Source of the DNA: Dorea sp. | GTDB lineage: Bacteria; Bacillota; Clostridia; Lachnospirales; Lachnospiraceae | NCBI GenBank assembly: GCA_016295505.1 | Contig: JAEDLC010000002.1 | Span: 1 to 64,000 of the forward strand | Length of the DNA: 64,000 bases | Direction: 5' to 3' | Shown here: in pieces, positions 1 to 64,000 of the stretch | Position numbering within the stretch: position 1 is the stretch's first letter | How the letters are laid out: each line of letters begins with the position of its first letter | The notes under the pieces: generated by a model | What the model was told of the DNA's origin: nothing | The model's input: only the letters and a program-made list of their open reading frames with translations | Database searches by the model: none | Translations under genes and position numbers: made by a program

Positions 1-521
1 CCGGAGATAATCTCCAGACTCTTTACTTCCACCTCTGTTTTTACATAAGAAGGTGCCCTTACAATCTTGCTGTAAAGGAATCCGGCCAGTACTTTGTCAC
101 TGATCCGCAGGAGTGGAAGACATTGCCTGCTTTCATCATCTCTGACTACTTCCGTGATATATTCCGACTGCCTTGCCACCAGTTCTTCATAATTATCCAC
201 TGTCAGATGCATATTCAATATGGCATTCATATGATTATCAAATTCATGCTGCTTGATACGAATCTCCTTAACCAGTTCTTCCAATGGCTGGATATAGTGC
301 TGATACAGCTTTATCTCGGCCTCCTGCTTCAACATGATCATATATGTCTTGCGCCAGTCTGCAATTCCCCATATGATCACAACAACCATCAGCAGAAACA
401 TAAGGAAGATCCGATAATCAAATGTTCTGCTGATCAGAAAATCCACAACCAGATATACGGACACCAGAAGTGCCAGCACACAAAAGATTCGATATAAAAA
501 CTTTCTTACCCACTCAATCAC
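1..521 (-). CDS. Sensor histidine kinase, LytS/AgrC-like (partial, C-terminus off the window)
   Basis: The gene reads off the left edge, so only about 173 N-terminal residues are visible. It begins at a GTG at 521 that overlaps the end of the response regulator gene by 8 bp, which implies translational coupling. Two hydrophobic segments lie at about residues 8-27 and 38-53. A coiled linker follows, then an H-box of AgrC type (KQHEFDNHMNAI, near residue 92). This layout fits a receiver-coupled peptide- or surface-sensing kinase of the AgrC/LytS (GHKL) class that phosphorylates the LytTR regulator beside it. The ATPase domain is not visible, and the ligand cannot be inferred. Confidence 0.75.
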   Translation of the reverse strand, partial: MIEWVRKFLYRIFCVLALLVSVYLVVDFLISRTFDYRIFLMFLLMVVVIIWGIADWRKTYMIMLKQEAEIKLYQHYIQPLEELVKEIRIKQHEFDNHMNAILNMHLTVDNYEELVARQSEYITEVVRDDESRQCLPLLRISDKVLAGFLYSKIVRAPSYVKTEVEVKSLEIIS

Positions 522-1236
522 TGACAATCCTCCCGATCTCTGACTTATACGTCACACCGATCTCCACAACATCCGTACAGTCCTTTAACTTTATTACACG
601 GTTCACCATATCAAAGTACTCCACTTCTCTTCGGTTGACCACAAACATCCGATGACACTGAAGAAACATATCCTCCGGAATCTTCGTAAGAATCTGCTTC
701 AGGCTGATATACGGAATATCCCAGTCTCCGTTTTTCATATGGATCCGTATTCCCCTTGGAATCGCTTCTATATATCGAATATTATCACATTTCACCTGAT
801 AGTTGACGCCATCCTTCTTGACATGGATGACCGGAGGATCCTCCTGTTTTTCCTTATCCAGCACTTTACGAACCACTTCCTGCACCTGTTCCTGACAAAA
901 CGGCTTCATAATATACTGATAACAGTGCAGTTCACGGTAAGCCTGCATTTCCATGGCACCGATCGCAGTCACCATCACGATTGGAGTAAACGTATACCGA
1001 AACTGCTCCCGGACTTCTCTTGCAAACAGGATCCCACCGATATCTTCCCGGTTCTCTCCTCCAAGATTCACATCCAGCAGGAACAGACCATACCGGATAT
1101 CTGACTTCAGCAGGTTCTTAGCCTCCAGATAGGAGGAGGCAGTATGTACGCGTATCTCTTCCGAATAATCTATTAGCATCTTTTCCAAAGCCTCTCTGGA
1201 ATTCTGATCATCCTCCAGAAGCAACACATGTACCAT
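514..1236 (-). CDS. LytTR-family response regulator
   Basis: This 240-residue protein has an N-terminal receiver domain at about residues 3-125 and a C-terminal LytTR DNA-binding domain at about 135-235. The receiver shows the acidic pocket LLEDD near residue 6, the phospho-acceptor aspartate in LFLLDVNLGG near residue 54, and the conserved lysine in IMKPF near residue 110. The LytTR part has the typical NIRYIEAI and CHRMFVVN segments. It is the AgrA/LytR partner of the overlapping downstream kinase. Target promoters are unknown. A good ribosome site (GGGGGAGG) precedes the ATG. Confidence 0.9.
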   Translation of the reverse strand: MVHVLLLEDDQNSREALEKMLIDYSEEIRVHTASSYLEAKNLLKSDIRYGLFLLDVNLGGENREDIGGILFAREVREQFRYTFTPIVMVTAIGAMEMQAYRELHCYQYIMKPFCQEQVQEVVRKVLDKEKQEDPPVIHVKKDGVNYQVKCDNIRYIEAIPRGIRIHMKNGDWDIPYISLKQILTKIPEDMFLQCHRMFVVNRREVEYFDMVNRVIKLKDCTDVVEIGVTYKSEIGRIVSD

Positions 1237-1303
1237 CAGACCTCCCCCTCTCTGATTCTGTAATTCTGAATATGATTCTGTACCACGATTCTATGATCGT
1301 TCT

Positions 1304-2233
1304 CTATTCAGCGATGATTTCTTTTGCACTCTTTGCCAGGCCCGCAAGACTCTGAATCTCTGATGGAATAATGATCTTGGTCGCCTGTCCGTCAGCCGCC
1401 TTTTCAAATGCTTCCAGACTCTTCATCGTAAGAACTGCCTCATCTGCACCGGCCTCTTTCAGGAACCGGATACCATCTGCATTGGCCTTCTGCACTTTCA
1501 GGATTGCCTCTGCCTCACCTTCTGCTTCACGGATCATAGCTTCCTTTTTCGCCTCTGCGCGGAGAATCGCTGCCTGTTTTTCTGCCTCTGCATCCAGAAT
1601 CGCCGATTCCTTCTGTCCTTCTGCAACCAGGATCGTAGATTTTTTCTCACCTTCCGCACGCAGGATTGCTTCTCTTCGTTCACGCTCAGCCTTCATCTGC
1701 TTCTCCATTGCATCCTGGATCGCTGACGGAGGAATGATATTCTTAAGCTCTACTCGATTGACCTTGATTCCCCATGGATCCGTCGCCTCATCCAGAGAAG
1801 CCCGCATCTTGGTATTGATCGTTTCTCTGGAGGTCAGTGTCTGATCCAGCTCCAGATCACCGATGATATTACGAAGGGTTGTCGCTGTCAGGTTTTCGAT
1901 CGCCATGATCGGATTCGCAACACCGTAACAGAACATCTTCGGATCTGTGATCTGATAGAATACAACCGTGTCTATCCGCATGGTTACGTTATCTTTTGTA
2001 ATTACCGGCTGCGGTGCAAAGTCTACTACCTGCTCTTTTAAATCCACTTTTCTCGCCACTCTGTCAATGATCGGCACCTTAAAATGAAGTCCGGTATTCC
2101 AGGTTGCCTGATATGCCCCCAGACGTTCCACAACCATCGCTCTTGCCTGCGGTACGATCTTGATACATGAAACGAGTAAAATCAGAATAATAATAACAAG
2201 AATGATCAATACAACAAATCCAACACTCAACAT
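1304..2233 (-). CDS. SPFH/stomatin-like membrane protein (paraslipin/QmcA type)
   Basis: The 309-residue protein starts with one hydrophobic anchor (about residues 3-24). The SPFH/band-7 domain follows (about 25-190, including VVERLGAYQATWNTGLHFK and the NIIGDLELDQTLTSRE segment). Then comes a long Ala/Glu-rich coiled coil made of repeated AEGEK/AEAEK units (about 185-245). This is the usual composition of QmcA/YbbK-type flotillin-like scaffolds that oligomerise on the membrane. It lies 3 bp after an NfeD-type protein, the standard partner of this family, so the two are probably co-expressed and act together in membrane organisation or quality control. The precise role is unknown. Confidence 0.9.
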   Translation of the reverse strand: MLSVGFVVLIILVIIILILLVSCIKIVPQARAMVVERLGAYQATWNTGLHFKVPIIDRVARKVDLKEQVVDFAPQPVITKDNVTMRIDTVVFYQITDPKMFCYGVANPIMAIENLTATTLRNIIGDLELDQTLTSRETINTKMRASLDEATDPWGIKVNRVELKNIIPPSAIQDAMEKQMKAERERREAILRAEGEKKSTILVAEGQKESAILDAEAEKQAAILRAEAKKEAMIREAEGEAEAILKVQKANADGIRFLKEAGADEAVLTMKSLEAFEKAADGQATKIIIPSEIQSLAGLAKSAKEIIAE

Positions 2234-2236
2234 AAG

Positions 2237-2695
2237 CTACTCCTCCTCATACTTTTTTACAATTAATTTGACTCCTGAAATGTTCACTACTTTAGCCAGT
2301 GTCTCCGGCTCCAGAATCTCATCGTCATCCTCTGCTCTCACCGTCCACTCCTGGCCATTTACCACCGCCATTCCTGTCTGATGAAGATTATCCACCTTCT
2401 CCGCGATACGGATCGTCTTACCTATGATTCCCTCATAATTCGTCTTTTCCCGCTGTGAATTAATGAACTTCACTGCAAACGGTCTTGTAAACCACAAAAG
2501 CACGAATGTCACAACAAAGAACGCGACGATCTGCCATATGAGAGGCACATTCAGCACACTCAGAAGAAGTGCGATCAAAGCACCTCCTGCTGCCCAGATA
2601 CTGGTCAGCCCCACCGTAATGATCTCAACAAGCAGGAGAAGGATCAGAAGAACCAGCCAGATAACCGTCATATAAGCATCCTGTATCATTGCCAT
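2237..2695 (-). CDS. NfeD-like membrane protein
   Basis: About 152 residues long. Start chosen at the ATG at 2695 (MAMIQDAYM), since the 20 upstream codons lack family similarity and GGAAG lies at the right distance. Three or four membrane helices fill residues 8-80 (IWLVLLILLLLVEIITVG, then a loop, then WQIVAFFVVTFVLLWFT). A C-terminal OB-fold of NfeD type follows (about 95-150, GKTIRIAEKV, GQEWTVRAEDD). It is the short NfeD1b form with no protease domain. The neighbouring SPFH protein is the usual functional partner. A divergent promoter region separates it from yqeY. Confidence 0.85.
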   Translation of the reverse strand: MAMIQDAYMTVIWLVLLILLLLVEIITVGLTSIWAAGGALIALLLSVLNVPLIWQIVAFFVVTFVLLWFTRPFAVKFINSQREKTNYEGIIGKTIRIAEKVDNLHQTGMAVVNGQEWTVRAEDDDEILEPETLAKVVNISGVKLIVKKYEEE

Positions 2696-2835
2696 AAGCT
2701 CTTCACTTCCTTTCTTGATTGTCCTCATCTTAACAAAGTTTCCATTTTTCGACAATACATTTTGAGTGAATGAAGTGATTTCATGTTTGAGTTTGTTAAG
2801 CTCTTAATTGGGACTGGATATTTGATACACATTTT

Positions 2836-2845
2836 TGTATAATAG
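2836..2845 (+). promoter_or_regulatory. Candidate -10 box for yqeY
   Basis: A perfect TATAAT at 2838-2843 lies 31 bp before the yqeY start. The expected -35 region (GGATAT-like) is weak, so this is a moderate call. The 118-bp gap before the gene also holds the start of the divergent NfeD/SPFH unit. Confidence 0.45.
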
Positions 2846-2873
2846 CATCAGACAATGATAGGAGGAATGAAGT

Positions 2874-3320
2874 ATGAGCAAAATCGAAGAAGTACGCGCC
2901 GACATGGTCAAAGCCATGAAAGCCGGCGACAAAGAAACCAAAGAAACATTATCCATGCTGCTTGCAGCCCTTAAGAATAAAGCCATTGATAAACGCTCTG
3001 ACTTAACGCCTGAGGAAGAGACTCAGGTTATCTTAAAGGAGATTAAGCAAACCAAAGAAACTCTGGATATGACTCCTGCAGACCGCACCGAGATCATGGA
3101 AGAATGCAGCAAACGCCTTGCAGTCCTTGAGCAGTATGCTCCGAAGATGATGGACGAGGCAGAGATACGGGAAGTGGTCTCATCCGTTCTTGCTGAGATG
3201 GGACTGGACGCACCGACCGCCAAGGACAAAGGAAAGATCATGAAAAACCTGATGCCGAAGGTAAAAGGAAAGGCTGACGGCAAGCTGGTCAATGACATTG
3301 TATCCACCTTCATGAATTAA
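2874..3320 (+). CDS. yqeY: GatB/YqeY domain protein
   Basis: This 148-residue protein is a complete YqeY-family member. It shows the typical N-terminus (IEEVRADMVKAMKAGDKET), a central helical part with KNKAIDKRS, and the C-terminal helical bundle related to the GatB tail (MLPKVKGKADGKLVNDIV). Family members are thought to associate with tRNA-dependent amidotransferase-like functions, but the exact biochemical role is not settled. It is a single-gene plus-strand unit with an AGGAGG ribosome site, ending in a bidirectional terminator shared with the convergent alpha-galactosidase gene. Confidence 0.9.
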   Translation: MSKIEEVRADMVKAMKAGDKETKETLSMLLAALKNKAIDKRSDLTPEEETQVILKEIKQTKETLDMTPADRTEIMEECSKRLAVLEQYAPKMMDEAEIREVVSSVLAEMGLDAPTAKDKGKIMKNLMPKVKGKADGKLVNDIVSTFMN

Positions 3321-3373
3321 CACCTGCAGAACCTGCCACCGGCAGCTTCCTTCAGATGCATGGCAACAAAGAT

Positions 3374-3423
3374 GCCGCTGCTTCACAGATGTAATTCATC
3401 TATAGAGCAGCGGCTCCTTTTTG
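3374..3423. terminator. Bidirectional terminator between yqeY and alpha-galactosidase
   Basis: Perfect 9-bp stem GCCGCTGCT (3374-3382) with AGCAGCGGC (3406-3414), followed by CTCCTTTTTG on the plus strand. It separates two convergent genes. Confidence 0.8.
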
Positions 3424-3424
3424 T

Positions 3425-5656
3425 TTATCCCTTCTTTGCTTTCAGCACATAGATCCGCGATTCAAAATCCGTACACGGAACCAGATCGCCTATGATCTCT
3501 CCGGATGTCACATCTGAAGTGATCAGCCCCAGATTCATCAGTTCATCGCCATAATGTTCTGTATGGCTGAATTCATTTTCGTAGATCACATCCGGGCGCA
3601 GTCCCTGAAGCTTCACCCTGCTGTAAGGCATATTCACTCCGTTCAGAACACGGTACCAGCCGACCAGTGCTGTATTCTGATCTTCACTGACTACCATCCA
3701 GACAGTTTCATTTTTCTCAAACGGGCTTACCAGTCGGTAAAATGTTCCATACTGGATGGTCTCCCGGTACTCTTTCATAAACGCAATCTGCTCTTTTACC
3801 TGCCCGATCTCTTCCTCTGTCAGCTTATTCAGATCCAGCTCATAGCCAAATGTTCCAAAATAAGCTACATTTGCTCTTGTATGAAGCGGAGTCCTCCGAT
3901 ATACCTGATGATTCGGAATGACTGACACATGGCTTCCGATACTGCTGATCGGATAACACATGGACGTTCCATACTGGATCTTCAGCCGTTCAATGGCATC
4001 CGAATCATCGCTGGCCCACCCCTGCGGTGCATAATAGAGCATACCGGGATCAAATCTTCCCCCGCCGCTTGCACAGGATTCAAACAGAACCTCCGGGAAT
4101 TCCCTGGTCAGGCGATCATACAGATCATAAACTCCCAGAATATAACGGTGGAACACTTCTCCCTGTCTGTCTGCAGGAAGTGCAGCTGAATAACATTCTG
4201 TAATACTTCTGTTCATATCCCATTTGATATAAGAAATCCTGGATTCAGACAGAATCTTACGCATCATCTCATGAATACGGTCAACAACTTCACGTCTGGA
4301 AAAATCAAGCACATACTGATATCTTCCATGGGATACACTTCTGTCGGGTGTCTGAAGGATCCAGTCCGGATGTTCCCTGAAAAGATCGGAATCCTTATTG
4401 ACCATCTCCGGTTCAAACCAGAGACCAAACTTCATTCCCAATGCTTCAATCTTTCTGGAAAGACCACTGATTCCTTCCGGAAGGCGCTCCGGATTGGCTA
4501 TCCAGTCTCCAAGTCCTGCAAGCTCACTGTTTCTTTCTCCAAACCATCCATCATCCAGTACAAAAAGCTCCACGCCACATTCTTTTGCCTTTGCTGCTAT
4601 CTCAAGGAGTCTTTCTTCTGTAAAGTCAAAGTATGTAGCTTCCCAGTTGTTATTCAGAATCGGCCTCACACGGTCTCTCCAGTAACCTCTTGCCAGTCTG
4701 GAACGGTACAGACGATGATAGGCCTGACTCATACCGTTCAATCCGTGTTCCGTGTATACCATGACGGCTTCCGGCGTCTGAAAACTCTCACAGGCATCCA
4801 GTTTCCAGTCAAATCCTTCCGGATTGATCCCCGCCGTGATACGCGTCACATCATGTGTATCCACTTCAGCCTGTATCCGGAAATTGCCGCTGTAGATCAG
4901 ACTGAATCCGACAGCCTCTCCCTGTGTCTCGCTGGTCCCCGGGCGCTTCAATACCAGAAATGGATTCTGTTCATGTGAAGAATTTCCCCGTCTGCTGTCG
5001 ATTGCCTGTATTCCCTGTTCCAGTCTGCGGTTTTTGATATGTCTTTCCCGTGCCCATGCCCCGGACAGCTGCATCCAGACATAATCACAGTCCGGCAGAT
5101 CCAGACTCATACTCATGGCAGATAGCAGATGCACCGGTCTTGTTCCTTCGTTTACAAACCTTGCACTTCTTGCGATCACCCCATCCCGGTCAAATATCGT
5201 GTACAGGAGTTCAAGACGGATTCCTGTCACCGGATCTTTCAAAATCAGGCAAAGTGTCTCTGCCTCATCGTCTGCCTCCGTATAGGTAGCCGGCAGCCCT
5301 TCCAGTCCCGGCTTTCCTCCGGCAATCGAATGTTCCACATATTGAAAATCACTGATTCTGCTTCCGTTCTCCTGCAGGATCTCTACCGCAGGGTGCCGGT
5401 AATCAGTCGTTCCATATACCGGATATTCCTGTCGGATATGCTCCAACGAGAAGGTCCGGTCACCCTCAAAGACATAAGAGGTCATTGGTCTTGGAGCTTT
5501 TTCGACCAGATATGAAAAATCGGCCTTATCATGAATCCGTTTTCCAAAATACAGTTGTCCCAGGTGCCCGTTTTCCAACACGCACATCACATAACTGATC
5601 TGCTCATTGTACAGGTGAAATGTCTTCGTTTCCTCATGAAAAATAATAGTTGCCAT
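3425..5656 (-). CDS. Alpha-galactosidase, glycoside hydrolase family 36
   Basis: About 743 residues, cytoplasmic (no signal peptide). It hydrolyses terminal alpha-1,6-galactose from raffinose-family oligosaccharides and melibiose. The N-terminal beta-sandwich is followed by the GH36 barrel with LDDGWFG, WFEPEMV, the nucleophile motif YIKWDMNR and the acid/base motif SCASGGGRFDPG. Length matches the roughly 720-750 residue tetrameric bacterial enzymes. Start set at the ATG at 5656, 9 codons inside the longest frame, because AGGGAGGAAG precedes it. It stands alone, with no sugar transporter or regulator next to it, and terminators lie on both sides. Confidence 0.93.
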   Translation of the reverse strand: MATIIFHEETKTFHLYNEQISYVMCVLENGHLGQLYFGKRIHDKADFSYLVEKAPRPMTSYVFEGDRTFSLEHIRQEYPVYGTTDYRHPAVEILQENGSRISDFQYVEHSIAGGKPGLEGLPATYTEADDEAETLCLILKDPVTGIRLELLYTIFDRDGVIARSARFVNEGTRPVHLLSAMSMSLDLPDCDYVWMQLSGAWARERHIKNRRLEQGIQAIDSRRGNSSHEQNPFLVLKRPGTSETQGEAVGFSLIYSGNFRIQAEVDTHDVTRITAGINPEGFDWKLDACESFQTPEAVMVYTEHGLNGMSQAYHRLYRSRLARGYWRDRVRPILNNNWEATYFDFTEERLLEIAAKAKECGVELFVLDDGWFGERNSELAGLGDWIANPERLPEGISGLSRKIEALGMKFGLWFEPEMVNKDSDLFREHPDWILQTPDRSVSHGRYQYVLDFSRREVVDRIHEMMRKILSESRISYIKWDMNRSITECYSAALPADRQGEVFHRYILGVYDLYDRLTREFPEVLFESCASGGGRFDPGMLYYAPQGWASDDSDAIERLKIQYGTSMCYPISSIGSHVSVIPNHQVYRRTPLHTRANVAYFGTFGYELDLNKLTEEEIGQVKEQIAFMKEYRETIQYGTFYRLVSPFEKNETVWMVVSEDQNTALVGWYRVLNGVNMPYSRVKLQGLRPDVIYENEFSHTEHYGDELMNLGLITSDVTSGEIIGDLVPCTDFESRIYVLKAKKG

Positions 5657-5706
5657 TGTCTTCCTCCCTCTACTCATATGCAATTTCTGAATATCGGCCT
5701 GCTATG

Positions 5707-5749
5707 ATAAAAAGAACCCGGGGGTACCCACATAAGCTCCTCGGGTTCT
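5707..5749 (-). terminator. Terminator after the PrsA-like lipoprotein gene
   Basis: Read on the minus strand, AGAACCCG pairs with CGGGTTCT (5742-5749 with 5713-5720) and is followed by a T-run. It isolates the alpha-galactosidase gene from the upstream unit. Confidence 0.8.
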
Positions 5750-5775
5750 GTTTTGTCATCATATCATAACGCTTC

Positions 5776-6798
5776 TTAATCTTCCGTTGTAGTCTCTGAT
5801 TCTTCCTGCTTGAATGTAACGCTCAGTTTCTGGAAATCTACCTTTTTCCATACGTTTTTGTTTACTTTGATCTCTTCTTTTTCTTTCAGTTCCGCGCAGG
5901 TATCATTAAACAGTTCGGTCTGTCTGTCACTGACGATGGACGCCTTCTTCTGATCTGTTGCGTCTCTGTCCAGAAGAGAAGTAAGCTTTACTACATAACA
6001 TGCACTGTCTGTCTCAATGATATCAGAGACATCGCCTTCTGCCATCTGATCAGCAGCTTCAATCACTTCTGCTGCCGGACTGGTAGATTCTGCATCAAAA
6101 GTTACCGTTTTCGCCTCATATCCCTGCTCTGTAACAAAGGTATCAAAATCTTCTGCCGCCTTAGCCCCCTCAGCAAATGCTTCAGCCTGCTCTTTTACAG
6201 AAGCTTTTTCGTCATCAGAAAGTTCTGTCTGCCCGTCCTCGGCCAGATAAGAAAATTCTACATATTCCATGCTCTTCTGTGCAGCTTCCTCATCGCTCAC
6301 CTCTGTATCCGCCTCTGCCTGAATCGCATTACGCATCTTATTCTCGATCGTCATCAGCGTCATGACTCTCTCTACCGTTTCCTTCGAACCGGACACCTTC
6401 TCCTTATCTGCATCTTCATTGGTCTCATCAAATGTCTTTGCCGCATTTTCAATAGCCGTTTTTTCCTCGTCAGAAAGCGTCACACCATACGCATCCATAT
6501 TCTTTTCCAGAACGATCATCGTCTCCAGCTCTTCCAGAACGGAATCTTTGATAGATTCTTCATAGGTCTTTCCGTCTGCCACCTCTGTCGTCCACATATC
6601 ATCTCCGCCCATATAAGCTGCGTAATAGGTCTCATACATCGCCTGTGTATATCTTGCATAGAAGTTCGCAACTCCCGCGGTGATCTTCTGATCCCCGACA
6701 GTTGCCACCACATCATCTTCCTTTAAAGATCCGCATCCGGTCAGGGATGTCACTGCCAGCATTCCCGTCAATGCAAGCGTCAATACTTTCTTTTTCAT
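5776..6798 (-). CDS. PrsA/SurA-like peptidyl-prolyl isomerase lipoprotein
   Basis: This 340-residue protein has a lipoprotein signal peptide with the lipobox LTGC (Cys at about residue 22), so it is anchored on the outer face of the membrane. A SurA_N-like helical region (about 30-180) is followed by a divergent parvulin-type segment (about 185-300) and an acidic tail ending in ETTTED. It probably helps fold exported proteins. It follows mfd at a distance of 51 bp, a common arrangement in Clostridia, and its transcript ends at the hairpin at 5707-5749. The parvulin core is poorly conserved, so isomerase activity itself is uncertain. Confidence 0.75.
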   Translation of the reverse strand: MKKKVLTLALTGMLAVTSLTGCGSLKEDDVVATVGDQKITAGVANFYARYTQAMYETYYAAYMGGDDMWTTEVADGKTYEESIKDSVLEELETMIVLEKNMDAYGVTLSDEEKTAIENAAKTFDETNEDADKEKVSGSKETVERVMTLMTIENKMRNAIQAEADTEVSDEEAAQKSMEYVEFSYLAEDGQTELSDDEKASVKEQAEAFAEGAKAAEDFDTFVTEQGYEAKTVTFDAESTSPAAEVIEAADQMAEGDVSDIIETDSACYVVKLTSLLDRDATDQKKASIVSDRQTELFNDTCAELKEKEEIKVNKNVWKKVDFQKLSVTFKQEESETTTED

Positions 6799-6849
6799 GC
6801 CTCTGCATACCCTCCTTAGTATCGTTAACCATTATATTATATCCTTTTT

Positions 6850-9800
6850 TTATGGTTCAATCAATCCTTTAATTCCATTTAACACTTTTTTCACGATTTC
6901 CAGGACGTCTGTATTCTTCTCCTTTTTGCTGCGTCTCTTTTTCTCATATACAAAGCAGGGACTTCCCGTCTCAGCTTTAAAACAGAGTTCTCCCTTGAAA
7001 TCACTGATCAGACGCGGGATACGCTCCGGATGAACTTTTGCCTTCTCATACATGGTAAATGTATACGTATCTCCTTTTTGTTCCACTGCCGTTACATAGA
7101 CACTGTGTGCCTGTGCCTTTAATGCAGCAACCGCAAGAAGAGTCTCCACTTTCTTCGGAATATCTCCGAAACGATCAATCAGCTCTTCTGTCATATCTTC
7201 CATCTCCTCCTGATTCTCGATCGCTGCAATTCTCTTATAGATATCCAGCTTCTGATACTCATTTGGAATATAGGAATCGGGAATATATGCATCCACATTC
7301 AGATCCATTGTCGTATGATACGTTTCCTCTTCTTCCGTCTCCCCTTTCAGATGCTTGACCGCTTCATTGAGCATCTTACAGTAGAGATCATATCCGACTG
7401 CTTCCATATGGCCGTGCTGTTCAGCTCCCAGAAGATTGCCCGCACCCCGGATCTCAAGATCCCGCATGGCAATCTTGAATCCGGAACCAAGATCCGTAAA
7501 TTCCCGGATGGCAGCCAGACGCTTCTCTGCTACCTCTTTCAGGAGCTTGTCTCTGCGGTACAGCAGGAATGCATATGCCATGCGATTGGACCTGCCGACT
7601 CTTCCCCTGAGCTGATAAAGCTGGGATAATCCCAGACGGTCCGCATCATGAATGATCATGGTGTTAACATTGGAGATATCAAGACCGGTCTCGATAATCG
7701 TCGTCGATACCAGCACATCAATTTCCCCGTTAATAAAATCATACATGATCCTCTCCAGTTCATGCTCCCGCATCTGTCCGTGTGCATATTCTACCGTCAC
7801 ATCCGGCACCAGCTTCTGCACATGTGCAGTTACTTCTGCAATATCTTCCACGCGATTATAAACGTAGTATACCTGTCCCTGTCTTGCACATTCACGCTCA
7901 ATGGCTTCCCGGACCATCTCATCATTATATTCCATGACATAAGTCTGGATCGGCATTCGATCATTCGGTGCTTCCTCCAGAACACTCATATCCCGGATAC
8001 CGATCAGGCTCATATGCAACGTTCTCGGGATCGGCGTGGCAGTCAGCGTCAGTACATCCACATTTTCCTTCAGTTTTTTGATCTTCTCTTTGTGCTGAAC
8101 ACCGAACCGCTGTTCTTCATCGATGATCAGAAGTCCCAGATCCTTGAACTTCAGATCGTCACTCAATACACGATGCGTACCGATCACAATATCTACCAGT
8201 CCGCGCTTTGTATCCTCAATCGTCTTTTTCTGCTGGGCCGCTGTCCGGAATCTGCACATCAGATCCACCCGGACCGGAAAATCCTTCATTCGCTGTAAAA
8301 ATGTATTGTAATGCTGCTGTGCCAGAATCGTTGTCGGAACCAGATAAACCACCTGTTTGTCTTCCTGCACCGCTTTGAATGCAGCACGAATCGCAACCTC
8401 TGTCTTACCGAATCCCACATCCCCGCAGATCAGACGATCCATGATCTTGCTGCTCTGCATATCCCGTTTCACAGCATCGATTGCCAGCATCTGGTCTTCC
8501 GTCTCATCAAACGGAAACATCTCTTCAAACTCTTTCTGCCATACAGTATCTTCTCCATATACATACCCCTGCTTCTCCTGCCTTGCCGCATACAGCTGAA
8601 CCAGATCCTTCGCGATCTCCCGGACTGCTCCCCGGACTCTTGTCTTGGTTTTGGTCCATTCCTGTGTCCCAAGTCTGTTCAGCTTCGGCTTCTTTGCATC
8701 TGCACTCGCATACTTCTGGATCATATCCAGCTGCGTTGCGGGAATATACAGATTCCCGCCCTGTGCATAAGAGATCTTCATGTAGTCCTTTGCAATCTTG
8801 TCAACCACGATTTTTTCAATTCCCTGATAGACTCCGATTCCATGACTTTCATGAACCACATAGTCTCCCGGCTTCAGTTCCGAGAAGCTCTGGATCTTTC
8901 TTCCTTCATAGACCTTTCGTTTTTTCTTCTTCCTGCTCTTTCCGAAGATATCTGTCTCTGAGATCACAGTAAACTTAATCATCGGATATTCATAGCCTTC
9001 CGCGACATATCCATGTGCCGTCATAATCTCTCCCGGCTGCACCTCGCGGTCCATATCATCACTGTAATAGCTGCTCAGACTGTAGTCTCTCAAATCCTCA
9101 GCCAGACGTCTGGCTCTTGTCCTGGATCCGGACAGCAGAATGACCCGGTACCCGTTTCTCTTCAGTCGCTTAAGATCCTGTGTCAGCATCTCAAAGCTGT
9201 TGTTATATGGATTCACATTTTTAGACTGAATATGCATGGTATCGCGTACTTCGAGTCCTTTACAACGCATGTCCAGAGAAAAAAACCCCACACTGCTGTA
9301 AGCATTCATCTTCTTCAGGATCTCCTCCGTCAGATAAAGTCTCGCTTCCGCATTCGTCATCTCATATCCGCTTTCAATCCTTTTTTTCTGCGCCTCCATG
9401 AACTCTTCTTCCACGCCCTGACCTTTTTCTGCCAGGCGCACCGGCTCATCCAGAAAAAGAAGCGTCTGCTCCTTCGGAAAATAATCCAGAAAGGACACCC
9501 CTCTTTCCTCCTCCTTCGGGAATTCGACAGCCGGACAGATGGCAATCTCCGAAAGATTCTCGATCGATCTCTGCGTCTCTACATCAAATGTCCGGATGGA
9601 ATCCACCTCATCTCCCCACAGCTCGATCCTTACCGGCTGTTCCTCCGTAAGAGGATACACATCCAGAATTCCTCCCCGGACCGCAAACTGACCCGGACCT
9701 TCAATCTGGACTTCTCTGTCATATCCGATTCCTGTCAGCTGCTCTGTCATCTCATCAAGACTGATCGTGCTGTCTCCCTGGATCCGTATGATACGTTTTT

Positions 9801-10197
9801 CAATCACTTCTTTTGGAAGGAGCGAATCCATAAATGCATCAAAACTGGTAACCACGGTCAGCGCTTCCCCGGTCGTAACTGCCTGTATGACCTCCATTCT
9901 CTTTCTCACCAGTTCTTTGCTTCGAATGTCCGCCTGATAAAATAACAGATCCTTTGCCGGATACAGATACGTATTCGGGTCCAGAAAACGATATTCTTCA
10001 TACACCTGTCTGGCCTTTGATTCACTGGAACAGGCGATGACTTTATATTTACAGCCATCGCTCAGCGCATACATCATATGAGATTTCTGGGAATTCACGC
10101 ATCCGCAGACACGCAGCATGCCCGGTGCTTCTGTTTTATTTTTGCAGAGTTCTTCAAACTCCGCCAAATCACTCAATGGCCTGATCAGAGCTTGCAT
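6850..10197 (-). CDS. mfd: Transcription-repair coupling factor Mfd
   Basis: 1,115 residues, the normal length. Mfd removes RNA polymerase stalled at DNA lesions and recruits UvrA. Domains in order: UvrB-like N-terminal modules (about 1-330), the RNA polymerase-interacting CarD-like domain (about 430-500, [19 protein letters not shown]), RecG-like helicase motor domains (about 540-900), and a C-terminal TRCF domain (about 940-1060). Visible motifs include Walker [14 protein letters not shown], the DEEQRFG box and TATPIPRTL. An ATG with AGGAGG starts it 2 bp after pth, so pth and mfd form one operon as in many Firmicutes. Confidence 0.97.
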
Positions 10198-10199
10198 AA

Positions 10200-10784
10200 T
10201 TATGCCTCCTTAGGCTTTACTTTCCTGTTATATTGATTCATGGCAGCCTCTGTCTCCCCATTCAGGAGCATGGACACCGCATCTGCTGCCTTCTGGTATC
10301 CTTCCTTCATCTGCTCTTTTTCTTCTTTTGAAAAATGTCCGAGCACATAATCTGCGAGATCATATTTTCTGGGTTTTTCTCCGACACCGACCTTGATTCT
10401 CAAAAATACATCCGTTCCCAGTTCCGAAAGAATGCTCTTGATTCCGTTATGCCCTCCTGCACTGCCTTTTTTCCGGATGCGAAGCTGCCCTACGCCCAGA
10501 CTGACGTCATCGTAAATGACGATCAGTTCACTCTCTTCATCCACTTTGTAATAATCCACCAGTGATCTAATACTCTCTCCGCTCAGATTCATATATGTCT
10601 GCGGCTTGACAAGAATCACCTTATGACCTTCGATCATACCCTTTCCGATCAACGCACGGCTTTTCCTGGTATCCACAGATATATTATATCGTTCAGCCAG
10701 TGTATCTATGACATCAAATCCCACATTATGTCTCGTTCCCTCGTATTGTAACGTTGGATTCCCAAGTCCTGCAATAATAAACAT
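10200..10784 (-). CDS. pth: Peptidyl-tRNA hydrolase
   Basis: About 194 residues. It recycles peptidyl-tRNAs by cleaving the ester bond. The sequence shows the family signature FIIAGLGNP, the catalytic histidine in EGTRHNVGFDV (near residue 20), VKPQTYMNLSG, YDDVSLGVGQLRIR and GSAGGHNGIKSI. Start taken at the ATG at 10784 rather than the GTG three codons earlier, because the GGAGAG ribosome site would touch that GTG. It is directly followed by mfd. Confidence 0.96.
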   Translation of the reverse strand: MFIIAGLGNPTLQYEGTRHNVGFDVIDTLAERYNISVDTRKSRALIGKGMIEGHKVILVKPQTYMNLSGESIRSLVDYYKVDEESELIVIYDDVSLGVGQLRIRKKGSAGGHNGIKSILSELGTDVFLRIKVGVGEKPRKYDLADYVLGHFSKEEKEQMKEGYQKAADAVSMLLNGETEAAMNQYNRKVKPKEA

Positions 10785-10962
10785 ATCTCTCACTCTCCGT
10801 TTCTTTCCTTTACCATTCTACAAGAAGCATGCCGATTTGTCACGCAAAATAATCCGGCGGCATTCCCTGCCGGAGTTTTCCTTCCCGCATGCATAATCTG
10901 CACTTTATTTTCATACATTATATAGAACAAAACTATCTTGGAAAGTACAGGAGGTCTCTGCT

Positions 10963-11397
10963 ATGAGTTCCAGAACAAAAATCGTCGTGCTGCATATGAA
11001 AGAAATCATCTACACAGTAGTCTTTGCAATTCTTGCAATTCTATTGATCCTGCTTTTGATATTTATGTTTTCGCCCGGAAAAAAATCAGCCGTCGATACA
11101 GAAGCCAGATACACACCGGGTGTTTATACTTCCACGCTCACACTGAACAACACAGCTCTTGAGGTGGAAGTTACTGTAGACGAATCTCACATCAATTCCA
11201 TACGGTTCGCCAACCTGGATGATACCATTACAACCATGTATCCGCTGATACAGCCGACCATTGAGGATCTTGCCGAACAGATCTATCAGACACAGTCCCT
11301 GGAAAATATCCAATATGACGAAGAGACTCCCTATACCTCCCAGATCATTGTAAATGCCATACAGGAAGCATTGAAAAAAGCCGAAACTACCAGGTAG
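10963..11397 (+). CDS. Membrane-anchored FMN_bind-like domain protein, flavin motif absent
   Basis: 144 residues with one transmembrane helix at about 14-36 (IIYTVVFAILAILLILLLIF), then an extracytoplasmic domain. From YTPGVYTSTLTLNN onward, the pattern (G-Y/V-Y, EVEVTVDESHINSIRF, QTQSLENI, YTSQIIVNAIQEALKKA) follows the FMN_bind fold used by RnfG/NqrC-type proteins. The normal flavinylation motif SGAT-x-TS is replaced by EETPYTS, so covalent FMN is not expected. It is a single plus-strand gene with an AGGAGG site, convergent with the acidic small protein gene. Function unknown; the fold assignment is inference. Confidence 0.6.
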   Translation: MSSRTKIVVLHMKEIIYTVVFAILAILLILLLIFMFSPGKKSAVDTEARYTPGVYTSTLTLNNTALEVEVTVDESHINSIRFANLDDTITTMYPLIQPTIEDLAEQIYQTQSLENIQYDEETPYTSQIIVNAIQEALKKAETTR

Positions 11398-11418
11398 TTA
11401 CGGCTTTTCTTCTGTTTT
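11376..11418. terminator. Bidirectional terminator overlapping the FMN_bind-like stop codon
   Basis: A long stem pairs AAAGCCG-AAACTACC (11377-11391) with GGTAGTT-ACGGCTTT (11393-11407). The TAG stop codon is inside the hairpin. T-rich tracts lie on both strands. Confidence 0.75.
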
Positions 11419-11424
11419 GTTACA

Positions 11425-11688
11425 CTATCCTTCCACAATCAGATACCTTCCGTCAGGAAGCGCAAACACTTCTGCAGCCTCTTCCATCTCTTCTGCAGAC
11501 ATTCCTTCCACGTCCATTCCCTCTTCTTCCAGGAATTCTCTGACTTCACTGATACTGTCAACAACAACGGCCATACAGTCTTCCAGAAATGCTTCCGCCT
11601 CTTCCAACGTTCCCGCCACAGGTTCATCAAAAAGCTGTCCCTGATTTTTAAGAAACGTTTTCAGACATTCCTCATCATACTCATACAT
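11425..11688 (-). CDS. Small acidic protein of unknown function
   Basis: About 87 residues, rich in Glu and Asp, with no membrane segment or cysteine pair. Start set at the ATG at 11688 (MYEYDEECLKTFL), preceded by AGGGAGGCAAG; the longer frame would run into the upstream HAD gene. The middle (EEAEAFLEDCMAVVVDSISEVREFLEEEGMD and a following acidic helix) looks helical. It ends with a short strand, ALPDGRYLIVEG. I do not recognise a family. Position and spacing suggest co-transcription with the upstream phosphatase gene, 28 bp away. Confidence 0.6.
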   Translation of the reverse strand: MYEYDEECLKTFLKNQGQLFDEPVAGTLEEAEAFLEDCMAVVVDSISEVREFLEEEGMDVEGMSAEEMEEAAEVFALPDGRYLIVEG

Positions 11689-11716
11689 GATTCTCTTGCC
11701 TCCCTTTCGATAGATT

Positions 11717-12364
11717 TTAAACAAACTGCAAAAGTTCTTCCGGACGTCCGATCATCTCCTTCGCCCCTGCAGCTTCTAACGTTTCCCGATCACGAAATCC
11801 CCACAATACCCCGATCGTCTTTACCCGGGCATTTCGCCCTGTCTTAATATCTACCTCGGAATCTCCTACATACAGGCACTCTCCCTTTTCAACATGCATC
11901 TGATCCAGAAGACAGAAGATACCATCCGGCTCCGGCTTTCTGGCAATGCCTTCTTTCTGTCCCTGTGCATAATCAAAGGTATCCTCTCCGAATACTTCTT
12001 TTACTACTTTTACGGTCTGCCGATCCGGTTTATTTGATAATACCGCCAGTTTCACACCTCTCTCCTTCAGTGCAGCCAACATCTGACAGACGCCTTCATA
12101 AGGTGTTACATGATATGTACAATTTGCATCAAATATGCGTCCATATATCTCCATACCTTCATCCAGACGCAGCCCCTGCGGATCTCCTGACACACGAAGC
12201 GCCTGGTTGATCAGGTATCTGGCTCCGTTTCCCACAAAGCTTCTGCACTGCTCCCGGGTGATCTCCGTAAGTCCCATCTCACGAAGCGTTGCATTCACAG
12301 AATAATGCATAGAATCCAATGTATCAGTTAATGTTCCATCGAGATCAAATATACAAGCTTTCAT
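11717..12364 (-). CDS. HAD-superfamily hydrolase, phosphoglycolate phosphatase-like
   Basis: About 215 residues. HAD motif I is at the very N-terminus (IFDLDGTLTDT), with a helical cap domain at about 15-80, motif II in LAVLSNKP, a conserved lysine in GIARKPEPDGI, and motif IV in CLYVGDSEVDIKTGRNA. This is the Gph/PgpB-type subfamily that dephosphorylates small phospho-metabolites; the substrate cannot be read from sequence. Start at the ATG at 12364, preceded by AGGAGG; the 24 upstream codons of the longer frame do not resemble the family. Confidence 0.9.
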   Translation of the reverse strand: MKACIFDLDGTLTDTLDSMHYSVNATLREMGLTEITREQCRSFVGNGARYLINQALRVSGDPQGLRLDEGMEIYGRIFDANCTYHVTPYEGVCQMLAALKERGVKLAVLSNKPDRQTVKVVKEVFGEDTFDYAQGQKEGIARKPEPDGIFCLLDQMHVEKGECLYVGDSEVDIKTGRNARVKTIGVLWGFRDRETLEAAGAKEMIGRPEELLQFV

Positions 12365-12526
12365 AACACACAATCCTCCTGCACATATCATAGTATGCGG
12401 CAGATAAAATTGCAAGTATAAATACACCTGTTCCAAAGCGCATTTTCCTGTAATAAAAGAATTCCGAAGTCATGCCCCGATAAAACATTTTTCTGCACAA
12501 CCCCGGAATCCAGATATCAACCATTG

Positions 12527-13306
12527 CTATGATACCAGATACTGCCGCATCGTTTTTAATGCATTTTTTTCAAGCCTGCTTACCTGCGCCTGCGATATAT
12601 GAATCTCATCGGCCACTTCCATCTGGGTCTTTCCTTCAAAAAAACGAAGGGTAATGATATACCTTTCTCTCTCTCCAAGATGATCCATCGCTGCCTGAAG
12701 TGACAGATCTTCCACCCATTTCTCCTCTTTATTTTTATGATCACTCAGCTGATCCATCACATAGAGTGCATCACCACCATCATTATATACCGGCTCCTGA
12801 AGGCTCATCGGTACCTGTATGGCATCCAGGGCAAATACAATATCTTCCTTTGAGATTCCAATCTCTTCTGCAATCTCCTGAACAGTCGGTTCCCGCAGGT
12901 TCCTGCGAATATAATTCTCCTTTGCATAGATTGCTTTATATGCAGTATCTCTTAAAGATCTGCTGACGCGAATCGAATTATTATCCCTCATGTATCTGCG
13001 GATCTCCCCGATAATCATGGGTACAGCATACGTAGAAAATTTTACGTCCAGCTCCGTGTTAAAATTATTGATTGCCTTGATCAGACCGATACATCCGATC
13101 TGGAACAGATCATCCGGGTTCTCATTATTGCCGCCGAACCTTTTGATCACGCTCAGGACCAATCGGAGATTTCCCTTGATATACTCTTCCTTCGCCTTCT
13201 GATCTCCTTTCTTTATACGCGCAAACAAAGCTTCCTTCTCCTCTTCTTTCAGGATTGGAAGCTTTGCCGTATTTACACCACATATTTCAACTTTTCCCTG
13301 TGCCAT
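12527..13306 (-). CDS. sigG: RNA polymerase sporulation sigma factor SigG
   Basis: 259 residues. SigG directs late forespore transcription. The N-terminal signature KVEICGVNTAKLPILK is diagnostic for SigG. Region 2 follows (LRLVLSVIKRFGGNNENPDDLFQIGCIGL, then VKFSTYAVPMIIGEIRR), region 3 (RVSRSLRDTAYKAIYA) and the region 4 helix-turn-helix (QMEVADEIHISQAQVSRLE). Start at an ATG preceded by AGGAGGG. In Bacillus, sigG directly follows spoIIGA-sigE; here a beta-CASP nuclease gene lies between. I found no convincing forespore promoter in the 122 bp upstream. Confidence 0.96.
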   Translation of the reverse strand: MAQGKVEICGVNTAKLPILKEEEKEALFARIKKGDQKAKEEYIKGNLRLVLSVIKRFGGNNENPDDLFQIGCIGLIKAINNFNTELDVKFSTYAVPMIIGEIRRYMRDNNSIRVSRSLRDTAYKAIYAKENYIRRNLREPTVQEIAEEIGISKEDIVFALDAIQVPMSLQEPVYNDGGDALYVMDQLSDHKNKEEKWVEDLSLQAAMDHLGERERYIITLRFFEGKTQMEVADEIHISQAQVSRLEKNALKTMRQYLVS

Positions 13307-13428
13307 AATTCAAACCCTCCTGCTAGATGAATAATAAATCTAGTAAAATGATTCTCCATATGGCTTTTTGTTATTCTGTCAGACAGGAAAATAAAAAAAG
13401 TTTTACTCCTTGACAAATTCTGTTCGCA

Positions 13429-15039
13429 TTAACTGCGATCCCATTTATCCGCCAGATTCTGAATCTGAGTCTCGAATTTTGCCATATCCTTATTGGAAAG
13501 GCCTTCGTTCTTATAGACCACATCCAGCAAACGTTTTGCTGCCGCAACCAGACGGTTAAATGCACTCGCGGCTCTCGCTCTTGTAGGTTTCTCCGCTGCC
13601 TTTTTCGGAGCCCTGATTCCCTCGCTTATGACCTCATTTGTCTCAAGATCAATACATCCTCCGGAATATGGAGCAAATGTCCTGCATCCATACTTTTCAT
13701 GTACCAGTCCTGCGAAATGATCTGTAACCGTGTCTTCTCCATGTACAACAATGACTCTCTGCGGTACCGTCTCGAATCCTCCGAGCCAGTTCAGAAGTCC
13801 ATTCATATCCGCATGACCACTGATGCCTTTTAACACTTCAATCTGCGCATTTACCGTAATATTCTCTCCAAAAAGCTTGACACTTTCCGCACCTTCGATG
13901 AGTTTTCGTCCAAGCGTTCCCACCGCCTGATACCCTACGAAGCAGATCGTACATTCTTTTCTCCACAGATTATGTTTCAGGTGATGGCGGATACGTCCCG
14001 CCTCACACATTCCCGATGCGGACAAGATCACCTTCGGTCTCTCATTGAAATTGATCATCTTGGATTCTTCACTGGTAATCGTTGTCTTAAGCCCCTGGAA
14101 CAAAAGCGGATTGATTCCCTGCTCCACCAGTGCCATAGCCTCTTCATCAAAACAGGATTTTACGTTTTTATTAAATACATTCGTGGCTTCAATCGCAAGC
14201 GGACTGTCCACATATACTTCAAATCCCGGATACTCCGGAATCAGATTCTTCTCCTTAATCTCCCGGATAAAATACAGAATCTCCTGTGTACGTCCTACTG
14301 CAAAGGAAGGGATCACAACATTGCCTCCTCTGGCGAACGTTTCCCGAAGGATTCTCGTAAATTCTCCCACATAATCCGGTATGTCTTCTCCGTGTGTCCG
14401 GTCTCCGTATGTAGACTCGATCACCACATAATCAGCTTCTTTTACCGGCTGCGGATCCCGTATGATCGGTTGATTCGTGTTACCGACATCTCCGGAAAAG
14501 ACAATCTTTTTCGTTACATTCTCTTCCGTCACCCATATTTCGATACTGGAAGATCCCAGAAGATGCCCCATATCATTGAAACGAACTTCAATCCCTTCTG
14601 TCAGAACGATCTTCTGGTTGTAATCGATCGGAGCCAGCAGTTTGATTGCCGCATCCGCATCTGCAACCGTGTAGAGAGGCTCATATTCCGGTTCCCCGCT
14701 TCTTTTTGCCTTCCGGTTCCGCCACTCCGCTTCAAATTCCTGAATGTGGGCACTGTCTCGCAACATGATATTGCAGAGATCGGACGTTGCAAACGTCGTT
14801 ACGATCTCTCCTTTAAATCCCTGCTTGCACAACAGCGGAATATTGCCGGAATGATCAATATGGGCATGAGTCAGAAGAATATAATCAATCTCACCCGCCT
14901 TCACCGGCAGCTCCTGATTCTCATACAGATCCGGTCCCTGTTCCATTCCACAATCAATCAGAATATTCTTACCGCAGGCTTCCAGCAAATGACAGCTTCC
15001 CGTCACCTCATGGGCTGCTCCAAAAAAGCCAAGTCTCAT
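13429..15039 (-). CDS. Metallo-beta-lactamase/beta-CASP ribonuclease-like protein
   Basis: 536 residues. The N-terminal metallo-beta-lactamase domain has the metal motif LTHAHIDHSGNIP (near residue 58) and SGDVGNTNQP. The inserted beta-CASP domain has VIESTYGDRTHG, FAVGRTQEIL and ASGMCEAGRIRHHL. The C-terminal part returns to the core with ISGHADMNGLL and VVHGE. This is the YSH1/CPSF-like family of RNA-processing nucleases rather than RNase J. A Lys/Ala-rich tail (about 455-536) is extra. It sits between sigE and sigG, and there is no sequence evidence that it acts in sporulation. Confidence 0.88.
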   Translation of the reverse strand: MRLGFFGAAHEVTGSCHLLEACGKNILIDCGMEQGPDLYENQELPVKAGEIDYILLTHAHIDHSGNIPLLCKQGFKGEIVTTFATSDLCNIMLRDSAHIQEFEAEWRNRKAKRSGEPEYEPLYTVADADAAIKLLAPIDYNQKIVLTEGIEVRFNDMGHLLGSSSIEIWVTEENVTKKIVFSGDVGNTNQPIIRDPQPVKEADYVVIESTYGDRTHGEDIPDYVGEFTRILRETFARGGNVVIPSFAVGRTQEILYFIREIKEKNLIPEYPGFEVYVDSPLAIEATNVFNKNVKSCFDEEAMALVEQGINPLLFQGLKTTITSEESKMINFNERPKVILSASGMCEAGRIRHHLKHNLWRKECTICFVGYQAVGTLGRKLIEGAESVKLFGENITVNAQIEVLKGISGHADMNGLLNWLGGFETVPQRVIVVHGEDTVTDHFAGLVHEKYGCRTFAPYSGGCIDLETNEVISEGIRAPKKAAEKPTRARAASAFNRLVAAAKRLLDVVYKNEGLSNKDMAKFETQIQNLADKWDRS

Positions 15040-15087
15040 ATACCCAACCCCTTTTTCTTTTATTGTAACACCTTTTCAGGGGACTGG

Positions 15088-15828
15088 CTATGAATATTTT
15101 ACCATCTCTCTTTTCAATCTCTGCATGATCTTTTTTTCCAGCCTGGATATGTATGACTGCGAGATTCCAAGCATATCAGCTACTTCTTTCTGTGTCTTTT
15201 CCTCCCCGTCCTGCGTGCCAAGACCAAATCTCATCTGAATGATCGTCCGTTCTCTTCCGGAAAGATGATTGACTGCCTTTAACAGAACCCTTCTTTCTGC
15301 CTCATGCTCCAGATCACGGTAGATGGTATCTTCATCCGTTCCCAGGATATCCGACAACAGCAGTTCATTCCCATCCCAGTCGACATTCAGCGGTTCATCA
15401 ATCGACACTTCCATCTTTGTTTTATTATTCCTTCGAAGATACATCAGAATCTCATTCTCAATACATCTGGAGGCATACGTTGCAAGCTTGATATTCTTCT
15501 CCGGATTAAACGTATTAATTGCTTTTATTAATCCAATCGTACCTATAGAAATCAAATCCTCCACACCAACACTGGTATTGTCAAACTTTTTCGCAATATA
15601 TACCACAAGCCTCAGATTATGTTCTATCAGAAGCTTTCTTGCTCCTTCACTCTCCCCTGTTCCAAGACTGCGGATTGCTTCCGCCTCCTCTTCCGCATCC
15701 AGAGGAGCCGGAAGTATATCCGACCCTCCGATATAATGTACATCTTTTCTGTCTGAGAATAACAGTGTCCGAATATCCGGAATCACTTTCAGTTTAAATT
15801 GATGTGGTACTGCTACCTTTATTACCAT
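15088..15828 (-). CDS. sigE: RNA polymerase sporulation sigma factor SigE (pro-form)
   Basis: 246 residues, mother-cell early sigma factor. The first about 30 residues form a pro-sequence ending before DVHYIGGSD, the usual cleavage neighbourhood for SpoIIGA. Region 2 ([48 protein letters not shown]) and region 4 ([21 protein letters not shown]) are almost identical to Bacillus SigE. Its ATG overlaps the end of spoIIGA by 35 bp, with AGGAG inside spoIIGA, so protease and substrate are translationally coupled. Confidence 0.97.
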
Positions 15829-16624
15829 AATTTACTCCTCCTATCAAAACATCAGGATTCAGAATCATCTGAAACTCTTCTCCCGTCAGGCCATTTTCGC
15901 ACACAGCCGTCATCGGCCCGAGGATCTCTTTCTTTTCTCCCGTACATATGACTGTCATCTTATCCAGGGTAACCATCGGCATAACTCCCTGTGTTTTCCC
16001 AATCGAATGATATGGAATATAGCGTAGCGTTTCCGGCAACAGATTGCCCAATAATCGCCTTGCCGTCTTTTTGTCCAATATGCTGACCGCGTTTCCGGTC
16101 ACCGGATCTGTCAGACTGTTTCCCGTATCGATCAGTGCTTCCACTGTACAGCTTTTCCCCTCATAATACAGAATCACTTTACATCTGCTGTTTGTTCTCT
16201 GCCCCAGTCTGAGAATCACTTCCCAGATTCCCGACACTGTGTAATAGCCTGCAACCGCCAGCAAAAAGAACAGGCTGCCGGTCCGGACATATTGTTGAAA
16301 GAACTGCAATATCCCGCCAGTCAGAAATCCACTTATGTAAAGTATGATCCATCCCTGAAAGAGCTTTCTTCCCCACGGAATTCCAAGTCCCGTTTTTATC
16401 ATTGCAATACTTACCGGGCCATGAAAAAGCACCAGCTTTACATATGGCTCCGGAATCGGAAGTATAATCACAAGGCAAGTGAGTGCGGCTCCTGTCAATG
16501 CTCCTGCGTAGATACGTAGATACGCAGCATGGCACCCCAATATCTTTCTGGTGATCATTAACAGAATCGCATCCATCATGAAATTCACCGCAAAAAACAC
16601 ATCTATATACAATTCATAGTACAC
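15794..16624 (-). CDS. spoIIGA: Sporulation sigma-E processing peptidase SpoIIGA
   Basis: About 276 residues. This membrane aspartic protease cleaves pro-SigE at the asymmetric septum. Five hydrophobic helices fill the first about 150 residues ([16 protein letters not shown] and following). The cytoplasmic protease domain carries the active-site motif [15 protein letters not shown] at 16624 preceded by AGAAGG fits the family N-terminus (short lead, then [10 protein letters not shown]). A TTG at 16672 would add 16 unlikely residues. Transcription probably starts at the Spo0A-type promoter just upstream. Confidence 0.93.
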
Positions 16625-16681
16625 ATCAGGCCTTCTTTCTCTCTGAGTACGCGAAATCGATTTGGTTCTCAAGCAAGATTA

Positions 16682-16746
16682 ATTATACGAGGAGGGGAAA
16701 AAAGATTTTGTCAGATGGTGGACGTCAATTTGATTTTCGTTCGACA
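16682..16746 (-). promoter_or_regulatory. spoIIG-type promoter with Spo0A boxes
   Basis: Minus-strand reading: a perfect Spo0A box TGTCGAA (16746-16740), then a weaker box TGACAAA (16113+600, i.e. 16713-16707) overlapping a -35-like CTGACA (16714-16709), then a perfect -10 TATAAT (16687-16682). The spacer is 21 bp, far from the usual 17. An over-long spacer with 0A boxes is the known design of the Bacillus spoIIG promoter. It lies about 60 bp before the spoIIGA start. Confidence 0.75.
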
Positions 16747-17007
16747 GTTCTCGGGAAACACAAGATATGGATGAAAAAGAAATGATTTTATGAATAAAAC
16801 ACGAAAAGAAACACAAGACTTTGTATGAAAAATTAGTAAAAAAAGAAAGAATTTTATGAAAAACGAAAGAAATATATGGGGAATCCTGTCAGAATTAAGC
16901 GATATGAAGATATGTGTAAATCATCAGAAGTGCCCAAGGGCACGTTCTGAGATTGTAAGCGGTCGCCAAGGTCTCAAGCAAGCTTGGACTTTGGCTCGTC
17001 GCTATCA
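16747..17007. other. Non-coding stretch between spoIIG promoter and ftsZ terminator
   Basis: No supported gene was found here. The left part is the A-rich tandem repeat. The right part (about 16929-17000) is more GC-rich and self-complementary: GTGCCC faces GGGCAC around a 2-base centre, and, on the minus strand, GCCAA-A-GTC pairs with GAC-C-TTGGC around a loop holding CAAGCTTG. It could be a small structured RNA or a decayed element. I do not recognise a known RNA family. Confidence 0.4.
16756..16874. repeat. Two imperfect tandem copies of an A-rich unit
   Basis: Two adjacent copies begin with AAACACAAGA (about 16757 and 16809) and share TATGAAAAA-type and ATTTTATGAA...ACGAAA blocks in the same order. 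The second copy is about 10 bp longer. The tract is upstream of the Spo0A boxes of spoIIG. Function unknown. Confidence 0.45.
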
Positions 17008-17038
17008 CAAAAACCCGGCACACAGATCGTGTACCGGG
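17008..17038 (-). terminator. ftsZ terminator
   Basis: Minus strand: CCCGG-TACAC pairs with GTGTG-CCGGG around GATCT, followed by TTTTTG. It lies 27 bp after the ftsZ stop codon. Confidence 0.85.
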
Positions 17039-17064
17039 ATTCATAACAAAATAGATATAAGATA

Positions 17065-18315
17065 TTATTTCTTGAAGAAATCCGGAATCTTAATAGACTG
17101 TTCTTTTACTTTGCTGGTTGGTGTTCTTGGAGTCTCCAGTGTTGGAGTTGTCCCACCTACCGGTCTTCTCACTGCCGGACCATTTGAGTTATCCTTCGCA
17201 GCTGCTCCAAAATCCATTCTTGGGGCGGTCTGTGGCTGTGCCTGATGTACCGGTCTTTCATAGCTCTGTGCATGTGCGCTTGCTGTATGCGCTGCCGCAT
17301 GCGGCATTGCTGATGTTCTTGCCGGGTTTTCCAGTCTGGATTTCAGCTTTGATGCACTGCCGCCAACATTGTGAAGACCTGTTGCGATTACTGTGATCGT
17401 TGCTTCATCTGCTCTGGAATCATCATACATTGCACCAAAGATAATATTTGCATCTTCTCCTGCAAGTTCCTGTACATATTCAGCCGCATCAGAAGCATCC
17501 ATCAGAGTAATGTCACCGGATACGTTAATAATTACATGAGATGCACCTGCAATCGTGGTTTCAAGAAGCGGGCTGGCAACTGCCTGTTTCACAGCTTCCA
17601 GTGCCTTATCATCGCCTCGTCCCTGTCCAATACCGATATGTGCAATTCCTTTATCTGTCATAACGGTCTGAACATCTGCAAAGTCAAGGTTGATCAGTGA
17701 AGGTACATTGATCAGGTCTGTAATACCCTGAATACCCTGCTGTAATACTTCATCTGCCTTTTTCAGCGCTTCCGGCATCGTTGTACGCCTGTCCACAACT
17801 TCAAGCAGCTTATCATTCGGAATAACAATCAGTGTATCAACACTCTCTTTTAATTTTTCAATTCCTGCGAGAGCATTATTCATACGTGTCTTAGATTCGA
17901 AACGGAAAGGCTTGGTAACAACACCAACCGTCAGTGCTCCCTGTTCCTTGGCAATGCGAGCTACCACAGGAGTCGCTCCTGTTCCTGTACCGCCGCCCAT
18001 ACCACAGGTAACGAATACCATATCGGCACCTTTCAGTGCTGCTGATATCTCCTCCGCACTTTCTTCTGCCGCTTTTTCTCCAATCTCCGGTCTTGCTCCG
18101 GCACCCAGTCCTTTTGTGATCTTGTCACCGATCTGCATAAGAGTCGGTGCTTTACACAGCTGAAGCGCCTGCTTATCTGTATTAATTGCAATAAATTCAA
18201 CACCGGCAATCTGTTCATCGATCATGCGGTTCACTGCGTTATTACCGCCTCCGCCGACTCCAACAACAATAATCTTTGCCGCTGCTTCTGACTCGTTTGT
18301 TTTAATTTCTAGCAA
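17065..18315 (-). CDS. ftsZ: Cell division protein FtsZ
   Basis: 416 residues, the tubulin-like GTPase that forms the division ring. Visible motifs: [12 protein letters not shown] near residue 20, the tubulin signature [10 protein letters not shown] near 107, and the T7 loop [11 protein letters not shown] near 208. A variable Ala/Gln/Pro-rich linker (about 330-395) leads to the C-terminal peptide [10 protein letters not shown], which binds FtsA/SepF-type partners. The start is a TTG at 18315 with AGGAGG eight bases before it. It is the last gene of the dcw cluster and ends at its own terminator before spoIIGA. Confidence 0.98.
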
Positions 18316-18452
18316 GGGTTTCTCCTCCTTTGTTATCCTTATTATATATTATACATCCCATAAATAAAGCAAGTGAGATGAACTCAGTTTGCTATATATA
18401 GTATATAATAAAGACTTTTGTATAAAATATCAATAGAATTTCTCCATTTTTC

Positions 18453-19193
18453 TTATTTTTCTTCTGAAATTTCCTCCGGACTTTCTTCCTTGTCAAATGT
18501 GATCGTTGAACCACTCTCCGAATAGTCCTCCAGATGCAGTGTTCCTGCCCTGTCTCCCAGCTTTTCCAGGATCGGTTTGATCTGAGCAACCTGCTCAGAT
18601 GACACGGAACTTCCGAGATTGACCCGCACTTTTCCGATTTCAAGAAAGATCTGATTTCCCTCACAGACAATCTTTACCTGACCCAGTTCATATTTTTTTA
18701 TTTCTTTTGATGTTTTCAGAATTTCTTCAAAAATACCGGCGTTTTCACACTCAAGCGTCTGGTAAAGCTTCACATTTTTCATCTCAAGTCCGGTAATAGA
18801 CGGAAGACCTTCTGTCAGGCTGCCCGACTCATCTACTACCAGCCCCGTCTTATCGAAATAAAAGTACCGGTCTCCGTCCTTTACATACCCCACGATTGGT
18901 TTTTCCTCCACCTTAATCTGAAGCGTCCACGGATTCTTCATACTCACTTTCATACTTTCCAGACAGGGAAGCTTTTCCCCATAGCCAAGCGCATACTTCG
19001 CAGTCACATAGATCGTATTAAATGATCCCTTATCCTTTTTGATCACGTCTGCAATTTCCTGATCCGTACAGTATTCATTCCCGCTGACCTTGATTCCCTG
19101 AAGATAAAAAAGAACCAGGATCCCGACTGCGAGGATCGCAACTGCAAGGATTATCACAACCAAAGCATATAAACGATGTGTTTTTTTCTTCAT
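18453..19193 (-). CDS. ftsQ: Cell division protein FtsQ/DivIB
   Basis: 246 residues, bitopic. One transmembrane helix at about 9-31, then a POTRA-type domain (IKVSGNEYCTDQEIADVIKK), then the FtsQ beta domain (NPWTLQIKVEEKPIVGYVKDG, then the DKTGLVVDE strand). It belongs to the septal FtsQLB complex that activates FtsW/FtsI. It lies between the ftsW-family gene and ftsZ, in the usual order. An acidic tail (SPEEISEEK) ends the protein. FtsA is not found between ftsQ and ftsZ, consistent with clostridial clusters. Confidence 0.9.
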   Translation of the reverse strand: MKKKTHRLYALVVIILAVAILAVGILVLFYLQGIKVSGNEYCTDQEIADVIKKDKGSFNTIYVTAKYALGYGEKLPCLESMKVSMKNPWTLQIKVEEKPIVGYVKDGDRYFYFDKTGLVVDESGSLTEGLPSITGLEMKNVKLYQTLECENAGIFEEILKTSKEIKKYELGQVKIVCEGNQIFLEIGKVRVNLGSSVSSEQVAQIKPILEKLGDRAGTLHLEDYSESGSTITFDKEESPEEISEEK

Positions 19194-19212
19194 TGTATCT
19201 ACTCCCTTTTTT

Positions 19213-20295
19213 CTATTTTACCAAAGATGACACACTCAGGACAAGTCCCATTTCTATCAGAAGAAAAACTGCTGACGTTCCTCCGTAGCTGATAAAGGGA
19301 AGTGTGATCCCGGTATTTGGAATGGTATTCGTCACGACTGCAATATTCAGGATCACCTGTATCATCATGTGTCCCATCGCCCCGGCTGCAATCAGTGCTC
19401 CAAACAGATCCACAGCATGTGTTGCGATGACAAAAAATCTCCAGATCAGGATCAGAAACAGAAACAGGATCACACAGGCTCCGACATATCCCAGTTCTTC
19501 ACAGATAATTGAAAATATCATATCATTCTGCGCTTCCGGAACAAATCCCAGCTTCTGAATGCTCTTTCCAAGTCCCTTTCCGAATAATCCACCGGACCCA
19601 ATCGCATATAACCCCTGCAGCGTCTGATATCCTTTTTCATATTTTTCCGGATTCTGCCATATGGCAAGCCGTTCCAGCCGATAGCTCTCCATTGCTAAAA
19701 ATATCGCCATGAATCCTGCTCCAAGTGCTGCCATTATAACAAACTGACCATATCTGGGGCTGGCGGCGAAGATCAGAATCACTGCGATTCCAAGAATGAT
19801 AATTGCCGTACTTAAGTTGCTTGCCCCCACCAGCGCAACCACCGGCAGAATCATCACAATAATCTTAAGCATCGTCCGCATCTTACCGATCTTTTCCACA
19901 TTTTTCGTTATCACATGTGCAAGAAACAGGATAACAGCCACTTTTGCAAATTCCGAGGGCTGAAAAGAAAACGGGCCCAAAGACAGCCATCTTTTGGACC
20001 CGTTATACTCATCTCCGATAAACAATACTGCCACTGACAACAATATTGCAGTAAAATATCCCAGGACAGCCACATGTTTCCAGATATGATAATCCATCCT
20101 GGCAACCATAAACATCCCCGCAATTCCCAAAAGTGTCGCAAACGCCTGCTTTTTCAGGTAATAGAACGAATCCTGAAACTTCACTTCTCCGTTATACGCA
20201 CTTGTACTGTACAGGATAACAAGACCTGCTGCCATGATCAGAATCAACGCGGCTAAAAGAGTATAATCATAACTTTTCTTTCTCGATTGTGCCAA
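19213..20295 (-). CDS. ftsW: FtsW/SpoVE-family SEDS peptidoglycan glycosyltransferase
   Basis: 360 residues with about ten membrane helices. SEDS-family hallmarks: GLVILYSTSAYNG near the start, VARMDYHIWKH, NGSKRWLSLGPFSFQPSEFAKVAVI, QNPEKYEKGYQTLQGLYAIGSGG-LFGKGLG, and GITLPFISYGGTSAVF near the end. It polymerises lipid II together with a class B PBP. Starts with TTG at 20295 (AAGGAG nine bases before). Whether it is the vegetative FtsW or the sporulation SpoVE cannot be settled from sequence, because a second SEDS gene lies at 29802. Confidence 0.93.
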   Translation of the reverse strand: MAQSRKKSYDYTLLAALILIMAAGLVILYSTSAYNGEVKFQDSFYYLKKQAFATLLGIAGMFMVARMDYHIWKHVAVLGYFTAILLSVAVLFIGDEYNGSKRWLSLGPFSFQPSEFAKVAVILFLAHVITKNVEKIGKMRTMLKIIVMILPVVALVGASNLSTAIIILGIAVILIFAASPRYGQFVIMAALGAGFMAIFLAMESYRLERLAIWQNPEKYEKGYQTLQGLYAIGSGGLFGKGLGKSIQKLGFVPEAQNDMIFSIICEELGYVGACVILFLFLILIWRFFVIATHAVDLFGALIAAGAMGHMMIQVILNIAVVTNTIPNTGITLPFISYGGTSAVFLLIEMGLVLSVSSLVK

Positions 20296-20308
20296 TATAT
20301 GCCACTCC

Positions 20309-21664
20309 TTATAAGGAATTTACAATCTCTTTAAATCTCTCTCCACGTACTTCATAGTTCGGGAACATTCCCCAGCTTGCACAGGCAGGTGAAAGCAGGA
20401 CTGCTTCACCAGGTTTGGCCAGCTTTGCTGCCATAAGCACCGCTTCGTCAAAAGTCTCTGCAAACAGGTAATCTTTAAATCCACATTTTTCTGCATCCGC
20501 AGCGATCTTTTCCCGGGTCGCACCCAGAAGAATCAGCTTTCTTACTTTTCCATCAAAACTGTTGATCCATTCTGTATATTCGGATCCTTTATCATATCCA
20601 CCGCCAATCAGTATCGTTGGGCGGTTCATAGCCTGAATTCCCTTGATGGCAGCATCCGGATTGGTTCCTTTGGAATCATTGTAATATACAACACCTTTTT
20701 TCTCTGTAACATACTCTATCCGGTGTTCTACTCCTTTAAATTCCCTGACACTTCTGCTGATCACATCCATCGGCACTCCGTATACTGCAGCCATGGCAGC
20801 TGCAGCCATTACATTTTCATGATTGTGTGTTCCGAGTATCTGCAGTTCATCCACATGACAGATTTTTGCTTCTGTTCCTTCATAATGATATATGATATTG
20901 CCGTCTTCAAGATAAATTCCCTCTTCTAGTTTACGCTGACTGCTGAAATATAGAACCTTTGCTTTCACATTCTTTCCAAACTCTCTCGTCAGTTCATCCT
21001 CATAATTCAGAATACAGTAATCTTCCTCCGTCTGATTTTCAGCAATCTTCTTCTTAGCATTCACATACGCTTCCATCGTATGATGGCGGTTCAGATGATC
21101 CGGTGTAAAATTCAGAATTGCGCTTACTCTTGGTCTGAAATCCACGATACTCTCCAGCTGAAAGCTGCTCATCTCAGCAACTGTGATCGTCTCTTCTGTC
21201 ATCTCAGACACAACTGTTGTGTATGGTGTTCCGATGTTCCCTACCACAAAAACATTATCCTGATAATTTTTCATGATTTCACCAAGAAGAGAAGTTGTTG
21301 TTGTCTTTCCATTGGTCCCGGTAATTGCAAGGACATCGCCTTTTCCAAACTGATAAGCAAGTTCCACCTCGCCAATCACCTGTACACCACGTCTTCTCAT
21401 CTCGTCAATCACCGGAAGATCAGTCGGAACCCCCGGACTTAAGATGGTAATATCAAGACCGTCCAGAAGTGCTTCCGGAAAAGCACCGATAACAATCTGC
21501 GCCTTGCTGTCTTTCCCAATCTGTTCACGGATCTTATCTTCTGTCAGCTTTTCGTTTCCATCATAAAGCACAACATCTGCTCCATGCTGCTCCAGGATCT
21601 TTCCTGCTCCGATTCCGCTGATTCCAAGACCAAATACCAGTACTTTCTTCTCTGTTACTTCCAT
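20309..21664 (-). CDS. murD: UDP-N-acetylmuramoyl-L-alanine--D-glutamate ligase
   Basis: 451 residues, the full MurD length. It adds D-glutamate to UDP-MurNAc-L-Ala in the cytoplasm. The N-terminal UDP-binding domain (LVFGLGISGIGAGKIL) is followed by the ATP-binding domain with GTNGKTTTTSLLGEI near residue 115 and MSSFQLESI, and a C-terminal ligase domain with EHRIEYV and NDSKGTNPDA. Start ATG with AGGAGG. It lies between mraY and the ftsW-family gene with short gaps, as one operon. Confidence 0.97.
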   Translation of the reverse strand: MEVTEKKVLVFGLGISGIGAGKILEQHGADVVLYDGNEKLTEDKIREQIGKDSKAQIVIGAFPEALLDGLDITILSPGVPTDLPVIDEMRRRGVQVIGEVELAYQFGKGDVLAITGTNGKTTTTSLLGEIMKNYQDNVFVVGNIGTPYTTVVSEMTEETITVAEMSSFQLESIVDFRPRVSAILNFTPDHLNRHHTMEAYVNAKKKIAENQTEEDYCILNYEDELTREFGKNVKAKVLYFSSQRKLEEGIYLEDGNIIYHYEGTEAKICHVDELQILGTHNHENVMAAAAMAAVYGVPMDVISRSVREFKGVEHRIEYVTEKKGVVYYNDSKGTNPDAAIKGIQAMNRPTILIGGGYDKGSEYTEWINSFDGKVRKLILLGATREKIAADAEKCGFKDYLFAETFDEAVLMAAKLAKPGEAVLLSPACASWGMFPNYEVRGERFKEIVNSL

Positions 21665-21673
21665 AATCTCCTC

Positions 21674-22630
21674 CTACATAGCCATCAATGCGATCAGGCA
21701 CAGAATTGCTGTAATAATTGAAAACACCGCCACAACTCTTGTTTCAGACCAGCCGCATAATTCAAAATGATGATGAATCGGCGCCATCTTAAAGAAACGT
21801 TTGCCGCCTGTCTTTTTAAAATATGTGACCTGAATCATGACAGATAACACTTCAACCAGATAAATAAGTCCTACGATTACAATAAAGATCGGCATCTGCA
21901 GCATATATGCCGCCGATGCAACAAATCCTCCCAGCGCGAGGGATCCGGTATCTCCCATAAATACACTGGCCGGATACACATTAAACAGCAAAAATCCAAG
22001 AAGTGCTCCGACAACAGCACAGGTAATTGGTGTGATTCCGCTGTTCGTTCCGATCGCGACTACGGTAAAGAATGTTGCCACCAGCACCGTAACACTGGAT
22101 GCAAGACCATCCAGTCCATCCGTAAAATTCACACCATTTACTGTTCCGATCACTACAATGAACATCAATGGAATTGCAAGCCATCCGATATCAAGATATT
22201 TTCCTCCCGTAAATGGGATCAGCATTGCAAGGGAAACGGTTGAATAGCGTACCATATAAAATGCAAATATCGCTGTAACTACAATCTGAAGTGCCATCTT
22301 CTGCTTTGGATACAATCCATCTGAGCGCTTCATCACGACTTTCAGATAATCATCCAGAAATCCGATCAGCCCGAATCCCAGTGTCATAAACAGAATCGGA
22401 ATGATCTGGGGATAACTTCTTATATAAACCACAGATGTGATCACTACTGCAAGAAGAATGATCACTCCCCCCATTGTTGGGGTTCCTGCTTTTTTCAAAT
22501 GAGACTGCACTCCCTCAACTCTCTCCGTCTGTCCCATCTTCAGTTTTCTGAGTACCGGAATGATCAACGGTCCCATTGCCGCACTCAGCACAAATGCGAT
22601 CAGTACCGGAATAAATATTGTATAATCCAT
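21674..22630 (-). CDS. mraY: Phospho-N-acetylmuramoyl-pentapeptide transferase
   Basis: 318 residues with about ten membrane helices. MraY makes lipid I from UDP-MurNAc-pentapeptide and undecaprenyl phosphate. Motifs: GTPTMGG near residue 50, the first aspartate pair in GFLDDYLKV near 90, NFTDGLDGLA near 168, FMGDTGSLALGG near 225 and the histidine cluster MAPIHHHFE near 288. It lies 9 bp upstream of murD. Confidence 0.97.
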   Translation of the reverse strand: MDYTIFIPVLIAFVLSAAMGPLIIPVLRKLKMGQTERVEGVQSHLKKAGTPTMGGVIILLAVVITSVVYIRSYPQIIPILFMTLGFGLIGFLDDYLKVVMKRSDGLYPKQKMALQIVVTAIFAFYMVRYSTVSLAMLIPFTGGKYLDIGWLAIPLMFIVVIGTVNGVNFTDGLDGLASSVTVLVATFFTVVAIGTNSGITPITCAVVGALLGFLLFNVYPASVFMGDTGSLALGGFVASAAYMLQMPIFIVIVGLIYLVEVLSVMIQVTYFKKTGGKRFFKMAPIHHHFELCGWSETRVVAVFSIITAILCLIALMAM

Positions 22631-22695
22631 AACCCACCTCTTCGCTTCTTTTGTTAATCAGTTATTTCCTAACTTTACCTAGTATACTGCATTTC

Positions 22696-24417
22696 TTATT
22701 CTTTTTCAATGCCAAGATACGGTAATATATTTTCAAAAATATTACCGATCACAGGCGCCGCGATCGTTCCTCCGTAATATACTCCCTGCGGATTATAGAT
22801 CACACACATGCCCAGAATCTGAGGATCATCTGCCGGAGCAAAGCCAATAAAAGATGAAATATACTTATTTGCACTTCTCGGAAGTGTCTGTGAAGTCGCC
22901 GTCTTTCCTCCGATCCGGTATCCTTCCACATACGCATTCTTTCCGGACCCTTCCGCAACAACACTTTCCAGCAGCATTCTCATGGTTGCAGATGTTTCCT
23001 CAGACACTATATTGTTTTTTTCTTCATATTCAAATGTCTTTATTTCTTCCCCGTCTTTTTCTAATACCCGAACCCCCAGATGAGGAGTCACACGCCGGCC
23101 TCCATTGATCAGGGAACTTACCGTTGTTGCCAGCTGGATCGGCGTAATCTGAAAAGACTGTCCAAAACTCATGGTAGCAAGTTCCACAAGTCCGATATTC
23201 TCTTTTTTGTGCATAATAGTTCCGGCTTCACCCGGAAGATCTACTCCTGTCAGACTCATCAGTCCAAACTGCTGAAAATATTTATAGAAGTTATCTGCGC
23301 CGAGTCTGAGTCCGACATCTATAAATACCGGATTACAGGAATTCTGTATCCCCTGAACAAATGTCTCCGCGCCATGTCCTCCAACCTTGTGACATCGAAT
23401 CTTACGATCCTCCACCACCCGGTATCCCGGGCAGGAAAATGTATCATCCAGCTTTACAGCACCTTCTTCCAGTCCGGCAGAAGCAGTAATGATCTTAAAT
23501 GTAGATCCCGGCTCGTAAGTATCATTAATACATCCATTTCTCCACATCTGATTCAATGCTTCCTGTTTTTCTTCTTCAGACATGTTCTGCTCCTCCTGTG
23601 TACTCAGTTCAAACGGCGTATTCAGGTTAAACTCAGGAACATTCACCATCGCCAGAATCTCCCCATTCTGCGGATTCATCAGTATGATGGCAACTTTATC
23701 CGCCTGCTTTTCTTCCATCACTTTTTCTGCCATCTGCTGAGCATACATCTGAATATTTGCATCCATACTGATCTGCAGCGTATTTCCGGCCACCGGTTCC
23801 ACCCTGTCTTCTGCTACTCCTTCAAGTTCCACTCCTCTGGCGTCAGTTGTCGTAAGAATCGTTCCATTGATCCCCTTCAGATACTCCTCATACTTTACCT
23901 CCAGCCCGATAATCCCCTGATTATCACCACCAGTGAAGCCTAAAACCCTGGATGCCAGTTCATTATATGGATAATATCTCTTAAAGTCCTCATCCACTTT
24001 GACTCCATCCAGTTCCATGTTACGAATCGCATCTCCTGTTTCCTTATCTACATTTGTCTTGATCCTCTCCATCGAAGATACCTTTTCCACACGTTTGCGG
24101 ACCGTTTCTTCATCCATATCCAGCGCAGCAGCCAGCTTATTGATTACAGTCTCCGGGTCTTTCACCTGGCTGTGAATCACAGAGATCGTACAGACGGTGC
24201 GATTGGTCGCAAGTATCTTTCCGTTGCAATCAATAATCTCCCCTCTCGCGGCCTTGATCTCCCGTTCCCTCTCATGAAGTGCTTCTGCTTTTTTCTGATA
24301 ATAATCCGCCTTCCAGATCATAAGATAGGCCAGCCTGCCCATAAGCCCCAGAATCAGAATCATGGCTCCGACAAATACGACCAGTACTTTCTTCTTATTA
24401 TATGTTTTGTTTTTCAC
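22696..24417 (-). CDS. Class B penicillin-binding protein (FtsI/SpoVD family), second of a tandem pair
   Basis: About 573 residues. A single N-terminal membrane helix is followed by the dimerisation domain and a transpeptidase domain. It shows the nucleophile motif GSTFK, SCN and, unusually, KTATS where KTGTA/S is expected. It lacks C-terminal PASTA repeats. The start is most likely the GTG at 24417; a TTG at 24423 is also possible. Both sit in the T-run of a strong hairpin, whose 3' arm holds the ribosome site. It cross-links peptidoglycan with an FtsW-type partner. Being the second copy it may be the sporulation-specific SpoVD counterpart, but that is inference. Confidence 0.88.
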   Translation of the reverse strand: MKNKTYNKKKVLVVFVGAMILILGLMGRLAYLMIWKADYYQKKAEALHEREREIKAARGEIIDCNGKILATNRTVCTISVIHSQVKDPETVINKLAAALDMDEETVRKRVEKVSSMERIKTNVDKETGDAIRNMELDGVKVDEDFKRYYPYNELASRVLGFTGGDNQGIIGLEVKYEEYLKGINGTILTTTDARGVELEGVAEDRVEPVAGNTLQISMDANIQMYAQQMAEKVMEEKQADKVAIILMNPQNGEILAMVNVPEFNLNTPFELSTQEEQNMSEEEKQEALNQMWRNGCINDTYEPGSTFKIITASAGLEEGAVKLDDTFSCPGYRVVEDRKIRCHKVGGHGAETFVQGIQNSCNPVFIDVGLRLGADNFYKYFQQFGLMSLTGVDLPGEAGTIMHKKENIGLVELATMSFGQSFQITPIQLATTVSSLINGGRRVTPHLGVRVLEKDGEEIKTFEYEEKNNIVSEETSATMRMLLESVVAEGSGKNAYVEGYRIGGKTATSQTLPRSANKYISSFIGFAPADDPQILGMCVIYNPQGVYYGGTIAAPVIGNIFENILPYLGIEKE

Positions 24418-24419
24418 AA

Positions 24420-24473
24420 ACAAAAAACCTCACAAAAGCTGTTTTTATAACTTATTACTGCTTTTGCAAGGTT
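24420..24473 (-). terminator. Terminator-like hairpin between the two PBP genes, carrying the ribosome site
   Basis: Minus strand: AACCT-TG-CAAAAGC (24473-24460) pairs with GCTTTTG-TG-AGGTT (24440-24426), then a T-run. The 3' arm contains GTGAGG, the only plausible ribosome site of the next PBP gene. It could be a terminator, attenuator or translational switch. Confidence 0.7.
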
Positions 24474-24491
24474 ATTCTGATTAATATTGAC

Positions 24492-26351
24492 TTATTCCTG
24501 AACCTGATCCGTCTCATCCGTTGTCATTTTTTCAACCCCAAGATAAGGGAATATCTCTGACATGATCCCAGATGCCATTTCTGTCGCATAGGAACTGGAT
24601 GCCTGCTCTGCAACATTCGGTTCATCGATTACTACATATACAACCACCTGTGGATTTTCCTGCGGAGCATATCCGATAAAGGATACCAGATACTTTCCAT
24701 TTCCTCGCGGAAGTTTTTCCGCCGTACCTGTTTTTCCTCCAATGTCATATCCTTCCACTCCCGCAGAAGACCCGGTACCTTCCTCTACAACCCCACGCAT
24801 ATAATCTTTGATAATCTCACTGGTTTCTTCCGAAATAGTTTTCTTTAATAAGACAGGATCTTTATTCTCTGTTACATTTCCATTTTCATCCTGTATCTGT
24901 TTGACCACATGCGGTTTATAATAATTTCCTCCATTGATCAAAGAACAAAATGATGCTGCAAGCTGCGTCATTGTCACATTAAAATTCTGTCCGAATGCAT
25001 TCGTGGCAAGACTGGCCGCATCCATGTTTTCCGGTGTATACAAAAGACCTTCTGTAGTTCCTTCTCCCGGAAGATCAATTCCCGTATACTCTCCAAATCC
25101 AAACAGCTTCTGATATCGGCAGAATTCTTCTGCCCCGAGGCTGGCTCCAATCTGCATCAATGCTACGTTACATGAATTTTCCAGAGATTGTTTCAACGTC
25201 TCCGGTCCATGACCCGACCGGTTGCTGCAATGAATGTCATGATCTCCCACATGCATAACACCGCCGCACACATAACCTTCATCCCCGGTAAGCACTCCGG
25301 TCTCCAGACCTGCTGCAATTGTAAAAGGCTTAAACGTTGATCCCGGTTCGTAGGTATTGCTGACACAGAAATTATTCCACAGTTCATTCAGTGCATTTAC
25401 TTTTTCTTCGTCTGTCATCTGCTCCAGCTCTTCTTCCGAATAGTAGGCAGACAGATCTCTTGGGCTGTTCAGATCATAATTCGGATATGATGCTTCCGCC
25501 AGTATCTCTCCATTTTGAGGATTCATAACAATAACTGCCGTATTTTTACTTCCCTCACCTTTTGACGCCTCATTCTTGTGTGCCTCATTAAATGCCAGGA
25601 TATACTTTTCAACAATGCTCTGCACCTGAAGATCAATCGTTGACACAACAGTACTTCCGTTATCCGGTTCTTTCACTGTACGTTCAAATGTAGAACTTTC
25701 ATCCAGATAACCGTATTCTCTTCCGTCTGTTCCATTCAGAATGGAATTATAAGAAGCCTCTATTCCGTTGCTTCCCACATTACCATCTACTGTAAATCCG
25801 ATCACATCACTTGCAAGCGTATTATACGGATATTTTCTCACATAATCTTCTTCCAGCCATATTCCTTTTACGTCCGGATAATTCTTTTCATCCGCATCTA
25901 TCTTTTCAAACTTCTGCGCGGTATCATAATCAACTCCCTTTTTCAGGACACTATATCTGCTTGACGGCTTATCCTCCATAAGCTTACGGACATCTTCTTC
26001 ATCGATTTCAAAACAATCCGTCAGCACCTGAATCGTTGGTTCGATATAATCCTCATCGCTCAGCATCACTTTTACATCCAGGACAACGTTGTAGACTCTT
26101 TCGCTGGTTGCAATCTTAGTCCCGTTGCGATCAACAATATCTCCTCGTTTATACGGAATGGTCCGATTATTATACTGTTGTTGATCCAATACCACCTTCG
26201 TATATTTTTCTCCACTCGATGCGTTGATATATGTAATTCTTCCCACCAGAAAAACAAAAGCCAGTACTATTCCCATAAAGAGCAATACCAGCTTTTTCTG
26301 CATGAATTTTGATATCTTTTTCTTAAACGGATTCTTTTTCTGTCTTGCCAT
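24492..26351 (-). CDS. ftsI: Class B penicillin-binding protein (FtsI family), first of a tandem pair
   Basis: 619 residues with a cytoplasmic basic N-terminus (MARQKKNPFKKKISKFMQKK), one membrane helix at about 20-40, a PBP dimer domain (about 50-240) and a transpeptidase domain. Active-site motifs: GSTFK near residue 335, NSCN near 390 and the canonical KTGTAE near 550. No PASTA repeats. It follows the ftsL-like gene by 9 bp and precedes the second PBP gene, from which it is separated by the hairpin at 24420-24473. It is the better candidate for the vegetative septal transpeptidase. Confidence 0.92.
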   Translation of the reverse strand: MARQKKNPFKKKISKFMQKKLVLLFMGIVLAFVFLVGRITYINASSGEKYTKVVLDQQQYNNRTIPYKRGDIVDRNGTKIATSERVYNVVLDVKVMLSDEDYIEPTIQVLTDCFEIDEEDVRKLMEDKPSSRYSVLKKGVDYDTAQKFEKIDADEKNYPDVKGIWLEEDYVRKYPYNTLASDVIGFTVDGNVGSNGIEASYNSILNGTDGREYGYLDESSTFERTVKEPDNGSTVVSTIDLQVQSIVEKYILAFNEAHKNEASKGEGSKNTAVIVMNPQNGEILAEASYPNYDLNSPRDLSAYYSEEELEQMTDEEKVNALNELWNNFCVSNTYEPGSTFKPFTIAAGLETGVLTGDEGYVCGGVMHVGDHDIHCSNRSGHGPETLKQSLENSCNVALMQIGASLGAEEFCRYQKLFGFGEYTGIDLPGEGTTEGLLYTPENMDAASLATNAFGQNFNVTMTQLAASFCSLINGGNYYKPHVVKQIQDENGNVTENKDPVLLKKTISEETSEIIKDYMRGVVEEGTGSSAGVEGYDIGGKTGTAEKLPRGNGKYLVSFIGYAPQENPQVVVYVVIDEPNVAEQASSSYATEMASGIMSEIFPYLGVEKMTTDETDQVQE

Positions 26352-26359
26352 AATTTCTC

Positions 26360-26911
26360 CTACTTTTTATTCTTGTCTGACTGAGCAAGCACACCGTCTT
26401 CCGGAATATCCTCATACTGTTTTACATAATCAGTCGCAGGATCTTCATATTCTATGATCTGCTCAGGAGAAGCATATACCATACCAAGTTCTCCCTCTGC
26501 TTTTTCTCTTACCTCTTCCAGATTCACTGAATCCATTACCGCATTGTACCTGGTCGTATTCTCTTCCTTCAGATTGGCCAGTTCTTCCTGCATTGCCGTA
26601 ATATGCTTCGACCGGCTGGTGATGCTGGACTGAAGTTTTACATAATTTACACATACGATCAGCGCGAGCACAGCCGCAACTGCAAGAAACACTACATATG
26701 TGCGATTCATGATAAGAGCCTGTTTTCGATTTCTGCGTACCTGATTGCTTACTTGCTTCTTAGGTTTTGCGGGTGACTCATGACGACGCGGTGCATACTC
26801 CGGCTGTGTTGCAACATTTCCATACTGATATGCCTGTCTTCCTGTATAAGTTTCAGCACTTCTGCTTCTATACTGCTGTCTGCTGCGTGAATAATTCTGT
26901 CTTGCTGCCAT
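26360..26911 (-). CDS. ftsL: FtsL-like septum protein
   Basis: About 183 residues, bitopic. A long, basic, Tyr/Arg/Gln-rich cytoplasmic tail (about 1-65) precedes one membrane helix (YVVFLAVAAVLALIVCVNYV). A leucine-rich coiled coil follows (MQEELANLKEENTTRYNAV), then an acidic tail. Position between rsmH and ftsI, plus topology, identify it as the FtsL counterpart that pairs with FtsQ and a DivIC/FtsB-like protein; the sequence itself is poorly conserved. Start taken at the ATG at 26911, with AGGGG eight bases before, rather than the GTG three codons earlier. Confidence 0.8.
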   Translation of the reverse strand: MAARQNYSRSRQQYRSRSAETYTGRQAYQYGNVATQPEYAPRRHESPAKPKKQVSNQVRRNRKQALIMNRTYVVFLAVAAVLALIVCVNYVKLQSSITSRSKHITAMQEELANLKEENTTRYNAVMDSVNLEEVREKAEGELGMVYASPEQIIEYEDPATDYVKQYEDIPEDGVLAQSDKNKK

Positions 26912-26947
26912 ATACGCCACCCCTTTCTATCATTTTTTCAACCCATT

Positions 26948-27883
26948 CTAACAGCGCTCAAATATACGTAATTTGGCACTTTTTGAACGACTGTTATTTT
27001 CCATTTCTTCTGCACCTGGCAGAATAGGCTTTCTGGTAACAATACTCCCCTTGGACACTTTCCCACATACACATACAGGAAAGTCCGGCGGACAGGTACA
27101 TGGATTCTCATTTTTCTTAAATGCACTCTTTACGATCCTGTCCTCCAGCGAATGAAATGTGATAATACACAACCTTCCACCCGGATTCAATATGTCTATC
27201 ATATCATCCAATGAATCCCGCAGAACATCCAACTCCCTGTTCAGTTCAATACGGATAGCCTGGAATGTCCGTTTTGCCGGATGCCCAGACTTTTTCTGAT
27301 ACTTCATTGGTATTGAGGCCCTGATAATCTCTGTCAGCTGGCCTGTAGTCTCGATTGGTCTCTTACCGCGTTCTGCCACGATATGTTTTGCAATATTCTT
27401 GGCAAACTTGTCCTCGCCATAGTCTCTGATCACGCGGTAGAGATCCATCTCTGAGTAGTCATTGACGATGTCCCTGGCTGTCATTTTCTGACGTGTATCC
27501 ATCCGCATATCCAGAGGTGCATCTTCGCGATAGGAAAATCCACGTTCTGCCGTATCTAACTGATAAGATGATACGCCCAGATCAAGGATGATTCCGTCGA
27601 CCTTGTCAATTCCTAATTCCCGGAGCCTTGACTTCATATCACAATAGTTGCTCCTGACTATTGTAACCTTCTCCCCGAAGTCTTTTAAGCGGGCGCCTGC
27701 CGCCTCGATCGCAGCCGCGTCCTGGTCTATTCCTACAATACTCCCCTTTTCACCGAGGCGTCTGCATACTTCATAAGCATGTCCGCCTCCACCAAGCGTG
27801 CCATCTACATAGATGCCATCCGGCCTGATGTTTAATCCATCAATTGTTTCATTCAGTAATACTGATTTGTGTTCGAATCCCAT
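26948..27883 (-). CDS. rsmH: 16S rRNA (cytosine1402-N4)-methyltransferase
   Basis: 311 residues, standard RsmH/MraW. SAM-binding segment [16 protein letters not shown] near residue 27, [24 protein letters not shown], and the C-terminal [10 protein letters not shown] cysteine cluster, [12 protein letters not shown] (about residues 270-281), is typical of the Gram-positive form. It methylates C1402 in the decoding centre. It follows mraZ by 11 bp and is probably under MraZ control. Confidence 0.97.
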
Positions 27884-27894
27884 ATCTTCTCCCT

Positions 27895-28335
27895 CTAGAT
27901 ACTGAATCCACTCGCTTCCATATCAGATGCAATATCTTCAATGTTAAGTTCCACTTCAGCATTCTTTTCTTCCCATCTTGCCTTGTCCCAGATCTCGGCA
28001 CGCTTCCCCATACCGATAAATACGACTTCTTTATCCAGGTGTGCAAATTCTCTCAAAACAGAAGGAATTAACGTTCTTCCCTGCTTGTCAAGGTCGCCGT
28101 CTGTAGCACTTCCCTGAAAAAAATATGCAAGAGCACGGGCTTTTTTATCCGTGGTGGTTGGTAAGGCGTTCAGTTTTGCTTCGAAGGTGTTCCATTCGTT
28201 TTCCGGGTATACATAAAGGCAATTCTCCATTCCTTTTGTTATGACGAAATTCTCCCCTAGATCGTCACGAAACTTTGCAGGAATGATAAGTCTTCCCTTT
28301 GCGTCAATATTATGACTGTACTCTCCTTTCAACAT
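27895..28335 (-). CDS. mraZ: Transcriptional regulator MraZ
   Basis: About 146 residues. Two SpoVT/AbrB-like repeats, each ending in the DxxGR motif: [15 protein letters not shown] near residue 10 and [15 protein letters not shown] near 85. MraZ represses or tunes the dcw operon by binding direct repeats in its own leader. Start set at the ATG at 28335 (MLKGEYSH), which matches the family N-terminus; the GTG three codons upstream lies in the ribosome site. It is the first gene of the dcw operon. Confidence 0.95.
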
Positions 28336-28361
28336 TGAACTCACCCTCTTTCAGTGGCCTT

Positions 28362-28417
28362 CCACTTTCTTGCCACTTTGCTCCACTTCTCACCACTTTC
28401 TACCACTTGAAACCATT
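28362..28417 (-). promoter_or_regulatory. MraZ-box operator array
   Basis: Five copies of AAGTGG (minus strand) start on the plus strand as CCACTT at 28362, 28373, 28383, 28393 and 28403. The last four are exactly 10 bp apart. A degenerate sixth (AATGG) lies at 28413. Helically phased GTGG repeats upstream of mraZ are the known binding sites of MraZ. Confidence 0.85.
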
Positions 28418-28443
28418 GTAAACTACTTTTTTATCGTTTTCAA
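28415..28443 (-). promoter_or_regulatory. dcw operon promoter (mraZ)
   Basis: Minus strand: -35 TTGAAA (28443-28438), 17-bp spacer, -10 TACAAT (28420-28415). The -10 touches the sixth degenerate MraZ box, so bound MraZ would cover the start site. Confidence 0.8.
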
Positions 28444-28465
28444 GCCCTTTTTATAAAAATTGGCA

Positions 28466-28496
28466 CAAAAAAAGAACCTCACATTGCAAGATTCTT
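28466..28496 (-). terminator. Terminator after the 85-residue membrane protein gene
   Basis: Minus strand: AAGAATCT pairs with AGGTTCTT (one G-U pair), then seven T. It separates this gene from the dcw promoter. Confidence 0.75.
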
Positions 28497-28520
28497 TTTC
28501 ATTCTTATTAGACTTTTCTT

Positions 28521-28778
28521 TTATTCTCCATCTGCCACTTCAAGTTCAGAAAGACTCTGACTCAATTCATCAAGTGCGGAATAATCAATCGCCACTTCTT
28601 CTTTCGGCTTCTTTGCCTGATATGACGAAAATGCAGAATATCCGAATCCTCCCACCAGTGCAACAGCAACCAGGGCGATCACACAACGGCTTACCAGCTT
28701 CTGAATTCTGGCTTTTTTCATAATTTGCTTACGATTTGCTTTTTCTTTCTTATATCTGTCAACTTTTTCCTGACTCAT
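28521..28778 (-). CDS. Small single-pass membrane protein of unknown function
   Basis: 85 residues: a basic N-terminus (VDRYKKEKANRKQIMKKARIQ), one membrane helix at about 30-50 (CVIALVAVALVGGFGYSAF) and a short acidic outer tail (ALDELSQSLSELEVADGE). No known family recognised. It is a monocistronic gene placed between the DegV gene and the mraZ promoter, with its own terminator, and has an AAGGAG ribosome site. Confidence 0.65.
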   Translation of the reverse strand: MSQEKVDRYKKEKANRKQIMKKARIQKLVSRCVIALVAVALVGGFGYSAFSSYQAKKPKEEVAIDYSALDELSQSLSELEVADGE

Positions 28779-28834
28779 AATATCCGGCTCCTTCTGTTCA
28801 ATAACTAAAAGTTATTTTATCACAACTGCAGAAA

Positions 28835-29674
28835 TTATACAACCACAATTATGCCTCCATCTGCCGCATACATACTGCTGATCCCGGCCGTATCAAGGAT
28901 GATCACATCCTTAAACACTGCTTTTGAAACCAGCATCTCTTTGACTGCTTCTGCTCTCTCTCTGCAGTTACAGTGTGATATCGCCAGAATCTTCTGCTCA
29001 GATTCTTTCAGGTTATTCACAATTTCATCTGCCATCTTCACCAGTGCTTTCTTAATGCCACGCGCCTGAGAAATCTGCCGGATCGTTCCTTCCGGTGTTG
29101 CTCCCATGACCGGTTTGATATTCAATGCCGTTGCTACCACTGCTTTCAGCCCCTTTAATCTGCCGTTTTTCTTAAGAATGTCCAGTGTCTCCAGTACAAA
29201 ATATGTATTCTGTGAAGCAATGTATGCTTCTACAGTATCGATCACTTCTCGGAAGCTCATTCCGGCCTCTTCACATTCTGCAATCTTCATTGCAATCAGC
29301 GTTTCCCCCACAGATGCCGATCTGGAATTAAATATATAGATATCTTTTTCTCCGTATTCTTCATGATACAGATTCTTTCCCAGCACAGCACTGTTATAAG
29401 AACCACTCAGCTCCGCTGACAATGTCACCGCATACACATGCTCCGCATCACAATGATAGCCTTCCATATATCTCTCCGGCGACGGGCAGGAAGACTTCGG
29501 ACATTCCTCACATTCCGCAACTCTTCTCAAAAAGTCAGCCTGATCAAATGTATCATCATCTATAATGTGGTGCCCGCCAACCTCAATTGACAGGGACGCC
29601 GTTTCAAAACATCCAGACGACTTCATCTTGTCTGTCAGTTCCCCACAACTATCTACAATAATCTTATACTTCAT
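28835..29674 (-). CDS. DegV-family fatty-acid-binding protein
   Basis: About 279 residues. The N-terminal signature KIIVDSCGELTD and the later SCPSPERYM and TLSAELSGSYNSAV segments (serine-rich fatty-acid head-group site) are typical for DegV proteins. FVLETLDILKKNGRLKG and IKPVM lie in the C-terminal domain. Such proteins can present exogenous fatty acids to a FakA kinase; no kinase gene is adjacent. Start at the ATG at 29674 with GGGAGG before it; the 12 extra upstream codons are not family-like. Confidence 0.9.
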   Translation of the reverse strand: MKYKIIVDSCGELTDKMKSSGCFETASLSIEVGGHHIIDDDTFDQADFLRRVAECEECPKSSCPSPERYMEGYHCDAEHVYAVTLSAELSGSYNSAVLGKNLYHEEYGEKDIYIFNSRSASVGETLIAMKIAECEEAGMSFREVIDTVEAYIASQNTYFVLETLDILKKNGRLKGLKAVVATALNIKPVMGATPEGTIRQISQARGIKKALVKMADEIVNNLKESEQKILAISHCNCRERAEAVKEMLVSKAVFKDVIILDTAGISSMYAADGGIIVVV

Positions 29675-29801
29675 GTTCTTCCTCCCGATACATATTATCA
29701 ACAATTCCATTTGTTGTTTTTGGTATCTATTTTATCTGGTTTTCAAAACCATATCCATATTACCATATTTATCCGAAAAAAGAAAGACTTGTATAGAATT
29801 C

Positions 29802-30983
29802 TTATTCAGCAATTTTTATTTTTCTGGATACCCCCAGTGCAATTCCCATTTCTGCCATCAGAAACAGTACCGATGTACCTCCGTAACTGATAAACGGAAG
29901 CGTAATTCCCGTAGTCGGGATCAGATTAATTACAACCATCACATTCAGAATTACCTGCAGTGCGATATGTCCGAATATACCTGACACAACCAGTGATCCG
30001 TACAGATCCGGTGCATTCTGAGCTATGAATAACAGCCTGTACAACAACATGCCAAAAAGTACCAGCACAATGATTGCACCAAACACACCCAGTTCCTCAC
30101 ATATAATAGAAAGAATCATATCATTCTGCACTTCCGGGATAATCATCTTCTGCGCACTGTTACCAAGCCCTTTTCCAAAAAATCCTCCGGAACCGATCGC
30201 GTACAGCGCCTGCATGATCTGATACCCTCCGTCAGATGCATATTTTTCCGGATCCAGCCACACAAGAATTCTTCGAAGGCGGAAATTACCACTGGTTTCC
30301 ATCGCCATTCCCAGAAGCCTCGCTCCCACAATCGCGGCTGTCGCCCCGGCCACGGCCAGTATCACAAACAGTTTGGTCTTCGGATGAACAACGAATATCA
30401 TGATACAGGTGATTCCCATTACGATAATTGCAGTACTCAGATTATCCGTCAGGAACAGAACGCAGGCGGCTGAAAATCCTCCCCACATCACCACCCTTGC
30501 CATTCCCTGCAAAGTCGTTATTTCCTTTCCCATTGTACAGATCAGGACCGGAATAAACAGAATCACTGCAATCTTTGCAATCTCGGAAGGCTGAAGCTGC
30601 TGGTCAAACGGGAGCCTGATCCATCTCTTTGCTCCATTTACCTCTTTTCCCAGAGGCGTCTTTACGAGCAGCATCAGAAAAATCGATATATAATAGATTC
30701 CTTTTGCCCATTTTATGTAATAATGATAATCTATTCTTGCGACAATAAACATGCCTGCAAATCCGGCAACACAGAAGACGATCTGCCTTTTAAAATAATG
30801 CATACTGTCTCCATAAGTGACCATTGCGCTATAAGCACTGGTACTGTACAGCATAACCAGTCCGAAGCACACAAGACAGATCAGCACAGCAAGAAGACTG
30901 TAATCAAAAAAACGTATCTTTCCTGTTCCCGAACGTTTTACATTTGTTTTTTCATTGGTTTTTGTTCTCTGGTTTTTCGCCAT
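29802..30983 (-). CDS. FtsW/RodA/SpoVE-family SEDS protein (second copy)
   Basis: 393 residues, about ten membrane helices, with a 25-residue basic cytoplasmic extension (MAKNQRTKTNEKTNVKRSG). SEDS motifs as in the gene at 19213: GLVMLYSTSAYSA, VARIDYHYY, NGAKRWIRLPFDQQLQPSEIAKIAVI, YQIMQALYAIGSGG-FFGKGLG and TGITLPFISYGGTSVLF. The two copies are clearly paralogous. It is a peptidoglycan polymerase; one of the two is probably FtsW and the other SpoVE or RodA. It is monocistronic, lying between DegV and the divergent cotJ operon. Confidence 0.9.
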   Translation of the reverse strand: MAKNQRTKTNEKTNVKRSGTGKIRFFDYSLLAVLICLVCFGLVMLYSTSAYSAMVTYGDSMHYFKRQIVFCVAGFAGMFIVARIDYHYYIKWAKGIYYISIFLMLLVKTPLGKEVNGAKRWIRLPFDQQLQPSEIAKIAVILFIPVLICTMGKEITTLQGMARVVMWGGFSAACVLFLTDNLSTAIIVMGITCIMIFVVHPKTKLFVILAVAGATAAIVGARLLGMAMETSGNFRLRRILVWLDPEKYASDGGYQIMQALYAIGSGGFFGKGLGNSAQKMIIPEVQNDMILSIICEELGVFGAIIVLVLFGMLLYRLLFIAQNAPDLYGSLVVSGIFGHIALQVILNVMVVINLIPTTGITLPFISYGGTSVLFLMAEMGIALGVSRKIKIAE

Positions 30984-31052
30984 ATTTATTACACTCCCAT
31001 CTAATCGTATCTATTATACTCATATATCTCTGCAAAAACAACCATCTCATTC

Positions 31053-31079
31053 ACAACTTATGTGAATTTCCATACTATA
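31053..31079 (+). promoter_or_regulatory. Mother-cell sigma (SigK/SigE-type) promoter of the cotJ operon
   Basis: The -10 CATACTATA (31071-31079) matches CATANNNTA of SigK and is close to the SigE consensus. An AC dinucleotide at 31053-31054 gives the SigK-type 16-bp spacer. It lies 33 bp before the cotJA start. In Bacillus cotJ depends on SigE; E and K cannot be separated here. Confidence 0.5.
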
Positions 31080-31112
31080 TTATTGCAAAGAATATTGAAA
31101 GGAGACGCAAAA

Positions 31113-31385
31113 ATGCCTGCATATCGTTATTCCACACCAGACTATACCCATCGCGGCAGCGGTCATTCAAGATCTTCCATGCCGCCACGTTCTTCTGCTC
31201 CCGCCACTCCCTGCTGCAGAGAGCAGACTGCTTCTGATACGCTGAAATCTCTTCCGCTTGCCATGGCATACATTCCCTGGCAGCAATGGCGTTCATTATA
31301 TGAAGCAGAAAAAGGATTCTGCCTTGGAACTATATTCGCAGAACTGGATATGCCATTTCATGGGAAAGGGGGATGCTGTCGATGA
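31113..31385 (+). CDS. cotJA: Spore coat-associated protein CotJA
   Basis: About 90 residues. The conserved C-terminal half MAYIPWQQW, YEAEKGFCLGTIFAELDMPF is diagnostic for CotJA. The N-terminal half is Ser/Pro/His-rich and not conserved. CotJA, CotJB and CotJC form an inner spore-coat complex assembled by the mother cell. AAAGGAG precedes the ATG at 31113. The TGA stop overlaps the ATG of cotJB (ATGA). Confidence 0.92.
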   Translation: MPAYRYSTPDYTHRGSGHSRSSMPPRSSAPATPCCREQTASDTLKSLPLAMAYIPWQQWRSLYEAEKGFCLGTIFAELDMPFHGKGGCCR

Positions 31386-31651
31386 ACGAAAAAAAACCCT
31401 GCCGCAAAGAACTGATGGACTGGATCAATATTGTAAGTTTTGCTGCAGATGATGCAAAGTTGTTTCTTGATACTCATCCCTGCGATCAGGATGCCCTTGA
31501 ATATTTTAATGAATTTAAATGTCAGCGTGTTCAGGCATTAAATGAATATGCAAAATACTATGGTCCCCTTACACTGGATACTGCCGACAGCCAGACTGAA
31601 CGCTGGAACTGGATCAATGATCCATGGCCATGGCAGGAAGGAGGATGCTGA
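31382..31651 (+). CDS. cotJB: Spore coat protein CotJB
   Basis: About 89 residues. The family core is clear: LMDWINIVSFAADDAKLFLDTHPCDQDALEYFNEF and LNEYAKYYGPLTL, followed by a Trp-rich end (WNWINDPWPWQEGGC). The ATG at 31382 overlaps the cotJA stop as ATGA, so the pair is translationally coupled; an ATG three codons earlier is possible. The cotJC start follows 3 bp after the stop. Confidence 0.92.
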   Translation: MNEKKPCRKELMDWINIVSFAADDAKLFLDTHPCDQDALEYFNEFKCQRVQALNEYAKYYGPLTLDTADSQTERWNWINDPWPWQEGGC

Positions 31652-31654
31652 TCT

Positions 31655-31795
31655 ATGTGGAATTACGAAAAACGTCTGCAATATCCTGTAAAAATCACGC
31701 AAACTAATCCCCGGATTGCTCAGGTTATTATTACGCAATTTGGAGGTCCAAATGGCATGTCAACATTATTTGTTCCGAAAAAAATACAAAAATAA
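31655..31795 (+). pseudogene. cotJC: cotJC, 5' part, interrupted by a recombinase element
   Basis: A well-placed AAGGAGG and ATG open a frame whose first 32 residues (MWNYEKRLQYPVKI...ITQFGGP) match the start of the CotJC manganese-catalase-like coat protein. After GGP the sequence leaves the family (NGMSTLFVPKK) and stops after 46 codons. The missing remainder begins at 34552 in another frame. Both parts are free of damage, so this is better read as a split gene that excision can restore than as a decayed one. If translated as it stands it gives a short peptide with no metal ligands. Confidence 0.9.
31742..31749 (+). repeat. Left attachment core (attL)
   Basis: GGAGGTCC within the CotJC codons for Gly-Gly-Pro. 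It is followed by AAATGGCAT, the inner arm. The two central G bases (31745-31746) are the likely crossover dinucleotide, since the palindromic GGA and TCC flank them. Confidence 0.85.
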
Positions 31796-31818
31796 TCCAT
31801 TTTTCGCCATATTTCTTG

Positions 31819-31848
31819 TAGACATTTCACACATTCCACCGATATAAT
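31819..31848 (+). promoter_or_regulatory. sulP promoter inside the element
   Basis: -35-like TAGACA (31819-31824), 18-bp spacer, perfect -10 TATAAT (31843-31848). It lies 53 bp before the sulP start and would let sulP be expressed in vegetative cells, independently of cotJ. Confidence 0.65.
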
Positions 31849-31889
31849 GAAAAAAGACTGACGGAAGAAAAAGTCAAAAAAGGAGAATA

Positions 31890-31937
31890 ATGGAAGAAAT
31901 ATGGAAAAAATGCAGCCCATGTTGTTTACAACACTAA
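31890..31937 (+). CDS. Possible 15-codon Cys-rich leader peptide overlapping sulP
   Basis: The strongest ribosome site here, AGGAG at 31881-31885, serves an ATG at 31890 rather than that of sulP. The short frame reads MEEIWKKCSPCCLQH and stops within the start of sulP. Three of fifteen residues are cysteine, the end product of sulfate assimilation. It may couple or attenuate sulP translation. Weak call: the frame is short and could be chance. Confidence 0.3.
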   Translation: MEEIWKKCSPCCLQH

Positions 31938-33571
31938 AAAACTACAAGAAAGAACAATTCGTTAAGGATGTGATTGCCGGTATAATTGTAGCGATCATAG
32001 CGCTACCGTTATCCATTGCACTTGCACTTGCATCAGGGGTAGGTCCCGAGCAGGGAATCTATACAGCCATCATTGCCGGCTTCGTCATCTCTCTGCTTGG
32101 CGGAAGTCACGTACAGATTGCAGGTCCTACCGCAGCCTTCGCTACCATCGTCGCAGGCATCGTGGCCGAAAGTGGAATGGACGGCCTGATTCTTGCAACC
32201 ATACTTGCCGGTGTCATACTGGTTCTGATGGGAATTTGTCACTTTGGTTCACTGATCAAATTCATCCCATTCACGATCACCACCGGATTCACTTCCGGAA
32301 TTGCTGTTACGATCGTGATCGGTCAGCTGAAAGATTTCTTCGGAGTTACTTATCCGAAAGGAATGCCCGTCATCGAAACAACCGAAAAACTAAAGGCTTT
32401 TATCAAAGGCTTTTCCACTTTCAATACAGATGCTCTCATCGTAGGACTGATCTGTCTTGTCATATTAATCGTGATCCCCAGGTTCACAGAAAAGATTCCT
32501 GCCTCTTTGATTGCCGTAATCGCGGGAATTCTGATGGTTAAATTGCTTCCTCTGAAAGTCAATACCATAGGAGATCTATATACGATCAACAGTTCTCTTC
32601 CGACCCTTCATATTCCACAGATTAACTTTGAAATGATCCGTATCGCACTGCCAAATGCTTTTACGATCGCAATTCTCGCTGCAATAGAATCACTTCTTTC
32701 CTGTGTGGTTGCGGACGGAATGATTACCGAACAACACCGTTCAGACATGGAACTTGTAGCCCAGGGCGCCGGAAACATAGCTTCTGCTCTTTTTGGCGGA
32801 ATCCCTGCCACAGGTGCAATCGCCCGAACTGCTGCCAATGTAAAAAACGGCGGCCGAACCCCTGTTGCCGGAATGGTACATGCGGTCACACTGCTTCTTG
32901 TATTAATGATACTGATGCCTTATGCAGGACTGATTCCAATGCCGACCATTGCAGCCATCCTGTTTATGGTTGCGTACAATATGTGCCAGTGGAGAACTTT
33001 CCTTCATCTTTTAAAAACGGCCCCCAAAAGCGATAATGCTGTTCTGATTGCCACATTTCTTCTGACAGTACTCTTCGATCTGGTAGTTGCAATCGAAATA
33101 GGAATGCTCATTTCCTGCCTGCTCTTTATGAAACGGATGAGCGATGAGACAGAACTGAAAAGCTGGAAACGTGCAGATGAATTTTCCACGGAGAAAGAAG
33201 CAGCCGAGCAAAATATGCTCCGCCATATTCCTGCTTCGATCAGTGTTTATGAAATCACCGGACCATTATTCTTTGGCGCCGCAGATACCATCAAACAGAT
33301 CAGCGTAAAGGACGGAACCCGCTGCCTGATCATCCGTATGCGAAGCGTCCCTTCCGTAGACAGCACTGCCATGAATGCCCTTTCCGGACTCTGTGACTAC
33401 TGCAAAAAGCATGACATTACCTTAATCCTGTCTCATGTGAACAAACAGCCAATGCGTGCCATGGAAAAAGCCGGCCTGCTCGATCAGATCGGCCGCAAAA
33501 ACTTCCGCCGCAATATCAACGCTTCTATCGAATACGCAGAAGCCATCGTCAACGAAGCTTCTGAAAAATAA
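31901..33571 (+). CDS. SulP-family anion permease (sulfate permease-like)
   Basis: 556 residues. The N-terminal SulP membrane domain (about residues 15-400, 10-14 helices) carries the family features IAGIIVAIIALPLSIALALASGVGPEQGIYTAIIAGF and GPTAAFATIVAGIV. The C-terminal STAS domain (about 445-545) includes VYEITGPLFFGAA and VPSVDSTAMNALSGL. Likely substrates are sulfate, bicarbonate or another oxyanion; the exact one is unknown. It is the only cargo gene of the element that splits cotJC, and it reads in the same direction as cotJ. ATG at 31901 or 31910 is possible; the ribosome site is weak (GGAAG), and a short frame overlaps the start. Confidence 0.92.
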   Translation: MEKMQPMLFTTLKNYKKEQFVKDVIAGIIVAIIALPLSIALALASGVGPEQGIYTAIIAGFVISLLGGSHVQIAGPTAAFATIVAGIVAESGMDGLILATILAGVILVLMGICHFGSLIKFIPFTITTGFTSGIAVTIVIGQLKDFFGVTYPKGMPVIETTEKLKAFIKGFSTFNTDALIVGLICLVILIVIPRFTEKIPASLIAVIAGILMVKLLPLKVNTIGDLYTINSSLPTLHIPQINFEMIRIALPNAFTIAILAAIESLLSCVVADGMITEQHRSDMELVAQGAGNIASALFGGIPATGAIARTAANVKNGGRTPVAGMVHAVTLLLVLMILMPYAGLIPMPTIAAILFMVAYNMCQWRTFLHLLKTAPKSDNAVLIATFLLTVLFDLVVAIEIGMLISCLLFMKRMSDETELKSWKRADEFSTEKEAAEQNMLRHIPASISVYEITGPLFFGAADTIKQISVKDGTRCLIIRMRSVPSVDSTAMNALSGLCDYCKKHDITLILSHVNKQPMRAMEKAGLLDQIGRKNFRRNINASIEYAEAIVNEASEK

Positions 33572-33591
33572 ATAAAGAATCTTTATTTTAC

Positions 33592-33638
33592 CGTGCAGTT
33601 TTAACATCCATGTTTCCCATGCCTGTTAAAACTGCACG
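33592..33638. terminator. Bidirectional terminator between sulP and the recombinase
   Basis: Perfect 15-bp stem: CGTGCAGTTTTAACA (33592-33606) with its complement at 33624-33638. T-rich runs lie on both strands. It closes two convergent genes. Confidence 0.85.
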
Positions 33639-33642
33639 CTTT

Positions 33643-34488
33643 CTATTTCTCATCCTGCATTTTTCTCTGCGCTTTCCCAAAAAGCTCTTCTGAGATAATC
33701 GGCAAATGTTCTCCCCTTACAATCCGAACCTGTTCTTTCTGATAGTACCTGTCACAGCTTACTTTTCCTCCTGTCCCTCTTCTCAGCTTTCCCGTATACA
33801 CCGGATTCATCAGGATATATTTTACACTTCTCTTTTCAAAACGCTTTCCCCGTATCGTCCGGATTTCCATAGCATTCAGCCACTTTGCAATCTGGCTGCA
33901 GGACATCCCTTCTACAAATTGCTCAAATATCTTTTGAACAACCGGCGCTCTCGTTTCATCTATTTCAAAGTGGCTTTCTCCCATTCTGTACCCAAACGGG
34001 GGAACGGATACCACTCCACCTCTGGAAAACTTTTCATTCATCCCCCGTTTTACTTCCTGCGCCAGATTAATGGAATAATATTCATCCATGGCTTCCAGCA
34101 ACGCCTCAATCAGAATAGAGGTCGGATCATCTGAAAGCTGTTCTGTAATCGACACGACATCAATCCCACATTCCTTCCGAAGCATGGACTTATATAGAAT
34201 GCTGTCCTGACGGCTTCTTGCAAATCGCGAGAATTTCCATACCAGTATGACATCAAAGGGTCTGGGCTTCTTTTTGGCATCACTGATCATTTTCATAAAA
34301 TCAGGTCGCTTCCTGGCATATTTCCCGCTGACTCCCATATCCACATAAATATACTGATCCGGCAGGTCTATCTGATGGCGGTCCGCGTATTCCCTGATCT
34401 TTCTGATCTGGCTGTCAGGCGAATACTCCAGTTGATCTTCTGTGGATACCCGCACATAGGCGGCCCCCGTCTGCACATGTTTTACCAT
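33643..34488 (-). CDS. Serine site-specific recombinase of the element (short form)
   Basis: 281 residues. The N-terminal resolvase domain (about 5-155) has the catalytic arginine and serine in AAYVRVSTEDQ (Ser15), VSGKYARKRPDFMKM, and KFSRFARSRQD. The recombinase domain (about 165-275) shows VPPFGYR, EGMSCSQIAKWLN and ILMNPVYTGKLRRG. The protein ends at EELFGKAQRKMQDEK, exactly where large serine recombinases such as SpoIVCA continue into a zinc ribbon and coiled coil. The downstream 70 bp are a terminator, so these parts are truly absent. It most likely excises or inserts the element at GGAGGTCC. The ATG at 34488 lies 63 bp from the right edge, with a weak ribosome site (GGATGA). Confidence 0.92.
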   Translation of the reverse strand: MVKHVQTGAAYVRVSTEDQLEYSPDSQIRKIREYADRHQIDLPDQYIYVDMGVSGKYARKRPDFMKMISDAKKKPRPFDVILVWKFSRFARSRQDSILYKSMLRKECGIDVVSITEQLSDDPTSILIEALLEAMDEYYSINLAQEVKRGMNEKFSRGGVVSVPPFGYRMGESHFEIDETRAPVVQKIFEQFVEGMSCSQIAKWLNAMEIRTIRGKRFEKRSVKYILMNPVYTGKLRRGTGGKVSCDRYYQKEQVRIVRGEHLPIISEELFGKAQRKMQDEK

Positions 34489-34516
34489 TTTATATCATCC
34501 GCTCTGCTTTTCGATA

Positions 34517-34546
34517 TACTTTATTCTCCATCACAGGAAAATATGC
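34517..34546 (-). promoter_or_regulatory. Candidate recombinase promoter at the right end of the element
   Basis: Minus strand: GCATA (34546-34542), exactly 15 bp, then GAATAAAGTA (34526-34517). This resembles the forespore SigF pattern at all but one fixed position. The -35 overlaps the inner attachment arm. A mother-cell promoter would be expected for terminal excision, so this may be chance. Confidence 0.3.
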
Positions 34547-35070
34547 CATCGGGAGGTCCGGATGGTGAACTCGCCGCTTCCATGAGATATCTGGCACAGA
34601 GATATACCATGCCATATCGGGAGGTTACCGGGGTACTCACGGATATCGGAACCGAAGAACTCGCCCACATGGAGATGATCTGCGCCATCGTCCATCAGCT
34701 GACCAGAAATCTGTCCCCGGAGGAGATTGAAAAATCCGGTTTTGATAAATATTATGTCGATCATACTCTGGCACTCTGGCCTCAGTCTGCCGGCGGCACT
34801 CCATGGACTGCAACTTACTTTCAGTCCAAAGGAGATCCCATCACAGATCTTCATGAAGATATGGCGGCTGAACAAAAAGCCCGGACGACTTATGATAACA
34901 TCCTTCGTCTGGTAAAAGATCCCGAGATCTGTGACCCCATTCGTTTTCTGCGCCAGCGGGAAATCGTTCACTACCAGCGTTTCGGTGAAAGTCTGAGAAT
35001 CGTCCAGGATCATCTTGACAGTAAGAACTTTTATGCAATTAATCCGGAATTCGACTCAAACTGTAAGTAA
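34543..35070 (+). pseudogene. cotJC: cotJC, 3' part, with all manganese ligands
   Basis: From GGPDGELAASMRYLAQRYTMP to the end, this is the body of CotJC: TDIGTEELAHMEMI, GVPF-like GGTPWTATYFQSKGDP, EDMAAEQKARTTYD, and REIVHYQRFGESL. Numbered on the rejoined protein, the first ligand glutamate is Glu35, and Glu65-x-x-His68 follows; the rest are downstream. An in-frame ATG at 34543, inside the element and preceded by AGGA, could give a 175-residue form MPSGGPDG lacking the first 29 residues. The native start is 2.9 kb away at 31655. The frame is fully open and ends at a strong terminator, so the part is not decayed. Confidence 0.9.
34552..34559 (+). repeat. Right attachment core (attR)
   Basis: Second GGAGGTCC copy, preceded by the inner arm ATGCCATCG and followed by GGATGGTGAACTC of cotJC. 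Here too the octamer encodes Gly-Gly-Pro in the CotJC frame. Confidence 0.85.
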
Positions 35071-35079
35071 AACAAAAAA

Positions 35080-35119
35080 ACAGTCGATTCATAACTGAAA
35101 CTTGTTATGAATCGACTGT
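35080..35119. terminator. Bidirectional terminator after cotJC
   Basis: Perfect 16-bp stem ACAGTCGATTCATAAC (35080-35095) with its complement (35104-35119). It serves the cotJ operon and the convergent zinc-ribbon gene; A-run and T-rich flanks on either side. Confidence 0.85.
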
Positions 35120-35126
35120 CAGTATT

Positions 35127-35558
35127 TTATCTCAGCAGCATGAATGCGATCAGAGCAGCTACCACAACAATTGCAATTGCAAGAATAATAATTGGTGCTT
35201 TTGACATTCCCGGCTCGTCATCGTCATCATAATCATAATCATCATCGATGTCATCGTAAAGATCATCCTCTAACTCTTCTTTACGTTTCGGCTTCGGCGC
35301 CGGTTTTGACTTTTTCTTCTTTCTGTCATCTTCTACAGAAAGAAGCTCATCATACGCATCGCGCATCTCTTTCTCACGCTTTTCCCGCACTTTCTTTGGT
35401 GGTATGTTAGAATATTTCTTTTCCTCTTCTTCCGCGCTCTCCGTTTTCTTCTGAGCCTTCTGAGGCATTTTAAATTTCTTTTTACAGTTATAGCATAACA
35501 GATAATTCGGATCTTTCTTTCCCGGCCGTAATTCCTGACCACATATTGGACATTTCAT
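35127..35558 (-). CDS. Zinc-ribbon protein with C-terminal membrane anchor
   Basis: 143 residues. An N-terminal zinc ribbon, CPICG...CYNC (Cys at about 3, 6, 22 and 25), is followed by a highly charged Lys/Glu-rich helical linker, a run of aspartates (DDIDDDYDYDDDDE) and a C-terminal membrane helix (PIIILAIAIVVVAALIAFML). The domain therefore sits in the cytoplasm on a tail anchor. Function unknown; similar architectures occur widely in Clostridia. It is a monocistronic gene between the cotJ terminator and htrA. Confidence 0.7.
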   Translation of the reverse strand: MKCPICGQELRPGKKDPNYLLCYNCKKKFKMPQKAQKKTESAEEEEKKYSNIPPKKVREKREKEMRDAYDELLSVEDDRKKKKSKPAPKPKRKEELEDDLYDDIDDDYDYDDDDEPGMSKAPIIILAIAIVVVAALIAFMLLR

Positions 35559-35685
35559 CAGAACCTGCCCCTCCTCACAATGTAATAATTTCGCTGACTA
35601 TGCTGTATCCAGCATCCACATACATTGTAATTATACTACAACCAGATACAAATATCAAAAAAACTTTACATATTTTGCAAAAAAT

Positions 35686-36963
35686 TTACCTCTGCTGTTC
35701 TCCCAGTGTCACTTCAACATCCTTCTTATCATACTCGCCATTTTTTTCCGGTATCTGTATCGTCAGAGTAACCTTTTCTCCTATTCTGTAGTACTGAAGC
35801 TGTTCCTGCAAAGCCTCCATACTGTCAACTGTTGTTCCATTAATGGCAGTGATGACAGACCCTTTTGTCAAACCAGCTTTTTCTGCACCTGTTCCGGAAA
35901 GCACTTCTGATATATATACACCCGTCGGCATATTATACATCTGAGCACTGTCATCCGTAACATCGACTCCCTTAATTCCGATATATCCTCTTTCTTCTTC
36001 TGCTACTTTCGTCTTCGTTTCCTGATTCATCAGATTGGTGATGATATCACTTGCATCAGAAATCGGGATTGCATATCCGATACCTTCTACCTGTTCCTGT
36101 GCTATTTTCGCAGAGTTGATACCGATCACTTCTCCGTTTGCATTCAACAGAGCACCACCACTGTTTCCAGGATTGATCGCTGCATCAGTCTGAATAAGCT
36201 TACCGTCATAGCTTTCGATGGAACGATTCGTTGCAGAGATGATACCGGTCGTCACGGACTGCCCATACCCCAGTGCATTTCCGATTGCAATCGCAGGTTC
36301 TCCGACCTGAAGTTCTGTAGAATCTCCCAAAGTTGCCACTGCAATCTCGTCCATTGTAGAATCCTTGACGTTCTCCAGAGGAACGGCTACAACCGCCAGA
36401 TCCTTATCCGGATTGGTTCCTTTGATATTCGCTTCTACACTTTCTTCATCTATAAAAGATACCGTAAGTGTATCACTACCTTCTACTACATGGTTGTTGG
36501 TCACAATCAGCAGTTCGTCATCATTCTGTCCAATGATAATTCCGGAACCGGCACTCTCACTCTGCTGTTCCTGAATCCCGCCAAAGAAGCTCTGCACCTG
36601 CTGAACACTCATACTGGTAATAGATACGACTGACGGCATTGTATTTTTCACAATCTGTGCAATATCCGTCGTTACAGTCGTACCGGAAGAAGTCGTCAGC
36701 TTTGTGCTGTTCGCAGTTGTGGTTGTCTTTGCCTGTTTATCACTTGTATCGGAAATTGTCTCTTTTCCGGTAATCTTACCGGCAATGATATTGCTGGTCT
36801 GAAATGCCGCACTGGCAACCAGCCCAAAGATCAGTCCAAGACATGCAGCCTGTACCCATCTCGGTACCTTCCTTTTCTTCTTCTCTTCCATTGGCTCTTC
36901 ATAATTCATATTCTGACCTGAAGATTCCTGATCTGATGTATAGTAATTATATTGATTTTCCAT
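35686..36963 (-). CDS. HtrA/DegP-family serine protease
   Basis: About 425 residues. A short cytoplasmic tail, one membrane helix (about 35-55), a low-complexity Thr/Ser linker, a trypsin-like domain and one PDZ domain (about 315-415). Catalytic triad visible: His in TNNHVVEG, Asp in NPDKDLAVVAV and Ser in GNSGGALLN. It acts outside the membrane in protein quality control. Start set at the ATG at 36963 (MENQYNYYT), with AAAGGGG before it. The downstream gene cannot be in the same unit because a 127-bp gap follows. Confidence 0.93.
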   Translation of the reverse strand: MENQYNYYTSDQESSGQNMNYEEPMEEKKKRKVPRWVQAACLGLIFGLVASAAFQTSNIIAGKITGKETISDTSDKQAKTTTTANSTKLTTSSGTTVTTDIAQIVKNTMPSVVSITSMSVQQVQSFFGGIQEQQSESAGSGIIIGQNDDELLIVTNNHVVEGSDTLTVSFIDEESVEANIKGTNPDKDLAVVAVPLENVKDSTMDEIAVATLGDSTELQVGEPAIAIGNALGYGQSVTTGIISATNRSIESYDGKLIQTDAAINPGNSGGALLNANGEVIGINSAKIAQEQVEGIGYAIPISDASDIITNLMNQETKTKVAEEERGYIGIKGVDVTDDSAQMYNMPTGVYISEVLSGTGAEKAGLTKGSVITAINGTTVDSMEALQEQLQYYRIGEKVTLTIQIPEKNGEYDKKDVEVTLGEQQR

Positions 36964-37058
36964 ATCTATGGCCCCTTTCATCTTTCTATGTTTGTAGTGT
37001 ACCTCGAAATTGTGATGAAAGTGTGATGAAAATGCAGAAATTAGGTGAAGAAAAAGAG

Positions 37059-37754
37059 TTATTTATATGTTTTCAGCTCTTCTCCGATATCGCTTCTGAA
37101 CTGCTCCCATGCTTCCTCATTTTCGACAAAATATTTCGGACAGTTTTTTCCTGTAACATCATAATGCCTGATTACATCCGTCTCTTTCAGATCAAACTTC
37201 AGACACAGCCATGCGCACAGTTCAACCATCGATTCATAGGTCTTATCATTGAATTTTCCTGTTTCATCCGGATGACAGCATTCGATTGAGACCGTATCAT
37301 TGTTGCGCCCATTCGATGCATATGCCACCTCCCAGGTCGGAACACACTGGACAATCTCCCCCTCCAGGCCGATCACAAAATTACTGCTTACTTTCGTCTC
37401 ATGGGTATCTTTCAGACTTTCAAAATAATCTCTGTTATTCATTGCCGTTGCTCCGGGATTGGCCGTATAATGTACCACGACTCCTGTAATTTTTCCCGTC
37501 TCGATTCCCGGTCTGGAATAAGGATTCGTTGTCAGGAGATTAACCTCTATCTCCGGTCGGTACCGTTCAATGACATCTCCTTCATTTTCTGTATACTGGT
37601 CAGAAAATGTCCCTGACTTCACCAGTTTTACCATAACAGCCACGACCGTCAGAAGCAGGAGTATCACAATGCCGATCCGCATATTTCTCTGATAAATCCT
37701 CTTTTTTCTGGACTTTGATATCCTTTTGCAGCTTCTTTGTTTCTTTTTTCTCAT
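37059..37754 (-). CDS. N-acetylmuramoyl-L-alanine amidase (amidase_2), membrane-anchored
   Basis: 231 residues. A strongly basic N-terminus and one membrane helix (IGIVILLLLTVVAVMVKLV) anchor it outside the cell. The amidase_2 fold shows the zinc-binding histidines in VVVHYTANPGA and IRHYDVTGKNCPKYF, plus SSNFVIGLEGEIVQCVP and SIECCHPDETGKFND. It would cut between MurNAc and L-alanine in peptidoglycan. The second conserved zinc position is carried by the HPDE region as usual. It lies upstream of htrA on the same strand but with a 95-bp gap. Confidence 0.9.
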   Translation of the reverse strand: MRKKKQRSCKRISKSRKKRIYQRNMRIGIVILLLLTVVAVMVKLVKSGTFSDQYTENEGDVIERYRPEIEVNLLTTNPYSRPGIETGKITGVVVHYTANPGATAMNNRDYFESLKDTHETKVSSNFVIGLEGEIVQCVPTWEVAYASNGRNNDTVSIECCHPDETGKFNDKTYESMVELCAWLCLKFDLKETDVIRHYDVTGKNCPKYFVENEEAWEQFRSDIGEELKTYK

Positions 37755-37840
37755 GTAAACTCTCCATTCAATTATCTGTTCTTATCCTAGCACATACAAT
37801 CTGATAATTTTATGAAAAGTTACTTATGATTTTCTGAAGA

Positions 37841-38866
37841 TCAGACAAACTTATACACCGTTGTCGTCTCATATCTCTCTCCGTTTTTTAACACCGGCCC
37901 TTCAAAATTCTCTTTGTGAATCGCATCCGGAAAATACTGTGTTTCAAAACATGCACCACTTCTTTTTCCGTACACTGCCCCATCTTTTCCTTTCTCAGCC
38001 TCCAGGAAATTGCCGGTATAGAACTGCATTCCCGGAAGATCTGTATATACTTCCATTGATATGCCAGTCTGTTTTGAAGCCATCGCTGCTACCATGCGCA
38101 TTCCTGTTCCGTCAAGCACCCAGTTGTGATCGTATCCCTTACCGAATATCAGAGCTTCATACTCCTCTTCCACATCTCTCCCGATTGGCTTTTTCTTTCT
38201 AAAATCCATTGGAGTCCCGTCTACCGGTACAATTTTTCCCGTTGGAATTGATTCTGCATCTGCCTCTGTAAATGCCTCGGCACATATCATTACCTCCTGA
38301 TCCAGAACTGAGCCCGAATCGTGGCCGGACAGATTAAAATAGCTGTGGTTTGTAAGATTGATGATTGTATCCTGATCCGAAACAGCATCATAATGAATCT
38401 TTAACTCCTGCTCTTCCGTCAGTTCATAAGATACCTGAATCTTCAGATTCCCCGGAAATCCCTGATCTCCATCCGGGCTCAGAAGAGAAAATACCACTTT
38501 TGTATCATCTTCCTGTTCTGTTTTCCACATTCTTTTATTGTAATAATCAATCCCTCCATGGAGCGTGTTCTGATTATCATTTTTTGTCAGTCGATATTCT
38601 TTTCCGTTCAATTCAAAACCAGCGCCACCGATACGATTCGCAACACGTCCAACCGTCGCCCCAAAATGAACGCCTCCCTGTTCATATCCTTCCACAGTAT
38701 CATATCCCAGCACAACATCCCGCAGAATATTATCCCGATCCGGAACCAGTACTTTCACCAGAGTCGCTCCAAAATCAGATACAACGACTTCCATCCCCTT
38801 CTTATTTTTCAGTGAATAACAGGTCGCTTTTTCTCCCTTTGCCGTTTGATCAATGTTACAGATCAT
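37841..38866 (-). CDS. galM: Aldose 1-epimerase (mutarotase)
   Basis: 341 residues. GalM interconverts alpha and beta anomers of galactose and glucose. The beta-sandwich fold shows VSDFGATLVKVLVPD, FGATVGRVANRIGGAGFEL, LTKNDNQNTLHGG, NLTNHSYFNLSGHDSG (catalytic histidine region) and the catalytic glutamate region FETQYFPDAIH. Single gene with AGGAGG start, its transcript closed by downstream sequence before the amidase; the large hairpin at 38930-38992 lies between it and guaB. Confidence 0.94.
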   Translation of the reverse strand: MICNIDQTAKGEKATCYSLKNKKGMEVVVSDFGATLVKVLVPDRDNILRDVVLGYDTVEGYEQGGVHFGATVGRVANRIGGAGFELNGKEYRLTKNDNQNTLHGGIDYYNKRMWKTEQEDDTKVVFSLLSPDGDQGFPGNLKIQVSYELTEEQELKIHYDAVSDQDTIINLTNHSYFNLSGHDSGSVLDQEVMICAEAFTEADAESIPTGKIVPVDGTPMDFRKKKPIGRDVEEEYEALIFGKGYDHNWVLDGTGMRMVAAMASKQTGISMEVYTDLPGMQFYTGNFLEAEKGKDGAVYGKRSGACFETQYFPDAIHKENFEGPVLKNGERYETTTVYKFV

Positions 38867-38929
38867 AATTATCTTCCTCCTTTATATTACAGATTTTCAT
38901 CATAAAGCTTCGTTTCACACAAAAAGACC

Positions 38930-38992
38930 GGGGACTGTTGCAAAATATATTGTATATTCATGATGATATCTCTATATTTTGCAATGATCCCC
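38930..38992. terminator. guaB terminator, member of the TTGCAAAA hairpin family
   Basis: GGGGACTGTTGCAAAATATA pairs imperfectly with TATATTTTGCAATGATCCCC. Flanked by A-run on the left and T-run on the right; terminates guaB on the minus strand. Confidence 0.8.
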
Positions 38993-39008
38993 AGCCTATT
39001 TTTAAACC

Positions 39009-40499
<1,491 letters not shown>

Positions 40500-40508
40500 T
40501 TAAATGCT

Positions 40509-40538
40509 ATAATAACGAATTTTACTGACTGTTGTCAA
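40509..40538 (-). promoter_or_regulatory. guaB promoter
   Basis: Minus strand: -35 TTGACA (40538-40533), 18-bp spacer, -10 TATTAT (40514-40509). Leader of about 40 bases with no obvious purine-riboswitch structure. Confidence 0.7.
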
Positions 40539-40571
40539 CAGATTTCGACTCTTTTTTTATTTTTGTACAAT

Positions 40572-41063
40572 CTATTTGCGAATCACCTTTCTGGGGGCTT
40601 TCATAAAAAATCCTTCAATAATTGTATCATTGGGTTCAAATATAATCTGTTTGATCTCCCCTCCGTTTGATACGATCAGCGCATACTGATCTGCATTTCC
40701 TGCTCCTGATGTATAATCATAGGTTTTTGCTTTTTTATATTGCATCAATTCCACTGCGCCTACCGGTGCAAGAAGCTCCAGCTGATCTAAACTTACGGAA
40801 AGAAGTTTCTTTCTTTTCGACTTATTCATGATCTTATCAATATCAAGATCTCCATTTACAAATAAATACTCATATTCCACATTCATGCTGCGGAACATGA
40901 TAACATCAACAATGATTAAGATTACTGTAACAAGAAGTCCAAATGAGAACATGAATATGGCAAACACGGATACGATCGTAAGCGCGACAAGAAGCGCTCT
41001 GATCACAAGATCTTTCATGCCTGTCTGTTTTTTAATCAATTGTTCTGTGTAAAAGTCATCCAT
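40572..41063 (-). CDS. Conserved two-helix membrane protein of unknown function
   Basis: About 163 residues. Two adjacent membrane helices lie at about residues 17-60 (ALLVALTIVSVFAIFMF and LLVTVILIIVDVIMF). A soluble domain follows with VEYEYLFVNGDLDIDKIMNKSKRKKLLSVSLDQLELLAP and a strand-rich end (YALIVSNGGEIKQIIFEPN). The start is the ATG at 41063, preceded by GGAGG. The domain pattern resembles bacterial PH-like proteins fused to two helices, but that is inference. It is transcribed upstream of guaB in the same direction. Confidence 0.65.
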   Translation of the reverse strand: MDDFYTEQLIKKQTGMKDLVIRALLVALTIVSVFAIFMFSFGLLVTVILIIVDVIMFRSMNVEYEYLFVNGDLDIDKIMNKSKRKKLLSVSLDQLELLAPVGAVELMQYKKAKTYDYTSGAGNADQYALIVSNGGEIKQIIFEPNDTIIEGFFMKAPRKVIRK

Positions 41064-41123
41064 GGTTTTTTCCTCCAAGCTTATTATACTTATTGCTATT
41101 GTACCACATATCATGACAAAAAG

Positions 41124-41147
41124 AAAACTCCTCATAAGAGGAGTTTT
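41124..41147 (-). terminator. groESL terminator
   Basis: Perfect stem AAAACTCCTC with GAGGAGTTTT around ATAA, then TTCTTTTTG on the minus strand. It follows the groEL stop by 18 bp. Confidence 0.9.
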
Positions 41148-41165
41148 CAAAAAGTTTATAATCTG

Positions 41166-42827
<1,662 letters not shown>

Positions 42828-42845
42828 CTATGTCTGTGATTTTAC

Positions 42846-43133
42846 TTACTTCTCTACGATTGCAAGAATATCATCCTGCTTTACAACAATATATTCCTCA
42901 TCATCAAGTTCTACTGTTGTACCGGAATATTTAGAGTAGATAACCTGCTGTCCAACAGTTACATTCATTGTAACTTCCTTTCCATCTACTGTTCCGCCAG
43001 GTCCAACTGCCACAACTTCTGCCTGCTGCGGTTTTTCCTTTGACTGTCCAGGAATCACAATTCCTGACTTTGTAGTCTCTTCTGCTACTAACTGTTTTAA
43101 AACAACTCTGTCACCTAATGGTACTAATCTCAT
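42846..43133 (-). CDS. groES: Co-chaperonin GroES
   Basis: About 95 residues. It caps the GroEL cavity as a heptamer. Clear GroES sequence: MRLVPLGDRVVLKQL, the mobile loop ETTKSGIVIPGQSKEKPQ, VVAVGPG, and GQQVIYSKYSGTTVELDDEEYIVV. Start at the ATG at 43133 (AAGGAGG before it); the 15 upstream codons of the longer frame cover the promoter leader. First gene of the groESL operon. Confidence 0.97.
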   Translation of the reverse strand: MRLVPLGDRVVLKQLVAEETTKSGIVIPGQSKEKPQQAEVVAVGPGGTVDGKEVTMNVTVGQQVIYSKYSGTTVELDDEEYIVVKQDDILAIVEK

Positions 43134-43164
43134 AATGTAAGCCTCCTTATTGATTTCTATATTG

Positions 43165-43191
43165 TTAGCACTCAACAAAAGAGAGTGCTGA
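43165..43191. promoter_or_regulatory. CIRCE operator (HrcA binding site)
   Basis: TTAGCACTC (43165-43173), 9-bp spacer, GAGTGCTGA (43183-43191): 8 of 9 arm positions are palindromic and match the CIRCE consensus. Located in the groES leader, so groESL is repressed by HrcA. Confidence 0.93.
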
Positions 43192-43205
43192 AAGATTCTA
43201 GATAT

Positions 43206-43234
43206 AAAATAGCACTCTCTTTTCCTTTTGTCAA
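43206..43234 (-). promoter_or_regulatory. groESL promoter
   Basis: Minus strand: -35 TTGACA (43234-43229), 17-bp spacer, -10 TATTTT (43211-43206). The spacer itself ends with GAGAGTGC, an extra CIRCE half-arm. Confidence 0.8.
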
Positions 43235-43246
43235 CACAATTTATAT

Positions 43247-43552
43247 TTAGTTTAGAACTTTTTTATAAAATCCATTCTGGATCTGGAATTTGATAACCTT
43301 CCCCTGTTTGTTCCAGTATCTTTCCCTGATCATTCCTTTACAGATATTCATGCAGTTTTCATCTTCTATCCGACATTCATACAGTCCATCAAGGGAAAAA
43401 GCCGTAAGCTCTGTCCCTTCCGATAATAAGTATATACATTCTTCCTCCGGACGATACGTAATCACCTTACATGAATAATGACAGCGATCAAAAAAACTGT
43501 CCTTTAATATCATTCTGTGTATCTTCAAAGTTGCATGACAATTCTCATACAT
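43247..43552 (-). CDS. Small cysteine-containing protein of unknown function
   Basis: 101 residues with five cysteines (CHATLK, RCHYSC, EEECIYLL, YECRIEDENCMNICKG) and no membrane helix. The strand-rich pattern (YRPEEECIYLLSEGTELTAFSLDGLYECRI) suggests a small beta-barrel, as seen in PilZ-like or related folds, but the similarity is not strong enough to name. It lies between the groESL promoter and codY on the same strand as both. AGGAGG is 13 bases from the ATG, a little far. Confidence 0.55.
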   Translation of the reverse strand: MYENCHATLKIHRMILKDSFFDRCHYSCKVITYRPEEECIYLLSEGTELTAFSLDGLYECRIEDENCMNICKGMIRERYWNKQGKVIKFQIQNGFYKKVLN

Positions 43553-43588
43553 AATTTTTTCCGGCCCTCCTTCGTTCTAATGCACAAA

Positions 43589-43626
43589 AAGGACTGCTGC
43601 AAACAGATAATTTTGCAACAGCCCTT
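43589..43626. terminator. codY terminator, TTGCAAAA hairpin family
   Basis: AAGGACTGCTGCAAA pairs with TTTGCAACAGCCCTT around a short loop; T-run on the minus strand. It closes codY. Confidence 0.8.
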
Positions 43627-43637
43627 TATATTTAGGC

Positions 43638-44420
43638 TTATTTCATGCGTTCTGCTTTGATACGCTCCAACTCTGTGAAAACATAATCGTTCACAACCTT
43701 GATATAAGTTCCCTTCATTCCGGAAGAGCGGGATTCAATTACCCCTGCACTTTCAAATTTACGGAGAGCATTCACAATCACAGATCTCGTAATTCCAACT
43801 CTGTCTGCAATCTTGCTTGCTACAAGAATTCCTTCTGTACCGTTCAATTCATCAAAGATATGAATGATTGCCTCCAGCTCTGAATAAGACAGCGTGCTGA
43901 TTGCTGACTGAACAATATGCTCTTTTCTGGTCTCTTCCGCACTTTCTTCATTTACGGATCTTAACATTTCCAGCCCTACAACTGTGGTACCGTATTCACT
44001 GAGAATAATGTCATCAATTTCATACATGGTGTTCATCTTATAAATGAACAGTGTTCCAAGTCTTTCGCCGGCAATATCAATAGGAGTAATGATTGCCTGA
44101 CATCCTTTTACCGCCTCTTCTGAAAATCCCAGTGTCTGCAGGTTTACATTTTCTTTTGTGGATAAGATGCTGAGAAGACGTTCGTTCAACATTTCATCAA
44201 TATGCTTTCCGACTTCTTTCTCAATCAGCTCTGTAATATAAGGAACATCTTTACATTTACTTCCCCCAAGCACCTTTCCCTTCTTGCTGATTACTAGCAC
44301 GTTTGAATCGAGAATCTCAGTGAGTACTTCGCAGATATCATTAAATACTACTTTACTCGAATTATTATTATGCAGTAATTTGTTGATTTTTCTGGTTTTA
44401 TCTAACAATTGTACGCCCAT
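43638..44420 (-). CDS. codY: GTP-sensing pleiotropic repressor CodY
   Basis: 260 residues. An N-terminal GAF domain (about 5-155) senses branched-chain amino acids. A C-terminal winged helix-turn-helix (about 195-255) has the strongly conserved ASKIADRVGITRSVIVNALRKFESAGVIESRS. GTP also acts as co-repressor. CodY represses amino-acid uptake, biosynthesis and stationary-phase genes. It sits after topA with 63 bp between, and the order topA-codY matches many Firmicutes. Ends with a family terminator. Confidence 0.96.
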   Translation of the reverse strand: MGVQLLDKTRKINKLLHNNNSSKVVFNDICEVLTEILDSNVLVISKKGKVLGGSKCKDVPYITELIEKEVGKHIDEMLNERLLSILSTKENVNLQTLGFSEEAVKGCQAIITPIDIAGERLGTLFIYKMNTMYEIDDIILSEYGTTVVGLEMLRSVNEESAEETRKEHIVQSAISTLSYSELEAIIHIFDELNGTEGILVASKIADRVGITRSVIVNALRKFESAGVIESRSSGMKGTYIKVVNDYVFTELERIKAERMK

Positions 44421-44483
44421 TTACATTCCTCCATCCTATGAATGTATATTATCATACAATTCCCTAACATTCAATGAATTTTC

Positions 44484-46568
44484 CTAATTATAATTCTTAA
44501 TTTCTTTATTTTCCACGTATCCACATTTTTCGTCACTGCAAAGAAGCTTGTTTCCCTTCTCTACCATATACTTTCCACAACGCGGACATTTTTTCACGGA
44601 TGGTTTCTGCCAGGACATGAATTCACACTCCGGATTATCCTCACATCCATAATACTTTCTGCCCTTCTTCGTTTTACGGATCACAACATCTTTTCCACAG
44701 ATCGGGCAGGCAACGCCGACCTTTTCCAGATAAGGTTTCGTATTGCGACATTCCGGAAATCCGGGACATGCAAGAAATCGTCCGTGCGGTCCATACTTGA
44801 TCACCATATTTCTTCCACACTGATCACAAACCACATCCGTAACTTCGTCTTCAATCTTTACCTGTTCCTGTTCTTTTTCTGCTTTTTCAACCGCTTCCTC
44901 AAGATCAGGATAGAAATTCTCAATGATCGTCTTCCATTTTACTTTACCTTCTGCCACACCATCCAGAAGACTTTCCATATTCGCCGTAAAGTTGACATCA
45001 ACGATACTTGGGAATGACTGTTTCATGATATTGTTGACAACTTCCCCTATTTCTGTCAGATACAGGTTCTTATTTTCTTTCGCAACATATCTTCGTGCAA
45101 TGATCGTCGAAATTGTCGGCGCATAAGTACTTGGACGTCCGATGCCAAGCTCTTCCAGTGTCTTGACCAGCGCAGCTTCTGTATAATGAGCCGGCGGCTG
45201 CGTAAAATGCTGTTTCATGTCAAAGCTTTCTTTTGTTAAAACAGAATCCATATCCAGCCCTTTTAACAGAACATTATTCTGTTCTTTTTCTTCTTCCGCT
45301 TCTGTATATACGGCACGGAAGCCTTCGAAAGCAATCTTGGATGCAGTCACTGCAAAGCGATATTCTCCCGCAGCGATCTTCACAGAAGTAGTCTCATATC
45401 GTGCAGGCTGCATTCTGCTTGCCACAAAGCGTTTCCAGATCAGCTGATACAGACGGAACTGATCTCTGGTCAGAGAATCTTTCATTGCAGCCGGAGTACG
45501 GGTAACATCCGTTGGACGAATCGCTTCATGTGCATCCTGCACAGTCTTTTTCTCATTACCGTTTCTGGCTTCCCCTGCCGCTACATATTCATTACCAAAA
45601 CAATCACCGATATAACTGCGGACATTTGCATCTGCTTCATCAGAGATACGGGTTGAATCCGTACGAAGATATGTGATCAGTCCGACCGTTCCATTTCCCT
45701 TTATATCGATTCCTTCATAGAGCTGCTGCGCAATCCGCATGGTCTTTGCCGTAGCAAAGTTCAGGACTTTTGAAGCCTCCTGCTGCAAAGTACTGGTAGT
45801 AAACGGCACCGGTGCTTTTTTGATGCGTTCTCCTTTTTTGATTTCAGCCACAGAATATTCTGCCTGATCGATCTCTTCTATGATTTTATCCAGTTCTTCT
45901 TTGGATGAAATCGTCATCTTCTTCTTCTCTGTTCCGTAAAACTTCGCAGTCAGAAGCTTTTTCTCACCTTTCACTTTCAGATTGGCATCCAGTGTCCAGT
46001 ATTCTTCCGGAATAAATGCATTGATCTCATCTTCTCTGTCCGCAATGATACGAAGAGCCACAGACTGCACACGTCCGGCACTTAAGCCCCTCTTTACCTT
46101 GGCCCATAACAGAGGACTGATCTTATATCCAACGATTCGATCCAAGATACGGCGCGCCTGCTGCGCATCTACCAGATCCATATCGATTTCCCTTGGATTT
46201 TTCAAAGATGCTTTGACTGCATTTTTTGTGATTTCATTAAAACTGATACGATATACCTTTTTCCCTTCCAGCTTAAGCGCCTGACTCAGATGCCAGGAAA
46301 TCGCTTCTCCCTCACGGTCCGGGTCAGTTGCAAGATAGATCTTATCCGCTTTTTTTACTTCTTTTCGAAGATTGGCAAGTATTTCTCCTTTTCCTCGGAT
46401 CGTAATATATTTAGGCTCATAATCATGTTCCACATCAATTCCCATCTGGCTCTTGGGCAGGTCTCTGACATGACCGTTGGATGCGGTTACCACATAATTG
46501 CTTCCTAAAAATTTTTTAATTGTCTTCACCTTCGCAGGTGATTCCACGATTACCAGATAGCGTGCCAT
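44484..46568 (-). CDS. topA: DNA topoisomerase I
   Basis: About 694 residues. It relaxes negative supercoils. TOPRIM domain at about 1-115 (YLVIVESPAKVKTIKKFLG and ATDPDREGEAISWHL). The catalytic tyrosine lies in GLITYLRTDSTRIS near residue 290. Three C-terminal zinc fingers follow (CDQCGRNMV...CPGFPEC, CPICGKDVV...CEDNPEC, CPRCGKYMV...CSDEKC). Start at the ATG at 46568 with GGAGG; the longer frame overlaps dprA but is not conserved. It follows dprA by 38 bp, the common dprA-topA order. Confidence 0.97.
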   Translation of the reverse strand: MARYLVIVESPAKVKTIKKFLGSNYVVTASNGHVRDLPKSQMGIDVEHDYEPKYITIRGKGEILANLRKEVKKADKIYLATDPDREGEAISWHLSQALKLEGKKVYRISFNEITKNAVKASLKNPREIDMDLVDAQQARRILDRIVGYKISPLLWAKVKRGLSAGRVQSVALRIIADREDEINAFIPEEYWTLDANLKVKGEKKLLTAKFYGTEKKKMTISSKEELDKIIEEIDQAEYSVAEIKKGERIKKAPVPFTTSTLQQEASKVLNFATAKTMRIAQQLYEGIDIKGNGTVGLITYLRTDSTRISDEADANVRSYIGDCFGNEYVAAGEARNGNEKKTVQDAHEAIRPTDVTRTPAAMKDSLTRDQFRLYQLIWKRFVASRMQPARYETTSVKIAAGEYRFAVTASKIAFEGFRAVYTEAEEEKEQNNVLLKGLDMDSVLTKESFDMKQHFTQPPAHYTEAALVKTLEELGIGRPSTYAPTISTIIARRYVAKENKNLYLTEIGEVVNNIMKQSFPSIVDVNFTANMESLLDGVAEGKVKWKTIIENFYPDLEEAVEKAEKEQEQVKIEDEVTDVVCDQCGRNMVIKYGPHGRFLACPGFPECRNTKPYLEKVGVACPICGKDVVIRKTKKGRKYYGCEDNPECEFMSWQKPSVKKCPRCGKYMVEKGNKLLCSDEKCGYVENKEIKNYN

Positions 46569-46606
46569 AAACTTGCTTCCTCCATTATAACTCCCTGTTG
46601 GTCCTG

Positions 46607-47686
46607 TCACCGGACCTTTATATAATATCCCTGAGATATCTCTCTGACATATCCTTTGATTTCCAGCGTAATCAGTCTTTCCATAAGTTCCTGTGGTGAA
46701 AGATGTGTCTCCTCTACCAGCTGACTGATTCCTTTTGGGAACAAATCAAGGCAACTATACACCATATTTTCGGCAGTTTCAAGCACTTTTTTATTTTTGT
46801 GATTTTTTTGTCCATGTTTTCCGTTTTCTATATTCAGTTCTTCCAGGAGATCTTCCGGTGACAGAAGAATCCCCGCCCCCTGTCTGATCAGTCGATGACA
46901 TCCTGTACTTAGAGCACTCGTGACCGGCCCCGGAAGCGCATACACATCTTTTCCCTGTTCCAGCGCCAGATCTGCTGTGATCAGAGATCCGCTCTTTTCT
47001 TTTGCTTCCATGACGAGTACAACATCCGATAATCCGCTGATAATACGGTTTCTTTCAGGAAAATAAGCCGGAAGAGGCTGCTCCTGTGGAAGACGTTCTG
47101 ACAGAACTCCTCCCTGCTTCTGAATATCCATATAGAGTCCGATATGTTCTCTCGGATAACAGACATCCACTCCGCACCCCAGTACTCCATATGTTTTACC
47201 CCCACCGTTCAGTGCGCCCCTCTGTCCCGCACCGTCAATACCTCTTGCCAGACCACTGATAATTGCGATTCCTGCCCTTGCCAGGCTTTCTCCGTACTCC
47301 AGCGCCATCTCTTCTCCATATGGACTGCACCTTCTCGCTCCGACAATTGCAGCCGTATATACATCATCCTGCGGGAGCTCCCCTTTTACATATAATGCAT
47401 ACGGTGGATCTGAAAGTCTTGTAAGCCTCTTCGGATATTCTTCTGAAAAATACGGAACAAACCGAATTTGCTTTTTTTCAAGCTGTTTCCATCTCCATTC
47501 CAGATCCTTATCCTTCTTCGCGATGCATAACGTATATACATCCTGTTCTTTCAGAAAATCCAGCTTCTTTAATGCTTTTTCTTCTATATAATATATATCT
47601 TTTGCACAATGATATACTTCCCGTAATTTTTTCTTTTTCCAGTCCGTCAGCGGGCGTACTGATGCAAGCCAGAATTCATACATCAT
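46607..47686 (-). CDS. dprA: DNA-processing protein DprA
   Basis: 359 residues. DprA loads RecA onto incoming single-stranded DNA in transformation. The Rossmann-like core has AIVGARRCSPYGEEMALEYGESLARAGIAIISGLARGIDGAGQRGAL and LPEQEPLPAYFPERNRIISGL-type segments. A winged C-terminal domain (about 300-359, ETHLSPQELMERLITLEIKGYVREISQGYYIK) ends the protein. It sits between the ComM-like gene (8 bp upstream) and topA, a competence-related neighbourhood. Whether the host is naturally competent cannot be read from this window. Confidence 0.94.
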   Translation of the reverse strand: MMYEFWLASVRPLTDWKKKKLREVYHCAKDIYYIEEKALKKLDFLKEQDVYTLCIAKKDKDLEWRWKQLEKKQIRFVPYFSEEYPKRLTRLSDPPYALYVKGELPQDDVYTAAIVGARRCSPYGEEMALEYGESLARAGIAIISGLARGIDGAGQRGALNGGGKTYGVLGCGVDVCYPREHIGLYMDIQKQGGVLSERLPQEQPLPAYFPERNRIISGLSDVVLVMEAKEKSGSLITADLALEQGKDVYALPGPVTSALSTGCHRLIRQGAGILLSPEDLLEELNIENGKHGQKNHKNKKVLETAENMVYSCLDLFPKGISQLVEETHLSPQELMERLITLEIKGYVREISQGYYIKVR

Positions 47687-47693
47687 CCGTTCA

Positions 47694-49229
47694 TTACCTC
47701 CTCCAGTATTTTTTATCCAGGGTTCGATAGCCGATTGCCTCTTTCAGATGGACTTGTCTGATCCTGCTGCTTTCATCCATATCTGCGATTGTTCTTGCCA
47801 CTTTCAGGATCTTATGATAAGTTCTGGCAGTCAGACCGAGTGCAGAATATGCCTGTTCCATCAGTTCTTTTTCTGCCGTTCCAAGCGTACAGTACTCGTC
47901 CAGCATTTTCACCTCCAGCATTGCATTCGTCAGTATTCCGGTCCCCTGATATCTCTTTTCCTGTATCTTTCTTGCGGCGCAGACTCTTTCACGTATTACT
48001 CCGGAACTTTCCTGTGGTGACTTTGCATTCAGATCTACGTAGCGTATCCTCGGCGTCTCTATGCAGATATCGATCCGATCCAGAAAAGGCTGGCTGATCT
48101 TACCGAGATAATGCTGGATCTCCCCGGATGTACATGTACACCTTCCCATGTCCGGATAATTACCACAGGGACATGGATTCATGGCCGCCGCCAGAATAAA
48201 ATTTGCCGGAAATGTATAACTCCCATGTGTTCTTACCAGTTTGATCTCACGCTCTTCCAATGGCTGCCTCAGCACTTCCAGAACCGGTTTCTTGAATTCA
48301 GCCAGCTCGTCCAGAAACAGTACACCTCCATGTGCGAGACTGATCTCTCCGGGTCTTGGAACACTTCCTCCGCCGATCAGAGCTGCCTTCGTCACAGTGT
48401 GATGCACACTTCGAAATGGTCTTCCTGCAATCAGGGGATACTCTTCATCGATCAGTCCCAGCACGCTGTACACCTGTGTAATCTCCATACTCTCTTCCAG
48501 CGAAAGCGGAGGAAGAATCGTAGGAATCCTTTTAGCGATCATAGATTTCCCGCTCCCCGGGGGCCCGACCATCAAAAGATTGTGTCCTCCGGCAACCGCA
48601 ATCTCCACAGCACGCTTTACCATCTCCTGGCCGCAGATATCTGCAAAATCAACCGTATCTGTACGTGCTTTCATACCGGATGTCCAGTTTTCTCCCGTCA
48701 TCGGCTTTATCTCTGTATGTCCGGTGATATGTCTGCATATATCTTCCAGCGTCTCTGCTCCCAGAATGCAGATATCATCTATCAGTGCACCTTCTCTTGC
48801 ATTCTTTGCAGGAACAATACAGGTATGGCATCCTTGCCTTTTCGCTTCCATGACGATCGGAAGTACTCCCGGAACCTCCCTGACTTTCCCATCCAGGCTC
48901 AGCTCCCCGATCACAAGTACATGTTCCAGCTTCTTCCCTGGAATCAATTCCAATGATGCAAGCACTGACAATGCAATCGGAAGGTCAAAGGATGCCCCTT
49001 TCTTGCGCACGGTTGCCGGTGCAAGATTAATCACCATCTTTTTTGCCGGAATCTGAAACCCGGAATTTTTCATTGCTGTACGCACTCTCTCTGACGCTTC
49101 TTTCACCTCCGATGAAAGATAGCCAACCATATGAAACCCTGGCAGTCCATTGCTTACATCCGCTTCCACACGGATCATCTCCACACCAAGGCCCTGTATT
49201 GCCGCAGACAATACTGTGCTAAATGCCAT
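47694..49229 (-). CDS. ComM/YifB-type Mg-chelatase-like AAA ATPase
   Basis: About 511 residues. Domain order: an N-terminal Lon-like fold (GLPGFHMVGYLSSEVKEASERVRTA), the AAA+ magnesium-chelatase domain with Walker A GPPGSGKSMIAKRIP near residue 215 and LFLDELAEF, then a zinc-linked finger (CPCGNYPDMGRCTC) and a C-terminal lid. ComM is the branch-migration helicase used in transformation. It directly precedes dprA. Start ATG at 49229, with AAGGAGG. Confidence 0.9.
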   Translation of the reverse strand: MAFSTVLSAAIQGLGVEMIRVEADVSNGLPGFHMVGYLSSEVKEASERVRTAMKNSGFQIPAKKMVINLAPATVRKKGASFDLPIALSVLASLELIPGKKLEHVLVIGELSLDGKVREVPGVLPIVMEAKRQGCHTCIVPAKNAREGALIDDICILGAETLEDICRHITGHTEIKPMTGENWTSGMKARTDTVDFADICGQEMVKRAVEIAVAGGHNLLMVGPPGSGKSMIAKRIPTILPPLSLEESMEITQVYSVLGLIDEEYPLIAGRPFRSVHHTVTKAALIGGGSVPRPGEISLAHGGVLFLDELAEFKKPVLEVLRQPLEEREIKLVRTHGSYTFPANFILAAAMNPCPCGNYPDMGRCTCTSGEIQHYLGKISQPFLDRIDICIETPRIRYVDLNAKSPQESSGVIRERVCAARKIQEKRYQGTGILTNAMLEVKMLDEYCTLGTAEKELMEQAYSALGLTARTYHKILKVARTIADMDESSRIRQVHLKEAIGYRTLDKKYWRR

Positions 49230-49394
49230 ACACATTCCTCCTTCTATTCTCTTTTATATTTCTTTCATGTTCTCAGGAAAAACGACCGAACCGGTCATAT
49301 AGATCTGCCGAAGAAAGATCTGGATCAAGATAATGACTTCTTCGTAAAATGTGCATTTATCTTATCCCAATCTTTCTTCAGTGTCAACATATTT

Positions 49395-50012
49395 TCAGAA
49401 ATATTCCCGCAGCTTTTCAATCGCACTTTTCTCGATCCTTGAAACATAAGAACGAGAGATGCCCAACTGTCTGGCAATCTCCCGCTGTGTATACTCTTCC
49501 TCATTATATAATCCATAGCGCATCTTAAGTACCAGACGTTCCCTTGGTGACAGTTCTGATTCCATTCGCTGATACAGCTTGCGGATATCATCTTTCAGTT
49601 CGACTTTCTGATGCGCATCACGCTCCTGTGTTTCAATTACATCAAATAACTGAATCTCATTTCCTTCCCGGTCGGTACCGATCGGCTCATACAGAGATAT
49701 TTCTCTGGATATTTTCTTTTTTGTTCGCAGATACATCAGAATCTCATTTTCAATACAGCGGGCGGCATAGGTCGCAAGCCTTACACTTTTTCCGGAATCA
49801 AATGTAACTACCGCCTTGATCAGCCCGATCGTTCCGATAGACAGAAGATCCTCCATGTCGTCCGTTGCAGACTGATATTTCTTCACAATATAAGCAACAA
49901 GACGCAGATTTCGTTCAATCAGGATATGTTTTGCTTCAAGATCGCCCTCCGTATACTTTTGCATATAATATCTTTCTTCCGCAGCTGTAAGAGGTTGTGG
50001 AAATGATTTCAA
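49395..50012 (-). CDS. sigK: RNA polymerase sporulation sigma factor SigK
   Basis: About 205 residues from a TTG at 50012. Late mother-cell sigma factor. Conserved N-terminus SFPQPLTAAEERYYMQKYTEGD, region 2 with LRLVAYIVKKYQSATDDMEDLLSIGTIGL and [18 protein letters not shown], and region 4 TQREIARQLGISRSYVSRIEKSAIEKL. An ATG at 50078 would add 22 residues, but it lacks a ribosome site, and a SigK/SigE-type promoter (50041-50068) lies inside that part. The TTG has AGAGGTG at correct distance. The protein would therefore lack the pro-sequence of Bacillus pro-SigK, as known for C. difficile. The gene is not interrupted. Confidence 0.9.
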   Translation of the reverse strand: MKSFPQPLTAAEERYYMQKYTEGDLEAKHILIERNLRLVAYIVKKYQSATDDMEDLLSIGTIGLIKAVVTFDSGKSVRLATYAARCIENEILMYLRTKKKISREISLYEPIGTDREGNEIQLFDVIETQERDAHQKVELKDDIRKLYQRMESELSPRERLVLKMRYGLYNEEEYTQREIARQLGISRSYVSRIEKSAIEKLREYF

Positions 50013-50040
50013 GGAGAAGCACCTCTTGGCGTATTTAATA

Positions 50041-50068
50041 TAGTCTATGAAAAATCTTGTCTTTTTGT
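50041..50068 (-). promoter_or_regulatory. Sporulation-type promoter of sigK
   Basis: Minus strand: AC at 50068-50067, 17 bp, CATAGACTA (50049-50041), a full CATANNNTA match. The transcript start would fall about 20 bases before the TTG start codon. Compatible with SigE or with SigK autoregulation. Confidence 0.5.
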
Positions 50069-50219
50069 GCTTTTCCATGATTTTTTTCTATACAAAACCA
50101 CCAAAAAGAGGTTATAGTATATATAACTTTAGGGAAAATGCAGGTCACCGTTGTCCGGTGATCTCCCGGGAATAATGAAATTGCATCGGCTGACACCGGT
50201 GCCGGATTGGGGATATGTC

Positions 50220-51491
50220 ATGAAAAAACAATTGGGAAAAATTCTTTTTTACAGCCTTGCCATTATACTGACTGCACAGTTGAGTATGAATCTCTTTATC
50301 GCAGATTTTAAAATTTCTCTTGCCATCATATGTTTTGCACTTTTTCTGTTTCTCAGTGACTCTTTTCCTCTGCTTCCGGTTACTTTCTGCACTGCATTTG
50401 GTGTATATATTTCCCGTGCTCTCCTCTACTGGTTCCGCCACGGGGACTTTACCGGAACCGCCAGAGCTTATCTCCCGGAAACTGTATTTTTTATCTGCTA
50501 CGGTCTTCTGCTTTTCCTGTATCAAAAGCTTTCCGCAGAACATCCTCTGAATCAGAATCATGCTTTTCTTCCTCTGATTCTGATCGATTACACTGCAAAC
50601 CTCGCAGAACTGATCGTAAGACTTGGCGGCGGCGCTTTTCACTTCAAAACACAGGGAAGTATCCTTCTGATCGCAGTCCTGCGTACTCTGATCATCTGGT
50701 GCATCCTAACTGCCATTCACCGTTACCGGCATTTTCTTCTGGACCGGGAACATGAAGATCGTTATCGGCGTCTGGTACTTCTGATTTCAAAACTGAACGG
50801 CGAAGTTGTATGGATGCGTAAAAATACAGCTCTGATCGAAAGCACCATGAGTACGGCATATGCTCTCTATGAGCATCTGAAAGACTCTGACCACGAGTCC
50901 GACACTGCTTCTATGGCGCTTCATGTTGCAAGAGATATTCACGAGATCAAAAAAGAATACCTTCTGATCATGCGTGGAATATCAGAAGCATTGAACGAAG
51001 AACTGACCAGTGACGGCATGTACCTTCGAGATCTGTTTGAGATTTTAAAAGATGCCCTCATGCTTCTTGCCAAAGAGCACCACGTGGAATTACAGATGGA
51101 TATTGTCTGCAGCGACAACCCTTATATCTGTCAGCATTATTCTCTGATGTCCATTTTCCGTAACCTTTTTATCAACGCACTGGAAGCGGCTGATGGATCC
51201 AAAGCCTGGATTCAGGTCCTGCAGCAGTCTTGCGGTGACGATATGATCTTTACCGTCACTGATCACGGTCCCGGAATCGCTCCCGAATACATCAATGAAG
51301 TATTTGAAACCGGTTTTTCCACAAAGATCAACTACTCTACCGGAGAGATCAACCGTGGTCTGGGACTGAATCTGGTACAGGATCTTGTTGAAAATCAATT
51401 CCGGGGAAAAATCGAACTGACTTCCATTCCCGGACAGACCACTTTTACCATTACAATTCCAGCAAATAATCTGAAAGGAGAGATCGCATGA
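50220..51491 (+). CDS. Sensor histidine kinase, YcbA/GlnK-like
   Basis: About 423 residues. Five or six membrane helices at about 10-180, a coiled linker, then a dimerisation segment with the H-box-like DIHEIKKEYL near residue 240. The GHKL ATPase domain follows with FRNLFINALEAADG (N-box), VTDHGPGIAPEYINEVFETGFSTK and GRGLGLNLV-type INRGLGLNLVQDLV. Start at the ATG at 50220. It overlaps its response regulator by ATGA, so the two are co-translated. Divergent from sigK. The stimulus is unknown; relatives sense glutamine. Confidence 0.85.
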   Translation: MKKQLGKILFYSLAIILTAQLSMNLFIADFKISLAIICFALFLFLSDSFPLLPVTFCTAFGVYISRALLYWFRHGDFTGTARAYLPETVFFICYGLLLFLYQKLSAEHPLNQNHAFLPLILIDYTANLAELIVRLGGGAFHFKTQGSILLIAVLRTLIIWCILTAIHRYRHFLLDREHEDRYRRLVLLISKLNGEVVWMRKNTALIESTMSTAYALYEHLKDSDHESDTASMALHVARDIHEIKKEYLLIMRGISEALNEELTSDGMYLRDLFEILKDALMLLAKEHHVELQMDIVCSDNPYICQHYSLMSIFRNLFINALEAADGSKAWIQVLQQSCGDDMIFTVTDHGPGIAPEYINEVFETGFSTKINYSTGEINRGLGLNLVQDLVENQFRGKIELTSIPGQTTFTITIPANNLKGEIA

Positions 51492-52363
51492 GATTCTATT
51501 GTCTTGACGATGATAAAAATATATGTAACATTTTGAAACTGATTATTCAGGACCGGAAACTCGGAACCGTCTGCGGCTCCAGCACCGACGGACAGTCTGC
51601 TCTTGAAGATCTACCGATTCTGCGCCCGGATATCGTGATCGTTGATCTGCTCATGCCGGAAATGGATGGCATTACTTTCGTCCGCCGGGCAAGAACTCTT
51701 TTAAAAGATACTGCATACATTATGCTTTCCCAGGTGTCTTCCAAAGAAATGATTGCATCTGCCTATGAAGCGGGAATCGAATTTTATATTCAGAAACCCC
51801 TCAACAGTATCGAAGTAGAAAAAGTCATCCTGCAGGTATGCGAATCCATTTCTCTGAAACGGGCGATGGCACAGATGCAGAATATTCTGAATCTGGCACC
51901 AGTCAATCAGGAGCACTTTTCAGATCCAAACCAGCGTGGCAGTTCTGCTTCTGCAAGGTCAGAAGACGAATGTCCCGGTACCCTCCGGACGATTCTTCAG
52001 CGTCTTGGAATCATTGGAGATATCGGAAGCAGGGATATTATCATGATCGTAAATTACCTGGTCAAAAACCCGAACCAGATAGACGACATAACACTGAATG
52101 AACTCTGCAGCAAGTTCAGTGACTCACCCAAATCCATGGAACAACGCATCCGTCGTACCGCAAGCACCGGAATGGTGAATCTGGCACATCTTGGAATTGA
52201 AGATTACAGCAATGAAATATTCACAGAATATTCCAATACATTGTATAACTTTGAGCAGGTGCGAAAAGAAATGGATTATATTCGCGGAAAAAGCAAAAAA
52301 CATGGGAATGTGAAGATAAAAAATTTTCTGAATGCTCTTGCCGTATACTGTATGGACAACTAA
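51488..52363 (+). CDS. Response regulator with YcbB (GlnL) output domain
   Basis: 291 residues. The receiver domain (about 1-120) shows LDDDKNICNILK, the phospho-acceptor Asp in PDIVIVDLLMPEMDG near residue 55 and IQKPL. The C-terminal part (about 160-290), with LGIIGDIGSRDIIMIVNYLVKNP and SPKSMEQRIRRTASTGM, corresponds to the YcbB domain of Bacillus GlnL, a helical DNA-binding output. Known GlnL systems control glutaminase and glutamine uptake. The gene next to it is a PTS-type transporter, not glutaminase, so its target may differ. Confidence 0.87.
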   Translation: MRFYCLDDDKNICNILKLIIQDRKLGTVCGSSTDGQSALEDLPILRPDIVIVDLLMPEMDGITFVRRARTLLKDTAYIMLSQVSSKEMIASAYEAGIEFYIQKPLNSIEVEKVILQVCESISLKRAMAQMQNILNLAPVNQEHFSDPNQRGSSASARSEDECPGTLRTILQRLGIIGDIGSRDIIMIVNYLVKNPNQIDDITLNELCSKFSDSPKSMEQRIRRTASTGMVNLAHLGIEDYSNEIFTEYSNTLYNFEQVRKEMDYIRGKSKKHGNVKIKNFLNALAVYCMDN

Positions 52364-52382
52364 CGATCCTCTCGGCAGATTT

Positions 52383-52447
52383 AACAGTATCAAATCAGAA
52401 AAATTGTGAATTGTGACAATTTTTACATTTGGTACTGTTTTTTTTCG
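52383..52447 (+). terminator. Terminator of the two-component operon
   Basis: AACAGTATCAAAT pairs with ATTTGGTACTGTT (one G-T mismatch), with an inner stem AAAATTGT/ACAATTTT, followed by eight T. Confidence 0.8.
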
Positions 52448-52464
52448 TCAATTCTGATACGATT

Positions 52465-52494
52465 TGAAACTTTCTGAAACTGGTCTTATATATT
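52465..52494 (+). promoter_or_regulatory. Candidate operator and -10 box before the PTS_EIIC_2 gene
   Basis: Two copies of TGAAACT at 52465 and 52475 are exactly 10 bp apart, on one face of the helix. A -10-like TATATT follows at 52489-52494, 62 bp before the next gene. A direct repeat over the -35 position suggests activation by the adjacent YcbB-type regulator. Confidence 0.45.
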
Positions 52495-52555
52495 GATACC
52501 ATCAATAACAGATCGGACTTATCGTTAAAAATAATAAGAAAAGTGAGGAATGTAT

Positions 52556-53608
52556 ATGTTAACAATTGTATCTGGAGTAGGACTTTTATTAATCACACTT
52601 GCCGGGTTTTCCCTTTTCAGCCTGAAGATGCCAAAAGGACAGCTTGCCATGTCCGGCATGGCTAATGCTGCCGTTGCTACATTTCTGGTAGAAGCTATTC
52701 ATAAATATATTACCGGAGATCTGATCGGCATCGATTTCTTTCGTACCGTAGGCGAGACATCCGGAAGTCTCGGAGGCGTCGCTGCCGCAATTCTCGTACC
52801 GATCAGTATGGGCGCTAACCCTGTTCTCTGTGTCGTTGCCGGTGTAGCTGTCGGCGGCTATGGAATCCTTCCGGGCTTTATTGCCGGCTATCTGATCGGA
52901 CTGATTGCACCGGTGATTGAAAAGAAACTGCCGGAAGGCATCAATATCATCGGCGGCGCACTGATCATTGCTCCTCTCGCCCGCATCATCGCTCTGACTG
53001 TAGATCCTGCCGTAACAGCTCTTCTGACCCGTATCGGCGGAACCATCAGCGCTGCAACAGACCAGTCCCCGATCGTGATGGGCTTCTTACTTGGCGGAAT
53101 CATGAAGATGATATGTACTTCTCCGCTCAGTTCCATGGCACTGACTGCAATGCTTGGTCTTACCGGTCTTCCTATGGGAATCGCCGCAATTGCCTGCGTA
53201 GGCGGTTCATTTACCAATGGAATCATCTTCTCCCGCCTGAAGCTCGGAGATAAGAGTAATGTGATCGCAGTGATGCTGGAGCCATTAACACAGGCCGACA
53301 TTATTACTGCAAATCCGATTCCTATTTACTGTTCCAACTTTTTCGGAGGTGGATTTGCCGGAATATCCGCAGCAGTCTTTCACATTATAAACAATGCACC
53401 CGGAACTGCTTCTCCGATTCCAGGACTTCTGGCTCCATTTGCCTTCAATTCACCGCTTAAGGTCGTTCTGGCAATCGTCTTTGCAATTATCGGCGGAACT
53501 GTAGCCGGACTTGTTGGAAGCGCAGTATTTAAAAATCGCATTCAGGAGAGCACATCCTCAGAAACCGAATCTGAGATGCCATCTGAAATGCCTGAACTTG
53601 AGTACTAA
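52556..53608 (+). CDS. PTS_EIIC_2-family membrane transporter
   Basis: About 350 residues with about nine to ten membrane helices and no cytoplasmic EIIB or EIIA domain. Conserved stretches: LKMPKGQLAMSGMANAAVATFLVEA, GGVAAAILVPISMGANPVLCVVAGVAVGGYGILPGFIAGYL, and the cysteine-containing GGSFTNGIIFSRL and PIYCSNFFGGGF. This is the poorly characterised EIIC-like family often annotated as a PTS subunit. Substrate unknown. A Ser/Glu-rich tail ends it. It is linked to the YcbA/YcbB-like system just upstream. Confidence 0.8.
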   Translation: MLTIVSGVGLLLITLAGFSLFSLKMPKGQLAMSGMANAAVATFLVEAIHKYITGDLIGIDFFRTVGETSGSLGGVAAAILVPISMGANPVLCVVAGVAVGGYGILPGFIAGYLIGLIAPVIEKKLPEGINIIGGALIIAPLARIIALTVDPAVTALLTRIGGTISAATDQSPIVMGFLLGGIMKMICTSPLSSMALTAMLGLTGLPMGIAAIACVGGSFTNGIIFSRLKLGDKSNVIAVMLEPLTQADIITANPIPIYCSNFFGGGFAGISAAVFHIINNAPGTASPIPGLLAPFAFNSPLKVVLAIVFAIIGGTVAGLVGSAVFKNRIQESTSSETESEMPSEMPELEY

Positions 53609-53646
53609 GAGTACATTCCTGATTCCTTAACTCTTTGTATATTATG

Positions 53647-53796
53647 AAAAAGGACTATTGCAGAATCTTTAAGATATCATCCCGAATATACAATTTCCAT
53701 AAGAAAAGCTGAGGTAAGCGAGTGAGCGTTGAAGCGTTCTTATGGAAATTGTATATCTCATGTGGAGTATATCTTGATTTTGCAATAGTCCTTTTT
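53647..53796. repeat. 150-bp imperfect hairpin at the end of the PTS_EIIC_2 gene
   Basis: Outer arms AAAAAGGACTATTGCA and TGCAATAGTCCTTTTT, then several imperfectly paired blocks (AAGATAT with ATATCTT; ATATACAATTTCCATAAGAA with its complement), around a loop of about 30 bases. T-runs on both strands fit a bidirectional terminator for two convergent genes, but it is much longer than needed. Confidence 0.75.
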
Positions 53797-53799
53797 TCT

Positions 53800-55026
53800 T
53801 TATTCTTCTCTTCTTAAGATATCATATCTGTCAGCTGCCTCTTCAAGCTCCACATACAATACCTGTTTTGGATGCGGTGCACTCTCCTGTTCTTTTCCTT
53901 CCTCGTCCAGGATTCGTTTTACCTGCACTTTGATATTCCGTCCATCCGGTTTCATGATCTCAATCGTCTCTCCGACCGAGAATTTATTTCTCTGTTCGAT
54001 ACGGCAAAGTCCTTCTTTGACTTCTCCAACAATACCCAGATACGTATATTCTTTGATATAAGTGTTACTGTCATAGATCTGACTTTCTTCACTTGGCTTT
54101 CCAAAATAAAATCCGGTAGTAAACTGACGATACGTGCAATTGGAAATCTGTTCCTGATACCATGGCATATTGGCACGATACTTGTCCGGATCTTCCAGAT
54201 AATCATCGATCGCCTTCCGATAGGTTCTGGCCACCGTGGCCACATAAAGAGCGGTCTTCATCCGTCCTTCGATCTTAAAGCTGTCAATTCCCGCATCTAT
54301 CATCTCCGGGATATGTTCAATCATACAAAGATCTTTGGAATTAAAGATATACGTGCCACGCTCATTCTCATATACCGGCATATATTCGCCCGGTCTGGTC
54401 TCTTCGACAACCGCATATTTCCAGCGGCATGGATGGGTACAGGCTCCCTGATTGGCATCTCTTCCGGTAAAAAAATTACTCAGAAGACATCTTCCGGAAT
54501 AAGAGATACACATTGCACCATGGATAAAGCTTTCAATCTCCATCTCCTCCGGGATATGGTCTCTGATCTCTCTGATTTCTTTCAGAGACAACTCTCTTGC
54601 CGTCACGACTCTTTTGGCCCCCTGCTTCCACCAGAAGTTAAAAGTGCCGTAATTCGTGTTATTTGCCTGGGTACTGATATGCCGTTCAATCTCCGGACAG
54701 ATCTCCTTTGCCATCTCGAAGATTGCCGGATCTGCAATAATCAGTGCATCCGGTCCCATCTCCTTCAATTCTCCCAGATATTCCCTGACACCCTCCAGAT
54801 CCGCATTATGTGCCAGGATATTCACTGTAACATGTACCTTTGCTCCGTGCTCATGTGCAAATGCAATTCCTTCCCTCATGTCATCAGCCGAAAAGTTCTT
54901 TGCTTTTGCGCGCAGACCAAATGCCTCACCGCCGATGTACACCGCATCAGCACCAAATATGACCGCAGTCTTCAATACTTCCAGACTGCTGGCAGGGATC
55001 AATAATTCCGGACGTCTGTTCTTCAT
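53800..55026 (-). CDS. trhP: U32 peptidase family protein (TrhP/YrrO type)
   Basis: 408 residues. Family landmarks: ELLIPASSLEVLKTAVIFGADAVYIGGEAFGLRAKAKNFS, VHVTVNILAHN, the U32 signature ESFIHGAMCISYSGRCLLSNFFTGRDANQGACTHPCRW with four conserved cysteines, and SFKIEGRMKTALYVA. Homologues (TrhP) act in tRNA wobble-uridine hydroxylation, working with the TrmR methyltransferase. The next gene is a TrmR-like methyltransferase 20 bp away, a fitting pair. The fold was once called a protease, but there is no catalytic serine. Confidence 0.88.
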   Translation of the reverse strand: MKNRRPELLIPASSLEVLKTAVIFGADAVYIGGEAFGLRAKAKNFSADDMREGIAFAHEHGAKVHVTVNILAHNADLEGVREYLGELKEMGPDALIIADPAIFEMAKEICPEIERHISTQANNTNYGTFNFWWKQGAKRVVTARELSLKEIREIRDHIPEEMEIESFIHGAMCISYSGRCLLSNFFTGRDANQGACTHPCRWKYAVVEETRPGEYMPVYENERGTYIFNSKDLCMIEHIPEMIDAGIDSFKIEGRMKTALYVATVARTYRKAIDDYLEDPDKYRANMPWYQEQISNCTYRQFTTGFYFGKPSEESQIYDSNTYIKEYTYLGIVGEVKEGLCRIEQRNKFSVGETIEIMKPDGRNIKVQVKRILDEEGKEQESAPHPKQVLYVELEEAADRYDILRREE

Positions 55027-55046
55027 CTTTCTATCTCCTTGTCACT

Positions 55047-55688
55047 TTATTTTTTTACACTCAGTGCCACTCCATCTCCCAAAGGCAGAATCGATGTCTG
55101 CAGTTCCTCCTTATGCTTCAATTCGTAAAGATACTCCCTCATACGACTGTGAATCGTGCGGTTTCTTCTTTCCACCGCATATCTGGATTCAATGATATCT
55201 CCATCCTGCAGCACATTATCTGACACCAGAACTCCTCCGGGTTCCAGCAGGCGGATCGCCTCCGGCATATAATGAATATACTGCCCCTTGGCGGCATCCA
55301 TAAAGATAAAGTCATATGATCCATTCAAAGACTTCATCACCTCCAGAGCATCCCCTTCGATCAGAGTGATCTGATCCTCCTTCCCGGCTCTTCGGAAATT
55401 CTCTTTTGCAATCGGAATTCTTTTCTCATACTTTTCAATCGTCGTGATATGTCCCTGTTCCGGAATATATTCACTCATCAGGATTGCTGAAAATCCAATC
55501 GCCGTACCTACTTCCAGCACACGCAGCGGCTTCTTCATCATCAGAAGCACTTTCAGAAAACTCTGTGTTTCTTTTCGAATGATCGGCACAAATGTATCCA
55601 GCGCCTCCTGTTCAATTTCTTCAATCAAAGGCTTCTCCGGAGATTCCAGCGAATGAATATATGTTACCATTCTCTCATCAACTATCAA
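55047..55688 (-). CDS. trmR: O-methyltransferase, TrmR (YrrM)-like
   Basis: About 213 residues. SAM-binding Rossmann fold: LRVLEVGTAIGFSAILMSEYIPEQGHITTIEK near residue 60, then FIFMDAAKGQYIHYMPEAIRLL and VSDNVLQDG. TrmR makes 5-methoxyuridine in tRNA from the hydroxylated base supplied by TrhP. The start is a TTG at 55688 with GAGGTG six bases before; an ATG at 55670 is the alternative. The longer frame reads through a hairpin and is not credible. It overlaps no neighbour and is followed by the U32 gene. Confidence 0.87.
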   Translation of the reverse strand: MIVDERMVTYIHSLESPEKPLIEEIEQEALDTFVPIIRKETQSFLKVLLMMKKPLRVLEVGTAIGFSAILMSEYIPEQGHITTIEKYEKRIPIAKENFRRAGKEDQITLIEGDALEVMKSLNGSYDFIFMDAAKGQYIHYMPEAIRLLEPGGVLVSDNVLQDGDIIESRYAVERRNRTIHSRMREYLYELKHKEELQTSILPLGDGVALSVKK

Positions 55689-55713
55689 AAAAAGCACCTC
55701 ATCTTCACAATAT

Positions 55714-55747
55714 AGGGATTGCTGCAAAAAGTATTGCAACAATCCCT
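55714..55747. terminator. Hairpin between rnj and trmR, TTGCAAAA family
   Basis: AGGGATTGCTGCAA pairs with TTGCAACAATCCCT. The T-rich tract follows only on the plus strand, so as an rnj terminator it is weak; it may act as an RNA-processing or stability signal. Confidence 0.6.
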
Positions 55748-55757
55748 CTTCTTTTTC

Positions 55758-57425
55758 TTATACATCCATAATAATCGGCAGTACCATTGGTTTTCTCTTG
55801 GTCCGTTTCCAGATAAAATCATTCATGGTATCCCGAATTACCAGTTTGATCTTGCTCCAGTCAGCATTGCGCTGATGGTTCAGGCAGTCCTCTACTGCAT
55901 CTGTCACAATATTTCTTGCTTCTTCCATCAGACTTTCGGATTCCCGCACATATACAAAGCCTCTGGATACGATATCCGGCCCTGCAAGCAGCTGATTGCT
56001 TCCCTTCTCCAGGGTCAGTACAACGATCAGGATTCCATCCTCCGCCAGATGCTGTCTGTCGCGAAGCACAATATTTCCCACATCACCGACACCAAGACCG
56101 TCTACCAGAATCTCTCCTGTGTGTATCTTATCTACAACCTTTGCTTCCTGATCACTGACTTCCAGAACATCGCCTGATTTCAGAATAAAGATATTGTCTT
56201 TCGGAATTCCCAGGTTTCTTGCAATTGCAGCATTTGCTTTCAGATGACGATACTCACCATGTACCGGCAACGCATATTTCGGCTTCACCAGTGAATAGAT
56301 CAGCTTCAACTCTTCCTGACATGCATGCCCGGATACGTGTGCATCCTGGAAGATTACATTTGCTCCCTTTGCAGACAGTTCATTGATCACCTTCGATACA
56401 GACTTTTCATTTCCCGGAATCGGATTGGAACTGAAGATTACTGTGTCGCCCGGCATAATCGTAACCTTTTTATGCACGTCTGCTGCCATACGAGATAACG
56501 CCGCCATAGATTCTCCCTGACTTCCCGTCGTGATCAGCACCGTCTTTTCCGGCGGATAATTTTTCATCTGATCAATCTCAATCAACGTATTTTCCGGCAC
56601 ATTCAGATAGCCCAGTTCCTGTGCAACCTGAATGATATTGACCATGCTCCGGCCTTCTACAACAACCTTACGGTTATACTTACATGCAGAATTGATGATC
56701 TGCTGTACACGGTCTACATTCGATGCAAATGTAGCTATGATGATTCTCGTATTCTGATGCTCAGCAAAAATGTGATCAAACGTAATTCCGACAGTACGTT
56801 CTGACTGGGTAAATCCCGGCCGTTCCGCGTTGGTACTGTCTGACATCAGAACCAGAACGCCTTTTTTCCCAATCTCTGCAAAACGCTGCAGATCAATTGC
56901 ATCACCATATACCGGCGTATAATCCACTTTAAAGTCTCCGGTATGAACAACGATTCCGGCCGGTGAATAGATGGCCAGAGCCGCCGCATCCTGAATACTG
57001 TGATTCGTCTTGATAAATTCGATTCTGAACTGTCCAAGATTAATGGACTGTCCGTGTTTTACCACTTTTCTTCGGGTACTGCGCAGCAGATTATGCTCTG
57101 TCAGCTTCTTTTCAATAATACCCATAGTCAGCTTTGTCGCGTAGATCGGAAGATTCAATTCGCGCAATGTATACGGCAATGCACCAATATGATCCTCATG
57201 ACCGTGGGTAATCACAAAGCCTTTTACTTTCTGAATATTCTCTTTCAGATAAGACACATCCGGAATCACAAGATCGATTCCGAGCATATCTTCTTCCGGG
57301 AAAGAGAGTCCGCAGTCCACAACAATAATACTGTCTTCGTATTCAAAGGCAGTAATGTTCATTCCGATCTTTTCCAGACCTCCGAGTGGAATGATACGCA
57401 ATTTTCCGTTATTCTCTTTTTTCAA
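55758..57425 (-). CDS. rnj: Ribonuclease J
   Basis: 555 residues, the same as Bacillus RNase J1. Metallo-beta-lactamase core with FVITHGHEDHIGALPYTL near residue 75 and HTGDFKVDYTP. The beta-CASP region has SDSTNAERPGFTQSERTV and TTGSQGESMAALSRMA. The C-terminal domain ends with MNDFIWKRTKRKPMVLPIIMDV. It degrades and matures RNA from the 5' end. The start is a TTG at 57425 preceded by GGAGGTG, which avoids overlap with fur and gives the family length. Confidence 0.96.
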   Translation of the reverse strand: MKKENNGKLRIIPLGGLEKIGMNITAFEYEDSIIVVDCGLSFPEEDMLGIDLVIPDVSYLKENIQKVKGFVITHGHEDHIGALPYTLRELNLPIYATKLTMGIIEKKLTEHNLLRSTRRKVVKHGQSINLGQFRIEFIKTNHSIQDAAALAIYSPAGIVVHTGDFKVDYTPVYGDAIDLQRFAEIGKKGVLVLMSDSTNAERPGFTQSERTVGITFDHIFAEHQNTRIIIATFASNVDRVQQIINSACKYNRKVVVEGRSMVNIIQVAQELGYLNVPENTLIEIDQMKNYPPEKTVLITTGSQGESMAALSRMAADVHKKVTIMPGDTVIFSSNPIPGNEKSVSKVINELSAKGANVIFQDAHVSGHACQEELKLIYSLVKPKYALPVHGEYRHLKANAAIARNLGIPKDNIFILKSGDVLEVSDQEAKVVDKIHTGEILVDGLGVGDVGNIVLRDRQHLAEDGILIVVLTLEKGSNQLLAGPDIVSRGFVYVRESESLMEEARNIVTDAVEDCLNHQRNADWSKIKLVIRDTMNDFIWKRTKRKPMVLPIIMDV

Positions 57426-57427
57426 AT

Positions 57428-57904
57428 TTACACCTCCACGTGCTTTTCCGTACTTGCCTTTTTCAGGCATTCCTGACACTGTCCATAGAATTTTAATTCG
57501 TGGTCCAACACGTGGAATCCCATCTCTTTCTCAATCCGACTCTCTAATTCGTCCAACAAGTCGTCTTTAAACGGGATCACCTGTCCGCATGTCCTGCATA
57601 CCAGATGATGATGATGGTGTCTCTCTTCTCCATCATAAAATTCCCCTATCTCATAACGCGCACACCCGTCATCAAGACTGATGCGACCCACCAATTGCAT
57701 TTCTAATAACAGTTGTACTGTCCGATAGATCGTTGCCAGACCGATCTCCGGATAGTCTTCTCTTACAAGTTCATAGATATCTTCTGCAGTCATATGTCTG
57801 TCTCGATGTGCTGCAAGTACCTCCAAAACCAGTAATCTCTGATTTGTTACTTTCAGACCTTTCTCTCTCAGCATTTTCCTGAATTTCTCTTCACTGATAG
57901 ACAT
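57428..57904 (-). CDS. fur: Fur-family metal-dependent regulator
   Basis: 158 residues. N-terminal winged helix (FRKMLREKGLKVTNQRLLVLEVLAAHRDRHMTAEDIYELVREDYPEIGLATIYRTVQLLLE). The dimerisation domain has the metal site in ERHHHHHLVCRTCGQVIPF (residues about 92-110) and CQECLKKA. With GRISLDDGCARYEIGEF it fits the Fur/PerR class; which metal it senses cannot be decided. It overlaps nothing and lies just before rnj. Confidence 0.92.
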   Translation of the reverse strand: MSISEEKFRKMLREKGLKVTNQRLLVLEVLAAHRDRHMTAEDIYELVREDYPEIGLATIYRTVQLLLEMQLVGRISLDDGCARYEIGEFYDGEERHHHHHLVCRTCGQVIPFKDDLLDELESRIEKEMGFHVLDHELKFYGQCQECLKKASTEKHVEV

Positions 57905-57909
57905 AAAAA

Positions 57910-58170
57910 TTACCTTTCAATCTCAACATCCTCAAGCAGTTCTTCAAATACTTTCGAAATGGCAGTCAGCTCTACATCATCTTCTACGATCTCATATATG
58001 CTTTCTGCCGACTGAGCAGCAGATGTATCCTTCAAGATCAGGCATTCCGCATCATCATCTTCGGAATCTGTCACCAGAATATAAGATACACCATTCACCA
58101 TGGTCTGTTCCAATACAAAAAATTCTACTTCTTCATGCATTTCTTCGGACATGAACTTTATCTTTTCCAT
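57910..58170 (-). CDS. DUF1292 family protein
   Basis: About 86 residues, acidic. The core EEVEFFVLEQTMVNGVSYILVTD and AECLILKDTS is typical for the DUF1292/YrzB-type family, whose function is not known. The start is the ATG at 58170 (MEKIKFMSEE), with AGAGGTG in front; the 31 extra codons of the longer frame belong to upstream sequence. The neighbours yqgF, ireB and fur are usual company in Firmicutes. Confidence 0.85.
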   Translation of the reverse strand: MEKIKFMSEEMHEEVEFFVLEQTMVNGVSYILVTDSEDDDAECLILKDTSAAQSAESIYEIVEDDVELTAISKVFEELLEDVEIER

Positions 58171-58207
58171 ATATACACCTCTGAACCGTTTCTGATTCAT
58201 TATCTGC

Positions 58208-58627
58208 TTATGGCAATGAATCCAGATATCCCTGCAATATAAAAACTGCCGCAATCTTATCAATATATTTCTTGCGGTCTTCTCGCCTTACCTTATTCTC
58301 GATCAAAGTACGTTCTGCTTCCACCGTAGTCAATCGTTCATCCCACATTACGACTTCCAGTCCGGTACGTCTCTTCAGCATCTCTCCAAACGCGATCGCC
58401 TTCTCTGCCCGTTCTCCGATATCATTATTCATATGCTTTGGCAGTCCCAGAACGATTTTTTCTACCTGATACTCTTCAATCAGTGCCTCTATACGGGCAC
58501 ACGTCTTGCGCAGCTTATTCTCTTCCTTGCGGCATATGGTCTCCACAGCCTGGGCTGTGATCCCCAGAGGATCACTGACTGCCACACCGACCGTTTTGGA
58601 ACCATAATCAAGTCCCATGATTCTCAT
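58208..58627 (-). CDS. ruvX: Holliday junction resolvase-like RNase YqgF/RuvX
   Basis: About 139 residues with an RNase H-like fold: [22 protein letters not shown] (catalytic Asp in GLDYG), [16 protein letters not shown] and the final acidic cluster in [15 protein letters not shown]. It is linked to 16S rRNA 5'-end processing and to DNA junctions. Start at the ATG at 58627; it sits 5 bp after the stop of ireB, as in the conserved ireB-yqgF pair. Confidence 0.93.
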
Positions 58628-58632
58628 TGTCA

Positions 58633-58896
58633 TTATTCCCAATCATTATGCTTAATATACGTTTTAAGCATCTCTTCTACCAATTCGTCCCGTTCCATCT
58701 TCATGATCAGGCTTCTTGCCCCGTTGTGGCTTGTAATGTATGTCGGATCCCCTGACATAATATAGCCCACAATCTGGTTAACCGGGTTATACCCTTTTTC
58801 ACTCAATGCTTTATATACGATTTCAAGAATATCTTTTGCCTGAATCTGCGGGCCGCTTTCTACCTGGAAAAACTGGGTGCTGGATAAATCTTTCAT
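58633..58896 (-). CDS. ireB: IreB family regulatory phosphoprotein
   Basis: About 87 residues. The whole protein is typical (UPF0297): [65 protein letters not shown]. In Enterococcus IreB is a substrate of the Ser/Thr kinase IreK and affects cephalosporin resistance. No kinase gene is near. Start at the ATG at 58896. Confidence 0.94.
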
Positions 58897-58954
58897 ATAC
58901 TCACGTCCTCTCAAAATACTTCATAGCTTATTCTACATGATACATCATAAAATT

Positions 58955-60265
58955 TCAATGCATTATTTGCAAATGACTCTCAATTTGTACATTTACCAGC
59001 TGATTGGAAAGATCCTCTGCCACTTCCATTCCAACCTTCACATATTCTTTTGTATGTCCGGTCTGATAGACCTTTCCGTCTACGCAGGTTTCCTCTTCCA
59101 TCAAAACTTCCTGTGTCGTACCAATCAGCGTTTCTTCATATGCTTTCTGCTTTTGTCTGCTAAGTTCCAGAAGCTTCGCGCTTCGTACTGTCTTGATCTG
59201 ATCCGGCACCTGATCCGGCATCACAGCTGCTTTTGTACCTTCTCTTCTGGAATATTTGAATACATGTGTTTCGTAAAAATTCACTTTATCAACAAATGCT
59301 TTTGACTGTGCAAACTCTTCCTCCGTCTCTCCCGGAAATCCCACGATCACATCGGTTGTAAGTGCCGGATTATGGAAATACTTTCTGAGAAGCATGCACT
59401 TATCATAATACTCATCTGCCGTATATCTGCGATTCATCCGCTTCAGTGTTGCATCACAGCCGCTCTGCAGTGACAGATGAAAATGCGGACAGATCTTCGG
59501 AAGTTTTGACAGAGTCTCTGCAAATTCTTCTGTAATAATTCTTGGTTCCAGAGAACCCAGACGGATTCGATGAATTCCTTCTATCTCATGGATAGACAAA
59601 ATCAGTGATAACAGATCATCTCCCGTGTCCACCCCGTAGGAACTCAGATGGATTCCCGTCAGGACAACCTCTTTATAGCCATTGGCAGCGAGCCCTTTTA
59701 CCTCCTCCAGAACACTCTGACGACTTCTGCTCCTTACCCGTCCTCTCGCATACGGAATGATGCAATAGGAACAAAACTGATTACATCCATCCTGCACCTT
59801 AATATAGGCTCTGGTATGCTCTGCCGTTCTGGAAAGATGCAGTTCCTCATACTCTTTCTCGTGATTAATGTCCGTAAGTTCCCTGCTTTTCACTTCCGTT
59901 TGCTGCAGCTGTCCGGCATTCTTTCTTTCATTCATGTATGTTTCCAGGATCGTCACAATATCTTTTTTCCGGTTATTCCCTACTACAATATCGATCACAT
60001 CATCCAGTTCTTCCTTTCTTGCCTGCACATAACATCCACAGGCCACCACGATGGCATCCGGATTCATCTTTCTTGCACGGTGCAGCATCTGTCTGGATTT
60101 ACGATCCGCCATATTCGTGACCGTACATGTGTTGATGATATAGATATCTGCCTCCTCCTTAAACGGAACGATCTCATAGCCGTCCTTCTCAAGAAGTTCC
60201 TGCATTGCTTCCGTCTCATATGCATTTACCTTACACCCAAGGTTGTGTAATGCCACTTTCTTCAT
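58955..60265 (-). CDS. mtaB: tRNA t6A37 methylthiotransferase MtaB
   Basis: 436 residues. A radical-SAM enzyme that makes ms2t6A37. Domains: the MTTase N-domain (KVALHNLGCKVNAYETEAM, NTCTVTNMAD with its three cysteines), the radical-SAM core (VQDGCNQFCSYCIIPYARGRVRSR), and the C-terminal TRAM (VLMEEETCVDGKVYQTGHTKEYVKVGM). Starts with an ATG and AAGGAC. It lies between ireB and a divergent HPr-like gene. Confidence 0.94.
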   Translation of the reverse strand: MKKVALHNLGCKVNAYETEAMQELLEKDGYEIVPFKEEADIYIINTCTVTNMADRKSRQMLHRARKMNPDAIVVACGCYVQARKEELDDVIDIVVGNNRKKDIVTILETYMNERKNAGQLQQTEVKSRELTDINHEKEYEELHLSRTAEHTRAYIKVQDGCNQFCSYCIIPYARGRVRSRSRQSVLEEVKGLAANGYKEVVLTGIHLSSYGVDTGDDLLSLILSIHEIEGIHRIRLGSLEPRIITEEFAETLSKLPKICPHFHLSLQSGCDATLKRMNRRYTADEYYDKCMLLRKYFHNPALTTDVIVGFPGETEEEFAQSKAFVDKVNFYETHVFKYSRREGTKAAVMPDQVPDQIKTVRSAKLLELSRQKQKAYEETLIGTTQEVLMEEETCVDGKVYQTGHTKEYVKVGMEVAEDLSNQLVNVQIESHLQIMH

Positions 60266-60339
60266 ATGTTTTTGTCCTTTCTATACAGATTGTTGTAACA
60301 TCTAACGAAAAATCCCCAAATTCTTTGGCACTTTGTTCC

Positions 60340-60368
60340 TTGACTTTTGTACCCCTGACTTTTAATAT
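60340..60368 (+). promoter_or_regulatory. Promoter of the HPr-like gene
   Basis: -35 TTGACT (60340-60345), exactly 17 bp, -10 TAATAT (60363-60368). The gene begins 41 bp downstream. Confidence 0.75.
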
Positions 60369-60408
60369 ATCTATAGAACACGAAAAGAACTCAAGGAGGG
60401 TATTTCCA

Positions 60409-60642
60409 ATGAAAACAGTACAAATTTCTTTAAATTCAATTGACAAAGTAAAATCATTCGTAAACGATATCACAAAATTTGATCATGACTTTGATTTAGT
60501 ATCAGGAAGATATGTAATCGATGCAAAATCCATCATGGGTATCTTCAGCTTAGATCTTTCCAAACCGATCGACCTGAACATCCATGCTGATGAAAACATC
60601 GATGAGATCATGGAAATGTTAAAACCATATCTGTGTGAATAA
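60409..60642 (+). CDS. HPr-like protein lacking the active-site histidine
   Basis: 77 residues. The C-terminal two thirds match HPr (GRYVIDAKSIMGIFSLDLSKPIDLNI), including the regulatory Ser46 in KSIMG. The N-terminal site that should be GIHARPA reads SIDKVKS, so His15 and Arg17 are absent and PTS phosphotransfer is impossible. The protein therefore resembles Crh-type regulators that act only through Ser46 phosphorylation by HPr kinase. Strong AAGGAGGG and its own promoter and terminator. Confidence 0.85.
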   Translation: MKTVQISLNSIDKVKSFVNDITKFDHDFDLVSGRYVIDAKSIMGIFSLDLSKPIDLNIHADENIDEIMEMLKPYLCE

Positions 60643-60654
60643 TTTATTTGAAAG

Positions 60655-60692
60655 AAAAGGGCTGGCCTATTAAGGAACAGCCCCTTTTTTTA
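60655..60692. terminator. Bidirectional terminator between the HPr-like gene and thiI
   Basis: GGGCTG pairs with CAGCCC (with AAAAG/CTTTT extension) followed by seven T on the plus strand; it separates two convergent genes. Confidence 0.85.
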
Positions 60693-60695
60693 TAT

Positions 60696-61877
60696 TTATT
60701 TTACTTCAATGATCTCAACTGTATCAATAGCTTCTTTCATGAGATCATCAATCTTCTCTGCCAGTTTCTCTTCAGAACGGCGGATCACGTCAATATTTGG
60801 CTTTGTCACCGGATGTTTTGCAACAAAGATCGTACAGCAGTCTTCGAACGGCTGAATCGATGTCTCATAAGTGTCGATCTTCTCAGATACTTCAACGATC
60901 TCCTGTTTGTCAAATCCAATCAGCGGACGGTAAACCGGCATGGTACATACATCATTGGTTGCCGCCAGACTCTGCATGGTCTGACTTGCCACCTGTCCGA
61001 TGCTCTCTCCCGTAATCAGTCCGAGGCATCCGTCTTCTCTTGCAAAATGTTCTGCAATCCGCATCATATACCTTCTCATAATGATCGTCAGCTCATCATG
61101 CGGACACTGATCATAGATATATAACTGGATATCCGTGAAGTTCACTACATGCAGTTTGATCGGTCCGGAATACTTTGCCACCTTCTTCGCAAGATCTACC
61201 ACTTTTTGTTTTGCACGTTCGCTGGTATACGGAGGTGCATGAAAATACGTTGCTTCAATACCGACTCCGCGCTTGGAGATCATATAACCGGCTACCGGAC
61301 TGTCAATTCCACCGGAAAGCAGCAGCATCGCTCTTCCGTTGGTTCCCACCGGCATTCCGCCTGCTCCCGGAATGATCTGGGAATATACGTAGATCTCATT
61401 TCTGACTTCAATATTCACCATTACATCCGGATGATGCACATCCACACGAATCTCCGGAAACGCATAGAGAATTGCCTCGCCAAGATCCCGGCTGATCTCC
61501 ATGGAATTCTTCGGATAAGACTTCTTCGCACGTCTGGATTCCACCTTGAATGTAAAGTTCTTATCTTCATACATCTCATCCATATATGCAACCACGTCTT
61601 TTTTCAGCTGTTCAAATCCCTGATCTTCCATGCGGACTACCGGGCAGATTCCCACCAGTCCAAACACCTTTTTCAGATGTTCCACGGTATCATCATAATC
61701 ATATTCGCCTTCACAGTCCACATAGATTCTCGCCTGTGACTTATACACCTGAAATTCTCCATCTACATCTTTCAGGGCATACCGCACCTGTCTGACGAGC
61801 GCATCCTCAAACAGGTGGCGGTTCTTTCCTTTAATTCCTATCTCACCGTATTTTAATAAAAATGTATGAAATCTCAT
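60696..61877 (-). CDS. thiI: tRNA 4-thiouridine synthase ThiI
   Basis: 393 residues. THUMP domain at about 60-165, then the PP-loop ATPase with AMLLLSGGIDSPVAGYM near residue 183 and LGLITGESIGQVASQTM near 275. No rhodanese domain follows, so it is the short clostridial form. It makes s4U in tRNA and supplies sulfur to thiamine. The upstream gene is a cysteine desulfurase, its sulfur donor, 20 bp away: a thiI-nifS pair. Confidence 0.95.
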   Translation of the reverse strand: MRFHTFLLKYGEIGIKGKNRHLFEDALVRQVRYALKDVDGEFQVYKSQARIYVDCEGEYDYDDTVEHLKKVFGLVGICPVVRMEDQGFEQLKKDVVAYMDEMYEDKNFTFKVESRRAKKSYPKNSMEISRDLGEAILYAFPEIRVDVHHPDVMVNIEVRNEIYVYSQIIPGAGGMPVGTNGRAMLLLSGGIDSPVAGYMISKRGVGIEATYFHAPPYTSERAKQKVVDLAKKVAKYSGPIKLHVVNFTDIQLYIYDQCPHDELTIIMRRYMMRIAEHFAREDGCLGLITGESIGQVASQTMQSLAATNDVCTMPVYRPLIGFDKQEIVEVSEKIDTYETSIQPFEDCCTIFVAKHPVTKPNIDVIRRSEEKLAEKIDDLMKEAIDTVEIIEVK

Positions 61878-61897
61878 CCTTCTGATTCCTCTCTGTT

Positions 61898-63058
61898 CTA
61901 ATGTCTGGTATATTTTCTAAGCATCGGTACTATATTATATAGTGCATCCAGTGTATAGTCAATCTCTTCCAGCGTAGTAAATTCTGACATACTGAAACGA
62001 AGTGTCGCATCCAGAAATTCCTGTTTTACACCGATCCCTTTTAATACGCCGCTGATCTGCGGATGATTGGATGCACACGCAGATCCCGCAGATACATAGA
62101 TCCCTCTGTCTTCCAGCGCATGCAGCAGTACTTCACTTCGGATCCCTGCAAACCCGACACTGATAATATGCGGTGCTGAAGTCTCATCGTACAGCCCGTG
62201 GATCGTCGTATTTTCAATCTGACAGACGCCTTCTATGAAATGCTGCTTCAGGCTTCTCATTCTCTCAACTTTCTCATCCAGATTCTCATAGATGGTCTTT
62301 GCAGCCAGCGCAAGTCCTGCCGTTCCCGGAACATTTTCCGTACCGGATCGGATGTTTTTCTGATGTCCGCCTCCATAGATAATCGGACGGATCTTCACAT
62401 GTTCACCGATATACAGTGCACCGACTCCCTTCGGACCATGAATCTTGTGTCCGCTGATCGAGCACATGTCTACCTTCAGCTTTTTCGGATAAATATGGTA
62501 TTTACCAAAGCCCTGAACGGCATCCACATGGAAAAGAATATTCTTATTATAAGCCTTTACAATGCTCGCCGCCTCCTGGATCGGCTGCACGGATCCCACT
62601 TCATTGTTCACATACATCACGGATACCAGAATTGTGTCTTCACACAGTGCCTCTTTCAGCGCATCCAGACGGATTCTCCCATACTTGTCTACCGGAAGGT
62701 AAGTGACACGATATCCTTCTTCCTCTTCCAGAAACCGCATGGCATTCAAAATCGCCGGATGCTCGATCGAAGATGTGATCAGATGTTTTCCTGCACGTTT
62801 ATTGGCTCTCGCCGCTCCTATCACCGCCAGATTATCACTTTCCGTTCCTCCGGAAGTGAAAAAGATCTCCTTTTCCTGAACCTTCCAGATCTTAGCCAGT
62901 GTTTCTTTGGCTTCTTTTATATACTTTTCCGCTGCCACACCCTTTGCGTGCATGGAAGACGGATTGCCGTAATCTTCACACATTACCTTCTGCACCAGTT
63001 CTGCCACATTTCGATACGCCTGTGTCGTTGCAGAATTATCTAAATATACTTCTTTCAT
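61898..63058 (-). CDS. Cysteine desulfurase (NifS/IscS family)
   Basis: About 386 residues, PLP-dependent. Motifs: YLDNSATTQAY, FTSGGTESDNLAVIGAARA, VDAVQGFGKY, the PLP-lysine segment SISGHKIHGPKGVGALYIG near residue 200, and the active cysteine in SAGSACASNHPQISGVL near residue 325. It moves sulfur from cysteine to ThiI and perhaps other acceptors. It lies directly upstream of thiI. Start taken at the ATG at 63058. Confidence 0.93.
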   Translation of the reverse strand: MKEVYLDNSATTQAYRNVAELVQKVMCEDYGNPSSMHAKGVAAEKYIKEAKETLAKIWKVQEKEIFFTSGGTESDNLAVIGAARANKRAGKHLITSSIEHPAILNAMRFLEEEEGYRVTYLPVDKYGRIRLDALKEALCEDTILVSVMYVNNEVGSVQPIQEAASIVKAYNKNILFHVDAVQGFGKYHIYPKKLKVDMCSISGHKIHGPKGVGALYIGEHVKIRPIIYGGGHQKNIRSGTENVPGTAGLALAAKTIYENLDEKVERMRSLKQHFIEGVCQIENTTIHGLYDETSAPHIISVGFAGIRSEVLLHALEDRGIYVSAGSACASNHPQISGVLKGIGVKQEFLDATLRFSMSEFTTLEEIDYTLDALYNIVPMLRKYTRH

Positions 63059-63104
63059 GAATCGCACTTCCTACTTTTCTCTTTCTTACTATCAGATTAT
63101 GTGA

Positions 63105-63842
63105 TTACCCTTCCAAGTGGAACATCAGAACCGACAGTGTCGTAAGTCCGGCTGTCTCTGTCCTGAGAATCCTTCTTCCCAGTGTAATAACTCTTGCCCC
63201 ACAGGCAGTCGCTCTCTCAACCTCTTCCTGTTCAAATCCGCCTTCCGGTCCGATGAAAATCCCAATTGACTGTCCCGGCCGGATCGAATCTATGATCCGC
63301 TTCGTCTCCTGCATGCCATCTGCCAACTCATAAGGAATCAGCACCACATCCAGCTTCTTTGCATACTCCAGTGCCTCCCGGTAATTCATAACCGGATGTA
63401 TCTCAGGAACATATCCTCTTCCGGCCTGCTTTGCCGCACTTTCTGCGATCTGCTGCCACCGGTCAACTTTTTTCGCCGCCTTTTTGTCATCCAGTTTCAC
63501 CACGCACCGCTTTGTCGCTACCGGGACTACCTGGTACACTCCAAGCTCCACTGCTTTCTGCACGATCAGTTCCATCTTATCCTGCTTCGGAAGCCCCTGA
63601 AACAGATAGATATTGGAAGGAAGCTCCGTATCCACAAGTCCCCTTTCCATGATCTTCAGAATCGCAATGTCTTCTCCATATTCCTGCACGGCACACCGAT
63701 ATGTCTGATTGTTGCCGTCACTGATCATAACCTCTTCTCCCACGCGCATGCGCAGAACATTCTTCATATGGTTCACATCAGAACCTTCAATATAGACCCT
63801 CTCTTCCTTCACCTGATCCGGTGTCACAAAAAAATGCTGCAT
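63105..63842 (-). CDS. rsmE: 16S rRNA (uracil1498-N3)-methyltransferase
   Basis: About 245 residues with an N-terminal PUA-like domain and a SPOUT methyltransferase fold: MQHFFVTPDQVKEERVYIEG, NHMKNVLRMRVGEEV, then IGIFIGPEGGFEQEEVERA and LGRRILRTETAGLTTLSVL near the knot. RsmE methylates U1498 of 16S rRNA. It begins at the ATG at 63842 and lies 8 bp from the prmA stop, so the two are an operon. Confidence 0.95.
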   Translation of the reverse strand: MQHFFVTPDQVKEERVYIEGSDVNHMKNVLRMRVGEEVMISDGNNQTYRCAVQEYGEDIAILKIMERGLVDTELPSNIYLFQGLPKQDKMELIVQKAVELGVYQVVPVATKRCVVKLDDKKAAKKVDRWQQIAESAAKQAGRGYVPEIHPVMNYREALEYAKKLDVVLIPYELADGMQETKRIIDSIRPGQSIGIFIGPEGGFEQEEVERATACGARVITLGRRILRTETAGLTTLSVLMFHLEG

Positions 63843-63850
63843 GGCGTCTC

Positions 63851-64000
63851 CTAATTCTTTCTTGCAGTTACAGATACCCATTCACCCTGATGATGAACCT
63901 CCAGGACTTCCATACCTGCCTGTTTTACTGCATCCACAACCACTGTCTCTTTCTCGTCAATAATACCGCTGGTGATATAGATTCCGCCCGGTTTCAGCTG
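63851..64000 (-). CDS. prmA: Ribosomal protein L11 methyltransferase (partial, N-terminus off the window)
   Basis: The last 49 residues are visible, ending in TAG at 63851. The sequence LKPGGIYITSGIIDEKET and VVVDAVKQAGMEVLEVHHQGEWVSVTARKN matches the end of PrmA (strands after the SAM site). The rest of the gene is beyond the right edge. It precedes rsmE on the same strand, the usual prmA-rsmE order. Confidence 0.9.
   Translation of the reverse strand, partial: QLKPGGIYITSGIIDEKETVVVDAVKQAGMEVLEVHHQGEWVSVTARKN

Follow-up and report, generated by a model that had tools for sequence, protein, structure and literature searches.

In the 64,000-nucleotide stretch of Dorea sp. DNA analysed here (the window), a 2,810-bp insert interrupts the spore-coat gene cotJC at codons Gly30-Gly31-Pro32. 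Comparison of sequences makes it likely that this insert is a compact gene-intervening element, and that its own short serine recombinase excises it in the sporulating mother cell and so restores cotJC.

The interrupted cotJ locus and its insert

Pfam matches bear out the original prediction that cotJA and cotJB are intact and that a 2,810-bp insert carrying a serine recombinase splits cotJC (Table 1). As predicted, the same octamer, GGAGGTCC, lies within the Gly-Gly-Pro codons at both edges; on both strands of the 64 kb it occurs only at 31742 and 34552, exactly 2,810 bp apart. The cut had been placed after residue 32: the split itself stands, but the octamer follows residue 29 and falls in the codons of residues 30-32. 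When the flanks are joined at a single octamer, the expected continuous frame results, 606 bp (201 codons plus a stop) and open throughout. That the frame is restored does not in itself show programmed excision, because undoing any site-specific insertion restores the target. The proposed comparison with an uninterrupted cotJC is more telling: in a sister genome (G001, ~95% identity) the site is empty, exact to the octamer, and the contiguous alignments to window positions 26462-31755 (95.6%) and 34552-39282 (94.5%) meet there. All three genomes of the same genus that were compared have an uninterrupted cotJC, and the window insertion may be too young for a selection test of its own.

Table 1. 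Features of the interrupted cotJ locus, in window positions
Feature	Position	Strand	Basis
sigma-K-like promoter of the cotJ operon, AC-N16-CATACTATA	31053..31079	+	pattern match
cotJA, intact	31113..31385	+	PF11007, E 1e-17
cotJB, intact	31373..31651	+	PF12652, E 3.3e-30
cotJC 5' piece: 29 residues, then GGP	31655..31749	+	PF05067; aligned to uninterrupted cotJC of G001
left core repeat GGAGGTCC, in attL	31742..31749	+	exact; 1 of 2 copies in window
right half of predicted attP dyad, TCCAAATGGCAT	31747..31758	+	dyad with 34543-34554 about central GG
SulP-family transporter, element cargo	31901..33571	+	PF00916, E 2.9e-79; PF01740; homologues (75% and 73%) in cotJC elements L035 and L062
short serine recombinase, 281 aa, without zinc ribbon or coiled coil	33643..34488	-	PF00239, PF07508; alignments
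weak sigma-E-like motif upstream of recombinase, GCATATT-N14-AATAAAGT	34518..34546	-	read from sequence; imperfect -10 box
left half of predicted attP dyad, ATGCCATCGGGA	34543..34554	+	dyad analysis
right core repeat GGAGGTCC, in attR	34552..34559	+	exact
cotJC 3' piece, residues 30-201	34552..35070	+	PF05067, E 2.7e-40; 99% identity to CotJC of G001

Pfam finds no phage structural or replication genes in the insert, only the recombinase and, as the larger gene, left unnamed in the original prediction, the SulP-family transporter. Just 293 of the 2,810 bp lie outside these two genes, and no separate directionality-factor gene was seen; small overlapping ORFs exist. Skin-like elements typically, though not always, encode such a factor. 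The 281-aa protein has the Resolvase and Recombinase domains of large serine integrases, while the zinc beta ribbon and coiled coil present in its full-length relatives are absent. By its alignments the window recombinase is thus a shortened derivative and no complete large serine integrase. A homologous element, again with a SulP gene and a short recombinase, occupies the same cotJC site in Faecalicatena contorta ET52 (L035).

Split cotJC genes and short recombinases across Clostridia

Our scan covered at least 80 loci; among the matches listed, 77 public loci encode a related recombinase (at least 45% identity), and in 71 of these a cotJC piece adjoins it. Twenty-one of 24 genomes split at the window's site (site A) have the recombinase at E<=1e-45, versus 1 of 24 with unsplit cotJC only (Fisher p 3.6e-9). 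The original prediction named a stably split cotJC without any recombinase as evidence against it; three of the 24 split genomes have no recombinase match at this cut-off. On these matches, the recombinase clade is linked to this site in cotJC throughout the Clostridia. Three further split sites bring the recurrent sites to four, and one contig has three elements in a single cotJC. When the four pieces of that gene are joined, they give a 206-aa CotJC, open and without gaps; in genes split more than once, middle pieces go down to ~35-45 codons. Hand-entered rows and simple residue cut-offs, with one genome (G131; adjacent overlapping pieces, likely a frameshift) removed by eye, give a split cotJC in 49 of 135 distinct relatives with a cotJC match (~1/3 of the sample), where pieces lying on separate contigs could in some cases be assembly breaks. 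No unsplit copy was found in 42 of the 49 distinct split genomes (G131 removed, G123 counted once). An additional unsplit cotJC-like gene is present in 9 of 78 genomes, and these can therefore tolerate a broken copy. The literature searched, mainly open-access journals, yielded no description of an element within cotJC; one may exist.

The split pieces are, by their codon substitutions, mostly under purifying selection. We tried 35 hand-picked pairs (33 with at least 25 shared codons; loci shared among pairs; about a third on fewer than 50 codons), and dN/dS was at most 0.061 in 23 of the 27 that were measurable. Three of the four exceptions drop to 0-0.044 once cut at the second break, and one (L082/L084) is still raised after trimming, at 0.118. 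Unsplit cotJC, as a yardstick measurable in one of three pairs, gave 0.024 (L021/L023). Purifying selection on most split pieces argues that cotJC is probably put back together, with mother-cell excision as the most likely means. Together with the precise insertion, the tie between recombinase clade and site, and the sigma-E-like motif that precedes about a fifth of the recombinase genes (though the window's own falls short of the pattern), it lends support to the skin-like reading of the insert that had been put forward.

Near relatives of the window recombinase are mostly 460-505 aa long; 12 of the best 120 homologues, the window form included, have at most 300 aa. The window form represents 20 sequences found on 142 contigs, and short recombinases from many sources end at a similar point. 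Several compact elements encode a recombinase without the coiled coil, and in four, the window's included, the zinc ribbon is missing as well. Phage relatives encode the full-length enzyme. Among named phages the best relative, in bajarodcaudo virus 3, reaches 53.9%. The recombinase tree gives no firm position for the window enzyme, so a single origin and several origins of the short forms are both possible. One element (L090) has a recombinase that looks broken (a stop; dN/dS 0.455 versus L037) and cotJC pieces that look sound (0.030). According to the available text of PMC3783163, LI integrase with its coiled coil deleted performs attL x attR excision inside one plasmid and no integration; cut at residue 264, like the window enzyme, it binds att sites ~25-fold more weakly. 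The domain losses suggest that recombinases without coiled coil and zinc ribbon may be excision-only and need no directionality factor.

Attachment sites, promoter motifs and the predicted route of excision

The inner dyad of the predicted window attP scores 9 of 11, and the predicted circle junction is ATGCCATCGGGAGGTCCAAATGGCAT. In the four zinc-ribbon-less elements the outer dyad reaches 3-5 of 13, compared with a mean of 9.6 (range 4-13) in 19 others (p 0.003): the outer arms are weak in all four, with the inner arms kept. Among the 19 elements that do not belong to the short class, three (L045, L041, L027) have weak outer arms as well. A viral contig (L105) carries one contiguous attP whose halves are almost identical to those that flank a cotJC lysogen (L054, L124). 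A search of plasmid records for deposited circular forms of a close relative yielded nothing at 60% identity or above.

A sigma-E-like motif precedes 18 of 86 recombinase genes (shuffled mean 1.6-1.7, shuffled maximum 5), including 9 of 18 in the 300-430 aa class and 0 of 10 phage copies; the motif of the window recombinase does not match the search pattern and has an imperfect -10 box. Tested on cotJ promoters as a positive control, the sigma-E pattern failed (0/35, then 1/41); inspection of those sequences pointed to a sigma-K type for cotJ. The sigma-K-like pattern AC-N16-CATACTATA was picked after viewing the sequences and matches 10 of 41 cotJ upstream regions (shuffled mean 0.33); a match is by itself no evidence of function.

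We propose that such elements would have arisen from a temperate phage targeting cotJC, which lost its phage genes and gained cargo, here the SulP transporter. An early mother-cell promoter (sigma-E type) would set the onset of excision, ahead of late (sigma-K type) cotJ transcription, and attL and attR would recombine at the central GG. Excision could proceed without a separate directionality factor because the enzyme is free of the coiled coil, the part of full-length integrases that prevents attL from recombining with attR. As the mother cell does not divide, the element would be kept in the germ line.

Alternative readings and relation to known elements

Excision could also be prophage-like, triggered by stress or happening by chance and not controlled by development. 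Contiguous attP sites of the same type in viral contigs, the large size of many elements and the motif-free phage copies fit this reading, which we hold to be a minor possibility, since the sigma-E-like motif exceeds every shuffle, reaching half of the 300-430 aa class, and lasting purifying selection requires regular restoration of the gene. It is unlikely that the window recombinase is a decayed, inactive truncation, with an element that is either immobile or mobilised by a different recombinase. The greater length of most near relatives and the weak binding of the similar LI truncation (PMC3783163, as far as its available text goes) would agree with decay; the similar point at which proteins of diverse origin end, dN/dS values of 0.106 (window/L035, 273 codons) and 0.074 (L098/L099), and inner att arms kept where the outer ones are weak all speak against it.

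We think it quite improbable that a mobile element simply broke a dispensable coat catalase, leaving the gene dead in its carriers and its restored frame trivial. This would explain why the insertion is absent from the three genus genomes compared, why another cotJC-like copy exists in 9 of 78 genomes, and why one locus (L092) has both a stop at cotJC residue 35 and a recombinase cut to 231 aa. The available texts of PMC11222575 and PMC12122855 describe CotJC-like proteins in other species as redundant or dispensable, and the latter states that B. subtilis without CotJC has no apparent defect, which counts against our main reading. Breakage is nonetheless hard to square with the low dN/dS of most measurable split pairs, a four-piece gene that still joins without a gap, and the many split genomes with no unsplit copy. 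Assembly of the CotJC pieces as separate polypeptides, with no excision at all, is least credible and seems to us barely conceivable. The window does have an in-frame ATG (34543) three codons ahead of the 3' piece, and 34 of 54 3' pieces have an in-frame ATG, GTG or TTG within 90 nt upstream; however, only 8 of the 54 have an ATG and 2 of the 54 an SD-like motif before the start, and middle pieces of a few dozen codons would have to be accommodated.

Programmed excision of the cotJC element would resemble that of sigK skin in Bacillus subtilis and Clostridioides difficile: a mother-cell sporulation gene is split, a serine recombinase is present, and end-to-end recombination restores the frame. 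Unlike skin, which lies in a sigma factor gene, the cotJC element targets a coat-protein gene, has only 2.8 kb and no phage genes, and encodes a short recombinase; no directionality-factor-like gene was seen in it, whereas skin-Cd requires CD1234 according to the available text of PMC5025042. The gin element in gerE of Bacillus cereus shares a non-phage nature, serine recombinase genes, a sporulation gene as target and a short direct repeat (9 bp), but is described as 28.6 kb long with three recombinases and a requirement for GirX (PMC5595907, available text), against a single short recombinase with one cargo gene here. SP-beta in spsM, vfbin in spoVFB and yin in yabG are prophage-like elements in sporulation genes (PMC10747680); these are other genes, and the portion of that source at hand does not name cotJC, multiple elements per gene or coiled-coil-less recombinases. 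Large serine integrases (LI/A118, phiC31, Bxb1) have the same Resolvase and Recombinase domains, dyad att sites and a central dinucleotide; without zinc ribbon and coiled coil, the window enzyme instead resembles the laboratory zinc-domain deletion of LI (PMC3783163, in part). The att site of the C. difficile prophage phi027 adjoins a cotJC homologue; the available parts of PMC12122855 and PMC11222575 describe it as beside the CotJC-like gene, whereas the present element splits the gene.

A broader picture strikes us as evenly poised between right and wrong. Many Clostridia would carry cotJC in pieces, with up to four elements, each having its own serine recombinase and each inserted at a metal-ligand motif of CotJC, that are cut out of the mother-cell chromosome at every sporulation like DNA-level introns. 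The smallest (down to 1.2 kb, with little beyond a 258-aa recombinase) would be domesticated, excision-only phage derivatives that need no directionality factor since they shed coiled coil and zinc ribbon, their att sites being trimmed to match. The published programmed excisions in sporulation that we found involve one element and one gene each; here there are four recurrent sites, sometimes with several elements together. Split cotJC genes may be called broken by annotation pipelines. Full-length, coiled-coil-less and zinc-ribbon-less enzymes with differing att sites form a series in nature that makes serine-integrase directionality testable by comparison, and the short enzymes of cotJC elements could serve as compact excision-only recombinases. 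Altogether, these bacteria may rearrange their DNA routinely as part of development.

The split cotJC and its empty site

As the original prediction held, cotJA and cotJB are intact in the window and cotJC lies in two parts. The octamer it placed at both edges of the insert, in the same codons, is indeed there: GGAGGTCC occurs at 31742 and 34552, and these are its only two copies on both strands of the whole 64-kb window. Excision at the octamer had been expected to restore the frame, and joining the flanks at one GGAGGTCC gives 606 bp of open sequence encoding 201 aa and a stop. A transporter gene and the recombinase gene occupy 2,517 of the 2,810 bp of the insert. When relatives were compared, as had been proposed, the sister genome G001, the nearest of them, aligned without interruption to window positions 26462-31755 (95.6%) and 34552-39282 (94.5%), the two blocks meeting at the octamer. 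Since G001 thus carries an empty site and cotJC is uninterrupted in all three same-genus genomes compared, the insertion is exact and polymorphic among near relatives. One of the same-genus genomes, its cotJC uninterrupted, has a recombinase relative at 47% in another place (locus L003, G003:C1:1233328).

Features of the split cotJC in the window, and recurrent break sites in CotJC
Feature	Position	Remark
cotJC 5' piece	31655-31749	29 residues, then Gly-Gly-Pro
SulP-family transporter	31901-33571	inside insert
Serine recombinase, 281 aa	33643-34488	inside insert; opposite strand to SulP gene
cotJC 3' piece	34552-35070	opens with the identical Gly-Gly-Pro
Site A	residues 30-32	site of the window element
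Site B	residues about 62-69	
Site C	residues about 133-138	
Site D	residues about 166-178	

The sections available of earlier papers describe intervening elements in sigK, spsM, spoVFB, gerE and yabG (PMC10747680, PMC5595907, PMC5025042), which likewise split sporulation genes, although genes other than cotJC. In C. difficile, according to the parts available of two reports, a phage adjoins a CotJC-like gene (PMC12122855, PMC11222575), whereas the window element lies inside cotJC. We found no report of an element inside cotJC in the literature searched; in the available main text of a large serine recombinase survey (PMC10083194) the words 'catalase' and 'spore' are absent, and 'sporulation' occurs in one reference only.

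A recombinase family tied to cotJC

A survey with the window recombinase as query, at one genome per species, returned at least 80 recombinase-bearing loci (L-numbers), and 77 of the 80 listed encode relatives at 45% identity or more. Among these listed matches, 71 of 77 fetched loci contain a cotJC piece. L084 falls outside the 71, its cotJC alignment having extended past the break; no cotJC piece was seen in L026, L030, L076, L083 and L087, of which some lie on contigs that are short or cut; L076 and L087 come from the genome of L028, as extra copies. The break falls in the same codons throughout the 3' pieces inspected, mostly as GGNGGNCC, with a few deviating by 1 or 2 bases; left and right core copies within one element can differ outside the central GG (e.g. 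L035, from Faecalicatena contorta). In the reverse test we took 24 genomes split at site A (22 satisfying the survey rule, plus G205 and G289 by eye, with a likely further case, G286, left out); 21 of them have the recombinase at E<=1e-45, versus 1 of 24 with only unsplit cotJC, the latter taken down the survey list rather than at random (Fisher p 3.6e-9). In 20 of those 21 it lies within about 3.3 kb of a cotJC piece on the same contig (coordinates by eye). Three site-A-split genomes (G264, G235, G269) gave no match at this threshold; their enzymes may be more divergent, or absent.

Site A is one of four recurrent places at which cotJC pieces end, as seen in two surveys and in the 78 genomes from which the loci come, two of which have no cotJC match. 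Among genomes with a cotJC match, a break with both its sides visible occurs at least once in 27 of 75 in the family survey and in 23 of 64 in the order survey (120 and 117 searched; G131 removed from the split counts), or 49 of 135 distinct genomes when pooled, with G123, split in both surveys, counted once. An unsplit copy is absent from 21 of the 27 and 22 of the 23. On a single contig of a Lachnospiraceae MAG (G062:C35; L044 and L117), elements of 4,321, 6,463 and 9,466 bp occupy sites A, C and D; the first carries a recombinase of the window's clade, the others have serine recombinases of their own by Pfam, 517 and 507 aa long. Spliced at GGAGGTCC, GCAGCAGA and TTCGGNGAAGC, the four pieces make up an open 206-aa CotJC that aligns to the window's at 70% identity without gaps. 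Aligned to Mn catalase 1jku, all four sites fall within a few codons of CotJC E35, E65/H68, E136 and H169, which we take to be the positions aligning with the 1jku metal ligands. Three or more cotJC pieces were also seen in G072:C7 (L054, L122-L124), G069, G292 and G269; in G069, where one piece was not found, all four sites may be broken. G285:C3 holds consecutive 3'-type fragments (98-193 twice, 99-192, 62-193), possibly repeated partial copies.

Constraint on the split gene

We calculated dN/dS (NG86) for 35 split-locus pairs picked by hand, of which 33 share at least 25 cotJC codons and 27 were measurable. The cotJC value is at most 0.061 in 23 of the 27, for example 0.045 for window/L035 (201 codons), 0.026 for L036/L058 (197 codons), 0.015 for L041/L042 (169 codons), 0.010 for L098/L099 (65 codons) and 0.020 for L043/L037; the single measurable unsplit pair, L021/L023, gave 0.024. 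Cutting at residue 62, ahead of the second break, brought three of the four higher pairs (0.15-0.37) to 0 (L044/L051), 0.020 (L043/L049) and 0.044 (L041/L060), with no stops, while L082/L084 still gave 0.118 over 33 codons; it also removed the stops previously counted in L077/L097 and L070/L097. Because a permanently broken gene would not, on the whole, remain so constrained, these substitution patterns suggest that split cotJC stays functional, with restoration at the DNA level as the simplest account. Separate translation of the pieces is disfavoured by the scarcity of in-frame ATG starts within 90 nt upstream of 3' pieces (8/54; SD-like motif 2/54), GTG and TTG raising the count to 34/54. 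Similar dS values for cotJC and recombinase, expected under joint descent of gene and element, were obtained in several pairs (1.22 and 1.20 in L041/L042; 0.31 and 0.33 in L043/L037) and unlike ones in L029/L046 (1.40 and 0.40), many values being near saturation and some pairs possibly split independently. At L090 the recombinase appears broken and cotJC does not. L092 (cotJC 3' piece 7467-7986, recombinase at 6001) is decayed: residue 35 of its cotJC is a stop, a frameshift seems to follow around residue 115, and only 231 aa are left of the recombinase frame.

Shortened recombinases, predicted excision and possible timing

The elements probably derive from phages and were later reduced. Ten viral contigs encode the enzyme, with identities of at least 45% and lengths of 476-479 aa throughout. 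Seven contain a contiguous attP-like dyad with a GG core, which matches at 15-18 of 24 positions in six of them and at 13 in the seventh; the best dyad elsewhere in the scanned loci has 12. The attP of one such contig, L105, equals the right flank and nearly the left flank of a cotJC lysogen in Ruminococcus flavefaciens SAb67 (L124, L054), and in the core region used for the tree the recombinases of contig and lysogen do not differ. On chromosomes, site-A elements can be as small as 1.24 kb (L099) or reach tens of kb. Recombinases, 16 of which were aligned, are full-length (mostly 454-509 aa), of 384-427 aa with zinc cysteines retained and the coiled-coil insert absent in those aligned, or of 258-281 aa in the window, L035, L098 and L099, where the protein stops as soon as the Recombinase domain is complete. 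Small size also occurs without enzyme reduction (L045, L056, L073 and L093, 2.6-3.8 kb with enzymes of 460-484 aa). Among the best 120 of 6,960 homologues, in a search taking only lengths near the query's, 12 have 300 aa or fewer, the window's form included; they end at or shortly past one common place in the alignment, and some may be contig-end fragments. The window's form represents 20 sequences on 142 contigs. L098:5888-7096 and L099:5908-7130, of about 1.25 kb, contain a gene for a 258-aa recombinase and little more; their attP dyad, ACGATTCGG(A/G)-GG, is nearly perfect.

For the 23 elements whose two ends were available, we compared attP halves about the central GG. In all classes the inner arms, positions 1-11, agree at 5-11 of 11 positions. 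Outer arms (12-24) match at 3, 4, 4 and 5 of 13 in the four elements lacking the zinc ribbon, which are not fully independent, versus 4-13 (mean 9.6; chance 3.25) in the other 19 (Mann-Whitney p 0.003); three of the 19 (L045, L041, L027) are equally low, perhaps through shifted arms. In the A118-type LI integrase, as the available text of PMC3783163 has it, outer-arm recognition falls to the zinc domain; an enzyme deprived of its coiled coil carries out intramolecular attL x attR excision with no directionality factor and can no longer integrate, and once the entire zinc domain is removed, binding is about 25-fold weaker. For phiC31, the accessible part of PMC10754689 gives the coiled coil as essential. 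The prediction is thus that forms lacking the coiled coil excise without such a factor, with less certainty for the 281-aa form.

Promoter-like motifs bear on timing. Using B. subtilis consensus sequences, we found a sigma-E-like pattern (ATA-N15-18-CATANNNT) upstream of 18 of 86 recombinase genes (shuffled mean 1.6-1.7, maximum 5), related loci entering several times: 9/18 at 300-430 aa, 8/52 full-length, 1/6 short, two of these six being cut or broken, and 0/10 phage copies. The motif upstream of the window recombinase, GCATATT-N14-AATAAAGT, does not fit this pattern. A sigma-K-like pattern (AC-N15-17-CATANNNTA) precedes the cotJ operon in 10 of 41 regions, the window's included and G001 entering twice (shuffled mean 0.33). 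An early recombinase followed by late cotJC would be an order suited to just-in-time reassembly.

SulP is common to the elements of the window, L035 and L062. The compact cotJC elements L044 and L051 have TrkA/TrkH-like genes by sequence, L024 carries ThiC (Pfam), and L098/L099 have scarcely any room beside the recombinase. L061 carries TrkA and TrkH (Pfam), a potassium-uptake pair, in place of the window's SulP. Loss of such cargo would be confined to the terminal mother cell.
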